From: a virus | Reading direction: 5' to 3' (one strand) | DNA length: 64,000 bases | IMG/VR virus record: IMGVR_UViG_3300044620_001883 | Coordinates: 124,001 to 188,000 of that record | Part shown: one piece after another, positions 1 through 64,000 of the stretch | Layout: each line of letters starts with the position of its first letter | How positions within the stretch are numbered: the stretch's first letter is position 1 | Made by a program: the position numbers and the translations under genes | The notes under the pieces: generated by a model | Databases searched by the model: none | What the model saw: the letters and a program-made list of their open reading frames with translations, nothing else | What the model was told of the DNA's origin: nothing

Positions 1-2
1 GT

Positions 3-458
3 ATGAATCCTGAGACATCTGAGGCACCTCAAGCCCCAACAGTAGACACAACCCCCGCGGCTGTGCCGGTCTTCCTGTACCTGCTGTATTCACATGGTGT
101 GGGTGCTCTTGTGAACGTACCGCGCGATCTTAGTGCAGACAACTGGGGACGCATGCAGGACTTCTTCTGCCAATGCGCGCGTGTACCGCGCCCCCACAAG
201 GGTGGCTATGTTGAGTGTTACCATCTCTACGAAAACCAACGGATGGGCGACGTGTACTGGGTTGAGGAGCTGGCCAGCTCGCAGGGTATGCGGTTTACGT
301 TGTTACCACTCGCGACTGCGACCAACAAGGAAGTCATGCAGGTCAAATCCAACCTCAGACACAACCGGGATGTTGTGGGTCTGTCGATCCTGCGGGTGAA
401 GCGCTGGATTCAGTTCCCGCCTGTTCGCGGAGACGCCCAACCCACACAAGCAGCATGA
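3..458 (+). CDS. Hypothetical protein, 151 aa
   Basis: No family recognised. The N-terminus is Pro/Thr/Ala-rich (about residues 5-22) and is followed by a compact mixed domain opening with a hydrophobic stretch (VFLYLLYSHG). The ATG lies two bases from the window edge, so an upstream start cannot be excluded. It overlaps the next gene by ATGA, so the two are probably translationally coupled. First visible member of a run of about twenty small genes. Confidence 0.7.
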   Translation: MNPETSEAPQAPTVDTTPAAVPVFLYLLYSHGVGALVNVPRDLSADNWGRMQDFFCQCARVPRPHKGGYVECYHLYENQRMGDVYWVEELASSQGMRFTLLPLATATNKEVMQVKSNLRHNRDVVGLSILRVKRWIQFPPVRGDAQPTQAA

Positions 459-658
459 GCCCGAACTACCACACGCACTCCGAGATTGGACGTGCCAGGC
501 ACGTCGTGACGTATCACGACGGGGTTAAACAACACCCGGATGGAAGTCCCTTCTATGACATCCACATATGCAGAACTGCAAGAAAGCTGGACACCTTCGT
601 CAAAGAGCTGGAGAAGAAAGGTTATAGACCAACCAGAGTGCACGATGGCCTGTCCTAA
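455..658 (+). CDS. Hypothetical protein, 67 aa
   Basis: Small basic protein of unknown function, rich in His, Arg and Lys. The ATG overlaps the upstream stop (ATGA), which fixes the start. Its last 14 bases overlap the next gene. No domain recognised. Confidence 0.65.
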   Translation: MSPNYHTHSEIGRARHVVTYHDGVKQHPDGSPFYDIHICRTARKLDTFVKELEKKGYRPTRVHDGLS

Positions 659-878
659 CTGCGGTTCCAAATCCACCTGGGACGACTGCTCGTGCTGGGG
701 CTGCAACAAGTGTGGTTGGTGTTCCCTCCAGGGTTTGAATCGAACCCCCACGGCCTCCTATCCTCGCTCCCCCCATGATGTGGCGGAGCGGGCCAGGACC
801 TGGGGACACGATGAGGATCAGGAGTACCGGAAGCGTATGGGTCTCACATCCCACGAAGCCTTGGACGATGAAGATTGA
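645..878 (+). CDS. Small zinc-ribbon protein, 77 aa
   Basis: Begins MACPNCGSKS and continues with a CxC and a CNKCGWC group. This gives paired CxxC knuckles in the first 30 residues, typical of a zinc ribbon; the rest is polar and acidic at the end. The ATG at 645 was preferred over upstream in-frame ATGs because it places the first CxxC at the N-terminus and gives a short overlap with the upstream gene. Function unknown; zinc binding is inferred from the cysteines. Confidence 0.65.
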   Translation: MACPNCGSKSTWDDCSCWGCNKCGWCSLQGLNRTPTASYPRSPHDVAERARTWGHDEDQEYRKRMGLTSHEALDDED

Positions 879-1107
879 TAAGAAACTCACACCCCAGGAG
901 ATTGCCAAGGCTGTCATTGCCCACGCGGAAGCCAACTACAACACATCAGGCTGGGACGTCATCTGCGAGTGTTGGTCAAAGGATGAAGTCATTGCCTGGG
1001 TGCTGAAGTACCGTCTCAACACCGTGGAGAAAGCCATCAGGGAGTTCAAAAACATTGCCGAGGGTAATGATGAACAACGTCGAAGCCAGCTTGCCGAGGT
1101 CTGGTGA
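868..1107 (+). CDS. Hypothetical helical protein, 79 aa
   Basis: Starts MKIDKKLTPQEIAKAV and looks mostly helical, with charged surfaces and two Trp-centred segments. The ATG at 868 overlaps the end of the upstream zinc-ribbon gene, and its stop overlaps the GTG start of the next gene. No domain recognised. Confidence 0.6.
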   Translation: MKIDKKLTPQEIAKAVIAHAEANYNTSGWDVICECWSKDEVIAWVLKYRLNTVEKAIREFKNIAEGNDEQRRSQLAEVW

Positions 1108-1484
1108 CAGCCCCTACCATGCTAGACATCAAGATTACAGCACCTGATATCAGCGAAGGCTGGCATCAATATCCTGCGCCTATCCAGGCCAAGGCGGGTG
1201 TACATGACATCCTGGATCAGGAGGATAACACGATTCTATTCGTGCCTCTTTCCCGGCCTGCAGGTCATGGCGAAGAAAACGGCCGGTTCGTCCGGCAGGC
1301 TCCTACCATGGCCAAGCACCTGGTGGAGATGCTGGAGGCCCACTCCGTGTACTTTCCCTGCGAGAGTCCGCCCAGGAAGCAGGCGCGCTGCTGGGCGGGC
1401 GAGGACGCCTGTCCATCCTGTCAGATGTTTTACGAGATCGTAGAGACCCTCCGGCAGGCTGGATACAAGATTGAGCTGTCATGA
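1104..1484 (+). CDS. Hypothetical protein, 126 aa
   Basis: GTG start overlapping the previous stop (GTGA); an internal ATG at 1119 is an alternative. The C-terminal half carries three cysteines (CWAGEDACPSC) that could form a metal site. Function unknown. Confidence 0.6.
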   Translation: MTAPTMLDIKITAPDISEGWHQYPAPIQAKAGVHDILDQEDNTILFVPLSRPAGHGEENGRFVRQAPTMAKHLVEMLEAHSVYFPCESPPRKQARCWAGEDACPSCQMFYEIVETLRQAGYKIELS

Positions 1485-1657
1485 GAGCACTCTCTGTCGT
1501 TATGCGTGATCTCATTGCGGTCCTGTTTTTAATCGGGTGGTTGGCTGGCATCGTCATCGCCAAGGGGTTCTGGTCTGTGCTGTTCGCCTGCGTGTGTCCG
1601 GCATGGGCCTGGTACTTGCTGGTGGAGCGGCTGCTCCAGCTTTGTAAGATTGTTTGA
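1481..1657 (+). CDS. Small membrane protein, 58 aa
   Basis: The ATG overlaps the previous stop (ATGA). The 58-aa product has two hydrophobic segments, about residues 10-27 and 30-46, separated by a short polar turn, so it is probably a two-pass inner-membrane protein. The position in the operon and the ATGA coupling support it as real. Function unknown. Confidence 0.55.
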   Translation: MRALSVVMRDLIAVLFLIGWLAGIVIAKGFWSVLFACVCPAWAWYLLVERLLQLCKIV

Positions 1658-1673
1658 AAGTACAAGACAAAAT

Positions 1674-2012
1674 ATGGCTACGAAAAACATGTTACCTTTG
1701 AATCGAACCCTAGCCGTCAAGGCATGGGTGGACGCGCGCGCCGATAAAGAAACGTTCCTGCAAAACACGACCGACGCCGCTGCGGCTGCGGCGATCTCGG
1801 AAGGTGTGGGATTCGTCGTCACCGCCTCCAACGTCATGGGTCTCAGGAACGCCCTGGGAATCCGTAAGCACGCGGCGGTCAAGGAAGACAAGGCCAAGAC
1901 CGGAAAGGTCACCCGCCAGGAATTCGAGGCACTGTCAGCGACGGTCACCCGCCTGGAGGGTGACCTGAAAGCCGTGCAGGCCCATCTCAAAGGGCAGCTG
2001 CCCCTGAAGTAA
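1674..2012 (+). CDS. Hypothetical protein with C-terminal coiled coil, 112 aa
   Basis: Starts MATKNMLPLNRTLAVKAWV. The middle is Ala-rich, and the C-terminal 35 residues (FEALSATVTRLEGDLKAV region) have heptad spacing of Leu/Val, suggesting a short coiled coil. Chosen over the TTG at 1650 because the ATG at 1674 avoids overlap with the membrane-protein gene. The layout recalls small phage regulatory proteins, but no DNA-binding motif is clear. Confidence 0.6.
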   Translation: MATKNMLPLNRTLAVKAWVDARADKETFLQNTTDAAAAAAISEGVGFVVTASNVMGLRNALGIRKHAAVKEDKAKTGKVTRQEFEALSATVTRLEGDLKAVQAHLKGQLPLK

Positions 2013-2023
2013 AACCTGGGAAC

Positions 2024-2221
2024 ATGACACTCGAACAACTTGAAGTCCTAGGGTTTGACCGGTCTTACAAGACTGAGGATGGTGCAGTACGGGTGGGTTG
2101 TTCGCGCTGCGCCTCGATGGTGATTCAGGGTGTTCCCTGTCACGAGAACAGCTGCCCCAATGAAGCACGCGCGAGACGCAGGTTGGTAGGCTGCGGCGAC
2201 TTCGATGAAACCGATGAGTGA
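2024..2221 (+). CDS. Small Cys-rich phage protein, 65 aa
   Basis: Contains VGCSRC, then GVPCHENSCPNE, giving four cysteines and a histidine in about 25 residues. This pattern (CxxC, then PCHExxCPN) recurs in small uncharacterised phage proteins and probably binds zinc. The gene overlaps the next one by 8-17 bases depending on start. Function unknown. Confidence 0.65.
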   Translation: MTLEQLEVLGFDRSYKTEDGAVRVGCSRCASMVIQGVPCHENSCPNEARARRRLVGCGDFDETDE

Positions 2222-2546
2222 CCTGCCAGTAAACACGAGCATCAATGCTGCTGGGTTCACCTGGCAACAGTCCGGAGTGAATGGTTGGTGTACCAAGTCG
2301 GGACCGCTGCTTATCAAGCTGCGGTATGCGCCGCCGCATGCCAATCCGTATCATCGGCCGCCAGGGTGGTACGTGACCTGCATGCACATGAACATTCACG
2401 GGCACAGCCTCCGCCTGGACGTCACTGACGCACTCCCGGTCGCATGCCGGTATGCGATTGAGCATCTGAAGGAGACGCTCCAGGAAACGCTGGATCTTCT
2501 TGAGGGTGACCCCAAGCTGGTCTGCGATGAGGAGGACGGCGAATGA
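2205..2546 (+). CDS. Hypothetical protein, 113 aa
   Basis: Two in-frame ATGs (2205 and 2214) overlap the end of the upstream gene, and either may be used. The middle is rich in His, Trp, Tyr and Met; the tail is acidic. Its stop overlaps the next ATG (ATGA). No family recognised. Confidence 0.6.
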   Translation: MKPMSDLPVNTSINAAGFTWQQSGVNGWCTKSGPLLIKLRYAPPHANPYHRPPGWYVTCMHMNIHGHSLRLDVTDALPVACRYAIEHLKETLQETLDLLEGDPKLVCDEEDGE

Positions 2547-2782
2547 CCTTCGCAGATCTGTACGTTATTGAGCACAGTGATTGGGTTCCAGATCCCGTCA
2601 CGAGGAAACCCCTCAAGCTCTTTTGGAGCAACGATCAGGGCTGGGTCGGTCCTGATTGCCCGGATGTACTTGTCCTACATGAAACGGAACGGCAGGAGTT
2701 CGGACGCATCTACGGACTCCCTATTGCAGGTGAGTTCTTGCGGCTGGACAAATGGTTGCAGAGCTTAAAGTTGACCCCATGA
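2543..2782 (+). CDS. Hypothetical protein, 79 aa
   Basis: Start fixed by ATGA overlap with the upstream stop. Compact and Trp/Asp-rich; its stop overlaps the start of the nuclease-like gene. No domain recognised. Confidence 0.6.
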   Translation: MTFADLYVIEHSDWVPDPVTRKPLKLFWSNDQGWVGPDCPDVLVLHETERQEFGRIYGLPIAGEFLRLDKWLQSLKLTP

Positions 2783-3393
2783 CCAAAGCCAAAACGACCG
2801 ACAACACCACAGACTCCAAGGAGGAAGAGTACTTTATCTGGTACCTGGAGGAACTCATGGAAGCTGACTACATCACCAAGTGGAGCAGGGCCGAGACGAT
2901 CACGTTGTCCGAGAATGTACCAGTCTGGTACGTGAAGCCGATGAAGAAGGGACCAGACAAACCAGTGTCCAGGATCCTCATGCAGGACGCCAAGTACACA
3001 CCGGACTTCGAGGTCACCTGGCATCCCCGCGCCTGTGGGATCTTCTACGAGCGTCCGGGTCTGCACCCGACAACCGCGAAAGGGCTCAGGCCAGCACCCT
3101 TCACAGTACTGGATGACAAAGGGAAGAGTCTGCTGGAGATCAAGGGTGGTTTCATCCAGCACAGTCAGGGCCTCCAGTACAGCATCCTGGCCAAGTGGAC
3201 CTACGCAGTCACGGGACGGTATGTCCAGCGTGTCCAGGTTTCCAGCAAGTCAGGCTCGATCTTCGACAAGACGTTCTGCCCGGCGCGCTTCCAGCTGACG
3301 GATAAGACCTGTAAGTCAAGGGCCATGGGATTCCGTCCCAAGACTCTCAAGCAGTTTGTGAACACCCAAGCGGTGCTCATGCATGAATTATGA
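2779..3393 (+). CDS. PD-(D/E)XK-type nuclease (DUF1064-like), 204 aa
   Basis: A YTPDFEVTW segment is followed about 40 residues later by LLEIKGGF. Together they give the D...ExK triad of the PD-(D/E)XK fold as seen in phage DUF1064 nucleases, which have TPDF then E(V/I)KG. A further conserved-looking QYSILAKW helix follows. Such proteins are thought to cut branched or recombination intermediates. The ATG at 2779 overlaps the previous stop and is preferred over the ATG at 2752. Family assignment is by motif only. Confidence 0.55.
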   Translation: MTKAKTTDNTTDSKEEEYFIWYLEELMEADYITKWSRAETITLSENVPVWYVKPMKKGPDKPVSRILMQDAKYTPDFEVTWHPRACGIFYERPGLHPTTAKGLRPAPFTVLDDKGKSLLEIKGGFIQHSQGLQYSILAKWTYAVTGRYVQRVQVSSKSGSIFDKTFCPARFQLTDKTCKSRAMGFRPKTLKQFVNTQAVLMHEL

Positions 3394-3578
3394 CACATCC
3401 CGAATTTTCAACAGGGCTCGTCGTTCTCAGGGACGTCGCGGCGTATGCAGGCTGGATGAGCTTTCAAGTACAGGTCATGCGGAACAAGGTACAGTCTAAC
3501 CTGGTGCATGAGATCGCCCAGATGGTGTTCCTCGTTTCAATTCTCGTGGAGTTCCTTTCCTGGTTGAAGGCACCATGA
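3390..3578 (+). CDS. Hypothetical protein with hydrophobic C-terminus, 62 aa
   Basis: ATGA overlap with the nuclease-like gene. The C-terminal half (VFLVSILVEFL) could be a single membrane helix. Function unknown. Confidence 0.5.
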   Translation: MTHPEFSTGLVVLRDVAAYAGWMSFQVQVMRNKVQSNLVHEIAQMVFLVSILVEFLSWLKAP

Positions 3579-3865
3579 ACACCATGCGGTCACCAAAACA
3601 GCTCACATTTCTGTTCCAGGACACGGTCACCAACACCATGAACACCTTGGAGTGGGAGACGCGTGATCGTACTATCGAGGACGCTTGGGACAATGTCGTG
3701 ATCTTCTTGTGTCGCCGCCACAATGTAGTACATGAGCTTCTCCAAGTGAGCCGGTTCGCGAAAATCATGACCTTCGAGGGGCTCTGCAAGGTGCTGGATG
3801 AGAGCAAGCCCCTGCGCCGTGCAACCCCACAGGAGGTCAGAGAACTGGAACGCAACAATGGCTAA
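3575..3865 (+). CDS. Hypothetical protein, 96 aa
   Basis: ATGA overlap with the upstream stop. Predicted mostly helical, no cysteine pairs or clear motif. Its end overlaps the next gene by 8 bases. Function unknown. Confidence 0.6.
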   Translation: MNTMRSPKQLTFLFQDTVTNTMNTLEWETRDRTIEDAWDNVVIFLCRRHNVVHELLQVSRFAKIMTFEGLCKVLDESKPLRRATPQEVRELERNNG

Positions 3866-4070
3866 CATGTCATACTGCCGATTCCAGAACACTCTCGTGG
3901 ACCTGCGAGACTGTGAGGAGCATATGAATCAACGTACGGAAACCAAGGAAGAGAGCGAGGCCCGGGACAAACTGCTGGAGCTGTGCGCCAGGATCGCCCG
4001 TGACTACAGCTATGATGAGGGCGAACCAACTGAAGACGACAATGGCAAAGACGAAGAAACCCAAGTTTGA
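3858..4070 (+). CDS. Conserved small phage protein (MSYCRFQNT type), 70 aa
   Basis: The N-terminus MANMSYCRFQNTLVDLRDC matches a short sequence recurring in small phage proteins of unknown role. The C-terminus is very acidic. The ATG at 3858 was chosen because it begins exactly at this conserved segment. Recognition is from memory, not a search. Confidence 0.65.
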   Translation: MANMSYCRFQNTLVDLRDCEEHMNQRTETKEESEARDKLLELCARIARDYSYDEGEPTEDDNGKDEETQV

Positions 4071-4350
4071 AATCGGCGACAGCGTCTGCTCCTCAGCGGA
4101 CAGCAGCGACGTTCGGCATATGCGCAATACCTGGCACGCCGTCGTGGTAGCACGCGCGGCGTGCCCAGGCACGCCGGACGACCACGTGTACATCACAGCA
4201 GGTTGGTGGGAGCATGCGGTGGATATGCGCCACGGTTTCAAAGTGTTGGAAAAGTACGTCGATCGTCAGCGGGTGCGTGCCGCACAGCGCCAGCTCTGGT
4301 GTGACACACTCCAGAAAGACACATCACGGTTTAGAGTCAGCAACTGTTGA
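4042..4350 (+). CDS. Hypothetical protein, 102 aa
   Basis: Starts MAKTKKPKFEIGDSV. The early FEIGDSV segment followed by a WHAVVVAR strand suggests a small beta-barrel (SH3-like) fold; the C-terminal part is helical and basic. It overlaps the preceding gene by 29 bases. Function unknown. Confidence 0.55.
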   Translation: MAKTKKPKFEIGDSVCSSADSSDVRHMRNTWHAVVVARAACPGTPDDHVYITAGWWEHAVDMRHGFKVLEKYVDRQRVRAAQRQLWCDTLQKDTSRFRVSNC

Positions 4351-4353
4351 AAT

Positions 4354-5124
4354 ATGGACACCCTCATTAAAGCACCCGAGCGCAAGCCGCTCCCATTGAT
4401 CCTCCACTGCGGGGCCGTCAAGGTTGATGTACAGGAACTTAGGAACGTCAAGACGCCGGAGAACACCAAGACCTGGTACCCGCTGCCGCACCATGAACTG
4501 GTCGAGAACACCCGCCGCTGTCTGACCACAGACGGGATCGAGATCGTGGATGAAGTACACGCTCTCACGCGTGATGGGGACCGGTACTTCGGGATCATGG
4601 CGGTACGGAACCCGCGCGCGCAGGTCCATCAGGACTACGAGTGGATGGTGGCTCTTCGGAACGCCAATGACCGTGCCTTCTCGGCCGGCCTGGCCTTTGG
4701 GTCTCGGGTCTTCACTTGCGACAACCTTGCCTTCTCGGGCGAGATCATGATTGCCCGCAAGCACACCCGGCACGCTGCGCTGGACCTGCCCCGTCTGATT
4801 ACCCGTGCTGCTGGCGACCTGAATGCCAGCTGGATCGGTATGGACAATCGTATCCAACAGTACAAGGACCGGGAGATCACAGACACGCTCGCCCATGACA
4901 CGATCATCCGGGCTCTGGATGCCAAGGTGATTTGTGGACAGGATGTGAAGCATGTCTTGCAGGAGTGGCGCCATCCCAGCCACGAGGCTTTCGCGCCCCG
5001 TACTGCTTGGAGTCTTTTCAACGCCCACACTGAGGTCCTGAAAGACACGAACATGCAGGATCTGCCGAAACGGACGAGATCTCTGCATGGTGTCATTGAC
5101 GCCCAGATCGGGCTCTCGGCATGA
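4354..5124 (+). CDS. DUF932 family protein, 256 aa
   Basis: The central region (SAGLAFGSRVFTCDNLAFSG) is the signature of DUF932 proteins of phages and plasmids: a glycine-rich turn, then V[FW]xCxNLxFSG. The preceding YFGIMAVRN and following IxRKHT segments also fit. Family members have no settled function; some are annotated as plasmid- or phage-related or anti-restriction-like. Length fits a compact DUF932. ATGA overlap with the next gene. Confidence 0.8.
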   Translation: MDTLIKAPERKPLPLILHCGAVKVDVQELRNVKTPENTKTWYPLPHHELVENTRRCLTTDGIEIVDEVHALTRDGDRYFGIMAVRNPRAQVHQDYEWMVALRNANDRAFSAGLAFGSRVFTCDNLAFSGEIMIARKHTRHAALDLPRLITRAAGDLNASWIGMDNRIQQYKDREITDTLAHDTIIRALDAKVICGQDVKHVLQEWRHPSHEAFAPRTAWSLFNAHTEVLKDTNMQDLPKRTRSLHGVIDAQIGLSA

Positions 5125-5378
5125 ACCTTGTCTTCATTGAACTAACCCGGTTGTGTTATGACGACAAAGGTCTTCGCCAACCTGGCAAGAAGTTCGTCGT
5201 CAACACCCGCTATCTGATGTCCTTCAAGGCTGGTGCGGTATCGGCGTCTGGACACAGGCATGAGGGAACGACTGTGGAGTACCGGGGCAACCAAGGCTAC
5301 GGGAACCACACGGTGTTGGTAGAGGAAACATATATGCAGATCCGGACACTACTCGATAAAGCGCAAAATGGACACTGA
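5121..5378 (+). CDS. Hypothetical protein, 85 aa
   Basis: ATGA coupled to the DUF932 gene. Beta-rich, with a Gly/Tyr-rich middle (GNQGYGNHTV). It overlaps the next gene by 11 bases. No family recognised. Confidence 0.55.
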   Translation: MNLVFIELTRLCYDDKGLRQPGKKFVVNTRYLMSFKAGAVSASGHRHEGTTVEYRGNQGYGNHTVLVEETYMQIRTLLDKAQNGH

Positions 5379-5658
5379 AGAGACCTTCAAAAAGATGCCT
5401 AACCTGACCAAACCCAAGCGAGTCCTGACGCAACAGCAGAAGGATATCATCAACGCGAAGGAGCGGATGAAGCAAAAGGCACAGAGTTTAGACACCCTGG
5501 CGGCATCGATCATGCAGGCCCTGTGTCGGAACAGCCAAGACGAGGAGGCAGTACGGTTACAACTACGCGGTCCAGACGAGAAGGATCTGGGTGGGCGTAA
5601 CCGTGAGTCAGTGCAGCGCGAGATCAGGTCACTCCTGAGACGCAACTATGGCTACTGA
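5368..5658 (+). CDS. Hypothetical helical protein, 96 aa
   Basis: Highly charged and Lys/Arg/Gln-rich, probably all-helical; basic C-terminus. Overlaps both neighbours (11 bases each). Function unknown. Confidence 0.55.
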   Translation: MDTEETFKKMPNLTKPKRVLTQQQKDIINAKERMKQKAQSLDTLAASIMQALCRNSQDEEAVRLQLRGPDEKDLGGRNRESVQREIRSLLRRNYGY

Positions 5659-6019
5659 ATCCAAGTTCACGAAAGAGCAGCTCCTGGAGGGCTTCGGCGC
5701 CTCCGGGTATCCTGACACGGAGACGTTCAGGTGGTTGTATGCTCGGCGGCGCTGGGAGCTCTTGAATGTGGACTTGGTCGAGTTACCCCAGCGGATCAAT
5801 GGTGGAGCTCGAGCCTCCGTGTACGCGCAGGTCATGGACTACCTGAAGGCGCATCCAGAGACATCTGACGATGCGCTGCTAAGTCTGCTTGATGCACAGT
5901 CCCAGCTTGCAGCGGAGGTGCGCTGCTTGCTCGACAATGGTGGAGCGGGTCCGAACCTCGGTATCCTCAAAAGGTGTGATGCTACCCTTCGGCAGATTGC
6001 CGGACTACCCCCGAAATGA
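5648..6019 (+). CDS. Hypothetical protein, 123 aa
   Basis: Starts MATESKFTKEQLLEGF. Helical with a central RINGGARASVYAQV segment. ATGA-type overlap with the following membrane protein. No domain recognised. Confidence 0.6.
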   Translation: MATESKFTKEQLLEGFGASGYPDTETFRWLYARRRWELLNVDLVELPQRINGGARASVYAQVMDYLKAHPETSDDALLSLLDAQSQLAAEVRCLLDNGGAGPNLGILKRCDATLRQIAGLPPK

Positions 6020-6243
6020 TCCAACGCATCTTCGATTCCTGTGTGGACTGGCTCCACTGGCTCGCCGCCCAATTCGGCACGGACTACGTGACCATCAACG
6101 TGGTCCTGTTCTGCGTCATAGTCCCCCTGGTGTTCCTGACCCTGTTGTTGTTTGCCTACTGGCAGTATTTGCGCGCTGAACATTACAAGTTGTGCTGGCA
6201 GTTGAGCCTGAATCACGCACGCGCCGTGGCACGCCTACGGTAA
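6016..6243 (+). CDS. Single-pass membrane protein, 75 aa
   Basis: One strong transmembrane helix at about residues 25-48 (VNVVLFC...LLLFAYW type), flanked by an N-terminal amphipathic segment and a basic C-terminus. ATGA overlap with the upstream gene. Last gene before a terminator, so it closes the small-gene operon. Could be a lysis accessory, but nothing proves it. Confidence 0.6.
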   Translation: MIQRIFDSCVDWLHWLAAQFGTDYVTINVVLFCVIVPLVFLTLLLFAYWQYLRAEHYKLCWQLSLNHARAVARLR

Positions 6244-6258
6244 GTCAGTCTGAAACGG

Positions 6259-6282
6259 ATCCAGCCCCTTCGGGGGTTGGAT
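6259..6282 (+). terminator. UUCG-loop intrinsic terminator
   Basis: A 10-bp stem (6259-6268 with 6273-6282, one G-U pair) closed by a TTCG tetraloop. It lies 15 bases after the last small gene and is followed by a short T run. It separates the small-gene operon from the virion gene block. Confidence 0.8.
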
Positions 6283-6343
6283 TTCGTTAGCTATCACTCG
6301 TCGAGGTTGCAGGGGCGGGGGACTGTGGGTAGGTTTTGGGCAT

Positions 6344-9049
6344 ATGTTGTCCCTGCTCGCCCCACCCATCGTCAAGTCCTCGAGTGCCCTCCCGGTTCTC
6401 GAACGGGCGGCAGGCAAGATCCAGGATGCCGTGGACCCTGCTCCGCTCGAGAAGGCCCCCGCGACGGCCCGTCCTGAATCCAAGAGGCACCGGGAGGCTT
6501 TGGTGGATGAAGCAAGGGTGCGGCACTACCAGGACCAACCTTTCAGTACATCTGCCATGCTAGGTGGTGGGCTCGGTTTGAGTGTGCCGTGGGTGCTGGC
6601 TGCCATCATGGCTCCCAAGATGTACCGGAATAATGCCGACATTGGTAGGCTGGCACAGCTCTCGGCAGCCGGTGGGCTAGTCGGGACCGGGACAGGTCTG
6701 GGTGCTGAAGCACTAGGACGCCTCTTGACCCGTGGGTTCGGTCCCAATTTCAAACCTTCGCAGTGGCACCGGGACCAGGATCCTCACCGCTGGAACAGTG
6801 CACTCCGGACTGCCCCCATCGCGGTGGCCACGCTGGGTGGTAAAGCACTGTCGACCATGTTTCGGGAGATGCACAAGGATGCCAGCAACGACCAGGATCT
6901 TCGGAGCCGTATCGCAGCTGCGTACAAGCAGGTCACAATCCCTGACCTGAAGGCCATCGAGCACGGTCAGTACCAGAAGGGTCACTTCTCCTGGAAGGGT
7001 CTCGGTATCACGATCGAGTCTGCCCCTGGTGCAGTGCGGCGTGGGGTCGATAAGGATGGGACGGAGTGGTCCGTGAAGCTCAAGAATGCCTACGGGTACA
7101 TCAAGGGCACCACCAGCGCAGAACCCGGTGACCAGATGGATGTCTTCATGGGTCCACATCCCGAGAGCGAGATCGTGTTTGTGGTGGACCAGAACAAGCA
7201 GAAGACCAAGACCTTCGATGAACACAAGTGCGTCGTAGGCTGCCGTACTGTTGCTGAAGCGAAGGAGCTGTACATCAAGAACTACTCGGAAGGCTGGACC
7301 GGCTTCCGGGACATCACACCCATGACGCTACCCCAGTTCAAGTCATGGCTAAAGAAAGGGGACATGACCAAGCCACTGGCCGGGCAGCAGTTCCAGGATT
7401 TCCACAAGCAGGCCACAAATTCGCTGGTCAACATTCTACCAAGCTCAGATATTTCCATCATGCACACTAGCCTCACACCCGCCCCCTGGACCAAGCAAGC
7501 CATCAATCTCAAGGGGGTCCTTCCTGCTCTCAAGGGCATGTTCAGCCGCACACCAGGTGCGGTCGGTGCGACTGAGGGGGCTACTGCAGCGCCGGCCGCG
7601 GAGAAGCTCCGAAGCTTCCTAGCTGGCGGAGGCAACCTGCGACCAGGGGAGTACGAGCGCGTTGCCCTGCAGCACCCGGAGCTCATGGCTGAGTTCCCTC
7701 GCATCCGTGATGCCGTGAATCTGGCTGACGTTCGGCGGATGATCGGCACTGGTCCTATTCCTGGCGCGTTTCAGGGGGGTGTTGGTAATCAGGTAGCACA
7801 GACGCTGATCGGTGGTGGAGCTGGTGCGGGGCTTGGTCTCGCTGAAAACAGTTTCACGGACATGGGACCGGACATGCAGAAGAACAACCTGATTGCCAAT
7901 ACGGCCTTAGGTCTGTTGGCAGGCAACCCAATCGCGCGGCAACGTATGCTCAAAAAGGTGTTCACGGATCCTGCTACTGGTCTCCGGAACATTGGGTACA
8001 ACCCGAAGGCCTTAATGGGTGCCAGTACAGGCCTCATCGGCAAGACATCCCTGCTGCTTGGTGGTGATAAACTGTTTGGTACTCTTGACAACCTGCGAGC
8101 CGGTACAGGCAAACTCACCAGCACCGCGACCAAGCTCGATTCCAAGATGGACAAGGCTGAGAACAGTATTGCCAAGAACTTCAAGGAGCCGTTCGAGAAG
8201 TTGGAGAATTCTTCCAAGGAGCTGGGCGGCAAGCTGATGGACTCAGGCTCTAAGTTGATTGCTGGAGGCCGCCCGTATGTTGGGGGCATTGGTGGTGCAT
8301 TCCTGGGCAATATGGTAGGCCAGTACTTCGAGGACGAGAAGCGGGTCTCTGCCGAGGAGGCCAAAAGACAGAAGCGCAATCGTATCCTGCTCACACTGCT
8401 CGGCGGCGCTGCAGGTGCAGGACTCGGATCGGCCGACCAGAACACTCTCCCGGATACGCTTCGCCGTCTCCAGGGTGGTTGGCAAACAGCAAAAGGTACG
8501 GCAGCAGATCTGTACAACAAGGTGACCAAGCAGGCCAATCTGGAGACTTCATTACCAGACGCTCTGAAACTGTTCGGCGTAAACTCCGAAGCCGCCACAC
8601 CAGATACTGTGGCGGCTCTCAAGGAACTTGCTGTACTTTCGCAAAGCTCAGATCCTAGAGCGGCTGTGCATGCAGCATGGGCTGTTCCCACAGTCGAACG
8701 TGCCGTTGCGATGCCGCTTGGCGGTGCCGCACTTGGTGGAGCCGCTGGTGGATTGATCCAGATGCTGCGCGGGCACGGTGTGCGCGATAAGAAACGTCGA
8801 CCTTCTGTTGGTGCTGGAGTTGGTTGGGGTGGGGTAGCAGGTGGGTTGCTTGGTGTCCTGGCTGCCGCCGACGCACCACGCCAGGGCTGGAATGCTTCCC
8901 CAATGGGGCGTGCCATTGGCACCGTGCCGCTATCAGATGGTTTGAGGACCTACTGGCGGATGCTGAGCGGTAACGGTGCCGACACCGCCATCGAAGATGC
9001 TTTGAACGCCGCTGCGATCAATAAATGGATACCGAAACTGGCGCCATGA
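6344..9049 (+). CDS. Large virion-type protein with inorganic pyrophosphatase-like domain, 901 aa
   Basis: Residues 1-65 are polar. Residues 72-130 hold a glycine-zipper hydrophobic region. Residues about 208-338 match the InPase-like domain found in phage polyproteins: KGHFSWKGL, VRRGVDKDG, YGYIKGT (from 250), then GDQMDVFMGPHP with acidic residues D263 and D266, and FDEHK. The rest alternates glycine-zipper segments with coiled-coil-like stretches; the C-terminus has two more Gly/Ala zippers. Residues 376-386 carry a SLTPAPWTKQA motif shared with the protein starting at 11056. Probably an internal or ejected virion protein; pyrophosphatase activity is untested. ATGA overlap with the next gene. 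Confidence 0.75.
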   Translation: MLSLLAPPIVKSSSALPVLERAAGKIQDAVDPAPLEKAPATARPESKRHREALVDEARVRHYQDQPFSTSAMLGGGLGLSVPWVLAAIMAPKMYRNNADIGRLAQLSAAGGLVGTGTGLGAEALGRLLTRGFGPNFKPSQWHRDQDPHRWNSALRTAPIAVATLGGKALSTMFREMHKDASNDQDLRSRIAAAYKQVTIPDLKAIEHGQYQKGHFSWKGLGITIESAPGAVRRGVDKDGTEWSVKLKNAYGYIKGTTSAEPGDQMDVFMGPHPESEIVFVVDQNKQKTKTFDEHKCVVGCRTVAEAKELYIKNYSEGWTGFRDITPMTLPQFKSWLKKGDMTKPLAGQQFQDFHKQATNSLVNILPSSDISIMHTSLTPAPWTKQAINLKGVLPALKGMFSRTPGAVGATEGATAAPAAEKLRSFLAGGGNLRPGEYERVALQHPELMAEFPRIRDAVNLADVRRMIGTGPIPGAFQGGVGNQVAQTLIGGGAGAGLGLAENSFTDMGPDMQKNNLIANTALGLLAGNPIARQRMLKKVFTDPATGLRNIGYNPKALMGASTGLIGKTSLLLGGDKLFGTLDNLRAGTGKLTSTATKLDSKMDKAENSIAKNFKEPFEKLENSSKELGGKLMDSGSKLIAGGRPYVGGIGGAFLGNMVGQYFEDEKRVSAEEAKRQKRNRILLTLLGGAAGAGLGSADQNTLPDTLRRLQGGWQTAKGTAADLYNKVTKQANLETSLPDALKLFGVNSEAATPDTVAALKELAVLSQSSDPRAAVHAAWAVPTVERAVAMPLGGAALGGAAGGLIQMLRGHGVRDKKRRPSVGAGVGWGGVAGGLLGVLAAADAPRQGWNASPMGRAIGTVPLSDGLRTYWRMLSGNGADTAIEDALNAAAINKWIPKLAP

Positions 9050-9735
9050 GCAAAGTCTCACACATCAAGGTCTCAACAGCTCTTCTAGGTAAGGCACTAA
9101 ATGGAGTCTCGAAGGTCTTGACCCAAACAGGTAAGACGCTCCAGCAAGGCGCTCGCTTCGGGGCAGGAGTCCCGGCAGGTGAAACCTTCGCACCTTCGAT
9201 CGGTACTGCCGCGCGTCGTGTACTGAAGCTCGGTTTTAACCCGCAAGTCAAGGGTTGGTGGAACGTACCGAAGCGGATAGCACAAGGTGCGGGCGTCTAT
9301 GGTCTGGGTGCTAGTGTTGTGCAGGGTCGTGAAGCTGTCAAGGACTTGGCCCTGAATGCCAACCAATTGCTCCCACCGCATGAGAAACTTCAACCGTTGA
9401 AACAGTACACACAGGACCTGGCCGAGTCCCCAATCTGGACCACACTCAGGACAGCCATCATGGGTCTCCCCGAAACAGTTCCAGCTGGGCAGCGTGCGCT
9501 GCTCGGCAACGCTACTTACATTGCTGGTCGGAACGGGGTGGCTGACTGGTGGAACAATCTTGGTCGCGCTCCAGCGGCAACGGGCCCAGGGACTTGGCTT
9601 CGGCACGCCTATGCACCTGCTGTAGCACCTGCTGTCCAGGGTGTCCGAAGTGTACTGCCTAATATCCCACACGCGCCACCTAGCGCCTACGGGGATCTGT
9701 TCCGCTCTGCCCAGCAAGCTGTACGGGAATGGTAG
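9046..9735 (+). CDS. Virion-type protein with HIxVS motif, 229 aa
   Basis: Starts MSKVSHIKVSTALLGKALNG; residues 6-17 are one of four copies of the HIxVS[ST]xLLK motif in this block. The start at 9046 is fixed by ATGA overlap. The rest is Ala/Gly/Pro-rich with no recognised domain. Likely a partner of the 901-aa protein in the virion, inferred from the operon. Confidence 0.65.
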   Translation: MSKVSHIKVSTALLGKALNGVSKVLTQTGKTLQQGARFGAGVPAGETFAPSIGTAARRVLKLGFNPQVKGWWNVPKRIAQGAGVYGLGASVVQGREAVKDLALNANQLLPPHEKLQPLKQYTQDLAESPIWTTLRTAIMGLPETVPAGQRALLGNATYIAGRNGVADWWNNLGRAPAATGPGTWLRHAYAPAVAPAVQGVRSVLPNIPHAPPSAYGDLFRSAQQAVREW

Positions 9736-9758
9736 AGTACGATGTTGCACGCCAAACA

Positions 9759-9787
9759 TTGACCCGCTCACCATCTCTGCGTAACAG
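9759..9787 (+). promoter_or_regulatory. Possible sigma70-type promoter
   Basis: TTGACC at 9759-9764, a 17-base spacer, then TAACAG at 9782-9787, in the gap before the holin candidate. The -35 is good and the -10 weak. Confidence 0.3.
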
Positions 9788-9795
9788 TACTCATC

Positions 9796-10131
9796 ATGGA
9801 CCTACCCCCTTCTGTTCCTTCTGCTACTGATATTGATGCGCAGCATCTTGGTTACCTGGCCGTCGCAATGACGTTCGGGGCGCTCTCGGCTATGGCGGCT
9901 CTCCTGGGATCTGAGAGCCCTCTGACACCGCGCGTCGTGATGGCCTACCTACTTTCAGGCGGCCTCGCTGCTGGTGGTGTCGTATTGGTGCTTGTGGAAC
10001 AATACGGCTTCAATTATTTTCTGTGTGGGATCGGGATCTTCGCGGGCTACAAGGCCTTCGATCTCCTGGCCATGATCAGCATGGCCGTCTCCAGCTTCGT
10101 TAACAAATTCCTCTCCAAAAAAGGCCAATGA
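9796..10131 (+). CDS. Holin candidate, 111 aa
   Basis: Three hydrophobic segments (about residues 20-41, 46-70 and 75-98) and a basic tail ending KFLSKKGQ. Size, topology and the LTPRVVMAYLLSGGLAAGG segment resemble LydA-type phage holins, which form the inner-membrane lesion that releases endolysin. A short intergenic gap with a possible promoter precedes it, and it is ATGA-coupled to the PAS protein gene. A second holin candidate lies at 26650. Confidence 0.5.
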   Translation: MDLPPSVPSATDIDAQHLGYLAVAMTFGALSAMAALLGSESPLTPRVVMAYLLSGGLAAGGVVLVLVEQYGFNYFLCGIGIFAGYKAFDLLAMISMAVSSFVNKFLSKKGQ

Positions 10132-10733
10132 GCATTCTCGATCGCATGTCAAACCGCCGGCACTCCCTTGCGTCACTGCTTCACGCCACTCTGATATTTG
10201 TGGCACTGGGCGCGGCCATTCTGTTCTTCTACGAACAGCAGCGTTCAGAACATCTCGCGGCGCAGTTCAGAACTGCTGTGCGTGGGGCAGGCGCGGGACA
10301 GTGGTATTGGGACATTGAAAAAAACATCCTCAGATGGGATGACCGCATGTTCGAGTTGTTCCATTGCAGCAAGGCAGGCTGGGAGAACGTGGACGGCATT
10401 TGGGAATGGCGCGGATCTGCGACAGACGAGCCGGCCGCCAAGTTTGTCTCGACTCTGTACAAGGAGGATGTGCCGATGGTTATGGCAGCGTTACAGCGGG
10501 CGATCATGACGCGAAGCTCTTACCAGGCGGTGTTCCGGGTGGTGGGCACGGACGGCATCGTGTACTTCCTGAGAGCAGGTGGAGCGGTCTACGGGGGCGG
10601 CAGATACATGACCGGATTGTGTATACGGTTCTCTGCCGCCGACAAGCCCGGTGAGCTGGATATCAGCCACTGCTTTGAAGCGTGGCAGAACCACATGGCG
10701 CACGCGACTGAACTGGCTGGGTCGGCGCCCTGA
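10128..10733 (+). CDS. Membrane-anchored PAS-domain protein, 201 aa
   Basis: One transmembrane helix at about residues 14-35, then a PAS_3-like fold at 52-170. Visible blocks are GAGQWYWDIEKNILRWDDRMFELF (55-78, abbreviated pattern GxWxWDxxxxxLxWxxxxxELF), YKEDVPMVMAALQRAI and YQAVFRV with RYMTGLCIRF. These are the usual PAS beginning, helix and closing strands. No kinase, cyclase or DNA-binding output domain follows, so it may act by protein contact or as a bare sensor. ATGA-coupled to the holin candidate. Confidence 0.7.
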   Translation: MSILDRMSNRRHSLASLLHATLIFVALGAAILFFYEQQRSEHLAAQFRTAVRGAGAGQWYWDIEKNILRWDDRMFELFHCSKAGWENVDGIWEWRGSATDEPAAKFVSTLYKEDVPMVMAALQRAIMTRSSYQAVFRVVGTDGIVYFLRAGGAVYGGGRYMTGLCIRFSAADKPGELDISHCFEAWQNHMAHATELAGSAP

Positions 10734-10758
10734 ATTCTGGTTGCGCACACAGGGAGGC

Positions 10759-11049
10759 ATGGTGACCCTATCCAACATGGAAGCCAGCCAATCACCCACA
10801 TCTCCTGCGATGCACCGCATACCAGTCGGTGGGGCTGAACCTTTCCACTGGGCCCATGGTGGGTGCTGGTGCTTTCCGCTACAGCATTACTGTGAGGAAG
10901 CGCAGGCCACCTACATGCTCCACAACGCGCAGGATTGTCGGGAGGCATTTGAACGGCAGGGGCTCGATGATCCAACCAGACCCTGGGTTGCTGTCCTGGG
11001 TTATGTGGGAACTCCGGTTGACGTACCCAGCACAGTAATGGCAACGTAG
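10759..11049 (+). CDS. Hypothetical protein, 96 aa
   Basis: ATG at 10759 preceded by GGGAGG at suitable spacing, one of the few clear ribosome sites here. Cys/His/Trp-rich middle (HWAHGGCWC...HYC) suggests a metal site. Function unknown. Confidence 0.55.
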   Translation: MVTLSNMEASQSPTSPAMHRIPVGGAEPFHWAHGGCWCFPLQHYCEEAQATYMLHNAQDCREAFERQGLDDPTRPWVAVLGYVGTPVDVPSTVMAT

Positions 11050-11055
11050 TCGCAT

Positions 11056-12123
11056 ATGAGTCTAGCCCCCTGGTTCCACAAACAAGCTGGCGTTGGTGAG
11101 AGTGCCTTCAAGGCCCCCACTGCGGCGGCAGCCCCAGCGGCTTCAAATCCAGCGACGGCGCCGACGACACCAGCGGCGACACCGGGTGCAAGTAAACCCC
11201 CAGCAGCGACTCCTTTGGGTTCGGCTCCACCTCCGGCACCACAGGCTCCTTTGGGTGCGTTGCCCCCTTTACCCCCTCCCCCATTAGGTGCTGGTGCTCC
11301 ACTTCCTGACCCGTGGGGCGGTGGAACTCCAACCAGCACACCACCGCCGGCGGCACCTGTGGGTTCACTCCCGCCGTCAACCCTGGGAGCTGGAGACTCT
11401 GGAGGTACACCGTCACCTTCATATCCTGCTGCTTTGGGCGACCCAACCAAGACCACAATGCCGCCACCAGCCCCCGCCTTGGGGGGTGACACCTCATCTG
11501 TCCCGCCTGCCGCATCTCCTCCGGCTCCGGGTGGAACACCTCCACCCTCCCAGGTTCCTTCTGGTCACGAGTTTTCCACGATACCGGGCGCCCCAGGACC
11601 GGACGCCAAAACGGCATTTCCAGCAGACAGCCCGGAAGGGATCGCGGAACGAACTCGGCCTGGTGTCCTGCAGGATCGCGGCCTCGTCGCAGGTCCAACA
11701 GCTCCCCAGCAGATGGACCAACAACAGATGGACAACGCTGTTGGGAATTTGACAGCCGGAACTGGCTTCAACGGCAGTGCTACTTCCATGAAACCCGAGG
11801 ACGTGATGGCGCGCGCTACTGCCATCAATGACAAGTACCGGAAAGACAACCCAACGTTTGCAGCAGCCAACCCACATCCGGACGACCCGCGCAACAAGGT
11901 GGCCCACATCCAGGTCAGCACCCATATTCTCAAACGTGCGGCAGCAGTACCTTCCGTGGCTGCCGTGTCCTCCACCAAGCCTCCCGTGGGGCCGGTGATC
12001 CTGAACCCGAAGTTCCTGAGGGCTCTGCCCAAGCAGGCTCCAGCCAAACCCCCGGCGAAGCCAGCCAAGGATCCTGAACCCAAACCGGTTCCTGGTGCGG
12101 TCAAGAAAGCAGCTTGGTATTGA
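11056..12123 (+). CDS. Proline/alanine-rich virion-type protein with HIxVS motif, 355 aa
   Basis: Begins MSLAPWFHKQA, a motif also seen in the 901-aa protein. Residues about 15-180 are low-complexity Pro/Ala/Gly/Thr with recurring APLG/PPP units, probably an extended linker. Residues 284-295 are HIQVSTHILKRA, one of four copies of a shared motif. The tail is Lys/Pro/Ala-rich. No enzyme domain seen. Likely an internal or flexible virion protein; the long minus-strand open frame opposite is its shadow. Confidence 0.65.
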   Translation: MSLAPWFHKQAGVGESAFKAPTAAAAPAASNPATAPTTPAATPGASKPPAATPLGSAPPPAPQAPLGALPPLPPPPLGAGAPLPDPWGGGTPTSTPPPAAPVGSLPPSTLGAGDSGGTPSPSYPAALGDPTKTTMPPPAPALGGDTSSVPPAASPPAPGGTPPPSQVPSGHEFSTIPGAPGPDAKTAFPADSPEGIAERTRPGVLQDRGLVAGPTAPQQMDQQQMDNAVGNLTAGTGFNGSATSMKPEDVMARATAINDKYRKDNPTFAAANPHPDDPRNKVAHIQVSTHILKRAAAVPSVAAVSSTKPPVGPVILNPKFLRALPKQAPAKPPAKPAKDPEPKPVPGAVKKAAWY

Positions 12124-12153
12124 CTAGTACTCGCAGGGCCGGGACATTCCAGT

Positions 12154-12474
12154 ATGCCTGACGCCTCCAAACCTCCCAGCTGGATTGCCATGATCGGTGG
12201 CACGGTCATGGGGTTGTTAACCGGCAGCCTGACCATGTACACGTGGTTGGAGCACCGTATCGAGAGTAGGGTCGAAGCAAAGGTCATGATCGAAGTCAGG
12301 ATCTCGGCTATTGAGGCTGCCCTGAAGACCAACAAGGATGCAGCCTGGCTCGCGGATGAGAACCTCGTGAAGCGACTCGATATCCAGCAGGAGCGAATTA
12401 CACAACTGGTCAGCAAGATCGATGGACTGCACGTGACCGTCACACCAAGCGCAAGTTCAACTACACCCCCATGA
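12154..12474 (+). CDS. Membrane protein with coiled coil, 106 aa
   Basis: A transmembrane helix at about residues 8-30 is followed by a long charged helix with heptads (40-92) and a Ser/Thr/Pro tail. This layout fits XhlA-like lysis proteins or i-spanins; no family match is certain. ATGA overlap with the metallopeptidase-like gene. Confidence 0.55.
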   Translation: MPDASKPPSWIAMIGGTVMGLLTGSLTMYTWLEHRIESRVEAKVMIEVRISAIEAALKTNKDAAWLADENLVKRLDIQQERITQLVSKIDGLHVTVTPSASSTTPP

Positions 12475-13088
12475 TGTACAAACAGGCAGGACCAGTACAG
12501 TTGCTTGGCAAGTTGCTTGGGCGTGCAGCGCCTGCCGCGAAGGGGTTGGGGTCCTTCGAACGCTACCCTGCCTTGATGGCTGCGCGCCGCAAGACGATCG
12601 TGATCCCCAATGCTCGCGCCAGCTCGTTTCCAGGTCCTGACACTTGGGGCCAGTACCGTCCCAAGGATGACCTACTGCTAGTGCGCGGTGGGCTTTCGCC
12701 GACTGTAGCACGACAATCACTGCGGCACGAGCTTACCCACATGGCCCAAATCAAGGCACCACACACCTGGCTGGACAGAACTGTGCAGGCCGGCATATCT
12801 CAGCCGGGTAATAGCTTCAAGTCAGGCCTACGCAGCATCCTGGCTGAGTTCGGTGCCCGCACTGGAGAGACCAAAGGCCTGATGGCTCCTGTCAGAGGAG
12901 CATTGAAGTTGTGGGAGACCGCACCGTCCTATGCACGAGACTTCAAACGGTTGGGTGCCCGCGCGGCGGCCCTGCCGTACCAACTCCTGACTGCAGCCCC
13001 TATTGTCGGCGGACTGGCAACGGCAGGTGGTTTGGGTCTAAAGCTCAAGAGCCTGACGGACCAGCTCAACCAACCTAAGACACGATGA
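12471..13088 (+). CDS. Zincin-like metallopeptidase, 205 aa
   Basis: Contains RHELTHMAQ with the HExxH zinc motif at 86-90, and a downstream E126 in ILAEFGAR that could be the third ligand, as in gluzincins. Starts MMYKQAG, echoing the KQA motifs of neighbouring virion proteins. The C-terminus has a glycine-rich hydrophobic helix (about 168-192). Possibly a virion-borne protease that processes a host or phage protein, or degrades a barrier on entry. Substrate unknown. Confidence 0.6.
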   Translation: MMYKQAGPVQLLGKLLGRAAPAAKGLGSFERYPALMAARRKTIVIPNARASSFPGPDTWGQYRPKDDLLLVRGGLSPTVARQSLRHELTHMAQIKAPHTWLDRTVQAGISQPGNSFKSGLRSILAEFGARTGETKGLMAPVRGALKLWETAPSYARDFKRLGARAAALPYQLLTAAPIVGGLATAGGLGLKLKSLTDQLNQPKTR

Positions 13089-13163
13089 AGCCAGAGGCAA
13101 AAACACTTCCGCACGGTTTCTGACAAAACTTGCAGAGTGTCCCGCTTGTTGCGACAGTTGAGG

Positions 13164-13781
13164 ATGGCAACGCCGTTTCAACTTCTCTCTCACGTCAAAC
13201 GCGCAGGCGCGACCCCTCCCCCACCGGAAGGTAAACAGTACGACCTGCCCGTTCCGATCCCTCCAACATCCAAGACGGACAAAACCGTAGCAGCCTTGCC
13301 GCCTGGTAAGCAGTACGCGTTGCCGGTTCCGCCAACCCCGCAAGCCCCTACGCTTGCATCACCCATCCTGACACGCTCAGGACAACCAGCTCCGGCAGGT
13401 TGGGCACCTCCCAAACAGGAACTCCCACCCGTGCCGGTTCCTGCGGAGGTGCGGCAGGGTCTACCATCATTCGGGCAGTGGTTACAGTCGCGCGCGGTCG
13501 ATCTGTCAACAATGTTGGTCCCGTACCAAGCGCAGATCAATCAGGTCTTCGGACACAAGCAAGCTTCCCACATCCGCGTCAGCTCGTACTTGCTCAAGCG
13601 CGCGACCCTCGGAGCAGCAAAGTCCGTAGCTGGACAGCAGCCGGGACTCGGAGGGCATTTGAAGCAAGCGCCTAAGATGTTCCAACCACCCGCTGCACCG
13701 ACCGCTGTGCAGCCGACCCAGCCAACAGCGCCTGACTTCAAGATCAAAGCTCCTGCCGGGATCGCGGCAGCACGAGGCTAA
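13164..13781 (+). CDS. Proline-rich virion-type protein with HIxVS motif, 205 aa
   Basis: Two tandem GKQYxLPVP units (about residues 21-65) sit in a Pro-rich first half. HIRVSSYLLKRA lies at residues 136-147 (counting from the ATG), preceded by KQAS. ATG at 13164 was chosen; an upstream GTG at 13137 is possible. Same style as the 355-aa protein two genes upstream, so probably a paralogous or partner internal virion protein. Function unknown. Confidence 0.6.
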   Translation: MATPFQLLSHVKRAGATPPPPEGKQYDLPVPIPPTSKTDKTVAALPPGKQYALPVPPTPQAPTLASPILTRSGQPAPAGWAPPKQELPPVPVPAEVRQGLPSFGQWLQSRAVDLSTMLVPYQAQINQVFGHKQASHIRVSSYLLKRATLGAAKSVAGQQPGLGGHLKQAPKMFQPPAAPTAVQPTQPTAPDFKIKAPAGIAAARG

Positions 13782-13784
13782 TTT

Positions 13785-14792
13785 ATGAAACCGACGCACA
13801 TCCAAGTCAGTTCATACATGGTGAAGCAGGGATTGGCTAGGTGGCGTACTGCAAAGGCGTTGGCGGCTTTCATGCGCCGCCCACCAACACCGGCAATAAC
13901 GTCTAATATACATCCACCCAAGTGGGGAGATCCGACCCGCCTGACTCAGCTGCAAATAGCCAAGTCACATATGAGCTCGAACCCTTACGCACCAGCGCAA
14001 GAGATGTCAGGGCTGCTGAAGCAGGTAAACAAATTGGACGACGTGACACCGCTAGAGACACTCGGCGCAAACATGCTTCAGAATAAGCAAACTCCGGGTT
14101 CACTGTTTCGTGGAATGAGAACCTTAACTCCCAACATTGAAGCAGGTAGCTGGGTCCATGGAACTCCGTCCCCTGCTCTGGCCGCCAAGTACGGACCGAA
14201 TCGTTCAGCTCCCGCGTTGGTTGCTGAATACCAGGCAAGCCCACTTAATCGCTACAGCGCTGACTTTTTACAGGACATGGACGTCACCAAGCAAATGGGG
14301 CGTACTTGGGACAGTGTTGTTTCCGCGCTGCGTCAACCACCGAATTTGCGTGGCGATGCATTCGGCTTAGCCCGCACGAACAAGAATTTATGGGCGCGCC
14401 ACCAACTCAAGCTAGCTGACCCAAGAGAGTTGGTGACCGGCAAGGGACTGGAGCCGGCTGACAGCTGGGTACCTTGGTATGAGACCAAACTACAATCGGG
14501 TATCAACAATTTCCGCAATTGGGCATTTGTACATGACGGTAAACTGCTTCGCGTACCGGCAAATAAACAATGGCAGCACATACTGCGTAATATCACGTCC
14601 CCTGTGTACAAGGGATCGTGGGCCTCACGTATCCCGCAGGGGATGGAGCAGTTTATGGGGCGGCAGGGTTTTGAGTCAAGATTAGGTAGTGAATGGTTTA
14701 GAATTCAGGAGTACTTGCGTGGTGGGGTGGAAAAATTGAAACAGTTGTTACCCGCCCGTACGCCCCATGGCGCTGCTGCTCCCATGAAGTAA
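13785..14792 (+). CDS. Virion-type protein with HIxVS motif, possible ADP-ribosyltransferase fold, 335 aa
   Basis: Residues 5-16 are HIQVSSYMVKQG, again the shared motif, at the very N-terminus. Residues 107-137 (SLFRGM, then GSWVHGTPSPALAAKYG) recall the R...S/T segments of ADP-ribosyltransferase-like folds (LxRG; then T-S/P-A-xYG), but no clear ExE is visible. Codon use looks more A/T-rich than its neighbours, suggesting separate acquisition. It directly precedes the RNA polymerase gene. Confidence 0.5.
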   Translation: MKPTHIQVSSYMVKQGLARWRTAKALAAFMRRPPTPAITSNIHPPKWGDPTRLTQLQIAKSHMSSNPYAPAQEMSGLLKQVNKLDDVTPLETLGANMLQNKQTPGSLFRGMRTLTPNIEAGSWVHGTPSPALAAKYGPNRSAPALVAEYQASPLNRYSADFLQDMDVTKQMGRTWDSVVSALRQPPNLRGDAFGLARTNKNLWARHQLKLADPRELVTGKGLEPADSWVPWYETKLQSGINNFRNWAFVHDGKLLRVPANKQWQHILRNITSPVYKGSWASRIPQGMEQFMGRQGFESRLGSEWFRIQEYLRGGVEKLKQLLPARTPHGAAAPMK

Positions 14793-14828
14793 ACTTGCTC
14801 CCCGGTCACGTCCATGCCACACTAGGGT

Positions 14829-17800
14829 ATGGCCGACAAGACTAGACCAGATGTAATCGCCTTTGACCTTGATGGAACACTGGCCCTACGCCAGGAGCCC
14901 TTCAATCCGTACTCGGTAGGGGAACCCGTGGAGGCAATCTTGGACCTGGCCCTGAAGGCCATCCGGGATGGGAAGCGCACCTTGTGCTTCACGGCCCGCG
15001 CCAGTTCCAAGGATCCCAAGATGCACAGCACGGTGCGGAAGTGGCTCGATGATCACGGGTTAGAGAAGATGAAGATCACGAACATCAAGGATCCAACGAT
15101 AACCCGCTTCTACGATGACCGGGCCATCGGGGTCGTGCCAGACAAGGGCGAGCTTCTGACCAAGGTCGCGGCCGAGATGGTTCGGAAGACCAGGATGGTG
15201 GAAGTTCAGGATGACCACTGCCCACACTGTGACCACAAGTTTACCGAGAAGGGCTACCCGCGTCCTGACTTCGAACAGGCCGAGCGGGAAGGCATTGAGC
15301 CCATGGACGCTGACCAGCTGTGTCCCAACTGCCAAGGGATCGTGGATGACCCGGAGATGTCCGACGAGAGAATTGAGAACTACCAGGGCTTCGGCGGGGA
15401 ATCCATGAAGGAGATCCTGTACCAGCAGCGGGAGAAGAAGCGGGCTATCCTGGCTGCACGGCGGGCCAAGAAGGCCTCCACCTCGCCGGAGAACGTTTCC
15501 GTTCCAGGGCGAGGAGAGGAGAAGCAGGCCGCCGGGGACAAGCTCCGGAACCTGTGGGTACGTCGGGGTCAATGTCCCGAATGCGGTGGCAAGCCCAAGG
15601 ACTTCGAGTTCTTCAAGACCCACTCGAACGCGGAGTGTCGTGACTGCGGTCACAGCTTCGATGTCGATGCTGAACGTAAGAAGCAGGCTTCCTGGGACCA
15701 AGCCCAAGAGAAGTCCGCCTCAGTACAGATCGCAGGCCGTACTGGCCCGCATGGAATCCTGGAAGCCCTCAAGGCCCTGAACCTCGATGACCTCGAGAAG
15801 CAAGCCCGTGCTGACATTGCCTCCGGGAAGATCACCAAGCGTGACCGTGGGGTCAAGATGCTCAATGCCCTCGAAGGACTGCGCCGCAATGAGATCAAGC
15901 CCGAGGAGCTGATGATCAAGCGGGTGCCAGTGCTGCCACCGGCCTTCAGGCCCTTCTCGTTCCTGGGCACCACCTACATTCCCGGTGATGCCAACGAGCT
16001 CTACCAGGACCTCTTCAAGCACCGCGCCATCCATGACGAGACGCTCTCGACCCTGGGGGAAGGCGGCGCAGCCCTGACGCGCATGAATCTCCTGAATGCC
16101 ACGAGGGCCCTGTACGGTTACGGAGACCCCGTGTCCCCGAAGCTCAAGGAGCGTGGACCCTCGGGCTACTTGGACCAGATCCTCAACGAAGGGCCAAAGC
16201 ACTGCTACTCTGCAGACACAGAAATCCTGACGCGGGGTCAAGGGTGGGTGAAGTTCTCTGAACTGGAGCGTGGGGCGCAGGTGGCCACCATAAATCCCAA
16301 GACCCTGGCATTCGAATGGCAGACCCCTACGGAGTACATCGATTCAGAATACAGCGGTACCATGAAGCGGTTCGTAGTTGGTGGGCGTACAGGCAAGCGC
16401 ATGGACCTTTTGGTCACACCCAATCACCGGATGTGGACCAAAAAGCGCGACAAGAAGAATAAGATGACGGACGACAATTTGCGCACTGGTTGGTATGCGA
16501 TGCGGGCCGACGAGTTGGTCGCGCACAAAGTACGTCACTTCGCTATGGTGGGCGCAGGTGGTTGGGAGGGCTCGGTCGAACTGCCAGAGTGTGCACGCCA
16601 CTGGCCCGCTGAACTGTTTGCACGTTTTATCGGTTGGTACATTTCAGAAGGAAGCACACACGAATGTGGTACGATCGCTACAATCTGGCAGACCGAAGCA
16701 AACCCCGATTACTGCTTGGAACTAGACGCTTTGTTCCGAGACATCAGCAATGTACAAGAGGTGTCCAAAGTGAACATGCACCGGGAGGAGCCTCGCTTCA
16801 GCGGTTACGGTTGGAGCATCAAGGGATGTAGACCGTTGGTTGCATGGTTGGAACAGCATTGCGGCAAAGGTTCCAATTTCAAGCGCATACCTGCTCTAGC
16901 ACGTGATTGGAATCAGACCCTGTTGGGGTTGCTGTTCGACACCTACCTGAAGGGGGATGGCGCTAAGCGCGTTCCATGGCAGAAGCGTGCAAACGCGTCC
17001 GACAACTACCGGTTCCGTGATGCTCTTACAGATTCACATCATGCTTTCATTACCACAAGTCCAAAGCTGTTCGATGACCTGATGGAAGTAGGCTTCAAAC
17101 TTGGTATTTGTATCCGCCGTAGAAAAGAGCACCCGCATCTGTATCCAGAGCACCATGCTGAGAAGTACAATGGTGTGCTCATTGGGCGCTGGTTCGTTCA
17201 AACCGAGTCGAACGGGACAGTTCAGGATGTGCAGTACAACGGTCACATTTATTGTGTCGCTGTACCTAACGGGCTGCTTGTGGTGCGCCGCAACGGTGCC
17301 GCCGTCGTCAGTGGTAACTCCTTCGTTCAACGCCGGCTCCTTTCCAAGCCCATCGACAACGTGGGCCGCAGTGTCATCACGGTCGATCCAGACCTGGGCC
17401 TCGATGAAGTCTCGATCCCCCGTGAGATGGCCTGGACGCTCGCCGGTTCCAAGGTACAGCGGCGGCTGGCCATGATGGGCATGAGTCCCGCCCAGACCAT
17501 CAAAGCCGTGAAGGACCGTGACGCCTTTGCCAGCCGCACCCTGGAGCTTGAGCTGAAGGACACACCCTTCATCCTTTCCCGCGCTCCAGCCTGGCACAAG
17601 TTCAACGCCGTCGGGCAGTATGCCCGGATCCACGACGGTCCGCACATTGCCATCAACCCCTATATCACGGCCGGTCAGAACGCCGACTTCGACGGGGACC
17701 AGATCAACGTCTCCCTGCCGGTCCTGCCAGAATCCATCAAGGAGACCAAGGAGAAGTTGATGGCCAGCAAGATGCTGTTCTCCATCAAGAACCAGGACGA

Positions 17801-17960
17801 CGTGGTCCCGGTGCCTAAGCATGAGCAAATTTTAGGCATCTGGAATGCCAACAAACGTCCGCCTACGAAGCTGCACAGCTTCGCTTCAGGACAGGAAGCG
17901 CTTGCGGGTATGCAGAGCGGCGCTGTAAAGTTGGAGGACGACATTGAAATTCCGGACTAG
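14829..17960 (+). CDS. RNA polymerase beta' subunit, N-terminal half, with HAD domain, zinc ribbons and intein, 1043 aa
   Basis: Residues 1-125: HAD-like domain (D13 and D15 in FDLDGT, FTAR at 54-57, DD at 96-97). Zinc ribbons: C131/C134/C165/C168 and C249/C252/C270/C273. From about 307 it follows bacterial beta': a GPHGILEALK helix, RVPVLPPAFRPF (365-376), then after the intein FVQRRLLSKPIDNVGRSVI (the FRQNLLGKR-VDYSGRSVI equivalent), and NADFDGD at 951-957, the Mg-binding active-site motif. It ends soon after the double-psi-barrel part, so the rest of beta' lies in another gene at 35844. The conventional beta' N-terminal clamp region is absent or replaced. No partner beta gene is in the window. 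Confidence 0.9.
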   Translation: MADKTRPDVIAFDLDGTLALRQEPFNPYSVGEPVEAILDLALKAIRDGKRTLCFTARASSKDPKMHSTVRKWLDDHGLEKMKITNIKDPTITRFYDDRAIGVVPDKGELLTKVAAEMVRKTRMVEVQDDHCPHCDHKFTEKGYPRPDFEQAEREGIEPMDADQLCPNCQGIVDDPEMSDERIENYQGFGGESMKEILYQQREKKRAILAARRAKKASTSPENVSVPGRGEEKQAAGDKLRNLWVRRGQCPECGGKPKDFEFFKTHSNAECRDCGHSFDVDAERKKQASWDQAQEKSASVQIAGRTGPHGILEALKALNLDDLEKQARADIASGKITKRDRGVKMLNALEGLRRNEIKPEELMIKRVPVLPPAFRPFSFLGTTYIPGDANELYQDLFKHRAIHDETLSTLGEGGAALTRMNLLNATRALYGYGDPVSPKLKERGPSGYLDQILNEGPKHCYSADTEILTRGQGWVKFSELERGAQVATINPKTLAFEWQTPTEYIDSEYSGTMKRFVVGGRTGKRMDLLVTPNHRMWTKKRDKKNKMTDDNLRTGWYAMRADELVAHKVRHFAMVGAGGWEGSVELPECARHWPAELFARFIGWYISEGSTHECGTIATIWQTEANPDYCLELDALFRDISNVQEVSKVNMHREEPRFSGYGWSIKGCRPLVAWLEQHCGKGSNFKRIPALARDWNQTLLGLLFDTYLKGDGAKRVPWQKRANASDNYRFRDALTDSHHAFITTSPKLFDDLMEVGFKLGICIRRRKEHPHLYPEHHAEKYNGVLIGRWFVQTESNGTVQDVQYNGHIYCVAVPNGLLVVRRNGAAVVSGNSFVQRRLLSKPIDNVGRSVITVDPDLGLDEVSIPREMAWTLAGSKVQRRLAMMGMSPAQTIKAVKDRDAFASRTLELELKDTPFILSRAPAWHKFNAVGQYARIHDGPHIAINPYITAGQNADFDGDQINVSLPVLPESIKETKEKLMASKMLFSIKNQDDVVPVPKHEQILGIWNANKRPPTKLHSFASGQEALAGMQSGAVKLEDDIEIPD
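16203..17318 (+). mobile_element. Intein with LAGLIDADG endonuclease in beta' N-half, 372 aa
   Basis: Residues 459-830 of the host protein. It opens with Cys (CYSADTEI, the intein start block), and has LAGLIDADG-like repeats FARFIGWYISEG and LLGLLFDTYLKGDG. It ends with the intein signature YCVAVPNGLLVVRRNG...VVSGN followed by Ser831. Insertion is directly in front of FVQRRLL, one of the most conserved beta' stretches. Being in frame, it should be removed by protein splicing. Its base composition looks more A/T-rich than the exteins. Confidence 0.85.
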
Positions 17961-17969
17961 CCTGACCCC

Positions 17970-19970
17970 ATGACCTTTTTACCACGTACATTACTGAAGC
18001 TTGCCACTGTCGACAACACGGCAAGCTATGATCCGGCTAAGGGAATGCCAAGTCCTGTGGTGACACCAGGCACGGATGATCCCAATGAGATCGTCACAAG
18101 ACTGCCCGCTCCTGCGCCGACGACAACGACAACCACCACGCCAACTACCACCGCAACCACCACGCCAACCACCACGCCAACTACCACCGCACCAAACAAC
18201 GGTGCTCCCACTTCGGCTCCGGTTGGCAACGCCGCTTTTGCAGGTAATGCTGGCACACGTCCCAACGTCTCCACTTGGGAGCCGGGCAACGGAGGTCTGG
18301 CAGTTCCGGTTGGCGACCCTGCGGATTTCAAGGCCATGTCGCGACCAGATCTCGCGAATTTTTACAAAGGCTGGGGTGGGCGGGCCTACACGGACCGTGC
18401 GCCAGGAACAGTGGGCACACCAGTTCAGCAAATGGGCAGTGCGGATCTGTACAGCCCGACACCAGGGAATCCTGGAGGGACACATGTCAGCGCCACTATT
18501 GATCCAGAGAGTTCCCTTCGTAAAGGTGGGGATCCCAACAAGCGTGTCCTGAACTCCCAGTACGGAACTGGGAGTGTGACATTCAACAATCCCTCAAACT
18601 GGGCCACGGCCCCAGACCGCAAGACCGTCATTGATGGTAAGACCTACACAGGCCCCAATGCCTTCCGTGACCATCTGGAACCGATCGTGGCGAAGCAGCA
18701 GGAGGCGGCCAAGACACAAGCTGTCGCGGAGGTCGACAAGGCCAACCCTGGGTACTTGTTCAAAGGACCTGCAATGGCAGACCCACGTGGACCGGCCTAT
18801 CCGGATGTGCCAAACCTGCGTAACCAAACCATGGCGGGTTCCCGTATTGGAGATTCGCCTTATCAGTCCCTCACGGATCCAGATCGCGTGAACCCCGCGA
18901 TCGGCATCTCGGAAGGACGCCAACAGTACATCAATGATCTTGGTTCTTTGAACCTACCCGCGCGTGTGCCTGCTCCACAGCAGTTGTTGGCTGGAGGCAA
19001 ACCTGGAGGCAAACCTGGAGGCCAGCCCGCCGCAGAGCCCTATACGTCAATGCCTGTGAATCCGCAGTTCAAGGTTCCTAGTACCTTTGATCCATCTCGG
19101 AATACATTTATTTCATCAAACAGGCCAGGTAGTTATGATCCAGCATTAGCGGCGATGCGGGAAGGCGACCCGTTTGGTGCGAACGTCCATGGACAGCCTT
19201 CGCATTCAGGGAGAAAGCTGACAGGATTTGAATCAGACGCGGCGGCCACCAAGGACTGGGCAGCGAATCCAGTAGAGCCGAAGCTTCTGAAGAAACAGAG
19301 TAATACTGTTTCTCCTTTGGATGATCCGAATTCCTTGCTTAACCTGGACACGTCGGGACCGCTGATTCGGGAGCTTCCGGCCAAGCCTGCATCACCAGTA
19401 GCTGCGGCCAAGCCTGCATCACCCCCAGCCGTTGTCACTCCAAAGCCTGCTGCTCCAGCAACACCGAAGGTAGATGATTCACTCGGATGGGAAGCCGCTA
19501 CGCCGCCCCCAAATGCTTCAGCTCCCAAGCTAAAACCAAGTGACAGCGGTACACTCGGTTGGGAGTCTGGCCCTATGCCTCCCACACAAGGACAGCAGGA
19601 TGCGGCGAACATATTGAGGAACCAAGGTAACACGGAATTCCGTCTCCTCAACAACTGGCCAGGGAGTGATTGGGATCACCTGAAGAAGCAATTCCCAGAA
19701 GTGAAACCTGAGCAGTACAGGACAACAAATGCGCTCATTGATGCTTATCGAGCAGTCCTGCCGCCAGTCAAATCTGGTGCCCTCCACTTCGCGCTCCAGT
19801 GTTCCAAGTTCGCCAGTGCGATCATGCACACCCCCACCGGCCTTGAACCTCAGGGTGGGCTCGCAAAGCCGAAGATCAAGATGCCAATTGGCCCGGGGCG
19901 TCCGCAGGTCGCATTCGAGCACGCCGCCCCCGCCAAGCCCTCCATAACCCCTCTCACTCCTGCCTCATGA
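17970..19970 (+). CDS. Pro/Thr-rich virion-type protein, 666 aa
   Basis: The N-terminal third has a long Thr/Pro low-complexity stretch (about residues 48-76). The middle is Pro/Gly-rich with GGKPGG repeats. Two LGWE[AS] units flank a Pro-rich linker near residues 498-535. The C-terminus is more globular (about 545-610) and contains HFALQCSKFASA, a weak echo of the HIxVS motif. No enzyme recognised. It follows the polymerase gene by 9 bases and overlaps the next by ATGA. Confidence 0.6.
   Translation: MTFLPRTLLKLATVDNTASYDPAKGMPSPVVTPGTDDPNEIVTRLPAPAPTTTTTTTPTTTATTTPTTTPTTTAPNNGAPTSAPVGNAAFAGNAGTRPNVSTWEPGNGGLAVPVGDPADFKAMSRPDLANFYKGWGGRAYTDRAPGTVGTPVQQMGSADLYSPTPGNPGGTHVSATIDPESSLRKGGDPNKRVLNSQYGTGSVTFNNPSNWATAPDRKTVIDGKTYTGPNAFRDHLEPIVAKQQEAAKTQAVAEVDKANPGYLFKGPAMADPRGPAYPDVPNLRNQTMAGSRIGDSPYQSLTDPDRVNPAIGISEGRQQYINDLGSLNLPARVPAPQQLLAGGKPGGKPGGQPAAEPYTSMPVNPQFKVPSTFDPSRNTFISSNRPGSYDPALAAMREGDPFGANVHGQPSHSGRKLTGFESDAAATKDWAANPVEPKLLKKQSNTVSPLDDPNSLLNLDTSGPLIRELPAKPASPVAAAKPASPPAVVTPKPAAPATPKVDDSLGWEAATPPPNASAPKLKPSDSGTLGWESGPMPPTQGQQDAANILRNQGNTEFRLLNNWPGSDWDHLKKQFPEVKPEQYRTTNALIDAYRAVLPPVKSGALHFALQCSKFASAIMHTPTGLEPQGGLAKPKIKMPIGPGRPQVAFEHAAPAKPSITPLTPAS
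18112..18200 (+). repeat. Thr/Pro-coding low-complexity tandem repeat
   Basis: Repeats of ACCACCACGCCAACT-like units encode a Thr/Pro tract, likely an extended linker. Confidence 0.7.
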
Positions 19971-20599
19971 CAACACCCGCTCAACTTGCTGCTGACTTCC
20001 GTCAGCTTTCCCAGAAGCTCGCCTTCATTGGTGGACCACCTCAGCAAGGTGCCGCGCCTCCACCACAAGGGGCACCACCTCCAGGTGATCCGTCTCAGCA
20101 GGGTGCCCCGCCTCCCCAGGGCGCACCACCTCCCCAAGGCGCCCCGCCGCCACCTCAAGGTGATCCGTCCCAGCAGGGCGCCCCGCCTCCCCAGGGTGAT
20201 CCGTCCCAGCAGGGTGTTGATCCCATGCAGTTGCTGCAGCAGCTTCAGCAGCAGGTTGGTGAGATGCTGCAGGGCATCGAGCAGCTGGCGCAGACGGCGC
20301 AGCAACAGCAGCAGATGTTCGAGGCCCTGGCGCAGAAGACGCAGGCCTTCGAGCAGAAATCAATGCAGCAGGAAATGCAGCTCAAGGCGATGCAGAAGGC
20401 CATCGACGACTCGTCGAAGGTCATGCCCGACATGCTGCAGGATATGCAGCAGCAGCTCGCCCAACAGGAGCAGGCCCACCAGAAGGCCCTCATGCAGCAG
20501 CAGCTGTCCCAGCAGGCACTTGAGCAGCAGCTCCAACCGATGCTCCAACAAGCTGACCCAGCCTCGCAGCACATGATGGCGCAGGCAGGCGTGCAATAA
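19967..20599 (+). CDS. Gln/Pro-rich coiled-coil virion-type protein, 210 aa
   Basis: After 25 residues there are about nine QQGAPPPQG or QGDPSQQG repeats (to about residue 85). A long Gln-rich helix with heptad Leu/Met follows to the end, suggesting a coiled coil. Composition fits a scaffold-like or tail-associated protein. ATGA overlap with the preceding gene. No precise role can be assigned. Confidence 0.6.
   Translation: MTTPAQLAADFRQLSQKLAFIGGPPQQGAAPPPQGAPPPGDPSQQGAPPPQGAPPPQGAPPPPQGDPSQQGAPPPQGDPSQQGVDPMQLLQQLQQQVGEMLQGIEQLAQTAQQQQQMFEALAQKTQAFEQKSMQQEMQLKAMQKAIDDSSKVMPDMLQDMQQQLAQQEQAHQKALMQQQLSQQALEQQLQPMLQQADPASQHMMAQAGVQ
20037..20220 (+). repeat. Pro/Gln-coding tandem repeats
   Basis: CAGCAGGG-[CT]GCCCCGCCTCCCCAGGG-like units recur with small changes, encoding the QQGAPPPQG repeat region. 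Likely prone to expansion and contraction. Confidence 0.75.
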
Positions 20600-20611
20600 A
20601 CCACAGCCCAC

Positions 20612-20881
20612 ATGATTCGCCTTCGCTCTCTCACTGACGGTACAGTGGTACTGGTCCCAACCTCTTGTGCAGTCGAGGTGCTGGACCAGGAAGGCGCTGT
20701 CGCGTTGCTGCTCCTGCCGGATCTTGGCAAGCACTCCCTGAAGCTCGTGACCCTCACGGAAGAGCCGACGGTGGCCCAGAACTATTCGAAGACCTTTGGT
20801 GTGCCGTTCAGCCAGGTGGTGGTGCCCGACCTGTCTGCGTTAAGCGGCGAAGCCCCGCCACCCCAACCCTTTAAGTCCTGA
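20612..20881 (+). CDS. Hypothetical protein, 89 aa
   Basis: Beta-rich small protein with hydrophobic strands (VVLVPTSCAVEVL, AVALLLLPDLG) and a Pro-rich tail. It sits between a scaffold-like gene and tail-fibre-associated genes. Function unknown. Confidence 0.55.
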   Translation: MIRLRSLTDGTVVLVPTSCAVEVLDQEGAVALLLLPDLGKHSLKLVTLTEEPTVAQNYSKTFGVPFSQVVVPDLSALSGEAPPPQPFKS

Positions 20882-20884
20882 CCT

Positions 20885-21736
20885 ATGTTCCAATCCGGAG
20901 TCGAAACCATCCCCAATAGCGCCACTGAACTGGAGGTGATCTTCCCGGTCGCGTTCGCGGTGGACCCGGACACAATTATCGCCGTGGTGCGCAACACTTC
21001 GGCGGACTCCCCCAAGTACATCATCCAGGCCAGCATCACTGAGCAAAGCGCCACAGCCTTCACGGTCAGTCTCGACGCCGCAACCAGCTCCGGGAACTAC
21101 GAGCTGGTCTGGTTGGCTGGCAGCGCGGCCTCGATTCTCGACACCATGAGTGTGCTGGCAGGGCGCAAGCTCACCAGCTATGGGGAACTTGCGAGTCTCA
21201 CCAACGCCGAGTTCAAGATGCCGCTCTTGGATGTGTCGGGCATCCCTGCTCTCAAACTGGTGGACGCCGCCACGTTCTGGAGCGCCGTGGCGCAGCGAGC
21301 CTCCGCGGTCCCAGCCAGCCCTCTGGCCAACATCACCACCGCGATGGCCATGACGGTCCATGAAGGTTGGTTGTACATTTCAGCACAAGACCGCTGGGTC
21401 AGGCTGCCCGTGGATGACTCTCTAAATTGGACGACCCAACCTTTTTATGTTCCCTTCCGGGAGCGGGAGATTTCCTTCGTGGAGGCAACTCCAGGTGCGG
21501 ATGAGATCCTGGTCGTCGCTGACCAGTTGGTGTACACGATTGAATTCGACACACCCTTTGAAGCCGGCAACGCCCCCAAGGTGTTGCTGCAGTTGATTGA
21601 TCTGAATGGTGTGGCAGTCTCGCAGTACACCGCGCAGGTTACCCGGCGTGACCTTGAGGGTTTTGATGTCACGTTCTCGGCCCCGATCCAGAACTACACG
21701 CTCCAGCTGTACTACATGGCCCGCCAACTTCCTTGA
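20885..21736 (+). CDS. Putative tail-associated structural protein, 283 aa
   Basis: Beta-rich throughout with repeated strand-turn patterns (e.g. VDPDTIIAVVRNTS, YTLQLYYMARQ). The C-terminal half reads like a carbohydrate-binding or adaptor beta-sandwich. Directly precedes the fibre-like gene, so it may be an adaptor for the fibre. Assignment by context only. Confidence 0.5.
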   Translation: MFQSGVETIPNSATELEVIFPVAFAVDPDTIIAVVRNTSADSPKYIIQASITEQSATAFTVSLDAATSSGNYELVWLAGSAASILDTMSVLAGRKLTSYGELASLTNAEFKMPLLDVSGIPALKLVDAATFWSAVAQRASAVPASPLANITTAMAMTVHEGWLYISAQDRWVRLPVDDSLNWTTQPFYVPFREREISFVEATPGADEILVVADQLVYTIEFDTPFEAGNAPKVLLQLIDLNGVAVSQYTAQVTRRDLEGFDVTFSAPIQNYTLQLYYMARQLP

Positions 21737-21741
21737 TTCAC

Positions 21742-24090
21742 ATGAAACACATCCTCACAGCCCTCCTACTCCTGACCGCCACCTTGGCGGCCCAGACCTC
21801 CACGCTCGTGATCAGCAATGGCAAGTTGGCTACAGATCTTGATGCCAACACGAAGTCGATCCTGAATGCAGGTAAGATTGGACTTGGTGGTACTGGCACC
21901 CTGGATTCAGCCCTGCATTTCCTACCTGGTGGTGCACCAACGACCAACGCCTATGGGATCAAGTGGGGCGACACTGGCGCCGTCTTGTACCAGAGTGCTA
22001 CCGGCACTGTGACGCTCACGGGCAACCTGGTGGTCAGCGGCACCATCCAAGCCTCAACTGGGATTGTGGACCTCGCGGGCACCAACAGTTTCACTGGGGC
22101 CAACAGTTTTGCAGCAGCCACGACGGTTGCGGACCTGATCCTCTCGGGAACCTTCTCGGTCGCGAATGACACAGTCCGGGACAACGTCAGAGCTGCAGCA
22201 GAACTTGTCCCCGGCACAGATGTCCAAGAGTACAGCGCAAAGCTTGCGGACATCCACAACCTGACCCCGGCAGACAGTGCATTCCTGGTCGGTAATGGTA
22301 CGACGTGGGTAGCCGAGACAACCTCGACGGCTCGCACCTCTCTAGGTCTTGGTACCGCTGACAGCCCCACCTTCACGAACCAGACCCTCACAGGCAACCT
22401 GTCCGTCACGGGCGTCTCAACCCTGACGGGACGGGTCACCGCCAGTGGTGGGATTCAATTTGCAGCCGGGGGAACCTGGGCGGCTTCTGGATCTGGAACG
22501 ATCACGAATGACCCGTTGGTACTTGGGAGCACGCTGGCTGTCACGGGCGCCACGACCCTCACAGGGGTTGTGACGTTGGGCGCAGGGGGGCTTACCCTGA
22601 CTTCCAGCGGCACCACCGCCACACTGGCAGGAAAGCTGGTTGCCACTTCCCTGGAGTTGAGCACAACTCCCCTGGCCATCGCATACGGGGGACTGGGAAT
22701 TTCCAGTGCTGCCGATGGAACCTTCCCGGTTAGCAACGGTACGAACTACGTAGCCACGACTGTGACCCCGTTTGCGCTCACGATCCTAGACGACACGACG
22801 GATGCTGCAGTACGCGCCACTCTGGGGCTTTCAACCGCTGGAGGCGACCTGACGGGCACGTACCCGAATCCAACCCTGGCGGCCAATTCCGTCGCGCTCG
22901 GGACAGACACGACAGGCAACTATGTACTTTCCTTGGCTGACTCCGGCGCTGGAGCCTTTACGATCACCAATGGAGCAACGGAGGGCGGCGCCGCGACAAT
23001 CGCGCTGGCCAACAACGGTGTCACGCTGAACACGCACACGGCGGGTGACTATGTCGCCACCGTGACGGCGGGGACTGGGGTCACGATCGCAGGCGCAGGC
23101 ACGGAGGGCAGGGCTGCCACGATCAGCATCGGGCAAGATGTCGCAACAAGCGCATCCCCCACTTTCACAGGGCTCACGGTCACAACCCTGACGACTACAA
23201 ACCTGGTGCTGTCTTCCGGACGCGTTATGACGACCGAGTTCGCAACGAACGCCGTCGGGGTCGCGTCTTCAATCTGGGGCGGCAGCGCCGGCAACGCGCT
23301 CGTCTATGAAGGCGCCACGGCGGATTCGGATGAGACATCCTTGACTGCTGTGGACCCAACCGCCGACAATGAGGTGCGTCTTCCGGATGGGAGCGGCACT
23401 TTGATGCTCTCGCTGCTGACCGACAACGCGCCCAACAAGACCGGCGCGGTCTGGACGAATACCGACGCGGTCGTCTACGAGGGCACCACCGCCGACGGCA
23501 TCACGCTATCCTTGGTATCACCCGATCCTGTGACGTCGAGCAAGACCGTCACGTTGCCGAACGCCACCACAACCTTGGTGGGCCGTGACACTACCGACAC
23601 GCTGACGAACAAGACCCTGACGTCCCCTATCTTGACCACGCCCCTTATGGCGGACACGGGTGACACGACAAAGCGGATGACGACAAACCTCTCCGGCGCC
23701 ACGACGGCCAAGACCCGCACCATTGTCAGCAGCCACACAGACAACCGCAGCAATACCATCCCGGACGTGGCTGGAACATTCGAGATAGCCCAGACCACAA
23801 CCACCGTGGCACTCATCGCCGACGATCAAGTTGTGACACCGGGCGCCGTCACACGCATTGCTCTGACGAGCGACGACGCCGTGGCCGCCAATCGTACTTT
23901 CACACTGAGCACCACCGGCGCCGTCACAGGTTCCATTTACTGTCTGCTAGGTCCTCCGACTGACGCTTGCGTTCTTGAGGATACAGGCATTCAAGTGCTG
24001 TCTGCTGACTGGACACCAGGGCCTGATGACACGCTGATGCTTTGGTTTGACGGCACCAACTTCTACGAGGTTGGACGATCCGCCAATTAA
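21742..24090 (+). CDS. Tail-fibre-like protein with signal peptide, 782 aa
   Basis: Starts MKHILTALLLLTATLAAQT: Lys/His, a hydrophobic core and an AxA-Q cleavage-like site, i.e. a Sec signal peptide. After it come many repeats of the form LTGN[LV]xVSGTxxxxG, TFTGL..., and VRATLGLSTAGGDLTG[T]YPNP, typical of phage fibre shafts. The C-terminus is Gly/Thr-rich and ends in a compact domain. A TTG at 21733 lies upstream in frame, but the ATG at 21742 gives the proper signal sequence. An N-terminal Sec signal is odd for a cytoplasmically assembled tail fibre. Confidence 0.75.
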   Translation: MKHILTALLLLTATLAAQTSTLVISNGKLATDLDANTKSILNAGKIGLGGTGTLDSALHFLPGGAPTTNAYGIKWGDTGAVLYQSATGTVTLTGNLVVSGTIQASTGIVDLAGTNSFTGANSFAAATTVADLILSGTFSVANDTVRDNVRAAAELVPGTDVQEYSAKLADIHNLTPADSAFLVGNGTTWVAETTSTARTSLGLGTADSPTFTNQTLTGNLSVTGVSTLTGRVTASGGIQFAAGGTWAASGSGTITNDPLVLGSTLAVTGATTLTGVVTLGAGGLTLTSSGTTATLAGKLVATSLELSTTPLAIAYGGLGISSAADGTFPVSNGTNYVATTVTPFALTILDDTTDAAVRATLGLSTAGGDLTGTYPNPTLAANSVALGTDTTGNYVLSLADSGAGAFTITNGATEGGAATIALANNGVTLNTHTAGDYVATVTAGTGVTIAGAGTEGRAATISIGQDVATSASPTFTGLTVTTLTTTNLVLSSGRVMTTEFATNAVGVASSIWGGSAGNALVYEGATADSDETSLTAVDPTADNEVRLPDGSGTLMLSLLTDNAPNKTGAVWTNTDAVVYEGTTADGITLSLVSPDPVTSSKTVTLPNATTTLVGRDTTDTLTNKTLTSPILTTPLMADTGDTTKRMTTNLSGATTAKTRTIVSSHTDNRSNTIPDVAGTFEIAQTTTTVALIADDQVVTPGAVTRIALTSDDAVAANRTFTLSTTGAVTGSIYCLLGPPTDACVLEDTGIQVLSADWTPGPDDTLMLWFDGTNFYEVGRSAN

Positions 24091-24124
24091 GCGCAACTGC
24101 GTGGGTATACGCGTTATAGATATT

Positions 24125-24157
24125 TGGAAGACCGTCCGTTTTGGTGGGTGTCTTCCA
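24125..24157 (+). terminator. Hairpin, possible terminator
   Basis: Inverted repeat TGGAAGAC (24125-24132) with GTCTTCCA (24150-24157) around a 17-base loop, right after the fibre gene. No T run follows, so factor-dependent or regulatory function is possible. Confidence 0.4.
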
Positions 24158-24191
24158 TCGCCACTGTCATGCAGGCAGGTGTGCTCAATTT

Positions 24192-25142
24192 ATGACGGAA
24201 CAAACAACGAGGTATAGACTGCTGACCTCCGTCAGAACAGCGGTCAGAGAGTACGTGGACACCAACCCGCAGTACGCGGCAGGTGGAACCTTCCACGTGA
24301 TCGGCGTCCTGTCTGTGAAGCAGGACGCTTCAGGAAACTGGAACGTGGTTAATGACAACCACGTCTCGGTTGTGGCACAAGATGGGTTTCCAGACCCAGA
24401 GGCTAGGAAGATACCTGGCCTACCACAGCACGCTGTCGTGGTGGAGTATTTGCTCCGCACGACAGGTAACCCGGTGACCGACCTGGTCGAACTGGTCTGG
24501 GAACCTGATAGCGACGCGTTGGTCAGTGCGCTACAGCGTCTGGCCATGCGGCAGGATGGCCTGCAGCGGATGCAGCTCTTCGAAACCGAAGAGCAGGACA
24601 TCAACCGCCGGTCCTTGGGTCAGGCGCGGCGGCAGCGTGAGGAGGCGCAGCGCGCGGCGGACAGGGCCGCTTGGGCGCAGGCAATGCTGGAGGCCGAGGC
24701 CCAGCGCAACAAGGCCAAGGCAGAAGCCAAGGCCTTGAAGCGCACCAAGGCCTTGGCTAAAGCTAAGGCCAAGAAGGAGGCCAAGAAGGAGGCCAAGAAG
24801 GCCAAGAAGGTCAGGAAGCAGACTGCGGTTCGTCCACCCGTGACGGATGTGTCAGTGGCCCAGGCTAAACGCGCACGCCAGCACTACGAAGCCGAGCATG
24901 GACTCGGTAGCTTCGAGCGCATCCACATCGAGGAGCAGCTCAGGTTGGAACGCGCGGCGTGGTGCCTGCCTGAGGTTCCCCTGGCACCTAGCAACTGCAA
25001 GGTGATGCGGAACTGTTGCGGTAGCATCCCCCATGGGATGTCGCGTTACCAGGTGCCCAAGTACAACCTCGAGTTCTACGAGGGGCGGTCATACCGCGAG
25101 ACCCCCAGCTACTGCTGGAGGCAGGGCCGCACCGCCCGCTAG
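24192..25142 (+). CDS. Lys/Ala-rich protein, 316 aa
   Basis: Residues 1-120 look globular. Residues about 135-235 form a very charged helix with repeated KAKAEAKALKR and EAKKEAKKAKK units, like the TolA or histone-like helices. The C-terminal 80 residues have several cysteines and aromatic residues. The start at 24192 was preferred over the TTG at 24141, which lies inside the upstream hairpin. Function unknown; nucleic-acid binding is possible from charge. Confidence 0.55.
   Translation: MTEQTTRYRLLTSVRTAVREYVDTNPQYAAGGTFHVIGVLSVKQDASGNWNVVNDNHVSVVAQDGFPDPEARKIPGLPQHAVVVEYLLRTTGNPVTDLVELVWEPDSDALVSALQRLAMRQDGLQRMQLFETEEQDINRRSLGQARRQREEAQRAADRAAWAQAMLEAEAQRNKAKAEAKALKRTKALAKAKAKKEAKKEAKKAKKVRKQTAVRPPVTDVSVAQAKRARQHYEAEHGLGSFERIHIEEQLRLERAAWCLPEVPLAPSNCKVMRNCCGSIPHGMSRYQVPKYNLEFYEGRSYRETPSYCWRQGRTAR
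24775..24811 (+). repeat. Short Lys/Ala-coding repeat
   Basis: GAAGGAGGCCAAGAAGGAGGCCAAGAAGG-type units repeated in tandem within the helical segment. Confidence 0.6.
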
Positions 25143-25247
25143 GCAGAAACACCCGCGACGAAGTGCTTGGCACTCCGTGGGACTATTTCGGGAGAATCCC
25201 TCCCACCGACGCTCTCCCGGTACATCAGGAGGGCAACCCATAAACAC

Positions 25248-25562
25248 ATGTATATGCACAAAACATTGGTCAGCGTAGGGACCCTTACGGCGTCCCTACT
25301 GACACTGGGCTTCCTGATCGGCGCGGTCAGGTTGCTCCTCATCTGGTGGGCCGTTGCCGCCAGCATTGGCCACCGTGCCGCCGCAATCCTGTTGGTCCCT
25401 GTGGGACTGATGGTTCTCGTTGGCGGCGCGATCGCGCAAATCGCGAAGCTCTGTTGGGAAGAGCTTCGCGACATCAACTGCGGCCAGGAGGCCGCGGAGC
25501 AGCGGGAGCTGCAAAACAGCAGGGATGACATTGAGTTGGCCCAAGGGAAGGAGGAGCTATGA
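25248..25562 (+). CDS. Two-pass membrane protein, 104 aa
   Basis: Hydrophobic segments at about residues 8-30 and 36-64, then a charged helical tail. ATG at 25248 is preceded by AGGAGGG, a clear ribosome site here. ATGA overlap with the next gene. Could be a lysis- or superinfection-related membrane protein; not recognised. Confidence 0.55.
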   Translation: MYMHKTLVSVGTLTASLLTLGFLIGAVRLLLIWWAVAASIGHRAAAILLVPVGLMVLVGGAIAQIAKLCWEELRDINCGQEAAEQRELQNSRDDIELAQGKEEL

Positions 25563-26125
25563 AGTTCCCCTTTTCGGATACTCCGACGTTCCGGAGTTGG
25601 GCGGGCACCCTCATCGACGGGAACTGCCTTGAGGTGACGGAGGTCTTGTCGATTTGGTCGTTTCGCGAGATCACAGATCAGCGAGAGATCCCCGGTATCG
25701 ACACGACCGGGCAGGTGACCCATGCGGTCTATTACCAAGCTCCTGGGACTTCCAGGATACTGATCGCAGTGTTTGCGATGTTGGAGGACCGTGGTGAGTA
25801 CCGCTACATCATGGGTGCTGGCGTAAACCCATCAACTGGGGAATGGCGCGGGAACCACGATCTCAGCGCTGGTGAGATCGCTAGCCTGATCCGGCAGGGG
25901 CATCTATATGCCTGTGAAAAGGTCACCGCGGAGGCGGCGGCCGAGCGGCGTCAACCCACTGCCCAAGAGCCCAACATCCAGATCCAGTTCCAGGGCTACA
26001 CCTTGGATCTGTTCATGACGGATAACGGTTCCTTGGGGCTGACGATCGAGAGGTCGCCAGCCCATGAAGATAATCCCAGCGTGGATGTTTTCATCACGCA
26101 GGACCTCAAGGTCACGCATGTGTAA
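25559..26125 (+). CDS. Hypothetical protein, 188 aa
   Basis: Mixed alpha/beta protein with no recognised motif. The ATGA start is coupled to the membrane protein gene. Last gene before a strong terminator. Confidence 0.55.
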   Translation: MKFPFSDTPTFRSWAGTLIDGNCLEVTEVLSIWSFREITDQREIPGIDTTGQVTHAVYYQAPGTSRILIAVFAMLEDRGEYRYIMGAGVNPSTGEWRGNHDLSAGEIASLIRQGHLYACEKVTAEAAAERRQPTAQEPNIQIQFQGYTLDLFMTDNGSLGLTIERSPAHEDNPSVDVFITQDLKVTHV

Positions 26126-26130
26126 GGTAA

Positions 26131-26160
26131 CCACCCGTCGTCCTTCGGGGCGGCGGGTGG
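26131..26160 (+). terminator. UUCG-loop intrinsic terminator
   Basis: A 13-bp stem (26131-26143 with 26148-26160, two G-U pairs) closed by a TTCG loop, followed by CTTTT. A 13-base sequence after it (TTTCGTTAGCTAT, 26163-26175) is identical to the one after the terminator at 6259. Confidence 0.85.
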
Positions 26161-26183
26161 CTTTTCGTTAGCTATGACGTCGC

Positions 26184-26212
26184 TTGACCTGTACAGGCTT
26201 TCGTGGTCAAAT
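26184..26212 (+). promoter_or_regulatory. Possible sigma70-type promoter
   Basis: TTGACC at 26184, a 17-base spacer and TCAAAT at 26207-26212, just after a terminator and 11 bases before the next ATG. Confidence 0.4.
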
Positions 26213-26222
26213 GTGTGTTGTC

Positions 26223-26618
26223 ATGAAGTACATCACCACACTTATCGTCCTCATTGTCTCCGCGTTGTTCCTCAACAACTGCACTACCACCCAAAGGGAT
26301 GCGTCCAAAAAGTACGCCTCCCAAATCAGCCGGGAAGTGGCCAGGTCGGCCGGTATCGCCGCCGCCGCGGTCGCAACCAACCTGATTCAACTCAAGCTCA
26401 ATGAGGCAACAGCCAAGCTGAGCGAGCAACGTGCAACTCTTGGCCCCAAGAATCCCGGTAGTGTCGTCACATTGACCAAGCTTGGCTTCCAGGAGATTGC
26501 GGTCGTGGAGGCCGAGAGGCTCCTGCGGCGCGCCGAGGTTGAGCTGGCAAAGCTCAAAGATGTTGATGCCCTGCCTGCACCTGCTGAAGCTCTTGCTCCA
26601 GTCGTGGTTACACCCTGA
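26223..26618 (+). CDS. Putative lipoprotein or exported protein, 131 aa
   Basis: N-terminus is a hydrophobic helix (residues 2-17) ending in LNNC at 17-20, a possible lipobox with unusual -1 Asn. The mature part is helical with an Ala-rich core and a Pro/Ala tail. Could be an outer-membrane spanin-type protein given the nearby lysis genes, but it is long for one. ATG at 26223 chosen over the TTG at 26184, which coincides with the promoter-like box. Confidence 0.5.
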   Translation: MKYITTLIVLIVSALFLNNCTTTQRDASKKYASQISREVARSAGIAAAAVATNLIQLKLNEATAKLSEQRATLGPKNPGSVVTLTKLGFQEIAVVEAERLLRRAEVELAKLKDVDALPAPAEALAPVVVTP

Positions 26619-26649
26619 GTCATTTTAACCCCACCACCCCGCGCACACC

Positions 26650-27075
26650 ATGCCTCCAGATCTCAAAGCCTTCCTGATCAACCTCTTCTCCAAAAACACC
26701 GGCTCGATTGCTCGTGCTGTGGCTGGCATCGTAGCCGCCGGCATTGCTGCTTTGGCTGTCAAGCTGTTCGGTTACACGCTGTCCGGTGAGGAATACCTCA
26801 AGCTCACCGGCATGGTCGCGGGTGGTGCCATGTGGTTCCTGGGCGAAGTCGTCAAGTACATCGAGAACAAGAACATCACAGCGCTGCAGGCAGCCGTGCA
26901 AACTATCGCGCCGGAAGTTCTTACCGACGGTCACATTGGTCCCGTCACTGTGGCGGCCGTGGAGCGCGCAGCTGAAACGCTCAGCGCCTTCAAGGCAGCA
27001 GGTGCCGGGGGCACGGTTGATGAACGAGCCACCGCCGCTACCGTGGTGGTAGCAATGAAACCACCTGCGTTGTGA
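26650..27075 (+). CDS. Membrane protein, possible holin, 141 aa
   Basis: Two Gly/Ala-rich hydrophobic segments at about residues 20-44 and 54-70, followed by a helical soluble part. The LQAAVQTIAPEVLTDGHIGPVTVAAV segment resembles a peptidoglycan-binding repeat (DGxxGPxTxxAV), though weakly. A holin or holin-associated role is plausible from topology and the endolysin downstream. GTGA overlap with the next gene. Confidence 0.45.
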   Translation: MPPDLKAFLINLFSKNTGSIARAVAGIVAAGIAALAVKLFGYTLSGEEYLKLTGMVAGGAMWFLGEVVKYIENKNITALQAAVQTIAPEVLTDGHIGPVTVAAVERAAETLSAFKAAGAGGTVDERATAATVVVAMKPPAL

Positions 27076-27632
27076 CGTCCAACGACCTCGATTTCCGCAC
27101 CGCACAGTCGCGTGCGAGGCAGATCCTCATGATGGATACTGACGCACGCTTCGCTGTGCTGCGGGGGCTGCGTCTCGATAACCCGAAGCTCGCAGACGTT
27201 GTCGAGGAAGAGATCCGCAAGCTGCAGCTGGTGGTGCGGGGTGGTAGGGATACGCCAGTCAATACTCACGTCACGTTGTGGAAAAAGCACTGGCGGGATA
27301 TCAAGCTGCATGCGTTCGCGCTGCGCTTCTACCAACACCAGACTTGGGAGGTGAAGGCGGGAGACATCTACTGTATTACCCGCCACGGTCCTGCGCTCTA
27401 CCAGGTGGCAGGCTTCACGGACTCGGTGATGATGCGCACACTCTACACCGACCAAGGCCCGGTGAACCCAGAGGACCCACCGAAGGACTGGGAATGGGAA
27501 GCCGAAGAATTCACCCGCGGTGGTTTTGCCGCGAGTCGAATCCACATTCCACACTGGATCTGGGACATGGTCGCGAAGGAGCACGCCATTGAGGTAGATT
27601 GGTCGCTTCTCAATCCTGAGAACAACAATTGA
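27072..27632 (+). CDS. Hypothetical protein, 186 aa
   Basis: GTG start overlapping the previous stop. Basic N-terminal half, Trp-rich C-terminal half (KDWEWEAEEF, HIPHWIWDM). No domain recognised. Confidence 0.55.
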   Translation: MTSNDLDFRTAQSRARQILMMDTDARFAVLRGLRLDNPKLADVVEEEIRKLQLVVRGGRDTPVNTHVTLWKKHWRDIKLHAFALRFYQHQTWEVKAGDIYCITRHGPALYQVAGFTDSVMMRTLYTDQGPVNPEDPPKDWEWEAEEFTRGGFAASRIHIPHWIWDMVAKEHAIEVDWSLLNPENNN

Positions 27633-27678
27633 TCGATTTTCTCATTGACGATGCACGAGGGCTGCCCAGGATGCACGC

Positions 27679-28050
27679 ATGCCCGAAACCGAAGAATCGT
27701 CCAGCTGGCCCGCCGCCGACGGCGCCACCTTCCTGCAAGCGCTCCAGAAAGCGCCATCCGCTGAAGTAAAGCGCGCCCGTGACGGAGCGGCCTGGTTCAC
27801 ACTCCACACGATCTACATCCCGCATACGCGCCTGTATTACGGGCTGACCGCAGTGTTGCGTCGCAAGCACCTGCGCTGGTACTGTCACGCGGGCCGGGTG
27901 AACCCGCGTCGTGCCAAGTATGCGATGCGTACAGCCACGCGGTACTGGAAGGCACTACGCCGTCGGCAAGTCTCCCACCCGCAGGAGACGAAACGCTTCC
28001 TTGATCTCATTCTACCCCCACGCTCCCATGCCCAAACCCCTCGAATCTGA
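27679..28050 (+). CDS. Hypothetical basic protein, 123 aa
   Basis: Arg/Lys-rich C-terminal half with a YWKALRRRQV helix; may bind nucleic acid. Its end overlaps the next gene by 23 bases. No family recognised. Confidence 0.5.
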   Translation: MPETEESSSWPAADGATFLQALQKAPSAEVKRARDGAAWFTLHTIYIPHTRLYYGLTAVLRRKHLRWYCHAGRVNPRRAKYAMRTATRYWKALRRRQVSHPQETKRFLDLILPPRSHAQTPRI

Positions 28051-28447
28051 CCACCAACGCTACCAAGTTCAGTGCTGCATCGCAGACGCTTCGGTCCACT
28101 GGGATCCTCGCTGTCAGTTTGGTGCCACAGGGCGTGCGGAGATCCGGCACGTCTTTGCCCAACCTCTGGTGTGGTTTCGCCCCGACGATGCAGGGGTCAA
28201 GCATCCAACCTGCTTCGCGATGCCGTTGGATGCGCTGCACTTCAGCCCGGCTGATGTGGCAGCCATGCCGGTGTTCTACCAGCGGTTACTTGACCCACAA
28301 CACCGGGACTGGTCGGTCTCGAAGCTGGTGGGAAAGAAACCAGACCTGATTGGATCTGTGGGTCCAGCACCGGTACCCCAAGGCAAGAAAGGTGTTGCTC
28401 GCTATGCTGGCACCTACGTGGCACCCACCGAACCTTTCCCAGTATGA
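28028..28447 (+). CDS. Hypothetical protein, 139 aa
   Basis: Starts MPKPLESDHQRYQVQ. Mixed composition with His, Cys and Pro; no motif. The start at 28028 was chosen over the upstream 27911 ATG to avoid a longer overlap. ATGA overlap with the following gene. Confidence 0.5.
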   Translation: MPKPLESDHQRYQVQCCIADASVHWDPRCQFGATGRAEIRHVFAQPLVWFRPDDAGVKHPTCFAMPLDALHFSPADVAAMPVFYQRLLDPQHRDWSVSKLVGKKPDLIGSVGPAPVPQGKKGVARYAGTYVAPTEPFPV

Positions 28448-28911
28448 CACGCGCACAATTCACCGCACAGGACTGGTCAAAATCGGAACATCCGCTTGTG
28501 CAGGAACTCTACAACCTGGGCTGGGCGTTAGCCATCAAGGTTGAGCGTGGTGACCTGCTGGCATACGCATGGCGGAACACACCGCACCGCAAAGACATCA
28601 CGCCAGAATTTGTGGGCGCCATCGACAGCCCTGGTGCGGCGCTTGACAGAATCCTCATAGCGGTACTCGAATCTGCCAAGTCTGCCGACCGGTCCGACAA
28701 TCTACGTCGCAGCATGAGCTACACCGAGGTACCACTGCACTCCTGCTGTGCATGCCGTCACATGGTGACTGCGCCTTGTCCACCAGATGAGAAGGGAATG
28801 GAAGAGTATTCCTGCCACCACCCCGCTGCTGGCAAACCCTTCCCGGTGTTGCCCGTCGGCCGTTGCCCTCATCACGAAACGAAATCTTCAACCTCTGACC
28901 ATCATGAATGA
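28444..28911 (+). CDS. Protein with Cys-rich C-terminus, 155 aa
   Basis: The N-terminal half is helical. The C-terminal half carries CCACRHM, CPP, CHH and CPHH groups, i.e. a likely zinc-binding module. The following gene encodes another small protein of related type. Function unknown. Confidence 0.55.
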   Translation: MTRAQFTAQDWSKSEHPLVQELYNLGWALAIKVERGDLLAYAWRNTPHRKDITPEFVGAIDSPGAALDRILIAVLESAKSADRSDNLRRSMSYTEVPLHSCCACRHMVTAPCPPDEKGMEEYSCHHPAAGKPFPVLPVGRCPHHETKSSTSDHHE

Positions 28912-29131
28912 TCCTGAAGCAAGACTCTTCACGTTGTTACTCCAGAAGATGGAGTACACGGCTCTGACGTCGCCGCGTTGTGACACCTGTCAGCACTGTA
29001 CTGTCGAGGATGACCAAGGCGGACTAGATCACTACTACTGTGATCTGAATCCCGCTGCGACCCTGTCAGTAGAACGCCACGGGCGCTGCAAGTACCACAC
29101 AGTCCGCGTCATCAGCATTTCCAAGCCATGA
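28904..29131 (+). CDS. Small Cys-rich protein, 75 aa
   Basis: RCDTCQHC at about 25-32 and later YYCDLN and RCKYH groups give four to five metal-ligand candidates, in the same style as the C-terminal part of the preceding protein. The two may be diverged duplicates. Overlaps both neighbours. Confidence 0.55.
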   Translation: MNDPEARLFTLLLQKMEYTALTSPRCDTCQHCTVEDDQGGLDHYYCDLNPAATLSVERHGRCKYHTVRVISISKP

Positions 29132-29358
29132 AACGCCGCTCCCTATTCTCCCTTGTCGCCAAGGCCCTCGGCTTTACGGTCGCGGCTCCGTTGCTGCCTG
29201 CTGCTCCGCTGGATAAACTCAAGCTCTACGACATAGACATTCGTACTCTCCTATGGAGGCAAGCCATGAGGGATGAGATCGCAAAATACCGTGCGGATCC
29301 CCTCGCGATCCACGCCATTCCGTTTCCTGTAACCCACGCTGAATCAAAACAACCATGA
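29128..29358 (+). CDS. Small protein with twin-arginine-like signal, 76 aa
   Basis: Starts MKRRSLFSLVAKALGFTVAA: an RRxLF twin-arginine-like motif, a hydrophobic core and APLLPAAP near residue 20-27, a plausible cleavage region. The rest is a charged helix and a short tail. Such Tat-like N-termini occur in small proteins of some environmental phages. Whether it is exported is unknown. Confidence 0.55.
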   Translation: MKRRSLFSLVAKALGFTVAAPLLPAAPLDKLKLYDIDIRTLLWRQAMRDEIAKYRADPLAIHAIPFPVTHAESKQP

Positions 29359-29561
29359 TCAACCACAGTTTCGGAGACATCGTCGAAGCAGATGTGGACT
29401 ACCTTTGGCGTGGTGATCGTGTCGTATGGCGGAAGGGTCAGCAGGGCAGGATCGTCATGGTCTTCTTGCTAACCTTCAAGGTCATTCCCGCAGGCAAGCA
29501 CCGCAGCATCGAAGTCGAGAAGAGTCACCCCCATCACCTAGTCAGAAAAGCCGAATCATGA
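29355..29561 (+). CDS. Small beta-barrel-like protein, 68 aa
   Basis: Starts MINHSFGDIVEADVDYLW. Alternating hydrophobic strands (GDRVVWRKGQQGRIVMVF) suggest an SH3/KOW-like barrel. Overlaps both neighbours by ATGA. Function unknown. Confidence 0.5.
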   Translation: MINHSFGDIVEADVDYLWRGDRVVWRKGQQGRIVMVFLLTFKVIPAGKHRSIEVEKSHPHHLVRKAES

Positions 29562-30100
29562 ACACACCCCCTCGCAGCTTAACACCATACGGGCAGCAGC
29601 TCTGGGCCGCGGCAGATCTTTGCGTCTCCGGTCCAAACCCTCAATCCGAAGATAGCGCTGAAGACTACTACAAAGCACACGCGGCTTTCAAGGATCTCTG
29701 CCGCCCCGCGCGCATGCTGGGCATGCTCAACACCTACGCGGCGCTCAACCCGCACCCTGCCGAACCGGCCATGGCCCCTGAGCAGCAAGCAAACCGCATT
29801 CAGCGCCTGGAGAAGCTGCTGCTCACGGCCTACGGCTTCCTGGATGTTCTGGATGGGCTACATGCCCCAGGCTTGAACCTTGATTTCAAGGATGTATTCA
29901 GCCCTGAAGACCAGCAACGGCTGCGGGCGCTCAAGGCTGAGGTCCACGGCATCAAACTAGCCGGCGCTGCAACGCCCGGCATGTTCGAGCGCATCAAAGC
30001 CTTCGCGGCCTCGAAAGAATACGGCGACACCAAGGTCTGCGGACTATGCGGTCACATTCACGCCCACGACACCGGCTGTGCGGGCAGCTCGAACTGCTAA
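29558..30100 (+). CDS. Protein with C-terminal zinc knuckle, 180 aa
   Basis: Mostly helical to residue 160, ending CGLCGHIHAHDTGC, a CxxC...H...C cluster likely to bind zinc. ATG at 29558 overlaps the upstream stop. No family recognised. Confidence 0.55.
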   Translation: MNTPPRSLTPYGQQLWAAADLCVSGPNPQSEDSAEDYYKAHAAFKDLCRPARMLGMLNTYAALNPHPAEPAMAPEQQANRIQRLEKLLLTAYGFLDVLDGLHAPGLNLDFKDVFSPEDQQRLRALKAEVHGIKLAGAATPGMFERIKAFAASKEYGDTKVCGLCGHIHAHDTGCAGSSNC

Positions 30101-30110
30101 CCATCCACCC

Positions 30111-30602
30111 ATGAATAAACTCATCTTCCTCGACCTCGACGGCGTGCTCCGGATTCCGGGCCGCTCACCCCAAGACAGTCTGTTCGGTCACGGCTCCCTC
30201 GCACCTGAGTGTGTCGCACGTTTCAACCGCATCCTCGACGAGACAGGCGCCGAGTTTGTTGTGATCAGCACACTGCTGCGCATACACGGTTGGCCAACGC
30301 TGTGGGCCGCCTTGGATGAAGCCGGTGTCTACATGGATGCCGCGTGCGCCGAGCCATTCCCCATCACAGGTGTACGCTCCAAGAATATCGAAGACTGGTT
30401 GCGCGTACATCCGGCCTGCGATTGGTGCGTCATCGACGACGAACTTCGCCACTACGAAGACTGGCTTGCCTCCGATGAGATGCGGCATGTCTTCGTCCCT
30501 TCCACACGCCACGGCCTTCAAGACAGTACAACCACGAACATCATCAATCACCTCAACAACATCACCACCCATGAAAACAGCATCCCCGATGACACCCTCT
30601 GA
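30111..30602 (+). CDS. HAD-family hydrolase-like protein, 163 aa
   Basis: Residues 4-13 are LIFLDLDGVL with the DxD nucleophile pair D8/D10. FVVISTLLR follows at mid-length, and a CVIDDEL segment supplies acidic motif IV. This matches small phage HAD domains resembling the HAD module of RNA-repair proteins. Substrate unknown, possibly a nucleic-acid end or nucleotide phosphate. Separate from the HAD domain fused to beta'. It overlaps the next gene by 32 bases. Confidence 0.65.
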   Translation: MNKLIFLDLDGVLRIPGRSPQDSLFGHGSLAPECVARFNRILDETGAEFVVISTLLRIHGWPTLWAALDEAGVYMDAACAEPFPITGVRSKNIEDWLRVHPACDWCVIDDELRHYEDWLASDEMRHVFVPSTRHGLQDSTTTNIINHLNNITTHENSIPDDTL

Positions 30603-31860
30603 TCCAACCTGCATGCAGCCAGCACATGCAACCGGTACGGAGGCGGAAGTGTGCGCCGACATTGCGGCCCGCCAGCAAATCGGAATCGCCAAGTACAAGA
30701 CGACTGTTCAAGACAACCCACTGTCGTTGCGTGAGTGGCTCCAGCACGCCTACGAGGAAACGTTGGATCAAGCGATCTACCTCAAGCGAGCAATCTCAGA
30801 GGTGGCAACCACCGAAAGCAAGAGTGCGACACAAACATCGCAGCTCCGAGCAGAGGTACTGTCGCGTCGCATGGATCACTTCCGCAGGACCACAGGACAG
30901 GAACCGACGCATGCGATTCTCACCACCAACGCAAGTCTCTACAGCATGGCAGAGTTCGAACACTACATGCAGCTCGCACCGCATCTGTACTGGTGCAACC
31001 CAAAGACCACATGGTATGACCTGCCAAAAGTTTCAGGGGTAGACATGGGTGGGTTCTACCTGGCCCACCGTCAGGCGAACAACGCCTGGATCGTGGTGCA
31101 GCCCAAGTCCGACGCGCACGCCGAATGGGAACACCTTTGGTTGTGGGCCTGGACGTGCGCCAATGAGGACCCTGAGATTGCACGGCGTATCTGTCGGGAG
31201 GCTGAGGAGCGGGAAGCCCAGCGCCCTGCCCCGCCTCCGCCCTCCTGGTTGTACAGTGCCACGGCTGCCGGGCTGCATCCTATACAGGACAGATACCGTG
31301 AGGGGCAGGTCATGGGTGAGCTTAACGACATTGTGAACAAGTTCGTCCAGACAGTCACGGATTGGTGCACTGTGATCCCAGAGGCGCAGCATCTCAAAAG
31401 ACCTGAGAACAGCGCGCCTCTAATTCGCTGGCTTGCGGCCCGGTTAGCACCGCATGCACAGGTTGAGTACTTGAAGGAGCCGTTCCCGGAACTTGGCAAG
31501 GATGCGCAGCCTCCCCGCGCCAGAACGCAGCTCGGTACTGCCGCTCGTGTGGCAAAGCCCCAGCGAAACATGATTGCCTTCCTCGCGCTATCGGTTGGAG
31601 ACCTGACGCCAGAAAACGTACGCCAGACTCTGGTCAACGCGATCAAGGCTCCGCCGTTACTAGCTGAAAACACGGAGATTCGTATGCCGCACCAGCTCTG
31701 GGAGTGGTTGCGCGTTCAATCATTGAGCAAGCTCCGTGATGTCTTTGGTGGGGACTTCTCTGCCGCTGTCTTTAACGACTACAAACCACAGCTGCTGTTC
31801 GGTTACAAGATCCAAGACTGGAGTGCAGACGGTCGTGTGGAGTTCTACGAAAAAGTTTAA
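30571..31860 (+). CDS. Protein with MazG-like helical N-terminal module, 429 aa
   Basis: Residues 28-75 have R...G..KY...NPLSLREWLQHAYEETLDQAIYLKRA, the KY..W..HAYEE..D...YL pattern seen in short all-helical phage proteins related to nucleotide pyrophosphohydrolases. The rest (about 85-429) is unfamiliar, with a Pro/Trp-rich segment and helices; it may be a fusion. ATG at 30571 was chosen as the first start after the upstream overlap. Confidence 0.5.
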   Translation: MKTASPMTPSDPTCMQPAHATGTEAEVCADIAARQQIGIAKYKTTVQDNPLSLREWLQHAYEETLDQAIYLKRAISEVATTESKSATQTSQLRAEVLSRRMDHFRRTTGQEPTHAILTTNASLYSMAEFEHYMQLAPHLYWCNPKTTWYDLPKVSGVDMGGFYLAHRQANNAWIVVQPKSDAHAEWEHLWLWAWTCANEDPEIARRICREAEEREAQRPAPPPPSWLYSATAAGLHPIQDRYREGQVMGELNDIVNKFVQTVTDWCTVIPEAQHLKRPENSAPLIRWLAARLAPHAQVEYLKEPFPELGKDAQPPRARTQLGTAARVAKPQRNMIAFLALSVGDLTPENVRQTLVNAIKAPPLLAENTEIRMPHQLWEWLRVQSLSKLRDVFGGDFSAAVFNDYKPQLLFGYKIQDWSADGRVEFYEKV

Positions 31861-31877
31861 CCCCTACCCCACACACC

Positions 31878-32063
31878 ATGATCAACCGTGAATTCATTGC
31901 CCGAGAACTCTACACCGCTTACTGCGCTGCAGTAGGTGGCAAAGCCTTCAATGGAGATCCCCTCCCCCGTTGGGAAGACTTCTCCTTCGACCTGACCAAA
32001 ACTAAACAAGTACAGGGTTGGCTCGCTGCTGCGGACCGCGCCTTGGAACTGCTGAACAAATAA
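31878..32063 (+). CDS. Small conserved-type phage protein, 61 aa
   Basis: Contains AYCAAVGGKAFNGDPLPRW, which resembles a short sequence seen in small phage proteins near lysis or metabolism genes. Function unknown. The upstream leader is C-rich and without a purine-rich ribosome site. Confidence 0.55.
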   Translation: MINREFIARELYTAYCAAVGGKAFNGDPLPRWEDFSFDLTKTKQVQGWLAAADRALELLNK

Positions 32064-32073
32064 ACATACAACC

Positions 32074-32934
32074 ATGCCCACTACCTCTACATTCCCAGAC
32101 CTCCTGCCCGGCCAAGCTTCCATGGCAGATCCTACAGCTGTCCGGTACCTCCAGACGGCGCTTAACAGCCAAGGCTATCCGGTGCCCGTCAACGGCAAGT
32201 ACGACAAAGCCACCATCGCCGCTGTCTTCAACTTCCAGGGTGTCCGGCTAGACCGTAAAGGTCGTCACCTCAAAGCTGACGGCTGGGTTGGTCCTGCCAC
32301 TTGGTGGGCCATTCAGAATCCGTCAGGCGCGTCCCAGAAGTCCAACCTCGAGGGCGACACCCGCAAGGGGTTGTCTGCTGAACGCCGCGCAATCATCAAA
32401 GCTTTCCTGAAGGACCACACAGCCGGGGTGCGGGAGATCCCTGATGGTGCCAACTACGGTGACGGTGTGACCCGCTACCTGACTGTCATCGGTCCTGCGT
32501 ACTGGTGCTGCTACGCTGTCAGCACATGGCACAAAGATGCAGTGGGCACCTGGCCCTTCGGGGAACGCTTCGGGTTAGTGGCCGGGATCTGGAATGAAGC
32601 CAAAGAGCGCGGACGCGCGATCCTGAAGGAGGACACCAGCACGGCTGTCCCGGGCGATGCGTTCGTGATGCTGTACCGGAATGCCAAAGGCAGACTCACA
32701 GGCCTGGGTCACATCGGGCTTGTCCTGACTGCCAGCCAAGACGGGGAGTCCTTCAATACCGGCGAAGGTAATGCCGGCAATCGCGTGAAGATCAGCCGGC
32801 GTGAGACTGACCAGGACACGCTGGTCGGTTACATTGACTTCTTCGGGGACCGGGCTGCTGTCCTTCCCAAGTTCGAACGTGGGCTGTTGTCCAAGTCGGA
32901 AGCGGCGGATTCGTCACTAGCTGGCACACGCTGA
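32074..32934 (+). CDS. Endolysin: peptidoglycan-binding domain plus CHAP-like peptidase, 286 aa
   Basis: Residues 20-82: a PG_binding_1 module, with RYLQTALNSQGYPVPVNGKY and DGWVGPATWWAIQ. Residues about 105-245: a cysteine-peptidase/amidase domain with catalytic-type Cys at 145 (WCCYAVSTW), His213 in GHIGLV and an acidic residue in NTGEGN (E231). This fits CHAP/NlpC-P60 endolysins cutting peptide cross-links of peptidoglycan. No signal peptide, so release needs a holin. The tail after residue 250 is Ser/Ala-rich. Confidence 0.85.
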   Translation: MPTTSTFPDLLPGQASMADPTAVRYLQTALNSQGYPVPVNGKYDKATIAAVFNFQGVRLDRKGRHLKADGWVGPATWWAIQNPSGASQKSNLEGDTRKGLSAERRAIIKAFLKDHTAGVREIPDGANYGDGVTRYLTVIGPAYWCCYAVSTWHKDAVGTWPFGERFGLVAGIWNEAKERGRAILKEDTSTAVPGDAFVMLYRNAKGRLTGLGHIGLVLTASQDGESFNTGEGNAGNRVKISRRETDQDTLVGYIDFFGDRAAVLPKFERGLLSKSEAADSSLAGTR

Positions 32935-33012
32935 AAATTTCCCTGCTGTTTCTAGTCACCTCCTCTGGGGGTGGCGCAGTGGGAACTAAACAAACATCGG
33001 AGCTAGAACCCT

Positions 33013-33180
33013 ATGAATGAAGAAGTAATCGATAAACTGAAAGAGGCCATAAAGGCCTGTGCTGAAGCCGCAGCAAAAACCGGCGTAACCTGTGTTGAGG
33101 CGCTGCAGTTCACACAAGCAGCCTTGAATGCTACAAACGCCATCATTGGCCTCATGAGCGCGGAGCGCCAGCTCAAGTAA
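33013..33180 (+). CDS. Small helical protein, 55 aa
   Basis: Shorter than 60 codons but a clean ATG-to-TAA frame. Amphipathic Ala-rich helix with two cysteines. Function unknown. Confidence 0.45.
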   Translation: MNEEVIDKLKEAIKACAEAAAKTGVTCVEALQFTQAALNATNAIIGLMSAERQLK

Positions 33181-33278
33181 ACCCCTGTGCCCGCTGCGCT
33201 GTCGCTCTCCATCGAAGCTTGGCTCATCGAAAGAGGAGCCTCGGGACTTCAGCGCGGTGGGCCAACCTTTTCTAAACT

Positions 33279-33536
33279 ATGCCTGACAAAATAACACCCT
33301 TGAGAATAATCCAACCCACACCTCCAGCTGCCGAGGTCCCGGCAGAAGTCATTGCTACCTCGATCACCCAGATCGCGAAGGCCATGAAGGACCTGACTAG
33401 TACGCGGCTCGGCCGTAATGCGATCGTGACCCTGATCCACGCTGCCAGCAAGGTTCCCAAGCGTGACATCGTGGCCGTCATGGGCAGCCTCGAGAATCTG
33501 GAGCGTGACTGGCTGAAACCCAAACCCAAGGCGTGA
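33279..33536 (+). CDS. Hypothetical protein, 85 aa
   Basis: Pro-rich N-terminus, then helices (AIVTLIHAASKVPKRD). GTGA-type overlap with the next gene. No domain recognised. Confidence 0.5.
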   Translation: MPDKITPLRIIQPTPPAAEVPAEVIATSITQIAKAMKDLTSTRLGRNAIVTLIHAASKVPKRDIVAVMGSLENLERDWLKPKPKA

Positions 33537-33817
33537 ACGCAGATAACACAGATCGCATCTTGCAAGACCTCAAGCAAACCATCGACAAGTTACCACCGAC
33601 CGCAATTGGCGTTGTGCTGGAAACCTGGCGCGTGCGAATTGACGATATTCGAAAACAACTAAAGTTTACAGGCAGATCACTAACAGACGTAACGTGCCCA
33701 GCTGCGCGTGAGCTGATGACGCTGGAAATGGCCGTACGTCAAATCGAGGCGGCCTGTGCTGTTGAGCGCGGGGATGGACTCGATGCCATCCGTATCCTTT
33801 TGAACCCCACCCCATGA
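33533..33817 (+). CDS. Hypothetical helical protein, 94 aa
   Basis: GTG start overlapping the previous stop. Helical, charged; ATGA overlap with the HNH gene. Function unknown. Confidence 0.5.
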   Translation: MNADNTDRILQDLKQTIDKLPPTAIGVVLETWRVRIDDIRKQLKFTGRSLTDVTCPAARELMTLEMAVRQIEAACAVERGDGLDAIRILLNPTP

Positions 33818-34443
33818 GCACCACCCGTCGCGAGAAAGCCCGACGACTCAAGAACGCAGAGGGTGTGATCATCTGCAGCTGTGGCTGTGGTCAGATTCCA
33901 AAGCCACCACGTCAGACTTGGTTCAGCCAGGCCTGCGTGGATGGTTGGCGGGAGAAGAATGATCCGGGGTACATCCGCCAGCAGATGCTGAAGCGCGACA
34001 AGGGGATCTGCGCTCTGTGTGGTGTCGACTGCGTCAAGATCCAGAAGACAGTACAGCGGCTGCAACACCTGCTGCGCTGCAGCCCTCCAGATCACGGTCA
34101 GCGCAAGTTCCGGGAAGGTCACAGTTACAACGGGCAGTTTCTGCGCAGCAAGTACGACAGGTGCCTGGCAATCTGGCAACGGTGGCGGCACAAGCGTATT
34201 ACAGCTGCCAGGAACCGACTGGAGCGTATCAGGGCTCAGGGTTGGAACCTGGACCGGAAGACACAATGGGATGCGGATCACATCCTACCCGTCATCGAGG
34301 GTGGGGGTCTGTGTGGTCTTGTCTCGATGCAGACACTGTGCGTACCTTGTCATAAGGAGAAAACCAAACAGCATGCAAAAGACCGGGCGCAAAGAAGGCG
34401 AGAGAGTAGTGGGTGTTTACCAGATCAAGTGCCTGGTAACTAG
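33814..34443 (+). CDS. HNH endonuclease, 209 aa
   Basis: CSCGCG at 21-26 and CALCG at 66-70 are zinc knuckles. The HNH core is DADHILPVIEGGG (153-165) followed by LCVPCHKEKTKQ (175-186), the standard H...GG...LC..CH arrangement. Such enzymes are usually free-standing homing nucleases in phages. The 3' end overlaps the GIY-YIG gene by 71 bases, and a second HNH tail sits behind that gene, which suggests an insertion history. Confidence 0.75.
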   Translation: MSTTRREKARRLKNAEGVIICSCGCGQIPKPPRQTWFSQACVDGWREKNDPGYIRQQMLKRDKGICALCGVDCVKIQKTVQRLQHLLRCSPPDHGQRKFREGHSYNGQFLRSKYDRCLAIWQRWRHKRITAARNRLERIRAQGWNLDRKTQWDADHILPVIEGGGLCGLVSMQTLCVPCHKEKTKQHAKDRAQRRRESSGCLPDQVPGN

Positions 34444-35182
34444 CCATGTCTATGTGGGCAGCTCTGTGCACTGCCTGCGGCGGTTTAAGTATCACAAGAC
34501 GCAGCTCCGAGGCGGTACGCACACCAACAGACACCTACAAGCGGCGTGGTGTAAGTACGGCGAAGCGCAGTTTGAGTTCATGATTATTAGACAGCTCACG
34601 GCTCCTTTGGGACCTGAGGTGTTGCTAACCTGTGAACGAGCCCTCTGTGTGAAGCTTAAAGCCCTTGATCCGTGCCACGGTTACAACCAACAGCAACCCG
34701 GTGCGGTGTACTGCCGTAGCACCGCTGAAGAGACCAAGCGCAAAATAGGCGACGCCAACCGAGGTAAGAAGAGAACACCAGAACAGGTTAAGCGCGCGCG
34801 TGATGCATTTTTACTGGCTACCGCGGGCAGGCCAGGTCCGAATAAAGGACGCAAGTTTGGACCCGATGTGCGACAGAAGATACGTCAAGCCCGTCTAGGC
34901 CGTCCGTCCTACACACGCAGTGCGGCGACGCTGCAAAAGCAGTCGTTAGTTTTGAAGAGCTTTTACACAACACCCAAGGGGCAGATTCTACGCGCCGCGC
35001 GCGGGAGGCCAGCGGAGCCGTGCACCAACTGTAGCTGTATCGTTAAGACACGCCGACGCGGTTTATGCGGAGCATGTAACGAGTACAAGAGGCGCACAGG
35101 GAACGCTCGACCTCCTGGAGGTTTTCCACAGGGTGGAGGCAGGCATGGGCGAAAAACCCTGGCAAAGCCGCACGCTTTGTAA
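34373..35182 (+). CDS. GIY-YIG homing endonuclease with NUMOD3-like repeats, 269 aa
   Basis: GVYQI at 14-18 and VYVGSS at 26-31 form the GIY-YIG core, with Arg36/37, Glu88 and the GYN at 103-105 fitting the active site and following turn. Residues about 116-180 have SxxxKRKIxxANxGK and VRQKIRQARLGRP, NUMOD3-like DNA-binding repeats. Residues 220-240 hold a CTNC...CGAC zinc finger. ATG at 34373 begins the domain exactly; a longer in-frame extension upstream lies in the HNH gene and is not needed. A/T-richer than its surroundings. Confidence 0.75.
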   Translation: MQKTGRKEGERVVGVYQIKCLVTSHVYVGSSVHCLRRFKYHKTQLRGGTHTNRHLQAAWCKYGEAQFEFMIIRQLTAPLGPEVLLTCERALCVKLKALDPCHGYNQQQPGAVYCRSTAEETKRKIGDANRGKKRTPEQVKRARDAFLLATAGRPGPNKGRKFGPDVRQKIRQARLGRPSYTRSAATLQKQSLVLKSFYTTPKGQILRAARGRPAEPCTNCSCIVKTRRRGLCGACNEYKRRTGNARPPGGFPQGGGRHGRKTLAKPHAL

Positions 35183-35285
35183 CCCCTGCCACAAAAAGGT
35201 CACCAAGGAACTAGCAGCCCGGCGAGCTGAACACCGCAGGCAGGAGAAAAAGCAGTTGCAAACCCTGACCGTTTCGCCATCATGA
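35112..35285 (+). pseudogene. HNH endonuclease C-terminal remnant
   Basis: In a frame different from the GIY-YIG gene, this stretch reads a HRVEAG segment, then RTLCNPCHKKVTKELAARR, ending at a stop at 35283-35285. It parallels VIEGG, then QTLCVPCHKEKTKQ of the intact HNH gene upstream. It has no HNH N-terminus of its own. Probably the original or a duplicated HNH 3' end displaced by the homing element. Confidence 0.55.
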
Positions 35286-35354
35286 CTGTGCCGCGTGTCG
35301 CAACCGGTTTCCCCAGAGAAGAGATTCTGAAATAGCGGATTCGTCCTGCAACAT

Positions 35355-35399
35355 CAGATCTTACCATCAGACCCCTTCTACAGGTCTACAGGTAATCTG
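35355..35399 (+). ncRNA. Structured RNA hairpin in the intergenic gap
   Basis: Nested stems: CAGAT/ATCTG (35355-35359 with 35395-35399), TACC/GGTA (35362-35365 with 35391-35394), AGACC/GGTCT (35369-35373 with 35383-35387), with a 2-base bulge and a 3x3 internal loop. Not followed by a T run. It may be a regulatory or processed leader, or part of the mobile element. Confidence 0.35.
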
Positions 35400-35439
35400 G
35401 GAGACCGGCCTCGACACGCGGCTCTTTGCGTACATGGCG

Positions 35440-35468
35440 TTGACGTCCAGCCAGTGACCTCGTAATGT
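35440..35468 (+). promoter_or_regulatory. Possible sigma70-type promoter
   Basis: TTGACG at 35440, a 17-base spacer and TAATGT at 35463-35468, just before the gene at 35476. The -10 is weak. Confidence 0.3.
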
Positions 35469-35475
35469 CCAGATC

Positions 35476-35838
35476 ATGGACACATCCAAGTACCGCCCCC
35501 TTGCCTATCTGCTGGGCTCCAAGACAACTTATTCTGCCGCCGACGCTGTAGGCAGTCCGGCGAATCGGAACATGTACCGCCACCACACCTTCCAGCGCAT
35601 TGTGAAGGATGAAGGCGGCGGCAACCCTGCCGTTAAGATCCAGGCGCGGATCATCCCCGTCGAGGACGCTGTGGATGCCGCGGAGTGGTCCACCATTGCC
35701 ACACTCAACAACTCCACACCCATTGCCTTCTTCGGTCACACGCTCTTGCCGGCTGTCCGGGCTGTACGTGATGACGGCAGCACTGTGGAAATCAAGGTCT
35801 TGGTGTTCAGTGGCAATGACCGTGACGATGAAGGCTGA
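35476..35838 (+). CDS. Small virion-type protein, 120 aa
   Basis: Beta-rich, with a MYRHHTFQRIV segment and a Gly/Asp-rich tail. It starts an operon with the second beta' half five bases downstream. Function unknown; structural role inferred from context. Confidence 0.5.
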   Translation: MDTSKYRPLAYLLGSKTTYSAADAVGSPANRNMYRHHTFQRIVKDEGGGNPAVKIQARIIPVEDAVDAAEWSTIATLNNSTPIAFFGHTLLPAVRAVRDDGSTVEIKVLVFSGNDRDDEG

Positions 35839-35843
35839 TCCCT

Positions 35844-38834
35844 ATGCGCGTCAAAGCCATCCAGTATGCGGTCAATTCGGTGCTACCTCCAGAGCTGCGC
35901 GACTATCAACGCCCTCTGGACGGTAAAGGGATCGAGCGTCTGATGCACCAGGTGGCGGTAAGCTACCCGGACAAATATGCGGAGGTGCTCCGTCACATCG
36001 GTGACCTGGGACGCAACGCCGCGTACTGGCAAGGTGAGACCATGGGACTCGATGATCTGCGCGACGTCATCGACACGCCCGGCTATTTGCGCCAGATGGA
36101 CACGGAGGTCGACGCAGCCACACGAGGCCTCAAGGATCCGCAGGCGATCCGGGAAGCCCGGGAGGGTGTCTGGCATAAATGGGCGTCCAAGCTGGAGCGC
36201 GACACCATGACGGCCGCGCTGGTGAAGAACAACGCGATCGGTGAATCTGTGGCATCCGGAGCACGCGGCAAGCCTGTGCAGGCCCGCGCTATGCTTTCCA
36301 CGCCGGCGATCTTCGAAGACAGCCAGGGTCGCACCATCCCGCTCTTCGCCCGCAGTTCTTACTCCCAGGGTGTGTCTCCTGGTGCCTGGCTTGCTGGGAC
36401 CTACGGCGCCCGCAAGGCAGTCGTGAGTACAAAGGTCTCGACTGCCAAAGGTGGGTTCTTGGCGAAAATGCTCACACAGGTTGCTGCTCCTCTGATCGTG
36501 ACTGAGCCAGACTGCGGAACCACCAACGGCATCGATCTTTCCAAAGACGCGCCCGACCTGCGCAACCGCTTCCTGGCCGCCCCTGCCGGTGGGCTTGACG
36601 GTGGGTCTCTTCTGGACCGCAAGGGCATCGCGCAGATCAAAAACAAGTTCAAGGGCGACACCATCCTGGTGCGATCTGCTCTGACCTGCCAGGCCCCTCG
36701 TGGTGTTTGCGCCAAGTGTATCGGGGCAGACCCGCGCGGACAGCTCCACCGTGTTGGCTACGCCGCAGGGATCACAGCCTCGAACGCGCTCGGAGAACCT
36801 GCTTGTTTGCATGGTAGCACCCTGGTGCGCATGGCAGATGGAAGTGTCAGACCGATCACCGCTATCCGAGTTGGTGACATGGTGCTAGGCGCGGATATAC
36901 AAGGGGTGCTGCGTCCAACAAGGGTCATGAATACGTTCGTGAACGGTATGCGTCACTGCTTTAGAACGGTTGTGCGTAAGGGCTTCGGTGCCAAGTCTGA
37001 TCGTATCGAGTTAATTTCCACAGCAGAACATAAAGTTCTAAGCTTCAAAGGCAAACGTCACAAGAAGGCGTATCCAACTATCGCAAGCATAGAAATGCCA
37101 GCAGAAGTAAACCCCCAACACAGCGTGTACATGGCAGCGGGTTGCCCTGATTTCGTAGGCGTTGTCGAGCCGTGGGCCATGCTGCTCGGGGCACTTACAG
37201 GTGACGGTTGTTACACCGGAGGAAAAGGCTCTGATGGCAAAGGCATCGGTTTTTCCTGCTACGATCAGCTTCTCACTGAAGACATGCAGAGAGCGCTACA
37301 TGCACACGGATTGAAGCTGAGCGGCAGCGAAGCAAGCGAGTTTCGTGTAAACATGCAAGACCAATATAGCGCGTTCGAATACATCGATGGTAAATTAGTA
37401 CGTAACAAGCTGCGTGCGGTGCTTATCAAAGAAGGTATGTGGGGGCAGTACAGTGGTGAAAAAACACCTCCAAGAAACATTCAGAGGTGGGACAACGCAT
37501 CCGTAGCAGCTTACATCGGTGGGTTGCTGGCCACAGATGGGTGGATCACCACAACCGGAAGTGTTGCTGGGTTTAGCAGCAACTCCCAGCTGCTGCTGCA
37601 GACTGTCAAGGACCTGTGTGAGCTGCGTTTTGGTATCTACGGATCGCGCATAATCCCGAAGTACAAAAGAAAGAAAGGGACCCAACAGTTTTACGCACCA
37701 ACGTTTGAGTTCACGATCTGCGGCGCAGAGAACATGCGAAAGTTGTTCGCGCATATACCTGTGCCAGGTTGCAAACAAGCAAGGCTGCAAAAGAAAGCAC
37801 AGGAACCAACTAAAACACGCATGTGCGCGGGGCGTTTCACCGTGCTTGAGCAAGTGTACTACGGGTTTGAGATGACTTACGACATTGAGGTGGACAACGA
37901 CACCCACCTCTTTGCGCTCGCCAATGGTCTGGTTGTTTCAAACACACAGGCGGCCCTGCGGGAAAAGCACACATCAGGCGCAGCGTCTAAGAAGGCCTCG
38001 TACTCGGGGTTGGATTGGCTGCAGCGGTTCGTGCAGGTGCCAGACAGTTTCCCAGATCGCGCCCCCGTGGCTGAGCAAGATGGGACCGTGACGGTCATGG
38101 AGGCCCCGCAAGGTGGTCACTATGTACACATCGGAGATCAGGAGCATTACGTACCGGCCAACCTGGAAGTAACCGTCAAGACAGGCGAGCGTGTTGAAGC
38201 CGGGCAACCTCTGTCGGAAGGGGTCGTGCGCCCTGATGACGTGGTGCGGTTGCGTGGCGTTGGGGAAGGTCGCCGATACTACAGCGACCGCCTTGGGCAG
38301 ATGTTTGCCGACTCAGGCTTCCGCGCGGACCCGCGCAACGTCGAGCTGATTGCGCGTGCGGCGGTCGATCATGTGCAGATCGACGATCCTGAGGATCTGC
38401 CAGACGGTGTGCTCCCTGACGACACAGTACAGTTCGGGGAGTTCATGCGCAATTACGAGCCCGCCGAGGGATCCCAAATACGGGATATCAAGGAGGCCGC
38501 CGGCCAGTACCTACAGCAGCCCGCCCTCCACTACACACCCGGCACCAAACTCACAGGCAGCATGGTCGAGCGTCTAGGCAAGGCTGGCATCTCGAAGATC
38601 ATGACCAACGAGAAAGCGCCGCCTTTCCACCCCGCAATGGTGCGCCTTCAAACGTCCTCGTTTTCAAATCCGGATTGGCTGGCCAGCTTGTCGACCTCTT
38701 ACCTCGGCAAACAGCTCGCCACGGGAGCGGCGCGCGGGCAGGACACCAACATCGAACACAACATCCACTTTGCACCCCGGCTTGCTGTGGGTGTAGACTT
38801 TGGCAAGAACATCGAAACCACCGGAGAATTTTGA
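35844..38834 (+). CDS. RNA polymerase beta' subunit, C-terminal half, with intein, 996 aa
   Basis: Residues 20-90 follow the beta' funnel region (RPLDGKGIERLM; MGLDDLRDV). SGARGKPVQARAML at 138-151 and GTYGARKAVVSTKVSTAKGG match SGARG...THGARKGL. VTEPDCGTTNG supplies C224, and C282, C289 and C292 complete the beta' zinc site. Then AAGITASNALGEPA meets the intein. Afterwards TQAALREKHTSGAAS continues the GEPGTQLTMRTFH trigger-loop sequence. The C-terminal part ends like bacterial beta' with a shortened tail. It should pair with the product of 14829 and a beta subunit not seen here. Confidence 0.9.
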   Translation: MRVKAIQYAVNSVLPPELRDYQRPLDGKGIERLMHQVAVSYPDKYAEVLRHIGDLGRNAAYWQGETMGLDDLRDVIDTPGYLRQMDTEVDAATRGLKDPQAIREAREGVWHKWASKLERDTMTAALVKNNAIGESVASGARGKPVQARAMLSTPAIFEDSQGRTIPLFARSSYSQGVSPGAWLAGTYGARKAVVSTKVSTAKGGFLAKMLTQVAAPLIVTEPDCGTTNGIDLSKDAPDLRNRFLAAPAGGLDGGSLLDRKGIAQIKNKFKGDTILVRSALTCQAPRGVCAKCIGADPRGQLHRVGYAAGITASNALGEPACLHGSTLVRMADGSVRPITAIRVGDMVLGADIQGVLRPTRVMNTFVNGMRHCFRTVVRKGFGAKSDRIELISTAEHKVLSFKGKRHKKAYPTIASIEMPAEVNPQHSVYMAAGCPDFVGVVEPWAMLLGALTGDGCYTGGKGSDGKGIGFSCYDQLLTEDMQRALHAHGLKLSGSEASEFRVNMQDQYSAFEYIDGKLVRNKLRAVLIKEGMWGQYSGEKTPPRNIQRWDNASVAAYIGGLLATDGWITTTGSVAGFSSNSQLLLQTVKDLCELRFGIYGSRIIPKYKRKKGTQQFYAPTFEFTICGAENMRKLFAHIPVPGCKQARLQKKAQEPTKTRMCAGRFTVLEQVYYGFEMTYDIEVDNDTHLFALANGLVVSNTQAALREKHTSGAASKKASYSGLDWLQRFVQVPDSFPDRAPVAEQDGTVTVMEAPQGGHYVHIGDQEHYVPANLEVTVKTGERVEAGQPLSEGVVRPDDVVRLRGVGEGRRYYSDRLGQMFADSGFRADPRNVELIARAAVDHVQIDDPEDLPDGVLPDDTVQFGEFMRNYEPAEGSQIRDIKEAAGQYLQQPALHYTPGTKLTGSMVERLGKAGISKIMTNEKAPPFHPAMVRLQTSSFSNPDWLASLSTSYLGKQLATGAARGQDTNIEHNIHFAPRLAVGVDFGKNIETTGEF
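36804..37943 (+). mobile_element. Intein with LAGLIDADG endonuclease in beta' C-half, 380 aa
   Basis: Residues 321-700: Cys start (CLHGSTLVRMADGSVRPI), LAGLIDADG motifs LLGALTGDG and YIGGLLATDG, and the end block DIEVDNDTHLFALANGLVVSN followed by Thr701. Insertion is between GEPA and TQ, inside the GEPGTQ trigger-loop sequence. The penultimate residue is Ser rather than the common His. More A/T-rich than the flanking exteins. Confidence 0.85.
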
Positions 38835-38842
38835 TCCCCCAT

Positions 38843-39619
38843 ATGCTCACCCCATCCAGAACCGCCAAAGAGTACGAGGAGATGCTGGACTTCGCGGAGC
38901 GGACCCAACAGGTCAAGCAGGCGCTGAACCCCCTTGCTCCCTTGAAGGCGCTCGGTAACGCTGTCTCACGTGGGGTTCAAAAGATCCCATTTATCGGGAA
39001 GCCTGCGGTCGCCTCCACTCCCTATCAGTTTGGTTACGGCGTGCCTGGTGCGGAAGTCGCCAGCGCCGCAGGCCAAGCCGCCACAGGACTCTTCAAGTGG
39101 GCACCCGCCGCGGGACGGCTCGCCACTGCTCCCATGCGCTGGGCGGCCAACAATCCACTGACGACCGTTATAGGAGGCGGAGCGTTGGCTCAAATCAACA
39201 GTACAGCTGACGACCTTCGGAACCGCATCGGTTCCTTTGCGGACGGTGTCTCGCACGGTGCCGCCGGTACGCTCCATGGTTTCGCCAACGCCCCGTTCGC
39301 TCAACGCTTGTCCGGCGCGTTGTTCCCGCAGGCGGCAATGAACAGCGAGAGCATGGGAGAGGCCATCAAGGCCCACACGGCCAAGCAGATGCAACAACAG
39401 TCCGCACCGGTGCGCATGATGCTCGGGGACACAATGGCACCGAGCATCATGGACAAGCTGCGGTTGATGCAGGCCGGGCAGAGTCCTGATTTGTCCCCGC
39501 GTGTCCGCGAACTTCTCCCGTTGGCAGGGGAGGCCCGCTTGCGAGGCATGCAGGACCTGTGGAAGAAGATCGAGGACTACACGACGCAGGGCACCAATGC
39601 CACTACCGCTGGTACTTGA
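38843..39619 (+). CDS. Virion-type membrane-interacting protein, 258 aa
   Basis: Gly/Ala-rich with hydrophobic stretches (about 110-130), helical ends and a Gln-rich tail. The start at 38843 lies 8 bases after the beta' gene. Likely an internal or ejected virion protein by composition. Function unknown. Confidence 0.55.
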   Translation: MLTPSRTAKEYEEMLDFAERTQQVKQALNPLAPLKALGNAVSRGVQKIPFIGKPAVASTPYQFGYGVPGAEVASAAGQAATGLFKWAPAAGRLATAPMRWAANNPLTTVIGGGALAQINSTADDLRNRIGSFADGVSHGAAGTLHGFANAPFAQRLSGALFPQAAMNSESMGEAIKAHTAKQMQQQSAPVRMMLGDTMAPSIMDKLRLMQAGQSPDLSPRVRELLPLAGEARLRGMQDLWKKIEDYTTQGTNATTAGT

Positions 39620-41999
39620 GCAGTACAGGCGCTTGCACGAATCGAAAGTCGCCCGCATGTTTAACGTCAACAGCATGCACCCCTCCATTTTATCCACGCT
39701 TTCCAAAGTTGCAGCCACGCAAACACCCGACGACAAGCAGGTCGAGCAGGCGTTCGCCGAACAGGCCTACATGATGTGTTCCAACAAGGCGGGGGTGCTC
39801 ATGAAAGACCCCTACCGGATCGGGTTTGAGATCATCACCAAGAATGATGACAACACCAAGCTGCTTGGTACATGGGGCTACCGCCTCGGTCGCAACTCCG
39901 CCGACCAGCTTCTGCATGCGCCATGCGCGTTCATCAACGGGCGCATTCTCATGACGGATCTTCTCTACCGCGCAGGCCCGAAGAAGTTCGTGGTCCATTG
40001 CCCGGACTGGGGCCAATACCTGGTGGACATGGAAGCCCAGGAGTACGGAAGGGCCCAAGACAAGTCCGACACAGCCAAGCTGCACAACAACTTCCGGGCC
40101 GAGCGCTTCCTTCGCACACCGGCAGCTTTCGGGAAAATTGCTTCTGAAGACCTTCCTGCAGACTGGCAGACGCTGGTCAGCGACTGGTGTCGTCAGGTCA
40201 AAGTGGGTGGAGTGCTGCGTGACTTCATGGTCCACGTGGGACGTGACACCGCGCTCGACACCCTGATGAGCTGGATGGACAAGTCCGCCAAATTTGAGCG
40301 CGCCGTGGGACTGCACCTGCCGACAGACACCTGGATGCCGGCCGAAATGTTGCATGACACCAAAGAGGCTGCTGCAAAAGACAACGTGGTGCTGCGCTAC
40401 TTCAGCGGCGCGCCGACAGAGGAGATGCTCAAGCAGGCGAGCCATCCGGAAAAGGTCGCGGCCGAGCTGTACCAACGTGGCTGGTCCATGGACGCCCCGG
40501 AGAACATCGACCCACCTGAACACTTCACCGTCGTGTATGATGGCGGACCGCCTGTACTGCGCAACCCCACCGGGCCTGGCGTCTGCATGCTCATCACCGC
40601 TGGTGGTGAAAAGGTCGAAGTCGTGGTCGGTACTGCCCTGTCGGGGTGGGACCTGACTTCAGATTCGTCCTCGAATGTCGGCGGTTACAACCCACCATCT
40701 CTCACTGCTTATGGGGACGACCGTCCCGCCCGCCCGCGCATGACGGTTCTGAACATCAGCAATTCGCAGGATGTCGGGACACTCTACGAAGGCAACGCGT
40801 CGCTCTGGAGCGAACCTCAGGACACCGGCACGCTGGACGAAGCCGGCACACCGGTGGAGGACATCACTGCTGACAACCTGTATTGTCTTCTGGATCCGGT
40901 GAACGGGGAGCTGACCGAGCCTGTGTACGTCATGGACAAACGCAAAGTCGGCGCAGTCTGGCACGTCACGGTGGCCCGCCATTCCGGCGGAACCGGCGGG
41001 TTGTTGGTCATCAATCCGGATGCCGCCAAACCACGGCTTCGCAATGTCATCAACAGCAAGTGGCGCGCCTTCAAGGTCCCTCACGAAAACTACACACGTG
41101 CCAGACCAGCAGGCGGTCTTACGTCGGACACCAACAAGTACGCCCCAGAGTGGAATGTGAAACCGTTGGTGCCCGCGAGTGAGCAAGACGTCACAGCCAG
41201 CATGCTGGAGATGCCGGGCGTCAAGGAAGCTTCACTCTCACACGAGACAGAGGCCGGACAGGATCTGTACACATTGCGGGTCGGACACCGCTCGACACTG
41301 CTGCTGCGCGAACGCCCTATGGCGCTGAAGCTGGCGTGCGAGCTGTGTGTCCACCCTGACGCGATTCAGGCGATGCTCAAGCAGGCACGCACGCAGGGCA
41401 CTGCCCGATTCCGCCTGGAACTGCCTACCAAGCTGGCCGGGGCTATGTTGCGCATCGTCGACTCTCCGCGTTTTGAGCAGTCCTTCGACAATGTGCACCA
41501 GGTGCCGGTTGAGCGTGACCAGGCAGCAGTGCTTCGCACCGAACGCACACCGATCTTTGTCCCCAATGCGCGCATCGGTGACAAACAGGACTCCACACGA
41601 GGCGTGCGAAACCAGGAGGACAACTCCATGGAATCCAAGCATCGTGTCCCGCCTGAAATGATCATGACGGCCAGCCCGGATGAACTGGCACAGTTTGCGG
41701 AATCGCACAATCTTCCACACGTGTTCGACCACGGCGTGATGGCCAGCCTGGCCAAGACCTACGACTCACAGCTGTTCCTGGACCAGTATCTGGTGAAGCT
41801 CGAGGACGGACTCGACGCGATGGCGCGCTGTCTGTTCTTGTACTACTGGAAGCCGCAGGACTGGAAACAGCTCTACGGGGCCGACGACCTGCAGGAACTG
41901 GAGGACCAGATGCTCAGCTCCTTCAAGAGTCTTGGTGATTTGCTGCTTGCATTGCTCAAGAAATCGCGGACCAGCAACAACGCACCGCGTTTGTCGTGA
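39597..41999 (+). CDS. Large virion-type protein, 800 aa
   Basis: No recognised domain. Residues 30-150 look globular with several Cys/Trp/Tyr; the middle (about 330-560) is beta-rich; the end (about 690-800) is helical. ATG at 39597 overlaps the preceding stop; an ATG at 39657 is an alternative. It occupies a place where portal-type genes might be expected but I see no portal signature. Confidence 0.55.
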   Translation: MPLPLVLEQYRRLHESKVARMFNVNSMHPSILSTLSKVAATQTPDDKQVEQAFAEQAYMMCSNKAGVLMKDPYRIGFEIITKNDDNTKLLGTWGYRLGRNSADQLLHAPCAFINGRILMTDLLYRAGPKKFVVHCPDWGQYLVDMEAQEYGRAQDKSDTAKLHNNFRAERFLRTPAAFGKIASEDLPADWQTLVSDWCRQVKVGGVLRDFMVHVGRDTALDTLMSWMDKSAKFERAVGLHLPTDTWMPAEMLHDTKEAAAKDNVVLRYFSGAPTEEMLKQASHPEKVAAELYQRGWSMDAPENIDPPEHFTVVYDGGPPVLRNPTGPGVCMLITAGGEKVEVVVGTALSGWDLTSDSSSNVGGYNPPSLTAYGDDRPARPRMTVLNISNSQDVGTLYEGNASLWSEPQDTGTLDEAGTPVEDITADNLYCLLDPVNGELTEPVYVMDKRKVGAVWHVTVARHSGGTGGLLVINPDAAKPRLRNVINSKWRAFKVPHENYTRARPAGGLTSDTNKYAPEWNVKPLVPASEQDVTASMLEMPGVKEASLSHETEAGQDLYTLRVGHRSTLLLRERPMALKLACELCVHPDAIQAMLKQARTQGTARFRLELPTKLAGAMLRIVDSPRFEQSFDNVHQVPVERDQAAVLRTERTPIFVPNARIGDKQDSTRGVRNQEDNSMESKHRVPPEMIMTASPDELAQFAESHNLPHVFDHGVMASLAKTYDSQLFLDQYLVKLEDGLDAMARCLFLYYWKPQDWKQLYGADDLQELEDQMLSSFKSLGDLLLALLKKSRTSNNAPRLS

Positions 42000-42886
42000 C
42001 CGCTGAAACCATTGCCATCCTTGCAGGCTCTCTCCCGGACCATGTGATCCGGGACAGCGGCTTTGGGGGTCGTGTGGAGTTTGAGCCGACCTGGGGCTAT
42101 AACGCCGACGTGCAGCGTTTCATCTCTGCCTACCGGGATATGGATTTCGGGTGGCGGTATGTGCGGGCGCTGGTGTCCAACAAACTGCCGTTCCTGGGCG
42201 CACCACTACACGGAGACGACGAGGTTCTGTTTCGTGCTTACCTGTTCTGCCGGGATCCGAAGCGGTACAAGTCTCCGGACATCGAGCTCGCGCTGGCGCT
42301 GGCCATGGGGCAGATGACGTCAAGCCGCGCCACTGTGGAAGGTTTACTGCTCTCGGCTGATTCGAGCTTGAAGGTTGTGGCCAAAACCACTGGCATGCCG
42401 GTGGAGGCCATTCAGGCCTTCGAGCGCCTGTTCTTCAACGTGGTGGACCGACGGGAGGACACCATGTACTTGCAGTCCATCGTGTACCCACACGGGCGCA
42501 TGGTCGAGCTGGTGGAAGGTTACCTGGAGAACACCAGCTTGTGCGATTTGATCCGAAGGGCTGGGTACAACAATGGCGCAGCGGATGTCCTGTACTTGAT
42601 GGGAGCCTCCAGCAGCGCGCTGGACGCCATAGCGCAGGCGTCGTCACCCAAGCAATTGGAAAGTCTCATGATGGCCTATGGGTACATGCTGGCACGAAAC
42701 GGCGGCATGAACCAGGCACGCGGCGCGGGTCTCAACAACGCCAAGGCGCTCCTGACTGCGGGCAAGCTTGGCGGCGAAACTATTGATGACACGCCTATGG
42801 AGGCGAACATGAGTACCGTGCTGAAGAACGAGATGATGCGCTGGGCGCAACCAGCTGTGCGGTTGGTCGAGGGCGAAAGCAACTGA
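41996..42886 (+). CDS. Protein with HTH-like segment, 296 aa
   Basis: The LKVVAKTTGMPVEAIQAFERLFFNVVDRR segment has the spacing of a small helix-turn-helix (helix, GMPVE turn, recognition helix) followed by an FxxLFFNVxDR stretch seen in some phage proteins. The rest is helical. GTGA overlap with the preceding gene. Could be a virion assembly protein or DNA-binding regulator. Confidence 0.5.
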   Translation: MTAETIAILAGSLPDHVIRDSGFGGRVEFEPTWGYNADVQRFISAYRDMDFGWRYVRALVSNKLPFLGAPLHGDDEVLFRAYLFCRDPKRYKSPDIELALALAMGQMTSSRATVEGLLLSADSSLKVVAKTTGMPVEAIQAFERLFFNVVDRREDTMYLQSIVYPHGRMVELVEGYLENTSLCDLIRRAGYNNGAADVLYLMGASSSALDAIAQASSPKQLESLMMAYGYMLARNGGMNQARGAGLNNAKALLTAGKLGGETIDDTPMEANMSTVLKNEMMRWAQPAVRLVEGESN

Positions 42887-42914
42887 GGAGCCGGAGCAAA
42901 AACGGTTGCGTGTG

Positions 42915-42927
42915 TGTCGTCACGACA
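42915..42927 (+). promoter_or_regulatory. Inverted repeat, possible operator
   Basis: TGTCGT-C-ACGACA, two perfect 6-base arms around one base, 15 bases before the start at 42942. Confidence 0.25.
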
Positions 42928-42941
42928 GCATCGTTTGCAGC

Positions 42942-44477
42942 ATGCACGCTAGGCAGATCGAATCCGCACTCAAAACTGTCATCGCACGTCTCAAATCCAA
43001 AGAGGCGGCGCGGTCACAAACAACCATGGAGAACGTACTGATCGAGTACGGCGATGAAAACAACCTGGCACCTGCGCAGTTGGAGAAGCTGGCGCAAACG
43101 CTCAATCTGACGCTTACCCTGTCCCACGCCAAGCAGGCCAATCCGGATGGGCGCGGGGACACGTTCGACATTGTCTCCACCCCGCAGCTGCTCTCCCGGT
43201 TCATGGATCCTGAGCGCAAACCTGAGAAGTCCGCAGCCGACAAAGGCCTGCCGGAGGACGGCTGGACCGCCAAGCTCCACAAAGCGCGGGCGAAGGATTT
43301 CAAGGCACCGGCCAATGGTCTGGTGGATATCCCAGACAAGGGAAAGCTCCCAACGATGAAAGTGGCTTCGGCACAGTGTGAGGAGCTGCCAAGCTGGCAG
43401 GGATTCACAGTGGGAGATCACTTCAAGGACACTCCCCGCAGCGCTCCGCGTTGGGCGACCATCGACAAAGTCATGGACAACCCCCAACAGACCAGTGGTT
43501 GGCACAAGGAGGCCTCCGCTGCTTTACGCGCACCGACAGTCAATGCGGCTGTCCTGAGTGAGATGGCCGACACGGCCTGGGTGAACATGCGCAACGGCTT
43601 GAACAAGCTGGCTGCGTTGATGCGGCACAATGTCGGCATCTACCCTGAAATCATCCAGGATATCCGGGCCTGCAACGTGAAGGGCGCGGCCGTGGTGTCG
43701 CTGTTCGACCGGCATCTGGATGCGCTCGTGCTCCCACGCAGCCCGGTGCCACCTGACACTCGTGACTTCTACCGTGACAGGCACAAGGTGGCCGCAATCG
43801 TTGACGCTATCCTTGACGCCCATGAGGAGCGCCAGGCGTGCCTCGCCGTGCGGGAGGACATCTTGCGCGCCAAGGAAGCGGGCACTGCGACAGAGACACG
43901 CCCTGACACTTCTGTAAAAAAAAAGGAGCGACGTGCTGATATCCCAGACCCCAACAGTTACTTTCCAGACCGCGTCGTAGCTGAAAACACCACCCCGCAG
44001 GCCCTGCGGGATGCTCTGTTTAGCGCCAGTTCCCTTGGACAAGGCGTGGCGGGAGCGGGTGCCTCAGCGGCCCAAGGGCTAGCATCTCAGACGTCCAACG
44101 TACTGCCCACCGCGACAGATCAAGCCCAGCGCATGTCCGACGGCTACGCGACATTGTTCGGAGACTCGCACTCGAAACAGTACAACCGGCTGGCCACCAA
44201 GATGGAAGCCTGGCAGCAAGGTGCGGTTTTGCAGCGCCTTCTTATGACTGACGAGGTGCTGTCCAAAATGGACCCGTCGCAGGTTATCGGCGCCTTTCAA
44301 ACGCTGCGTGCCAACAGCCCGCGCGTGGCGCGCGACATCAACGTGAGCCGCACGCTTTTGCGCGAGGCTCTTCAACACCAGGGTGTTCCGCTGCAGCAGA
44401 TCAAGACGCTTCGGGACGTCGAGGGTAAAACCCGACCAGACCCAACCGTCGAGTCCAATTCCAAAGAACGTTCATGA
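42942..44477 (+). CDS. Virion-type structural protein, 511 aa
   Basis: Helical, with charged segments and Ala/Gly stretches (ASSLGQGVAGAGASAAQGL at about 370). No enzyme motif. Position upstream of the protease and capsid genes suggests an internal head or connector protein. ATG at 42942 was chosen; ATGA overlap with the next gene. Confidence 0.5.
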   Translation: MHARQIESALKTVIARLKSKEAARSQTTMENVLIEYGDENNLAPAQLEKLAQTLNLTLTLSHAKQANPDGRGDTFDIVSTPQLLSRFMDPERKPEKSAADKGLPEDGWTAKLHKARAKDFKAPANGLVDIPDKGKLPTMKVASAQCEELPSWQGFTVGDHFKDTPRSAPRWATIDKVMDNPQQTSGWHKEASAALRAPTVNAAVLSEMADTAWVNMRNGLNKLAALMRHNVGIYPEIIQDIRACNVKGAAVVSLFDRHLDALVLPRSPVPPDTRDFYRDRHKVAAIVDAILDAHEERQACLAVREDILRAKEAGTATETRPDTSVKKKERRADIPDPNSYFPDRVVAENTTPQALRDALFSASSLGQGVAGAGASAAQGLASQTSNVLPTATDQAQRMSDGYATLFGDSHSKQYNRLATKMEAWQQGAVLQRLLMTDEVLSKMDPSQVIGAFQTLRANSPRVARDINVSRTLLREALQHQGVPLQQIKTLRDVEGKTRPDPTVESNSKERS

Positions 44478-44854
44478 TCATCATCCGCCACACCATTGAA
44501 TTGCTAGGTCGTAACTGGATCTGTACGTTCCAGTTAGATCCGGCCGCCGCCAATCCCATCTCCCCACTCCAGCAGGAAAAACTGCGGCAGTTCGGACAGA
44601 TGCAAGTCGCCCGCGGTGGTACAGTGACACCCGCAACAGGCGACCCTGTCGTTCTGGCCGAGGCTGACGTTTACCTTCCCGGGGACTTTCCATTCAAGCA
44701 GGTCTTCAGCCTGGATGATTATGACAACGCGGCGAGTCTGGTTACAGCCTGGAAGACCTTGATGTTGTCTCGTATCCAGGCGGCAAATCTGACCTTCATG
44801 GCAAACACGGCAGCACCTGTCGAGGGCTCCACCACCATCACTGACGATGCATAA
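44474..44854 (+). CDS. Hypothetical structural protein, 126 aa
   Basis: Beta-rich start and a helix near the end (ASLVTAWKTLMLSRIQ). Overlaps both neighbours. Function unknown. Confidence 0.5.
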   Translation: MIIIRHTIELLGRNWICTFQLDPAAANPISPLQQEKLRQFGQMQVARGGTVTPATGDPVVLAEADVYLPGDFPFKQVFSLDDYDNAASLVTAWKTLMLSRIQAANLTFMANTAAPVEGSTTITDDA

Positions 44855-45983
44855 CAAAACAGCCAATTGGTTGGACGATATTAAGGCACAGCTTGAAAGC
44901 GTCAAACGGCACGCCGCCGCCAGCCCGTACGCGAAAGGTTCTCTCATCGGCGGCGCCGCCGGTGCTGCGCTTGCTGGTGGTGCCAGCTGGCAGAACAGCG
45001 AAGATGGTGACACTCCGGCGTTGCGTCGTCGGCGTATCCTGCGGGATGCCTTGATGGGTGGTGTGCTCGGCGCTGGTGCAGGCGCGGCTCTGCCGGCCTT
45101 TGGTGACATAGCAAAGCAGCTCGCACCCCCACCAACAGCCGAACAGTCCACCGCGGCCCGTATTGCCAACATTTTCGCAGATGACAAACCTCTAGGTGGG
45201 CTGACAGGCACAACCTTGGGTGGGGTGGGAGGCTTCACAGCCGAACGTTATTTCCGACGGGGCAATGTGCTGGACAAAGTACACTCCCATTTGAATGGTG
45301 TTCTTAACGGTGCGCATGGTGTGTACAAGGACATCACCAAAGCGGTTGCCGATGAGATGAATCATTTGAAGGGTACAGCCATTGGCGGACAACCGCATTG
45401 GAACAATGCCTTCGATGAACTCATTCACAAGAGAATGGAAGCCCTGAATCTCGACAAAAGCGTGTTGGCGCCGAACGTCTGGAGTCAAAGATGGAAAGAA
45501 CAAGTCAAGGATTGGGAAACGGAGGCGCGTAAGACGCATTTGAAGCGTTACGACCCCACGCTTGCCACGTTCACGGAAGACTTCGGGCGGACGCCTGTGG
45601 CAAATGGAATATCAAAACATCAAGGCGCGTTGTTTGGTGGATTTGGTCCTCAAGGTTTCTTGGGGCGCTGGTTTTCACGGGCTACCAGCCCAGGAGGAGC
45701 GTCAGCAGATCAATTGGGGCTAAGGTTGCTTCGCGAAAAAAACTTCACAGCAGCCCAGGCAGCGGCAGAGCTCGAAAAAATCATGCACGACCCTGCCAAG
45801 CATCCCGACTTCACCCGTAACATGGCCAAAACGTACAGCGGACGCGGAATCCACACGGGTATCACAGGCCGGTCGATCGGCGCAACGGCGCTTGGCGCGG
45901 CGCTACCCTCCATCATCCCGTACGCCATCCCAGCTGTCGCGGCGGCCAAGGGCCTCCTTAAAAGCACGGTCAGCGACCAATAA
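44847..45983 (+). CDS. Glycine-zipper virion-type protein, 378 aa
   Basis: A GSLIGGAAGAALAGGASW zipper near residue 30, a second Gly/Ala segment at about 62-78, and a hydrophobic C-terminus. N-terminus is charged. Composition and position suggest an internal or ejected virion protein. No domain recognised. Confidence 0.55.
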   Translation: MHNKTANWLDDIKAQLESVKRHAAASPYAKGSLIGGAAGAALAGGASWQNSEDGDTPALRRRRILRDALMGGVLGAGAGAALPAFGDIAKQLAPPPTAEQSTAARIANIFADDKPLGGLTGTTLGGVGGFTAERYFRRGNVLDKVHSHLNGVLNGAHGVYKDITKAVADEMNHLKGTAIGGQPHWNNAFDELIHKRMEALNLDKSVLAPNVWSQRWKEQVKDWETEARKTHLKRYDPTLATFTEDFGRTPVANGISKHQGALFGGFGPQGFLGRWFSRATSPGGASADQLGLRLLREKNFTAAQAAAELEKIMHDPAKHPDFTRNMAKTYSGRGIHTGITGRSIGATALGAALPSIIPYAIPAVAAAKGLLKSTVSDQ

Positions 45984-45993
45984 CACACCAACC

Positions 45994-47490
45994 ATGCAAC
46001 CCTCTCTTCTGCAGCGTGAATCTGGCATATCCAAGACCTTCATGGCCCATGACTGGCCAGGACTCGTGGAAGACATGTCAGGGCATCTGACGACATTATT
46101 CGAACGCGGACATATCAAGACTGCCGCGTCGGATCTGTTCAGTCGCAAGGACCTCGACGACCATGCCCCGCCGCCTGGGTACTTTATGATCCATCAGACC
46201 GTGATGGGATCCGAGGAAGGTTACGGATTCAACAACAACGGCGACAGCTACCCGGACGAGACGTTGAAGCGCGACCACCCGACATTCGTCACACACGGCC
46301 GCGTGTACCGGGAGCACCGCAACCGCGACCCCGAGAAAGCCATTGGGGTCATCAAGGCCGCGCGTTACTCGCAGAAGATGCAGCGCGTTGAACTCCTCAA
46401 GCACCTGGAGATCAGCAAAGCCGAGAAGGAGTATGAGATGGCCAAGGCAGGCAAAGAACTGCATGCCAGCATGGCCTGCCGTGTCCCGTTTGACGTGTGC
46501 TCTTGCTGTGAGCAAAAGGCCAAGTACGCAAGCCTGTACTGCAGCCACCTCAAGGAACGCATGATGCAATGGATACCATCATTCAAGAAGTATGCGCATG
46601 CCCGCAATACGATCTGCACCTTCTTCGACTCCAGTGTCGTCGAGAACCCGGCAGCGCGCGAGGCCAAGCACATCGAGTATCGATTCGGCCCGGAACTCCT
46701 GAAGGCAGCCAGCACACGTCCGTCCTTCTCCGGCGCGCAGTGGGCCGAGTTTGAAGGTGTGGATCTTTCCCAACACCTCACCATGAACCAAACCGAGACG
46801 TCTATCCTGCAGAAGCTGGCCAGCATTGAAGCATCGAACGCCCCCGACAGGTATCGGGACAACGTGTCCATGCATGGCTTCGCGAACACACACAACCTGC
46901 GGGATGAAGAGTGGGCGGCAGTGCAAAAGCTGCTGCCGGGTACATTGTTCAATAAACTGGCACGGCGGCGTGTGCTGCTGCCCTTTGATCTGTTTGCCGC
47001 GTACGCGACAGGACGCAATCCGTCCGAGATCCGGAGCGACGCGGACTTCACCAAAGCAGCCAGCATGCTTCCGGGGATTTTCCGGGCGCTGGCCAGCGCG
47101 CTTGAAGGCGGCTCCAGCGGTGGGGGTTGTGGCTGCAATCAAGAGGACATGGACATGTTCAGGGCTTCCTCCAATTCAGCCGCCGCCTTCGATCCCGGCA
47201 GCAGTGATGAGGTGGACAAGGTCATGGACAAAGCGACGGAACAGTTCAGCGCGGAGGCGGAACCGATTCGTCGTCGCGCCATTGTGATGATCACAATCAA
47301 GAAGGCGCAAGCCCGTGGTCCTGTACTTCCAGCACCGGCACCATTGGATCTTCCACCTTTGCTGTCGTTGTACGGGTTGTACAAAATAGCGGCTGTGCGC
47401 GACATGCTGCACCTCGCGCAGGACAACAAACAGGACGTCGAACACGAGCTGCTGCGATGCAGCGTTGACCAGAACTCCTTTGCACTTTAA
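45994..47490 (+). CDS. Prohead protease, 498 aa
   Basis: FNNNGDSYPDE, then VYREHRNRDP (His108) and ASMACRVP (Ser159), followed by CSCC and YCSHL. The N-G-D, H and S pattern matches the T4 gp21-like capsid-maturation protease group (catalytic His...Ser), which cleaves the scaffold and capsid proteins during head assembly. A long C-terminal extension (about 250-498) has a GGGCGCN segment. The gene directly precedes scaffold and capsid genes, as expected. Confidence 0.75.
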   Translation: MQPSLLQRESGISKTFMAHDWPGLVEDMSGHLTTLFERGHIKTAASDLFSRKDLDDHAPPPGYFMIHQTVMGSEEGYGFNNNGDSYPDETLKRDHPTFVTHGRVYREHRNRDPEKAIGVIKAARYSQKMQRVELLKHLEISKAEKEYEMAKAGKELHASMACRVPFDVCSCCEQKAKYASLYCSHLKERMMQWIPSFKKYAHARNTICTFFDSSVVENPAAREAKHIEYRFGPELLKAASTRPSFSGAQWAEFEGVDLSQHLTMNQTETSILQKLASIEASNAPDRYRDNVSMHGFANTHNLRDEEWAAVQKLLPGTLFNKLARRRVLLPFDLFAAYATGRNPSEIRSDADFTKAASMLPGIFRALASALEGGSSGGGCGCNQEDMDMFRASSNSAAAFDPGSSDEVDKVMDKATEQFSAEAEPIRRRAIVMITIKKAQARGPVLPAPAPLDLPPLLSLYGLYKIAAVRDMLHLAQDNKQDVEHELLRCSVDQNSFAL

Positions 47491-47492
47491 GT

Positions 47493-47521
47493 TTGACACA
47501 CTAGTACAGCGCTTCGATCAT
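47493..47521 (+). promoter_or_regulatory. Sigma70-type promoter for the scaffold/capsid operon
   Basis: TTGACA at 47493-47498 (consensus), a 17-base spacer and GATCAT at 47516-47521, 23 bases before the scaffold-like gene. Confidence 0.5.
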
Positions 47522-47544
47522 TTATCACCAGCACACGCACTCTC

Positions 47545-48714
47545 ATGAACCAGACCCCTATTCTATCTTCACAAGACCTTCGCAACCGCGTCGCCGAGTT
47601 TCGCGCACAGCGCAAACAGGCAGCGGACAGCGGTGCACCCCAGGATCCTACCCTTGCTGGTGTGACCACCATTCCGGTACAGCCTGACGCTGAAAATCCC
47701 AACAAGCTGCAGACACCGGGTGCCAACGGTACAAACAAAAAGGACGCTCAGCCCTCCGACAGTCTGCTGACCACCGACACCAATCCTTCTCCTTCCGGTT
47801 CGGGTGCCGTTCCTTCGCTCACAAACGGTACAGCCGCAGACACTGCCGCCACCGGGGTGATCGCCACCGCAACTTCGAAGTCGGCTGGGTTCCTTGCGAA
47901 CCTCAAGTCACTCTCGGCCAAGTCCACGGAACTGCATGCGCAGCTGCACGGCAAGCAAGCCTCCGCTCCGGCTCCGGCCGTTACTCCCACTCCCGCCGTG
48001 GAGGCAGTTCCTGCTGGTTCCCTGGAAGATGCGCTGAAACAGGCTTCGGAAGTTTTTGCCAGTGTGGGTGAGCTGGTCTGCGGTGACGCCGACGGCAAGC
48101 GCCTGGTGGAACAACTTCTCATCAAGCAGGCCGGTCAAGTCCAGGCCCTGCAGATGCTCAAGGAAGCCGAAATCGCTGCTGACGTGTACGCCCGTGCTGG
48201 TGCGATCCACGAAGAGCAGCGCGCCAAACAGGCCGCCGAAGACGCTGCTTTCCAGCAGTACTTTGGAAACCTCACACCGCTGGAACAGCATCGCATCACC
48301 AAGCTCGCTGCCATCCAGGAGCAGGACGCGCAGTTCCTTGCGTCGGAAGACGACGCCTTCTGGTACACCAAAGGCGCCGCTGCGGCGCAGGCCGCCATGG
48401 ATCAGGCGGAGGCCGCCGGTGCGGAGCCCGACCCGTCCCAGATGGCTATGCCTGGCGGTGACGGTGGTATGCCTCCTCCCGAGGAGATCCTCCAGATTCT
48501 GGAGATGCTCGTTCAGTCCGGCAAAATCTCTCCTGAAGAGGCCCAACAGCTCATGCAGGAAATCATGGGTGCTGAAGGCGGTGCCCCTCCTGAAGGCGCT
48601 CCTCCTGAAGGTGCCGTGCCTGAAGGTGGCGACATCCCACCAAGCGAGGAAGAGAAGGCTGCCGCAGCCCGCCTCGCGCTCTGCGGTACGCACATCGTGC
48701 AGGTCCCGGCTTAA
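47545..48714 (+). CDS. Scaffold-like protein, 389 aa
   Basis: Helical, Ala/Gln/Glu-rich, with Pro/Gly/Glu repeats EGAPPEGA near 350. The N-terminal half is Thr/Ala/Pro-rich; the helical core spans about 160-300. Location between the protease and capsid genes and the composition fit a capsid scaffold or prohead core protein. Several KQA segments recur inside (e.g. GKQA, IKQA, AKQA). Confidence 0.55.
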   Translation: MNQTPILSSQDLRNRVAEFRAQRKQAADSGAPQDPTLAGVTTIPVQPDAENPNKLQTPGANGTNKKDAQPSDSLLTTDTNPSPSGSGAVPSLTNGTAADTAATGVIATATSKSAGFLANLKSLSAKSTELHAQLHGKQASAPAPAVTPTPAVEAVPAGSLEDALKQASEVFASVGELVCGDADGKRLVEQLLIKQAGQVQALQMLKEAEIAADVYARAGAIHEEQRAKQAAEDAAFQQYFGNLTPLEQHRITKLAAIQEQDAQFLASEDDAFWYTKGAAAAQAAMDQAEAAGAEPDPSQMAMPGGDGGMPPPEEILQILEMLVQSGKISPEEAQQLMQEIMGAEGGAPPEGAPPEGAVPEGGDIPPSEEEKAAAARLALCGTHIVQVPA

Positions 48715-48755
48715 TTCACCGCTTCACACGCTCAACCTGTCTCACACGCTCTCCT

Positions 48756-49187
48756 ATGTTACCTGAAACCGCTCAACTTGCTGCTGAAGCTGCTGAAGTC
48801 GTCGCCAGTAACATGGAGGCGATCGAGATGCTCAAGCAAGCCGCACACGACGCGGAAAAGCAGGCGGCCGAAACAATTCGAGGCCTGCGCGCACGTGTGG
48901 GCGATCTCGAGGTTCAGGTCAAAGCCGCAACAGGGTTTGTGCCCAGCGACGAAGAGGTTGGCCTTGTCGCCGACCACATGGTGCGGCTGGGCTTCATTCT
49001 TGCCAACGAAAAGCAGGCAGCAGGCGCGTCGCTTCGAGCGAACCCTGCGAAACTGATCAACGTGGTGGACCGCATGGCCTCCCACATCTCATCCCCTTTG
49101 ATGGCTGCCGAGGGTTCACCCATTAAGCAGACCAACACCAAATTTGCCGGTCAGTCGGGCACCAAGGTCGCAAGCCCCTGGTACTGA
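48756..49187 (+). CDS. Coiled-coil head-associated protein, 143 aa
   Basis: Ala/Glu-rich helix at about 1-60 with heptads, then a compact C-terminus. Leader is C/T-rich without a ribosome site. Possibly a scaffold partner or head-vertex component. Confidence 0.5.
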   Translation: MLPETAQLAAEAAEVVASNMEAIEMLKQAAHDAEKQAAETIRGLRARVGDLEVQVKAATGFVPSDEEVGLVADHMVRLGFILANEKQAAGASLRANPAKLINVVDRMASHISSPLMAAEGSPIKQTNTKFAGQSGTKVASPWY

Positions 49188-49217
49188 CCCCGGTAATACA
49201 CCCCAACAAACACGACT

Positions 49218-49826
49218 ATGCCTACCCATTATGGTATTCAGAAGCGCTCCAAGCCGAGACTCCGTTTCGTCAAGGGCTTCGACGGCCAGAACTCGCTGAA
49301 ACTGCAGGAAAATCTCTTCATCTACAATGATGCGGCGATTATGTCCGGCATGATCGTCAGCAAGTTCTGGAACACCGCGACGTCCCGATACGAATGGAAG
49401 ATCGGTCTTGTTGCCGGCGCGACCCCGTACATTGCCGACCAGGACTACGATGACAGCGATGTCATCGCCGCAGGTGGCATCCTCACTGCTTATCCTCTCA
49501 GCAGCGAGATCGAAGTCCAAACTCCGTACGTGGTGGATGCCGATGGCTCCGCTTTTGGTGCTGATGCTGCTGACCTTCTGGATGATGCGGCCCTGGCCTG
49601 CATCGCCGCTGGTTCGACCGGCGCAGGCAGCCTCTGCCTCGCTGAAGCACTCGACACTGCGCTCTCTGCACGTGTTCAGATCGTTGGTTACGCCTCCGGG
49701 GGTCATCACACTGGTCTCATCGACGTTGCCGCTGAAAACACCAACGTCACCCGCGACGCTGATGGCAAAGTGCTGGTTCTCCAGCTCACTGCCAACTTCT
49801 CCAAGGGCAACCTGACTGCGGCATAA
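49218..49826 (+). CDS. Putative capsid decoration protein, 202 aa
   Basis: Beta-rich throughout, with LIDVAAENTNVTRDADG near the end. Directly upstream of the capsid gene, a usual place for decoration or head-stabilising proteins. No family match from sequence alone. Confidence 0.45.
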   Translation: MPTHYGIQKRSKPRLRFVKGFDGQNSLKLQENLFIYNDAAIMSGMIVSKFWNTATSRYEWKIGLVAGATPYIADQDYDDSDVIAAGGILTAYPLSSEIEVQTPYVVDADGSAFGADAADLLDDAALACIAAGSTGAGSLCLAEALDTALSARVQIVGYASGGHHTGLIDVAAENTNVTRDADGKVLVLQLTANFSKGNLTAA

Positions 49827-49856
49827 CCCCAACCTCCCACACAGAGACCTGTTCCT

Positions 49857-50831
49857 ATGAGACCTCTAGTTATGCACACCCCAGGTGAGTGGACCGACGC
49901 TGATAACGCCGGACTGCTCCAATCCCTCACCGAAGCCCCCGATGGACCAGTCAAGCTGGCCTCCACAGGTGCTACGGACTACACCCGTGTGATTCTCCGT
50001 GAATCCTCGGTCCTCCCAGCCATCCAGGCTCCACAGACCATCACGATCGACCGCCTCAAACGCCGCACCTCCAGTGCCGGTGGTGATGTGCCTGAAATCG
50101 GCTTGGTTGAATGCGAGCGTGAACCCGGCTCCCCCGGCTCCCGCACTGTCCCGTTCTCTGCTGGTCCTGTCCAGCAGACCTACCGCGGGGAAGTGTACTA
50201 CATTCGTATCAGCACGGACGAAACTCCGGAGCTGTACAAGAACGTCGACCAGCTCGGCCTTTACCAGATGGACCTCCGTCAGGTGATCACCGACAACCTC
50301 CTCAAAGACCTCGACAACCTCGTGGACTTCCGGTACTTCCAGACCGTGAAGGACATCACCGGTTCCGATGTCGACGCTGACGGTGCCGGCGGTTATCGCC
50401 AGTATCGTGAAGTCGTGGGCGGCATCACCCGCAACACCTACCGCGAGACGCTTCGTCCGCTGCAGGATGCAACCCTCAACAACGGCGTGTTCGTCATGGG
50501 TCGTCAGACCGCAAACGACTTCCTCGGTTGGGATCGCAACGCCATCGGTGGTGACCTCGCTGAACGCCTCATGCAAGAAGGCCTGAATGCTCTGGACCGT
50601 TTCCAGATCTTCGGCGTCGCGCACGTGGCATCCATCAAGAAGACGCTGTTCCCGAAAGGTCACGTCTTCCACTTCGCTCCCCCGAACTTCCTGGGTCGTT
50701 ACTACGAATACCAGGCACCTACGGTGTACGTGAAGAAGGAACGCGACATCATCTATGTCTACGCCAAACGCAAGTATGGCTACGGCATCGGCAATGAAGC
50801 GGCAGTGGCCCGCACGGTGTTCCAGGACTAA
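49857..50831 (+). CDS. Probable major capsid protein, 324 aa
   Basis: Size and alternating helix/strand pattern fit HK97-fold capsid proteins. An E-loop-like charged segment and a long central helix region (about 125-165) are followed by beta-rich domains. Position after protease and scaffold-like genes and immediately before a strong terminator supports it. No conserved residue alone proves the fold. Confidence 0.65.
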   Translation: MRPLVMHTPGEWTDADNAGLLQSLTEAPDGPVKLASTGATDYTRVILRESSVLPAIQAPQTITIDRLKRRTSSAGGDVPEIGLVECEREPGSPGSRTVPFSAGPVQQTYRGEVYYIRISTDETPELYKNVDQLGLYQMDLRQVITDNLLKDLDNLVDFRYFQTVKDITGSDVDADGAGGYRQYREVVGGITRNTYRETLRPLQDATLNNGVFVMGRQTANDFLGWDRNAIGGDLAERLMQEGLNALDRFQIFGVAHVASIKKTLFPKGHVFHFAPPNFLGRYYEYQAPTVYVKKERDIIYVYAKRKYGYGIGNEAAVARTVFQD

Positions 50832-50854
50832 CCCTCCTCTCGGTAATACTTCCC

Positions 50855-50890
50855 AAAGCGCAGGTTCTTCGGAGCCTGCGCTTTTTGTTT
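50855..50890 (+). terminator. Strong intrinsic terminator after the capsid gene
   Basis: A 13-bp stem (50855-50867 with 50872-50884, one G-U pair) around a TTCG loop, ending in a T-rich tail. Confidence 0.9.
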
Positions 50891-50922
50891 GGCGGGATGC
50901 TGCACATGAGGCACATTCAAGC

Positions 50923-51222
50923 ATGTCCGACAAACTCGACCCCTACTCCGAAGGTTTCTTGCGTACCTGCTACGACAACGGCGTCCCTGAAGAGCTGGCC
51001 TGCAGGATGCTCATCAAGGCGGCCTCCATGAACGCCAGACAACCCGGCAATCTCCCGATCGGGGATGTGGGGCGCCTGGCTCTCTTTGGTGCGGGGCAGC
51101 ATGTGGTCAGCTTGGTGAAATCTGCGGCGGACACTCAAACCGGAAATGTACGTGCAGCACCAACACTGACGCCTTCGATCCTGCCTCTTCAGCAAGGTCC
51201 TTCACCCTCCCCACGCTTGTGA
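50923..51222 (+). CDS. Small head-completion-type protein, 99 aa
   Basis: Helical N-terminal half, Pro/Ser-rich tail. GTGA overlap with the next gene. Position between the capsid and neck genes suggests a head-completion protein. Function unknown. Confidence 0.45.
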   Translation: MSDKLDPYSEGFLRTCYDNGVPEELACRMLIKAASMNARQPGNLPIGDVGRLALFGAGQHVVSLVKSAADTQTGNVRAAPTLTPSILPLQQGPSPSPRL

Positions 51223-51647
51223 GCTCCCCCTACGTCACCATCGAGATGTTACGGGAACACCTGGGTGACCGGGCCGTGGATCTGTCGTCCAAGCGTGAAG
51301 GGGACCTGACCTGGGGCGACGACGAGATCAAGCAGGCGATGGAGGCCGCGGCGCGCAGCTTCAACTCACTCCCGCCTTTCGTCGGCAAAGCCCACTGGTC
51401 GCAACTCAGCGCTGACTCTGACATCTTCCTCGACGCCGCCGCGGCCACCGCGATGGAGCGCCGCGCACGCAAGCTGATGCAGGAGCGCACCAATTTCCAA
51501 GCCGGCGGGATCGCGACAGATCCTGACGGTGCCATCATCGACGGGTTGCTGGCGCTCGCCAAAGGCCTGCGTGACAAGTTCAACCGGGAAGCCACTGCCT
51601 TTAAGGCCAACCTGAACTGGCGGGGCGCCTTCGGGCGTGTGGGATAA
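51219..51647 (+). CDS. Head-tail connector-type protein, 142 aa
   Basis: All-helical with a SSPYVTIEMLREHLGD start, like small gp6-type adaptors. Context suggests a neck component. No firm family match. Confidence 0.45.
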   Translation: MSSPYVTIEMLREHLGDRAVDLSSKREGDLTWGDDEIKQAMEAAARSFNSLPPFVGKAHWSQLSADSDIFLDAAAATAMERRARKLMQERTNFQAGGIATDPDGAIIDGLLALAKGLRDKFNREATAFKANLNWRGAFGRVG

Positions 51648-51656
51648 ACGAACATC

Positions 51657-52493
51657 GTGAACAACGCACTCCCATTCGTAAGCGTCTCAGTACAGCCTTC
51701 CTATCAGCATGGTAGTTGTGTTGTAGCCTGGAAACGTTCTTTGGAGTTTGAGCAGCATGGGGTTCTCGTTTACCGCTCTCTGGATGGGATCAGCAACTGG
51801 CAGCTGCTCAACCAGCACGACGAGCCGCTGGTGCTGCAGGAGCAGTTCCTCGATGAGACACTGCCCGTGAACACCAAGCTGGATCGCGTACATTACCGGC
51901 TGGTGCTTGAGGACATGACCACAGGCGCGCTGACCACAGGAGAGACCCTGGCCTTTTTTGAGCGCATGAGCCTGCAAGACTACCGAACAGCCCGCAGGTT
52001 CATGGTGGCGGAACTGCAACGGCTGCGCACCGGGGCTGGTGTTCCTGCTTTCTTGGTCATGCCCCGCCGCCAGGGTGTTGGGGCAGGGGTCGACGCCGTG
52101 ACATCACAGGTTATTGATAGCTGCACCTACAACGCATCCGGCGGAGATGCGGCAGGTTTCGGCACACCGCTGCAGACATGGGTGCAACTGCTTGGCAGCA
52201 CTCAAGTACAGCAGAGCGCCCAGGATGGCACTGGCACGATTGAACTGGTGGAGACGCCCGCCAGACTACCCGGATTCCCTCAGCCAATTCGCGGAACGCT
52301 GGTGGTCCTACCCTTGACGGACGACCGGTATGTTGTCGGTGACACCGTTACCCCATACGCGTTCCGTGGTCTGGTGCCCATCGCCTATCAGGTCACCCTG
52401 GCACGCTTGGGTCGACAGGATCCCCGGTACCGCGTGCGCATTCCCCGACTGGATGCACGTCTCGCCCAACCCGCGTACACCCGCAGCTCATGA
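51657..52493 (+). CDS. Neck or head-tail joining protein, 278 aa
   Basis: N-terminal region (about 5-100) has the strand pattern of an immunoglobulin/FN3-like fold; the C-terminus is beta-rich with basic tail. GTG start. Position before the tail terminator-like and sheath genes suggests a neck protein such as T4 gp13/14-type. Inferred from order. Confidence 0.5.
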   Translation: MNNALPFVSVSVQPSYQHGSCVVAWKRSLEFEQHGVLVYRSLDGISNWQLLNQHDEPLVLQEQFLDETLPVNTKLDRVHYRLVLEDMTTGALTTGETLAFFERMSLQDYRTARRFMVAELQRLRTGAGVPAFLVMPRRQGVGAGVDAVTSQVIDSCTYNASGGDAAGFGTPLQTWVQLLGSTQVQQSAQDGTGTIELVETPARLPGFPQPIRGTLVVLPLTDDRYVVGDTVTPYAFRGLVPIAYQVTLARLGRQDPRYRVRIPRLDARLAQPAYTRSS

Positions 52494-53188
52494 GCGCCCT
52501 TCCACTCCAATCCAGGACGAAACCTACAGTACAAGAACTGGCAACTGCCGCAGCGGCGCAACGCGCTGCTGACGCGGCTGAATGCTCCTACTCCAACCGT
52601 CCGTTTTACTTCGCGCGCTTTCGCTCCGCCTTGCTGCGGTTGACCAAGGAGTACTTTGCCACCCCGGGCAACCTGCCTGTGGAGGAGGATATACCGACCA
52701 TGCCATGTTTGGCGGGAGACGCTGTTGACCCCACCAAAACAGGCATCCATGTCCGGAGCACTTTCGACGTGGATCCACCAAGTACAGAGGAGACATGCAT
52801 TTTCATCCGCATGCCGGAACTCAAATTTGAAAAGCTGTTTCTGGGTGACTACGGCGGCAGTTCCGCCAACCTGTCCAGCACCTACCGGGAGAAATCGTTC
52901 AAAGGCACGCTCGTGTTTTTGGCCGACAATCCAGTACATGATGTAGCCGTGACACTCCTGGAAGGTTTGCTGGTGTACCTGGAAGGAACCAAGCACAACT
53001 GGATGACGACGCTCGGTCTGACATCCTTCGATGTTGTCTCTCTTGGAGAGGGTGTCGAGACGCGCAAAGCCCCGCAGCGCATGTTGCGCGCGACACTGAC
53101 CGTCGAGTTTACAGGCCGTCAAAACATCGACGCTTACCAGGAAGCGCTGCCGCTCAAACGCATCGTGCTCACAACAAACCCGGCGTGA
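52490..53188 (+). CDS. Putative tail terminator protein, 232 aa
   Basis: Helical start, then beta-rich domains. Located directly before the sheath gene, matching gene order of tail-completion proteins. No conserved motif recognised. ATGA overlap with the preceding gene. Confidence 0.5.
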   Translation: MSALPLQSRTKPTVQELATAAAAQRAADAAECSYSNRPFYFARFRSALLRLTKEYFATPGNLPVEEDIPTMPCLAGDAVDPTKTGIHVRSTFDVDPPSTEETCIFIRMPELKFEKLFLGDYGGSSANLSSTYREKSFKGTLVFLADNPVHDVAVTLLEGLLVYLEGTKHNWMTTLGLTSFDVVSLGEGVETRKAPQRMLRATLTVEFTGRQNIDAYQEALPLKRIVLTTNPA

Positions 53189-53205
53189 AAATAGTGCGAG
53201 CGAGG

Positions 53206-53235
53206 TTGACGCATCCCCTGCCTGCCCGCTAAATT
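53206..53235 (+). promoter_or_regulatory. Possible sigma70-type promoter for the tail sheath
   Basis: TTGACG at 53206-53211, an 18-base spacer and TAAATT at 53230-53235, 25 bases before the sheath ATG. Confidence 0.45.
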
Positions 53236-53259
53236 ACAACATCTCGCATCCCCTCAAGT

Positions 53260-56091
53260 ATGATCACCAACTATTCCCAACACCGCCCTGGTATCTCGAT
53301 CAAGCAGCAGCTTGCCGCGGACACGACGAGCTCCGCGCCCGACATGGCCGCTTGCATCATCGGTCCCAAATGCCTACTCAATCGGTACGGGCGTGAGACT
53401 ATTCCGGGTGTCGAGTTCAACGCAGCTGGTCAGGCTTTGACCTTTCAGCGTCTCGTGGATGAAATCGCCACGACACTGGACTTGGATCTCTTCACGGTGG
53501 ACCAGGACACGCTCAAACTTTACGGTGTGGGTCTTGAGGCTTCGCTGGCCACCTACACGGCAGCCGGCACACCAAGCTTCAAACTGGCTGATCTGTCCGA
53601 ACCCAATGTGATCGCTCTGGTCGGCGGCGCGACCGTCAAGGGCGCCGGACTGGAAACCTCCTTCCGCGGACGCCCCGTGCAAATCGGTGATGTGGTGTAC
53701 TGCGAAGGCATTGACGGTGGCACGGTATTCCGTCGCACCGTCACCGGCTTCCGTGGTGTTGTGGCAGCCGGTTCCTTCGGTGCCAACCTCGACGGGGATG
53801 ACTCGCTTGTGGGCAACGTGGCGGCAAACCCTGTCACCACCGTCGCGGACGCCTCGGTGTCCTCGGCACCGGCCACTTGGGCCATCAGCTGTGCCGCGCC
53901 GGAAGATTTCAACGGACTCGCACGCGGGGCCAAGAACCTGACGAAGTACGGTGAAGAGTTTGTGATCACCGTGCACACTGCTGGCGATCCGGCTACTGCC
54001 ACTGTCAACATCGCGTCCACCTCTGGTCTCTACAACGCCACCAACGTCGCAACCGTGAACGCTGCTGGTAACTTCAGCATCACAGACGCGAATGCCGGTG
54101 GTGAGCTCGGCGGTGTGGACCTGGTCATCACACCCCCGGCTCCCGGTACAGACCTCACGGTGGGTATGTCCTTCCGCATCACTGTGTTGGGTAACTACTC
54201 ACGCCTCGGTGCCACGCAGGTTATCGCGGCTGGCACCTACACGGGTGTCAAGGACACTGTGTACATGATCCGGGTCACCCAGCCCAACACAGACTTCGAC
54301 ACCGATTTTGACGGTGCCAAGGTGACCATCACGGACACCGCCGGCATCGACACTCCGCAGGAGAACGTCACGATCACAGACGGCACTGCGCGTGACCTGG
54401 GCAACTTTGGTCTGACCATTGAATTCGACGGCGCCATGCCGGACCACGGCGGGCTCCGCGTCGGTGACGTGTATTTCGTCCGCGCCGTCGCCGGTGCCGT
54501 GAGCACAACCAATTTTGACCGTGTGGTGCTCAGCGGTCCCGCCGTTGACACGCTCGTCTTCGATGACGTGGACGTGGAATTTTTCAGCGTCGAATTCCGT
54601 GCGCCCTTCACTGGTGAAATCGCCACTGACGCGCACTCGGGTGGGCTGGCTTGGACCGGCTCAGCCAGCGCGCTGACCGTTGAGGCCAACCTGGATTACT
54701 ATGTCGCTGACCGTGACAACGGTTATGAGTGGCGCCCATTCGTCACTGGCGTGGGCGAGCTGCAGTCTTCCTACCGCGCCTTCTATGCTGTCGACGACAC
54801 CAACGGCATGGTGGAAATCGCCGCAGCCTCCGACCTTGTGGCGGCTGCCGGAGTTGTCGATCTCGACAACCCGCTTGGCTACGCGGCCCAGCAGGCCCTG
54901 CTCGGAGCGGACGGCAAGGCCATCTGGGTTTTGAATACCGGTGGCACAACCCTGGCCGCGTTCGAGACAGCGCTCGCCACGATTGAGAACACACGCATCC
55001 CTTACGACCTGTGCATCTTGTCGACTTCGCAGTCTGTCGGGCTGGCTGCACTCGTGCACGCTGTTGCGGCCTCGGCCGAAGAAAACCTCAGCTTCCGTCG
55101 TGTGCGAATCGGCCTCGACTCCCCGGGTGAGTACGTGGTCCTTGAGGCACAGGCTGACACGACCAACTTCACCTGCACGGTCTCCCCACACGGTGGAGGC
55201 AACAAGCTCGTGACCATCAGCGCGGGTGCAGACGAAGCGCTTCTGACTACACGCGGACTCACCGCCGGTGACCTGCTCAAACTGACAGCCACGACGGAAT
55301 CGTACGCGATTGCTGAAGTGCTGTCTGACACTGAACTCCTGCTGTCCACCGGCCCCGCTTCTGAAGTCGATCCGGCTGTGGCTTGTCAGATCTGGAAGGC
55401 CGACACGGTGGCGAACCAAAAGGCCTGGCTCATCGCGCAGGCTGCCGCCTATGCCGAACGCCGTGCCTCTTTGGTGTGGGTGGAACGCGGTGTGAACCTG
55501 GTCAACGGTGCGACCACCGTCATCCCCACCATGTTCGGCGCCGCTTACCTGTCCGGACTCCGCAGCAACCTCAAGCCGCAGATCGGCATGACCCGTCAGA
55601 CGGTGGCCACCTTCACGGCGGCCTCCCGCATGTACAGTCGCTACAGCCGTGCTGACCTGGACGATATTGCTGCCGCCGGGATTCAGATCCTCGAGCAAAC
55701 CCACGCGTCTGCTCCGGTGCGTGTGCGCCATCAGGCCACCACGGACACCAGCAACGGTATCCTGAACTACGAGGAGAGCACAACCGTCCGGTTCGACTAC
55801 CTGAGCTTCCTGATCAACAACACGCTGGACTCGTCCATCGGCCGCGTGAACACCACGGAGCAGGCCGTCGAGGAAACGCGCGCAGCCTTGCTGGGTGTGC
55901 TCAACGCCGCACGGCTTGTACCTGTCGGCGCCAACTACGGCCCGCTCCTGGACGACTTTACGAATCTGGTGGTGCAGCGCAGCACCAGCTTCCTGGATCG
56001 CATTGAAGCGTCCGTGGATGTTGAATTCGGACCACCTACCAACCGGCAGGCCATCACGATCACTGCTTACGGGCAGCTGCCTGCGGCATAA
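53260..56091 (+). CDS. Contractile tail sheath protein, 943 aa
   Basis: The C-terminal part has the arrangement seen in sheath proteins: a RASLVWVERGVNLV segment, the VIPTMFGAAYLSGL region, long helix EETRAALLGVLNAARL and an ending in a beta-strand (ITITAYGQLP). The N-terminus (HRPGISIKQQ) is the extended strand used for sheath-sheath contacts. The middle (about 200-560) has Asp/Thr/Gly-rich inserted domains, making it longer than T4 gp18 (659 aa). A possible promoter precedes it. Confidence 0.8.
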   Translation: MITNYSQHRPGISIKQQLAADTTSSAPDMAACIIGPKCLLNRYGRETIPGVEFNAAGQALTFQRLVDEIATTLDLDLFTVDQDTLKLYGVGLEASLATYTAAGTPSFKLADLSEPNVIALVGGATVKGAGLETSFRGRPVQIGDVVYCEGIDGGTVFRRTVTGFRGVVAAGSFGANLDGDDSLVGNVAANPVTTVADASVSSAPATWAISCAAPEDFNGLARGAKNLTKYGEEFVITVHTAGDPATATVNIASTSGLYNATNVATVNAAGNFSITDANAGGELGGVDLVITPPAPGTDLTVGMSFRITVLGNYSRLGATQVIAAGTYTGVKDTVYMIRVTQPNTDFDTDFDGAKVTITDTAGIDTPQENVTITDGTARDLGNFGLTIEFDGAMPDHGGLRVGDVYFVRAVAGAVSTTNFDRVVLSGPAVDTLVFDDVDVEFFSVEFRAPFTGEIATDAHSGGLAWTGSASALTVEANLDYYVADRDNGYEWRPFVTGVGELQSSYRAFYAVDDTNGMVEIAAASDLVAAAGVVDLDNPLGYAAQQALLGADGKAIWVLNTGGTTLAAFETALATIENTRIPYDLCILSTSQSVGLAALVHAVAASAEENLSFRRVRIGLDSPGEYVVLEAQADTTNFTCTVSPHGGGNKLVTISAGADEALLTTRGLTAGDLLKLTATTESYAIAEVLSDTELLLSTGPASEVDPAVACQIWKADTVANQKAWLIAQAAAYAERRASLVWVERGVNLVNGATTVIPTMFGAAYLSGLRSNLKPQIGMTRQTVATFTAASRMYSRYSRADLDDIAAAGIQILEQTHASAPVRVRHQATTDTSNGILNYEESTTVRFDYLSFLINNTLDSSIGRVNTTEQAVEETRAALLGVLNAARLVPVGANYGPLLDDFTNLVVQRSTSFLDRIEASVDVEFGPPTNRQAITITAYGQLPAA

Positions 56092-56123
56092 CCCTCTCGC
56101 AAACCCTCCTCTCCTCTACCCCT

Positions 56124-56564
56124 ATGGAAGTCTTCGGCGCATCCAGAACAGTCAATCCAATCGGCCAGATCCGCGGCTCTGAGTACGCGAAGGTGTACAT
56201 GGGCAGCATCGTGGCTCTTGCTCAGTCCTTCCAAGCTCAATATGGGCGGCAGTCCAAGCCGATCATGAGCATCGGAGACCCCAACATCTACTTCGTTCCC
56301 GGTCAAGCACAGGGCGTTGTGTCCCTGGGCCGTCTTCTCGGTGCTGATGGTATGCTGGGACTCCTCAATGCGGGGATCGCCAACTGCGGCACCATCCAGA
56401 ACTTGCAGCTGACTGTCGGCGGCGGGCGCTGCTTGGTTGCACCATCCCAGACTCTGAACTTCGGTGGTGGTATCCTCGAATCCGTCTCGGTCGGCTTGAA
56501 CTCGGGCAGCCCGGAAATCATGGAAAACTACTCCATGAAGATTTCGAGCATGGAGAAGGTCTGA
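56124..56564 (+). CDS. Putative tail tube protein, 146 aa
   Basis: Beta-rich with Gly-turns (GGGILESVSVGLN), of tube-like size. Directly follows the sheath gene, the usual tube position in myoviruses. C/T-rich leader. Role from context; no residue-level signature. Confidence 0.6.
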   Translation: MEVFGASRTVNPIGQIRGSEYAKVYMGSIVALAQSFQAQYGRQSKPIMSIGDPNIYFVPGQAQGVVSLGRLLGADGMLGLLNAGIANCGTIQNLQLTVGGGRCLVAPSQTLNFGGGILESVSVGLNSGSPEIMENYSMKISSMEKV

Positions 56565-56604
56565 CCGGGCTTGCCTATTTGAGGGGACGGCTGCATGCTG
56601 AAGC

Positions 56605-58956
56605 ATGCCCCCCTTCGACTTGCCCACCACTCTCATAGACACTGGCTTCGTTGTTCAAGCGTTTCCGGATCAAGAAACGTACACGGTGCAGTCCACCACA
56701 ACCACGCAGTACCTGCAAGGTTGTGCGTCCATTGTTGGTGGGTTGTTTGCGCCCTTCTTCGGCTTCAAGTCGCACATGCGCCTGCCTGTTGGCACCAAGG
56801 TGCTGCTTCTCAACACTTCTCCCGCGCTGATCTTGTCGTGTATCCCAACGGAACCCGCGAACGAGAAGTCAGGCAACCTTCATCGTACCACAACAGGCAC
56901 GGCGGACATTGAGGATCTGGGTTCCGACGAGAACAGCGCCGACAACATCCATCACAGTGTGCCCAAGGATCTCCTTGAAGGGGAGTTCAGTATCAGCAAC
57001 GCCCTGCAGGTGGGTATCCGGTTCCTGACCCACCTGGTGAAAATGCAGGCGGGGGAGCGTGCCAAGGTCGAGTGCTTCCTCCTCGATGATCTGGTGCGCA
57101 TTGTCAGCGGCTCCTTCAAGCATATGTCCGCATTCGGGGATCACGAGATCATCAACGACGGTGGACGGTTGAATGTGCGCTACACAGGCACCTCCTACGA
57201 GCACGAGGCGGCCGGCGTTTTGAAGCCCAAGGACCCCCGCACACCGTCCGGCGCATCCGGTGTGCTTCCCAACGAGCCACTGGCAGAGACCGGCAGATGG
57301 CGCTTCAGCCAGTTCATCGGGTACATGGGTGACTTCATTCACATGTTCGTCACAGATCCCGGCACGGCTCTCGGTGAGCTGGCACAATCCCGGGCGGGCA
57401 AATTTCACGCGCATGTAAACCAGGATGGCAGCCTCGTGGTGCAGAGTCTGGCTGACATCGTCTTCGAACGCGTCACACGCATTGTCGTCCCTGAAGAGCA
57501 ACACAGACCCGCAGATCCTGAAGGGGACAAGCTCGATGGTTTCTCGGTGTCTGACACCAAGTTCCTGGACACCTGGCAGGTCAACCCGCAAAAGCCCTGG
57601 GAGCTGGCATACCACATCCGCGACTACGCGCGCTGGCTCAATAGCTACCATGCCTACGCCCGGTTTGCCCAGATGAACAAGGACTGGAAGATACCCACGG
57701 AGGCAGGCTCACCGCAACCCAGCTACGGCTGCGGGGAGGACGACAAAGACGCGGCAATTCCAGACCGCCAGCGCACGCCGCGCATCACGTACTCCTGCAT
57801 CCGCATCTTCCGGGATGGGTCGCAACTTCTGCTGGACGGGTACGGGGGTTGTATTCTGCAGGCTGGAGGCAGCACAGTCATCTCCGCCCCCATCGACGTG
57901 CGGATCGAGGCGGGACGCAATGTGAGCATCATCGCGGGACGCAACGTCTTCATGAAAGCCCACCGCAACGTCGAGCTGGTTGCAGTGACGGGTGCGCTCC
58001 TAGCCAAGGCACGCACGCGCCTGTCTCTCTTCTGTGAGCAGGGTATCGTTCTGCTCAAGACACTCATGAAAGCCGGACCTCCGCCTGACGGCAGACCCAA
58101 GGCCGAGCGCTTCGCGCAGGACCGCATGGGGATCGTGATTGAGGCGCCGCACGCCAACGTGATGCTGGCGAGCGGTAACATGCTGACCCTGGAAGGCAAC
58201 GGCAATGACATCCAGAAGGACAAGCTCGAGTGTGGTGTGCGCGTTCAATCAGGCAAAGCATCCATCGAGTTGTGCACAGGCCAGGAGGGGGCGGTGCGGG
58301 TCCGGGCCAAAGCCTTCTCGACGCAGGTATCGACGCTGGTGCTCAGCTGCACCAAAGCGATAAGCATGCTGGCACCCTTCATTGACTTTGGTCGGTTGTT
58401 GTACAAAACCGGAGGCGGGTTGGTCTGCGGCACGCTGACAGCCCGAAAGCTGCTTGGCGAGAGTATCGTCAACGGCACGCAAATCAAACGCGGACGCAGC
58501 CCGCACGTCAACCACGTGGCGCATGCGAGCGTCAAAGCGACTCCACCTGACATCCCGGAAGAAATCACAGAGGAGCTCAAGAACAAGGCAGCACCTGCTG
58601 TTTCAGACGGACTTGCCAAAACCATCAGAACACGTGGGGAGTACTTGTCCCCTGAAGAGTATCCGATAGAACCGTCACCACAATCCCCAGCCCAACAGCT
58701 GGCCACGGACGGTGGCATACACCCGGCGGCGGTGTCGTTTGAAGCCTGGCCTTTTGACCAGGACGGAGAACAGGGAGATCCCAACGCGGCGTTCAAGCTC
58801 CCGTATCCCGGGCCCCGTGGGAAGATGGCGGCCTACATGAGCGACAGCATTCTACATCAACCTTCGGCCAAGGAGGTTCAGGAATTCAAGCCGACCGCCA
58901 AAGCGGCCGAGTCAGTACCTGTCGTGTTCCAACGCTGGACACCACCCGCTTCCTGA
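56605..58956 (+). CDS. Baseplate spike-like protein, 783 aa
   Basis: The middle (about 425-600) has a repeating beta-helix-like pattern: VRIEAGRNVSIIAGRNVFMK, KAHRNVELV, VQSGKASIELCTG. This resembles the C-terminal beta-helix of gp5/VgrG-type spikes. The N-terminal region (about 20-90) is beta-rich, possibly an OB-like domain. The tail is Pro/Ala-rich. Likely the baseplate central spike or a hub subunit; no lysozyme domain is seen. Confidence 0.6.
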   Translation: MPPFDLPTTLIDTGFVVQAFPDQETYTVQSTTTTQYLQGCASIVGGLFAPFFGFKSHMRLPVGTKVLLLNTSPALILSCIPTEPANEKSGNLHRTTTGTADIEDLGSDENSADNIHHSVPKDLLEGEFSISNALQVGIRFLTHLVKMQAGERAKVECFLLDDLVRIVSGSFKHMSAFGDHEIINDGGRLNVRYTGTSYEHEAAGVLKPKDPRTPSGASGVLPNEPLAETGRWRFSQFIGYMGDFIHMFVTDPGTALGELAQSRAGKFHAHVNQDGSLVVQSLADIVFERVTRIVVPEEQHRPADPEGDKLDGFSVSDTKFLDTWQVNPQKPWELAYHIRDYARWLNSYHAYARFAQMNKDWKIPTEAGSPQPSYGCGEDDKDAAIPDRQRTPRITYSCIRIFRDGSQLLLDGYGGCILQAGGSTVISAPIDVRIEAGRNVSIIAGRNVFMKAHRNVELVAVTGALLAKARTRLSLFCEQGIVLLKTLMKAGPPPDGRPKAERFAQDRMGIVIEAPHANVMLASGNMLTLEGNGNDIQKDKLECGVRVQSGKASIELCTGQEGAVRVRAKAFSTQVSTLVLSCTKAISMLAPFIDFGRLLYKTGGGLVCGTLTARKLLGESIVNGTQIKRGRSPHVNHVAHASVKATPPDIPEEITEELKNKAAPAVSDGLAKTIRTRGEYLSPEEYPIEPSPQSPAQQLATDGGIHPAAVSFEAWPFDQDGEQGDPNAAFKLPYPGPRGKMAAYMSDSILHQPSAKEVQEFKPTAKAAESVPVVFQRWTPPAS

Positions 58957-58973
58957 GTACTCTCCCCGACCAT

Positions 58974-59771
58974 ATGGCTACCTCTACTCCGCTTGGGCGT
59001 CCCAAAAAACCAGCAACAACTGAACCTTCCCTCGATGCCGTGAAGGCGTTCGTGGCCGCCGCTTCAACCCCCCAGGCTTCGGAGCCGCCCAAGATCACGA
59101 CCCCTTCCAAAGAGGCTGCTGTCCTGGAAGTCTCCGAGGAAGTACAAGCTGCCTTAAACAAGCAGGCCGAGGGACCGAAGCTGCCGGAACCTGACATTCC
59201 GCTGGAAGCGGTGGCACTCCCCGAGTTCGCCACACAGGACAAGATGCGCAGCGACGCGCTGGCTGGCGACGTCCTGAACGTGCTGGTGTCGGACAACGAG
59301 AAGGACATTTACTGCAAGGCGGTGCTTTTTGATGCGCCGGTTGTCTGGGATATTCCCGTGCTGGGCGGCAAGGCCAGCGTACTGGTGCGCAGTTTGAAGA
59401 TCACCCACGAGGATGCGATCCTGCGCTGGTTGGATCAGCTGGAGAAGCAAGGCACCGTCACCACGCAGTCCTTGTGGCTCACTTACTACAAGCGCGCGAG
59501 TACATTGCTGCGCGTGCTCAAGATGACTGTCGACGGCCGGGATGTTCTGGTCTTCAACCATGCAACCGTAGACAGCTTGCTGGACACCTCAGGCACTACC
59601 AAGAAGGCCTTGGATCAGCTCACCACCGTCTTCGACAAAGTCTTTGAGAACCTGACACCAGCCCGGTACGCGGTGCTCATGGAGGCCGTGACGGTGCACG
59701 AGCGCAAGATGAACAAGTGCAACCGCTCGGCGGCATCTGGAAATTTTTGGCTACCCGCCGGTACCGACTAA
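58974..59771 (+). CDS. Tail assembly chaperone (G-type), 265 aa
   Basis: N-terminal 60 residues are Ala/Pro/Thr-rich; the remainder is helical. It ends at 59771, with a frameshift site near its 3' end that makes a longer fusion. Position directly before the tape measure gene is the classical place for tail assembly chaperones, which bind the tape measure during tail assembly. No other motif. Confidence 0.7.
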   Translation: MATSTPLGRPKKPATTEPSLDAVKAFVAAASTPQASEPPKITTPSKEAAVLEVSEEVQAALNKQAEGPKLPEPDIPLEAVALPEFATQDKMRSDALAGDVLNVLVSDNEKDIYCKAVLFDAPVVWDIPVLGGKASVLVRSLKITHEDAILRWLDQLEKQGTVTTQSLWLTYYKRASTLLRVLKMTVDGRDVLVFNHATVDSLLDTSGTTKKALDQLTTVFDKVFENLTPARYAVLMEAVTVHERKMNKCNRSAASGNFWLPAGTD

Positions 59772-59793
59772 TGCTGCAGGCATACCGTGCGGG
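59741..59793 (+). promoter_or_regulatory. Programmed -1 ribosomal frameshift site
   Basis: In-phase slippery heptamer A_AAT_TTT at 59741-59747. A 6-base spacer leads to a 10-bp stem, CCCGCCGGTA (59754-59763) with TACCG + GCGGG (59783-59793), with one bulged T at 59788. The -1 frame opened is exactly that of the downstream chaperone extension. The loop also contains the ATG at 59771. Confidence 0.85.
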
Positions 59794-60112
59794 GTTATTG
59801 GAACCTGCCTACGAGTCGAAATGGTTGTCCCGCATCCGGGAGAACTGGATGTTGGATGCGATCGAGCGGGAGAATGACGCGACCCAGGCGCTCCTGACGA
59901 TCCAGGTTCGCGCGGCCTTTGCAAACCTGTTCGAGAAACCCGGCGATATTTTACCCGAGATGCTCAAGCAGATTGAGCGCCTGTCGGGGTACAAGGAAAA
60001 TAACCCAGCAGCGTTGCTGGATGCGATGGGAGGGCAAGGCACGCAAATGCTGCAACAACTGTGGCGCGCCATGAAGCAGCAGGGTATGCTTGAACCACTC
60101 CCCCCAAAGTAA
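59747..60112 (+). CDS. Tail assembly chaperone extension (T-type), read by -1 frameshift
   Basis: In the -1 frame this continues from the slippery site with LATRRYRLMLQAYRAG and about 120 residues in all. The fusion (58974-59747 plus this part) is about 379 aa. A free start exists at ATG 59771 overlapping the upstream stop (TAATG), so a separate short product is also possible. The extension is helical and acts, in known systems, as the tape-measure-binding part. Confidence 0.75.
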   Translation: MATRRYRLMLQAYRAGLLEPAYESKWLSRIRENWMLDAIERENDATQALLTIQVRAAFANLFEKPGDILPEMLKQIERLSGYKENNPAALLDAMGGQGTQMLQQLWRAMKQQGMLEPLPPK

Positions 60113-62491
60113 ATGGCGCTTCCTACACAGCCTCGATCTACCCTCGATCTCCTTAACGAGCACATCCGCTGGTCGGATGCAGCGCGTCAGGCCGAGCAGG
60201 CGCAGATGATGGCGGCGCAGAATCAGACGATCAAGACGCTGTCCGACCTGGCTTCGATGTCTCTGTTCGGGAACACGACCGAACAGCTCCAACGATCACG
60301 CAGCCTGGGCGATCAGATCATGGGCCACGCCATGCCGGCGTTGGCGACTTTCGGGGCTGACATGCTGGGGTGGTCTCCCATGAGTATGATCACCGCGTCC
60401 CAGCAGGCGGCGCGTCAGGGCGGGTTCACGCTGCGCAGCATGGACGGATCCGAAACCGTGCCCGTCTACGGGGGCATGGCCGCTCACAGCGTGGGAGCGG
60501 GAATCAACTCAGCCATGAACCGCTTCTTCCAACCCGGCGGGGCTTTGAACCTTGGAACCACCTACGGGGCCAGTCGGGAGGACATCGCGGCCGTCACGCA
60601 GGACTTGCAACAGCGTGGCGCGTTCGCCGGACACGCCGGAACCTTCGAGACCCTGACGTCGGAGCGAATGGCGCAGCTGAAATCTCAAGCACAAGGCAAC
60701 CCCGCGCTGGCCAAGGAGATGGAGGGACTGGCCGTGGGTGACCAGATCATCCACCAGGATCCCGGCTTGTCCGGACGTGTGGGGGACACCATCCAAAGCG
60801 CCCTGCGTGCCACGCGCGAATTGCGGGAGCTCCTGGGCAATTTCAAACCTCAGGAACTGTTCTCCGAAATGGAGAGGCTGACTGGTATGAACTTCGACCC
60901 TTCCAAAGCGGGATCGATGTCACAGGCGGTGACGCAGCTGCAGACCCGCGTAGCGCACGGCGCCAGTGTGGGGCTGGATTCTCGCACCACCTTGGAACTC
61001 GGAGCAGCAACAGCGTCCACGATGGACGCGGTCATGGCGGCCCGCACAGGGTTGTCACCAGGAAGCTTTTACGGAGCCGCAGCGCAGCTGACCGGCGCGG
61101 CCAATCAACACGCCCTGGTTGCCTGGCGGGAACAACAACAAGGCGGCGGGTATCGCAATTTATCCGAGGTCATGGCAACCACAGCCGGGGACATGGCACG
61201 CATTGTCACGGAGACGCCGGAGATGATCGAAGCCGCGCTGGGTGCGGCGCGTACCAATCCTGGTGAAGGTCGAGACGCGCTGCTGGCTTCCATCAAGGCC
61301 TTCGGGAACGCGGGGACTGTCGACGCTCGCATGGAGGCCAGACGTAACATGGCGCGTGTCTACAGCGACGTCACCGGGCTTCGACCTGGCGCCATGATCG
61401 GAGCTTACGGGCCGGATGCGCTCTTGGAGCATCTGCGACAACAGTCCCCGGAAATGCTTAGCAGCATCGCGGACGCCAGCATGAACTCCAACCGGAACTC
61501 CATGATTGGGGACTTCCAGCGCATCACCTCCATGGAGGGTTCCAATTCTCCGTACAACCGCGCACTGGGTGGCGCTAACCGTTCCGCGCAGTTTGCCATG
61601 GAGATGTTCCAGACGGTGGGCGGTACGGACATGCGCAACCTTCAATCTGCACTGCAGGCGGGGAACATGACCGAGGCCACCCGTATCGCCTCTGGGTTTA
61701 ATCTTCCGACATTCGGCAACGCCGGTACAGCGCTCGGCTATGCCGACCAGCGCATCACCGACGCATCGGGTGGCAGGCAAAGCGTCCGGGACTACATGGC
61801 TTCGATGCAGCAATCCGTACAGCTGAGTGAACGCTTGGCGCCTCTGCACACGCAGGGTGCGCTGGGTAACAGTTCTACGGTCGCGGCCAGTTACCTGCGG
61901 CAAATGAACGCCGCAGAGGGTGGACCATTGTCGCTCTGGACACAAGTCGAACAGGGGCTGTTGAGTGACTCGGCAGCTCCGCTGGGTTCCCAGCAGCTTC
62001 TCAATTACGCTCAGAACAACGGAGATGAGGACAGGGATGACCTGGTAAGCATCGGCTTCGACAAGAAGACGCACGGGATGGAATTCGCTGACAAGAAAGC
62101 CGTGCAGGATTTTGAAGCCGTCATGCGCTCCACCAAAATAGGAGGGCTGCAGGGAATAAATCTGTTCAGCAAATTCAGTCTCAAAGACGGTGATTTCGAC
62201 GGCCTGGAGAAGGCCCTCAAGGACCCCGCCAATGTCGCCCAGGTCCACGCGTGGGCCAAACAAGGCGGACTCGTCATGGGACCGAACGACAAGGGCGGAG
62301 TGGACATCTTGAAGGACCCTGCCAAAACGCAGGATGCGTACAATGCGGCCATCACCAAATTGAACGGCTCCAGTACGTCCACCGCCAATGCTTCGTCTGG
62401 CACCAAGGGTGACATGACAGTAAACCTGCACATGCCCAACGGCGGTATCTGGGGACTGATAGGAGACTTCATGATGAATTTAATCAAATGA
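60113..62491 (+). CDS. Tape measure protein, 792 aa
   Basis: Directly follows the frameshifted chaperones. Long, mostly helical, Ala/Gly/Ser/Met-rich, with few Cys and hydrophobic stretches, ending in a hydrophobic segment (GGIWGLIGDFMMNLIK). These fit a tape measure that sets tail length and enters the cell membrane. No lytic domain seen. ATG directly after the upstream TAA. Confidence 0.75.
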   Translation: MALPTQPRSTLDLLNEHIRWSDAARQAEQAQMMAAQNQTIKTLSDLASMSLFGNTTEQLQRSRSLGDQIMGHAMPALATFGADMLGWSPMSMITASQQAARQGGFTLRSMDGSETVPVYGGMAAHSVGAGINSAMNRFFQPGGALNLGTTYGASREDIAAVTQDLQQRGAFAGHAGTFETLTSERMAQLKSQAQGNPALAKEMEGLAVGDQIIHQDPGLSGRVGDTIQSALRATRELRELLGNFKPQELFSEMERLTGMNFDPSKAGSMSQAVTQLQTRVAHGASVGLDSRTTLELGAATASTMDAVMAARTGLSPGSFYGAAAQLTGAANQHALVAWREQQQGGGYRNLSEVMATTAGDMARIVTETPEMIEAALGAARTNPGEGRDALLASIKAFGNAGTVDARMEARRNMARVYSDVTGLRPGAMIGAYGPDALLEHLRQQSPEMLSSIADASMNSNRNSMIGDFQRITSMEGSNSPYNRALGGANRSAQFAMEMFQTVGGTDMRNLQSALQAGNMTEATRIASGFNLPTFGNAGTALGYADQRITDASGGRQSVRDYMASMQQSVQLSERLAPLHTQGALGNSSTVAASYLRQMNAAEGGPLSLWTQVEQGLLSDSAAPLGSQQLLNYAQNNGDEDRDDLVSIGFDKKTHGMEFADKKAVQDFEAVMRSTKIGGLQGINLFSKFSLKDGDFDGLEKALKDPANVAQVHAWAKQGGLVMGPNDKGGVDILKDPAKTQDAYNAAITKLNGSSTSTANASSGTKGDMTVNLHMPNGGIWGLIGDFMMNLIK

Positions 62492-62901
62492 CTATTTTCG
62501 GATCCAGCAACTGTGTCTACGCGGTGTCGCAAAGAGCGACCAGCAGCGGCTATGCTCTAGCCGGCCTGCGCTCCGCCCCGCCTCTGATCATCCAAGGCGC
62601 GACATTCTCAGACCATGACATCGTGCTGCCGGTCAATTGTCTGAATCGTAAACGGTTCCTGTACAGCTTCGGAAAACAGTTCGGAGATGGCGCCCTGCAA
62701 GGCGTGGCCATGCTTGGCATGGGCAACTTGAACCTTGTCCGCATGGTCGACAATCTCCGCACATCCTCCGGCAACGGCCAGGCAACCTTGTCCACCCCGC
62801 TGGGTGGGTTTCGCGTCTTCGTCACCGGGTTTGGTATGGCACCACCAGACCCTGAGTTCAATCTGCAACCCTTCACGGTATTGTTCAAAATTGCCTCCTG
62901 A
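62488..62901 (+). CDS. Baseplate- or tube-associated protein, 137 aa
   Basis: Small beta-rich protein downstream of the tape measure gene, ATGA overlap. Resembles small tail tube-like or baseplate wedge components in length and position only. Confidence 0.45.
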   Translation: MTIFGSSNCVYAVSQRATSSGYALAGLRSAPPLIIQGATFSDHDIVLPVNCLNRKRFLYSFGKQFGDGALQGVAMLGMGNLNLVRMVDNLRTSSGNGQATLSTPLGGFRVFVTGFGMAPPDPEFNLQPFTVLFKIAS

Positions 62902-62903
62902 TT

Positions 62904-63605
62904 ATGGACGAACTACTCAATGCCATCACGAACCGGAGCGGGGGTTTCTGTTCGGTGGAATTCCCGCAAAAGTCCACCTTTACACCACGTCCGCAAAACA
63001 CCTATCAGGTGGAAATGCGCGACCTGCTTGGGTTGTCACGCGCGGACACGGACTACTTTGTACATGCCTGCCTGACCATCATGACAACACAACCGGACCT
63101 GGCTGCGTTATTCGGGGAGCAGGAGCGCAGTTACGACTTGCGGCTGTACCGCGCGGCGCAACCACAAGTTCAAGACGGGGCGCTGGAGCACGACAGCGGC
63201 ATACCTGGTGGTGTGTTACGTCGTGCGGCTGAATGGCCTGTACAGTTCGAACTCACCCTGCTGCGGCTAAGCCCTACCACGGCACTCCTCTCACTTCCCG
63301 GAGAGCGGGAAGAGCTGGTGGGTATCGTCGCACTAGATGACCGGCTTCGTGTGGCCTGGCCGGCGTGGCCCGGTGTGACCGGGCTGCTGGTTCCTCGCAG
63401 TCCTTGGACCCCAGGCAGCACAATACGAATCCAGCATGTACCGGTGCGCTTTCCCTTCCAGCAACTGCGCGACAAACTGCTGGCGTCGGACGCCGCCGTG
63501 TATTTGCTAACCACGACGCAGCTCCTCGATGCGTTCTTGAACACGCAGAGCCCGCAGCGCGCCGTTGCCTTGGCGATCACGGCGTTGGGGTTGTCCAATC
63601 TCTAA
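62904..63605 (+). CDS. Putative baseplate protein, 233 aa
   Basis: Mixed alpha/beta with Leu-rich C-terminal helices. Location in the baseplate region after the tape measure supports a structural role. No family recognised. Confidence 0.5.
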   Translation: MDELLNAITNRSGGFCSVEFPQKSTFTPRPQNTYQVEMRDLLGLSRADTDYFVHACLTIMTTQPDLAALFGEQERSYDLRLYRAAQPQVQDGALEHDSGIPGGVLRRAAEWPVQFELTLLRLSPTTALLSLPGEREELVGIVALDDRLRVAWPAWPGVTGLLVPRSPWTPGSTIRIQHVPVRFPFQQLRDKLLASDAAVYLLTTTQLLDAFLNTQSPQRAVALAITALGLSNL

Positions 63606-63617
63606 AGCTCTTTCCCC

Positions 63618-64000
63618 ATGGCCTTTTCCAATCCTCCAGCAAAGCAGCGCGAGGCTACCGCGACATTCAAGACATCCAGCGGCAGCGCCGGAGACGCCGG
63701 GGTCATCAGCGCCCAGGTGAACGATTTTACGCGGGCCTACGCGCAGGTGTACCCAGGCAAGACAAGCGGCACGGCTGAAATCCCGTACGGGGACATTGCA
63801 ATGCTGCTGGGTCAGATGCAGGCGAACAGTATCAAGCAGGCAAACAGCAAGTTCAGCGCCACCATCGAGGTCGACAGCGGGTCTGTGTCTTTCGCGGGGT
63901 TTGAGATCGAACCAAACCTGCAGATCAGTCCGGGGAGCTTCGCCCCGCAGGTCCACGCCGTGCATAACACGGCCTCGTTGCAGCGTCTGAACATGGCAAT
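63618..64000 (+). CDS. Partial structural protein, open at window end
   Basis: Begins MAFSNPPAKQREATATFKT and stays open to the last base, so at least 127 aa continue beyond the window. Beta-rich from about residue 80. A Gln/Ala/Ser-rich N-terminal part precedes it. Function unknown, probably baseplate or tail. Confidence 0.55.
   Translation, partial: MAFSNPPAKQREATATFKTSSGSAGDAGVISAQVNDFTRAYAQVYPGKTSGTAEIPYGDIAMLLGQMQANSIKQANSKFSATIEVDSGSVSFAGFEIEPNLQISPGSFAPQVHAVHNTASLQRLNMA

Follow-up and report, generated by a model that had tools for sequence, protein, structure and literature searches.

A twelve-residue element in four unrelated proteins of a large phage and its relation to a candidate prohead-protease site

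An element of 12 residues, HIxVS[ST]xLLK[RQ][AG], occurs in four proteins of a large phage that otherwise show no relation to each other, and this raises the question of what one short peptide might do at different places in such different proteins. The original prediction saw in it either a tag similar in idea to that of the T4 internal proteins or a processing site for the prohead protease. The window analysed here is a stretch of 64,000 bases (bases 124001-188000 within a 200,255-base virus record). A second IMG/VR contig of 121 kb, hereafter the twin, is near-identical across the region of the window, and the nearest cultured relatives found were Salmonella phage Arash and Vibrio phage D69.

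Four copies of one element

The pattern HI.VS..[LIVM][LIVM].[KRQ][AG] has exactly four matches in the six frames of the window. All are in coding ORFs of the plus strand and in frame at the predicted positions 9061, 11905, 13569 and 13797. The copies, and the proteins that bear them, are as follows.

9061..9096, plus strand: tag copy 1, HIKVSTALLGKA, N-terminal, residues 6-17 of ORF 9046-9735, after MSKVS
11905..11940, plus strand: tag copy 2, HIQVSTHILKRA, internal, residues 284-295 of the Pro-rich protein 11056-12123, after KVA
13569..13604, plus strand: tag copy 3, HIRVSSYLLKRA, internal in the Pro-rich protein 13137-13781, after KQAS
13797..13832, plus strand: tag copy 4, HIQVSSYMVKQG, N-terminal, residues 5-16 of ORF 13785-14792
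9046..9735, plus strand: 229-aa protein with copy 1
11056..12123, plus strand: 355-aa Pro/Ala-rich protein with copy 2
13164..13781, plus strand: 205-aa Pro-rich protein with copy 3 (ORF opens at 13137)
13785..14792, plus strand: 335-aa protein with copy 4

Copy 1 was placed at residues 6-17 because the ATG at 9046 overlaps the preceding stop, and copy 3 occupies residues 136-147 when numbered from the start at 13164. The expected division into two N-terminal and two internal copies was therefore borne out, but the genes are not consecutive, as had been supposed, and are separated by four to five other ORFs. None of the four proteins had a match in Pfam or PHROGs, and their only relatives were those of the identical twin contig. 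This was so for the 229-aa protein and, among viral and genome contigs, for the protein at 13785-14792; 13785-14789 had no match in four related records.

With a motif matrix the four copies scored 39.7-42.5 and the next real window 12.8, while the best window per shuffled proteome (20 shuffles) reached 9.8-16.5. When each copy was left out of the matrix in turn, the omitted copies scored 25.5-30.4 and non-sites at most 14.8. At the DNA level, the pattern CAYATHNNNGTNWSN recovered the four copies and three unrelated sites over the whole 200-kb record. A fifth HIxVS-like tag, MNLPFRINLTTFIIKRA (genome 81200-81850), scored 12.8, a value that shuffled proteomes also reach, and was left out of the count. 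DNA identity among the copies was 42-72% in the motif, 25-50% at third codon positions and 18-33%, the level of chance, in the flanks. The chance-level flanks and diverged third positions indicate that there was no recent DNA duplication and that it is the peptide that has been conserved rather than the DNA.

The C-terminal half of the element, [LIM][LV]K[RQ][AG], corresponds to a K-x-A signal that is far more widespread. A strict K-x-A end is present in two of the four copies only, since the copy at 9061 ends in LLGKA and that at 13797 in KQG, with Gly at P1. Directly before the element, K-x-[AS] precedes three copies (KVS/H, KVA/H and KQA/SH, the slash marking here and below the presumptive bond), and K-x-A is absent ahead of HIxVS in copy 4. 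The HIxVS part gave chance matches only in relatives and, outside this phage, was found in the twin alone. Searching the phage and its relatives for the motif, as had been proposed, thus showed a K-x-A half that is widespread in head genes and an HIxVS part restricted to the phage itself and the twin.

The K-x-A signal in head genes and putative cargo genes

Occurrences of K.A[ASG] were compared with an expectation from shuffles of the same proteins. The phage's own head genes, clustered at about 39.5-51 kb of the window, contain 38 against 5.9 expected (z=13.6). Elsewhere in the genome there were 21 against 6.2 at 57-70 kb and 17 against 8.6 in the module with the four copies; the rest was mostly near chance, apart from slight excesses at 1-20 kb and 70-124 kb. 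Across 26 related contigs the count upstream of the capsid gene was 500 against 111.5 (z=38, a value that overstates independence because some contigs are close relatives) and downstream 40 against 30.6; unlike the head genes, the tail genes of these 26 relatives had no strong K-x-A/[SAG] enrichment. A stricter K[QRKLVI]A count on a cruder ORF set, including some wrong-strand ORFs, gave weaker enrichment.

Reversed and altered motifs, and the protease motifs of T4, SPN3US, phiKZ and herpesviruses, were not in excess in the head genes tested. For the phage's own head genes, this applies to A-x-E (8 against 7.3), S-x-E (15 against 13.1), the T4-like [LI].E[AGS] and the herpes-like [VLI].AS. Mycobacterium phage Myrna (5 against 3.7) and Rhodococcus phage E3 (4 against 2.6) had no K.A[ASG] excess despite related proteases; Myrna does have an excess of plain K.A, and Bacillus phage G has 10 K.A[ASG] against 3.1.

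In Arash the head genes contain 28 K.A[ASG] against 6.6; by strand, plus genes have 54 against 29.5 and minus genes 21 against 26.3. The excess is located in the head genes gp220-gp225 and gp242, all of which are listed in the virion protein table (PMC10585845). One of them, gp223, is reported there at 100% peptide coverage in virions; coverage percentages do not show removal or place cuts.

The logo of the sites from P5 to P1' reads [LMF]-[EVT]-K-[QTIV]-A/S, with a strong preference for Ser at P1', and in its sequence resembles a protease substrate. A site matrix built from 20 other phages found 33 sites against 4.0 in the phage's own head genes and 15 against 4.5 in the four-copy module, with about chance numbers across most non-virion regions. 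Among 59,697 windows ranked by this matrix, the ends of copies 3, 2 and 4 came 97th, 118th and 358th, so that two of the four tag ends are within the top 0.2%; the end of copy 1 ranked 1231-2828, a poor K-x-A fit. Two copies therefore fit the site well, one partially (KQG) and one poorly (LLGKA). The proposal of a prohead-protease site is thus partly supported: the probable site is the C-terminal K-x-A, which matches the head-gene site, rather than HIxVS, and two of the four copies do not have it exactly.

Short N-terminal tags that end in K-x-A, such as MNKYLEKIA and MKLSTLLYKQA, occur in the relatives, where K.A falls within the first 30 residues in 87 of the 137 proteins encoded upstream of the capsid gene (29.9 expected). 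The N-terminal K.A excess in the phage's own cargo modules was modest (p=0.049 and 0.016). Three of the several such tags in this phage and three further genes, two of them for putative cargo proteins, are listed here.

11080..11088, plus strand: K-x-A site of the short N-terminal tag MSLAPWFHKQA/G, score 9.5
12480..12488, plus strand: K-x-A site of the short N-terminal tag MMYKQA/G, score 10.3, in the HELTH-motif protein 12471-13088
17997..18005, plus strand: K-x-A site of the short N-terminal tag MTFLPRTLLKLA/T, in the protein 17970-19970
6344..9049, plus strand: 901-aa polyvalent-type protein, InPase domain at residues 205-337
14829..17960, plus strand: RNA polymerase beta'-like protein with intein, homologue of Arash gp206
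35844-38834 in the window: second RNA polymerase gene

Because short tags of this kind are common in relatives, we take HIxVS to be, most plausibly, the form that they have in this lineage. The 901-aa protein has K-x-A at P1 = 180 and 357, either side of its InPase domain, and the polymerase at 14829-17960 has K-x-A at P1 = 114-326, all ahead of the polymerase part. The protein with copy 2 has sites at P1 = 11, 283, 295, 328 and 352, and that with copy 3 has an N-terminal MATPFQLLSHVKRA/G besides its tag. Among the proteins detected in Arash virions, gp206 ranked first in abundance (PMC10585845).

A candidate protease, a scaffold-like protein and the capsid protein

Three genes of the head cluster bear on whether K-x-A is cut, and their order (protease, scaffold-like, capsid) is the same in the window and in Arash, whose capsid protein is gp226.

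45994..47490, plus strand: candidate prohead protease with a T4 gp21-like fold by Foldseek (ORF opens at 45892)
47545..48714, plus strand: scaffold-like protein, 11 K.A against 3.1 expected, with a homologue at L032:3724-4875
49857..50831, plus strand: major capsid protein with an HK97 fold, matching HK97-type capsids in Foldseek at E about 1e-9
49953..49961, plus strand: KLA, predicted propeptide cleavage site (P3-P1), aligned with the invariant K-x-A of relatives

The best PDB match of the candidate protease in Foldseek was T4 gp21 (5jbl), with a probability of 1.00, an E-value of 0.014 and a TM-score of 0.55 by target; model confidence is low over most of the C-terminal half of the candidate. 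One of its weak PHROG matches is a head maturation protease, and H108 and S159, the candidate catalytic His and Ser, are invariant in 23 sequences. Sequence profiles of the capsid protein and the protease found no relative in the PDB, where fold comparison did find matches. The Arash counterpart of the scaffold-like protein, assigned by position, has six K.A[ASG]. K-[EQ]-A occurs near the N-terminus in 59 of 59 related major capsid proteins, and K33-L-A35/S of the phage's own capsid protein lies in an N-terminal arm modelled at low confidence, ahead of the HK97-fold core.

Possible roles of the site and the element

We consider it very likely that K-x-A is the prohead-protease site of this clade; that it is cut, and by the product of 45994-47490, we infer. 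The protease and its relatives would recognise and cut K-x-A/[SAG], more fully [LMF]-[EVT]-K-[QTIV]-A/S, and during head maturation would strip the N-terminal arm off the major capsid protein, chop the scaffold and trim cargo proteins. HIxVS[ST]xLLK[RQ][AG] would then be this lineage's form of a tag ending in a K-x-A-type site, in which HIxVS docks the tagged protein on the inner shell or the scaffold and cutting at the K-x-A end follows encapsidation. Given that dozens of related phages have the K-x-A site, the HIxVS element probably serves in this lineage as a tag by which proteins are packed into the head and trimmed there. The targeting role of HIxVS, suggested by its position in N-terminal tags, is less secure than the site, and we rate its chances as about even. 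Taken together, the reading that we favour and hold to be reasonably probable is that the clade has a K-x-A prohead-protease site and this lineage a tag of its own for the packaging and processing of cargo proteins. A broader and tentative reading, to which we give slightly less than an even chance, is that large phages of this clade (Arash, D69 and many uncultured) share a prohead protease that cuts after K-x-A and use lineage-specific tags with that site at their end to load and release a protein cargo including a virion RNA polymerase, the loading signal here being HIxVS.

The arrangement around the copies also suits a model in which K-x-A is the protease site and HIxVS is not a targeting signal but an extended substrate, or a peptide freed between two cuts (K-x-[AS]/HIxVS...K-x-[AG]/). 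In three of the four copies K-x-[AS] comes directly before HIxVS and K-x-A, K-x-G or KA stands at the end, and two copies are internal in Pro-rich proteins, where N-terminal targeting is less natural. Copy 4, however, lacks a K-x-A ahead, the sites of relatives show no HIxVS-like preference upstream, and 12 conserved residues exceed what a protease would need, so that we regard this model as unlikely. More improbable still is that K-x-A is a short motif that binds a head component, docking on capsid or scaffold, and is left uncut. Its recurrence in disordered Pro-rich segments, with many copies per scaffold, is typical of docking motifs, but the logo covers both sides of the presumptive bond with Ser favoured at P1', an invariant copy lies in the capsid N-terminal arm, the usual place of maturation cuts, and a gp21-fold protease is encoded in the same operon.

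It is very unlikely that the four copies are remnants of a small shared domain from an ancient duplication with no packaging role. They are clustered in one gene cluster and lack homologues elsewhere, but the pattern of random flanks, diverged third positions and kept peptide argues for selection on the peptide, and the C-terminal half of the element coincides with a clade-wide site.

The favoured reading, a tag on cargo proteins that ends at a protease site, is best understood by analogy as akin in idea to the T4 capsid-targeting sequence. T4 tags are N-terminal propeptides of 10-20 residues, and T4 cuts after Glu (PMC5694885). The likeness is in a short hydrophobic tag on unrelated proteins that ends at a presumptive head-protease site, and in the gp21 fold of the candidate protease. 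The idea of a T4-like internal-protein tag gains support in this modified form, the same short tag being present on four unrelated proteins that are putatively head-internal. However, two of the four tags are internal rather than N-terminal, they end in K-x-[AG] in place of [LI]-x-E, which is unenriched here, and targeting by HIxVS is only a plausible role; given the other site and the two internal tags, we do not class the element as a T4-type capsid targeting sequence.

Prohead processing in SPN3US and phiKZ (A-x-E, S-x-E) is alike in having P3 and P1 fixed, P2 free and Ser favoured at P1', and differs at P1, where those phages have Glu and the present site has Ala; neither A-x-E nor S-x-E is enriched here. 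The divergent SPN3US paralogues gp53 and gp54 have an identical 15-residue N-terminus containing the cleavage motif. Herpesvirus maturational protease sites have the form [VLI]-x-A/S. They share P1 Ala and P1' Ser with the site described here, which has Lys at P3, and [VLI].AS is unenriched. If K-x-A is such a site, it would add Ala-P1 specificity to the Glu-P1 sites of T4-, phiKZ- and SPN3US-type phages, with P1 and P1' as in herpesviruses. No K-x-A prohead site or YLEKIA tag was found in a literature that took in a minority of the subscription journals, so that the absence is weak evidence of novelty. With a prohead-protease site recognisable in sequence, head entry and cut positions could be predicted for a large set of unannotated proteins from dozens of uncultured phages. 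The claim of cleavage can be checked in Salmonella phage Arash, which is cultured and has been analysed by mass spectrometry.

In phage P1, an N-terminal signal sends the large injected protein DarB into the head; no common consensus was reported for the Dar N-termini, and in the P1 capsid protein the cut follows a Glu, E120/S121 (PMC9024508). The protein at 6344-9049 of the window resembles DarB in its InPase domain, which matches DarB-like PHROGs.

K-x-A sites and related tags

An excess of K-x-A, the proposed prohead-protease site of the clade, was also seen in gene clusters at genome 57-70 kb, 12659-13696 and 75.9-82 kb, the products of which are predicted to be packaged or processed proteins. 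Head genes of Bacillus phage G (L104) contain 10 K.A[ASG] sites vs 3.1 expected, and thus the range of the motif may extend past the clade.

Neighbouring genes at 4609-5429 of L034, a contig of a related phage, carry near-identical N-terminal tags, MANKYLEKIALN and MNRYLEKIALN, a pair that parallels the 12-residue HIxVS tags of the window phage. The protein at window 12471-13088, with N-terminus MMYKQA, has a metallopeptidase-like HELTH motif and no Pfam match; its relatives are weak and confined to the surroundings of this motif.

Polymerase genes compared with Arash

The virion RNA polymerase subunit gp206 of the Salmonella phage Arash is a single protein of 1525 aa, whereas its counterpart here is four separate ORFs, with order kept, scattered across ~90 kb of the phage genome.

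Matching ORFs
window 14829-17960
genome 52932-54512
genome 54972-55622
genome 79110-81203

gp206 segments matched, in order
residues 28-232
residues 270-468
residues 485-1104
residues 1147-1520

Relative to Arash, ~370-380 extra residues interrupt each of the two polymerase genes.

Inserts
window 14829-17960, residues ~459-830: first polymerase, Hint/intein profile matches
window 35844-38834, residues ~319-700: second polymerase, size that of an intein
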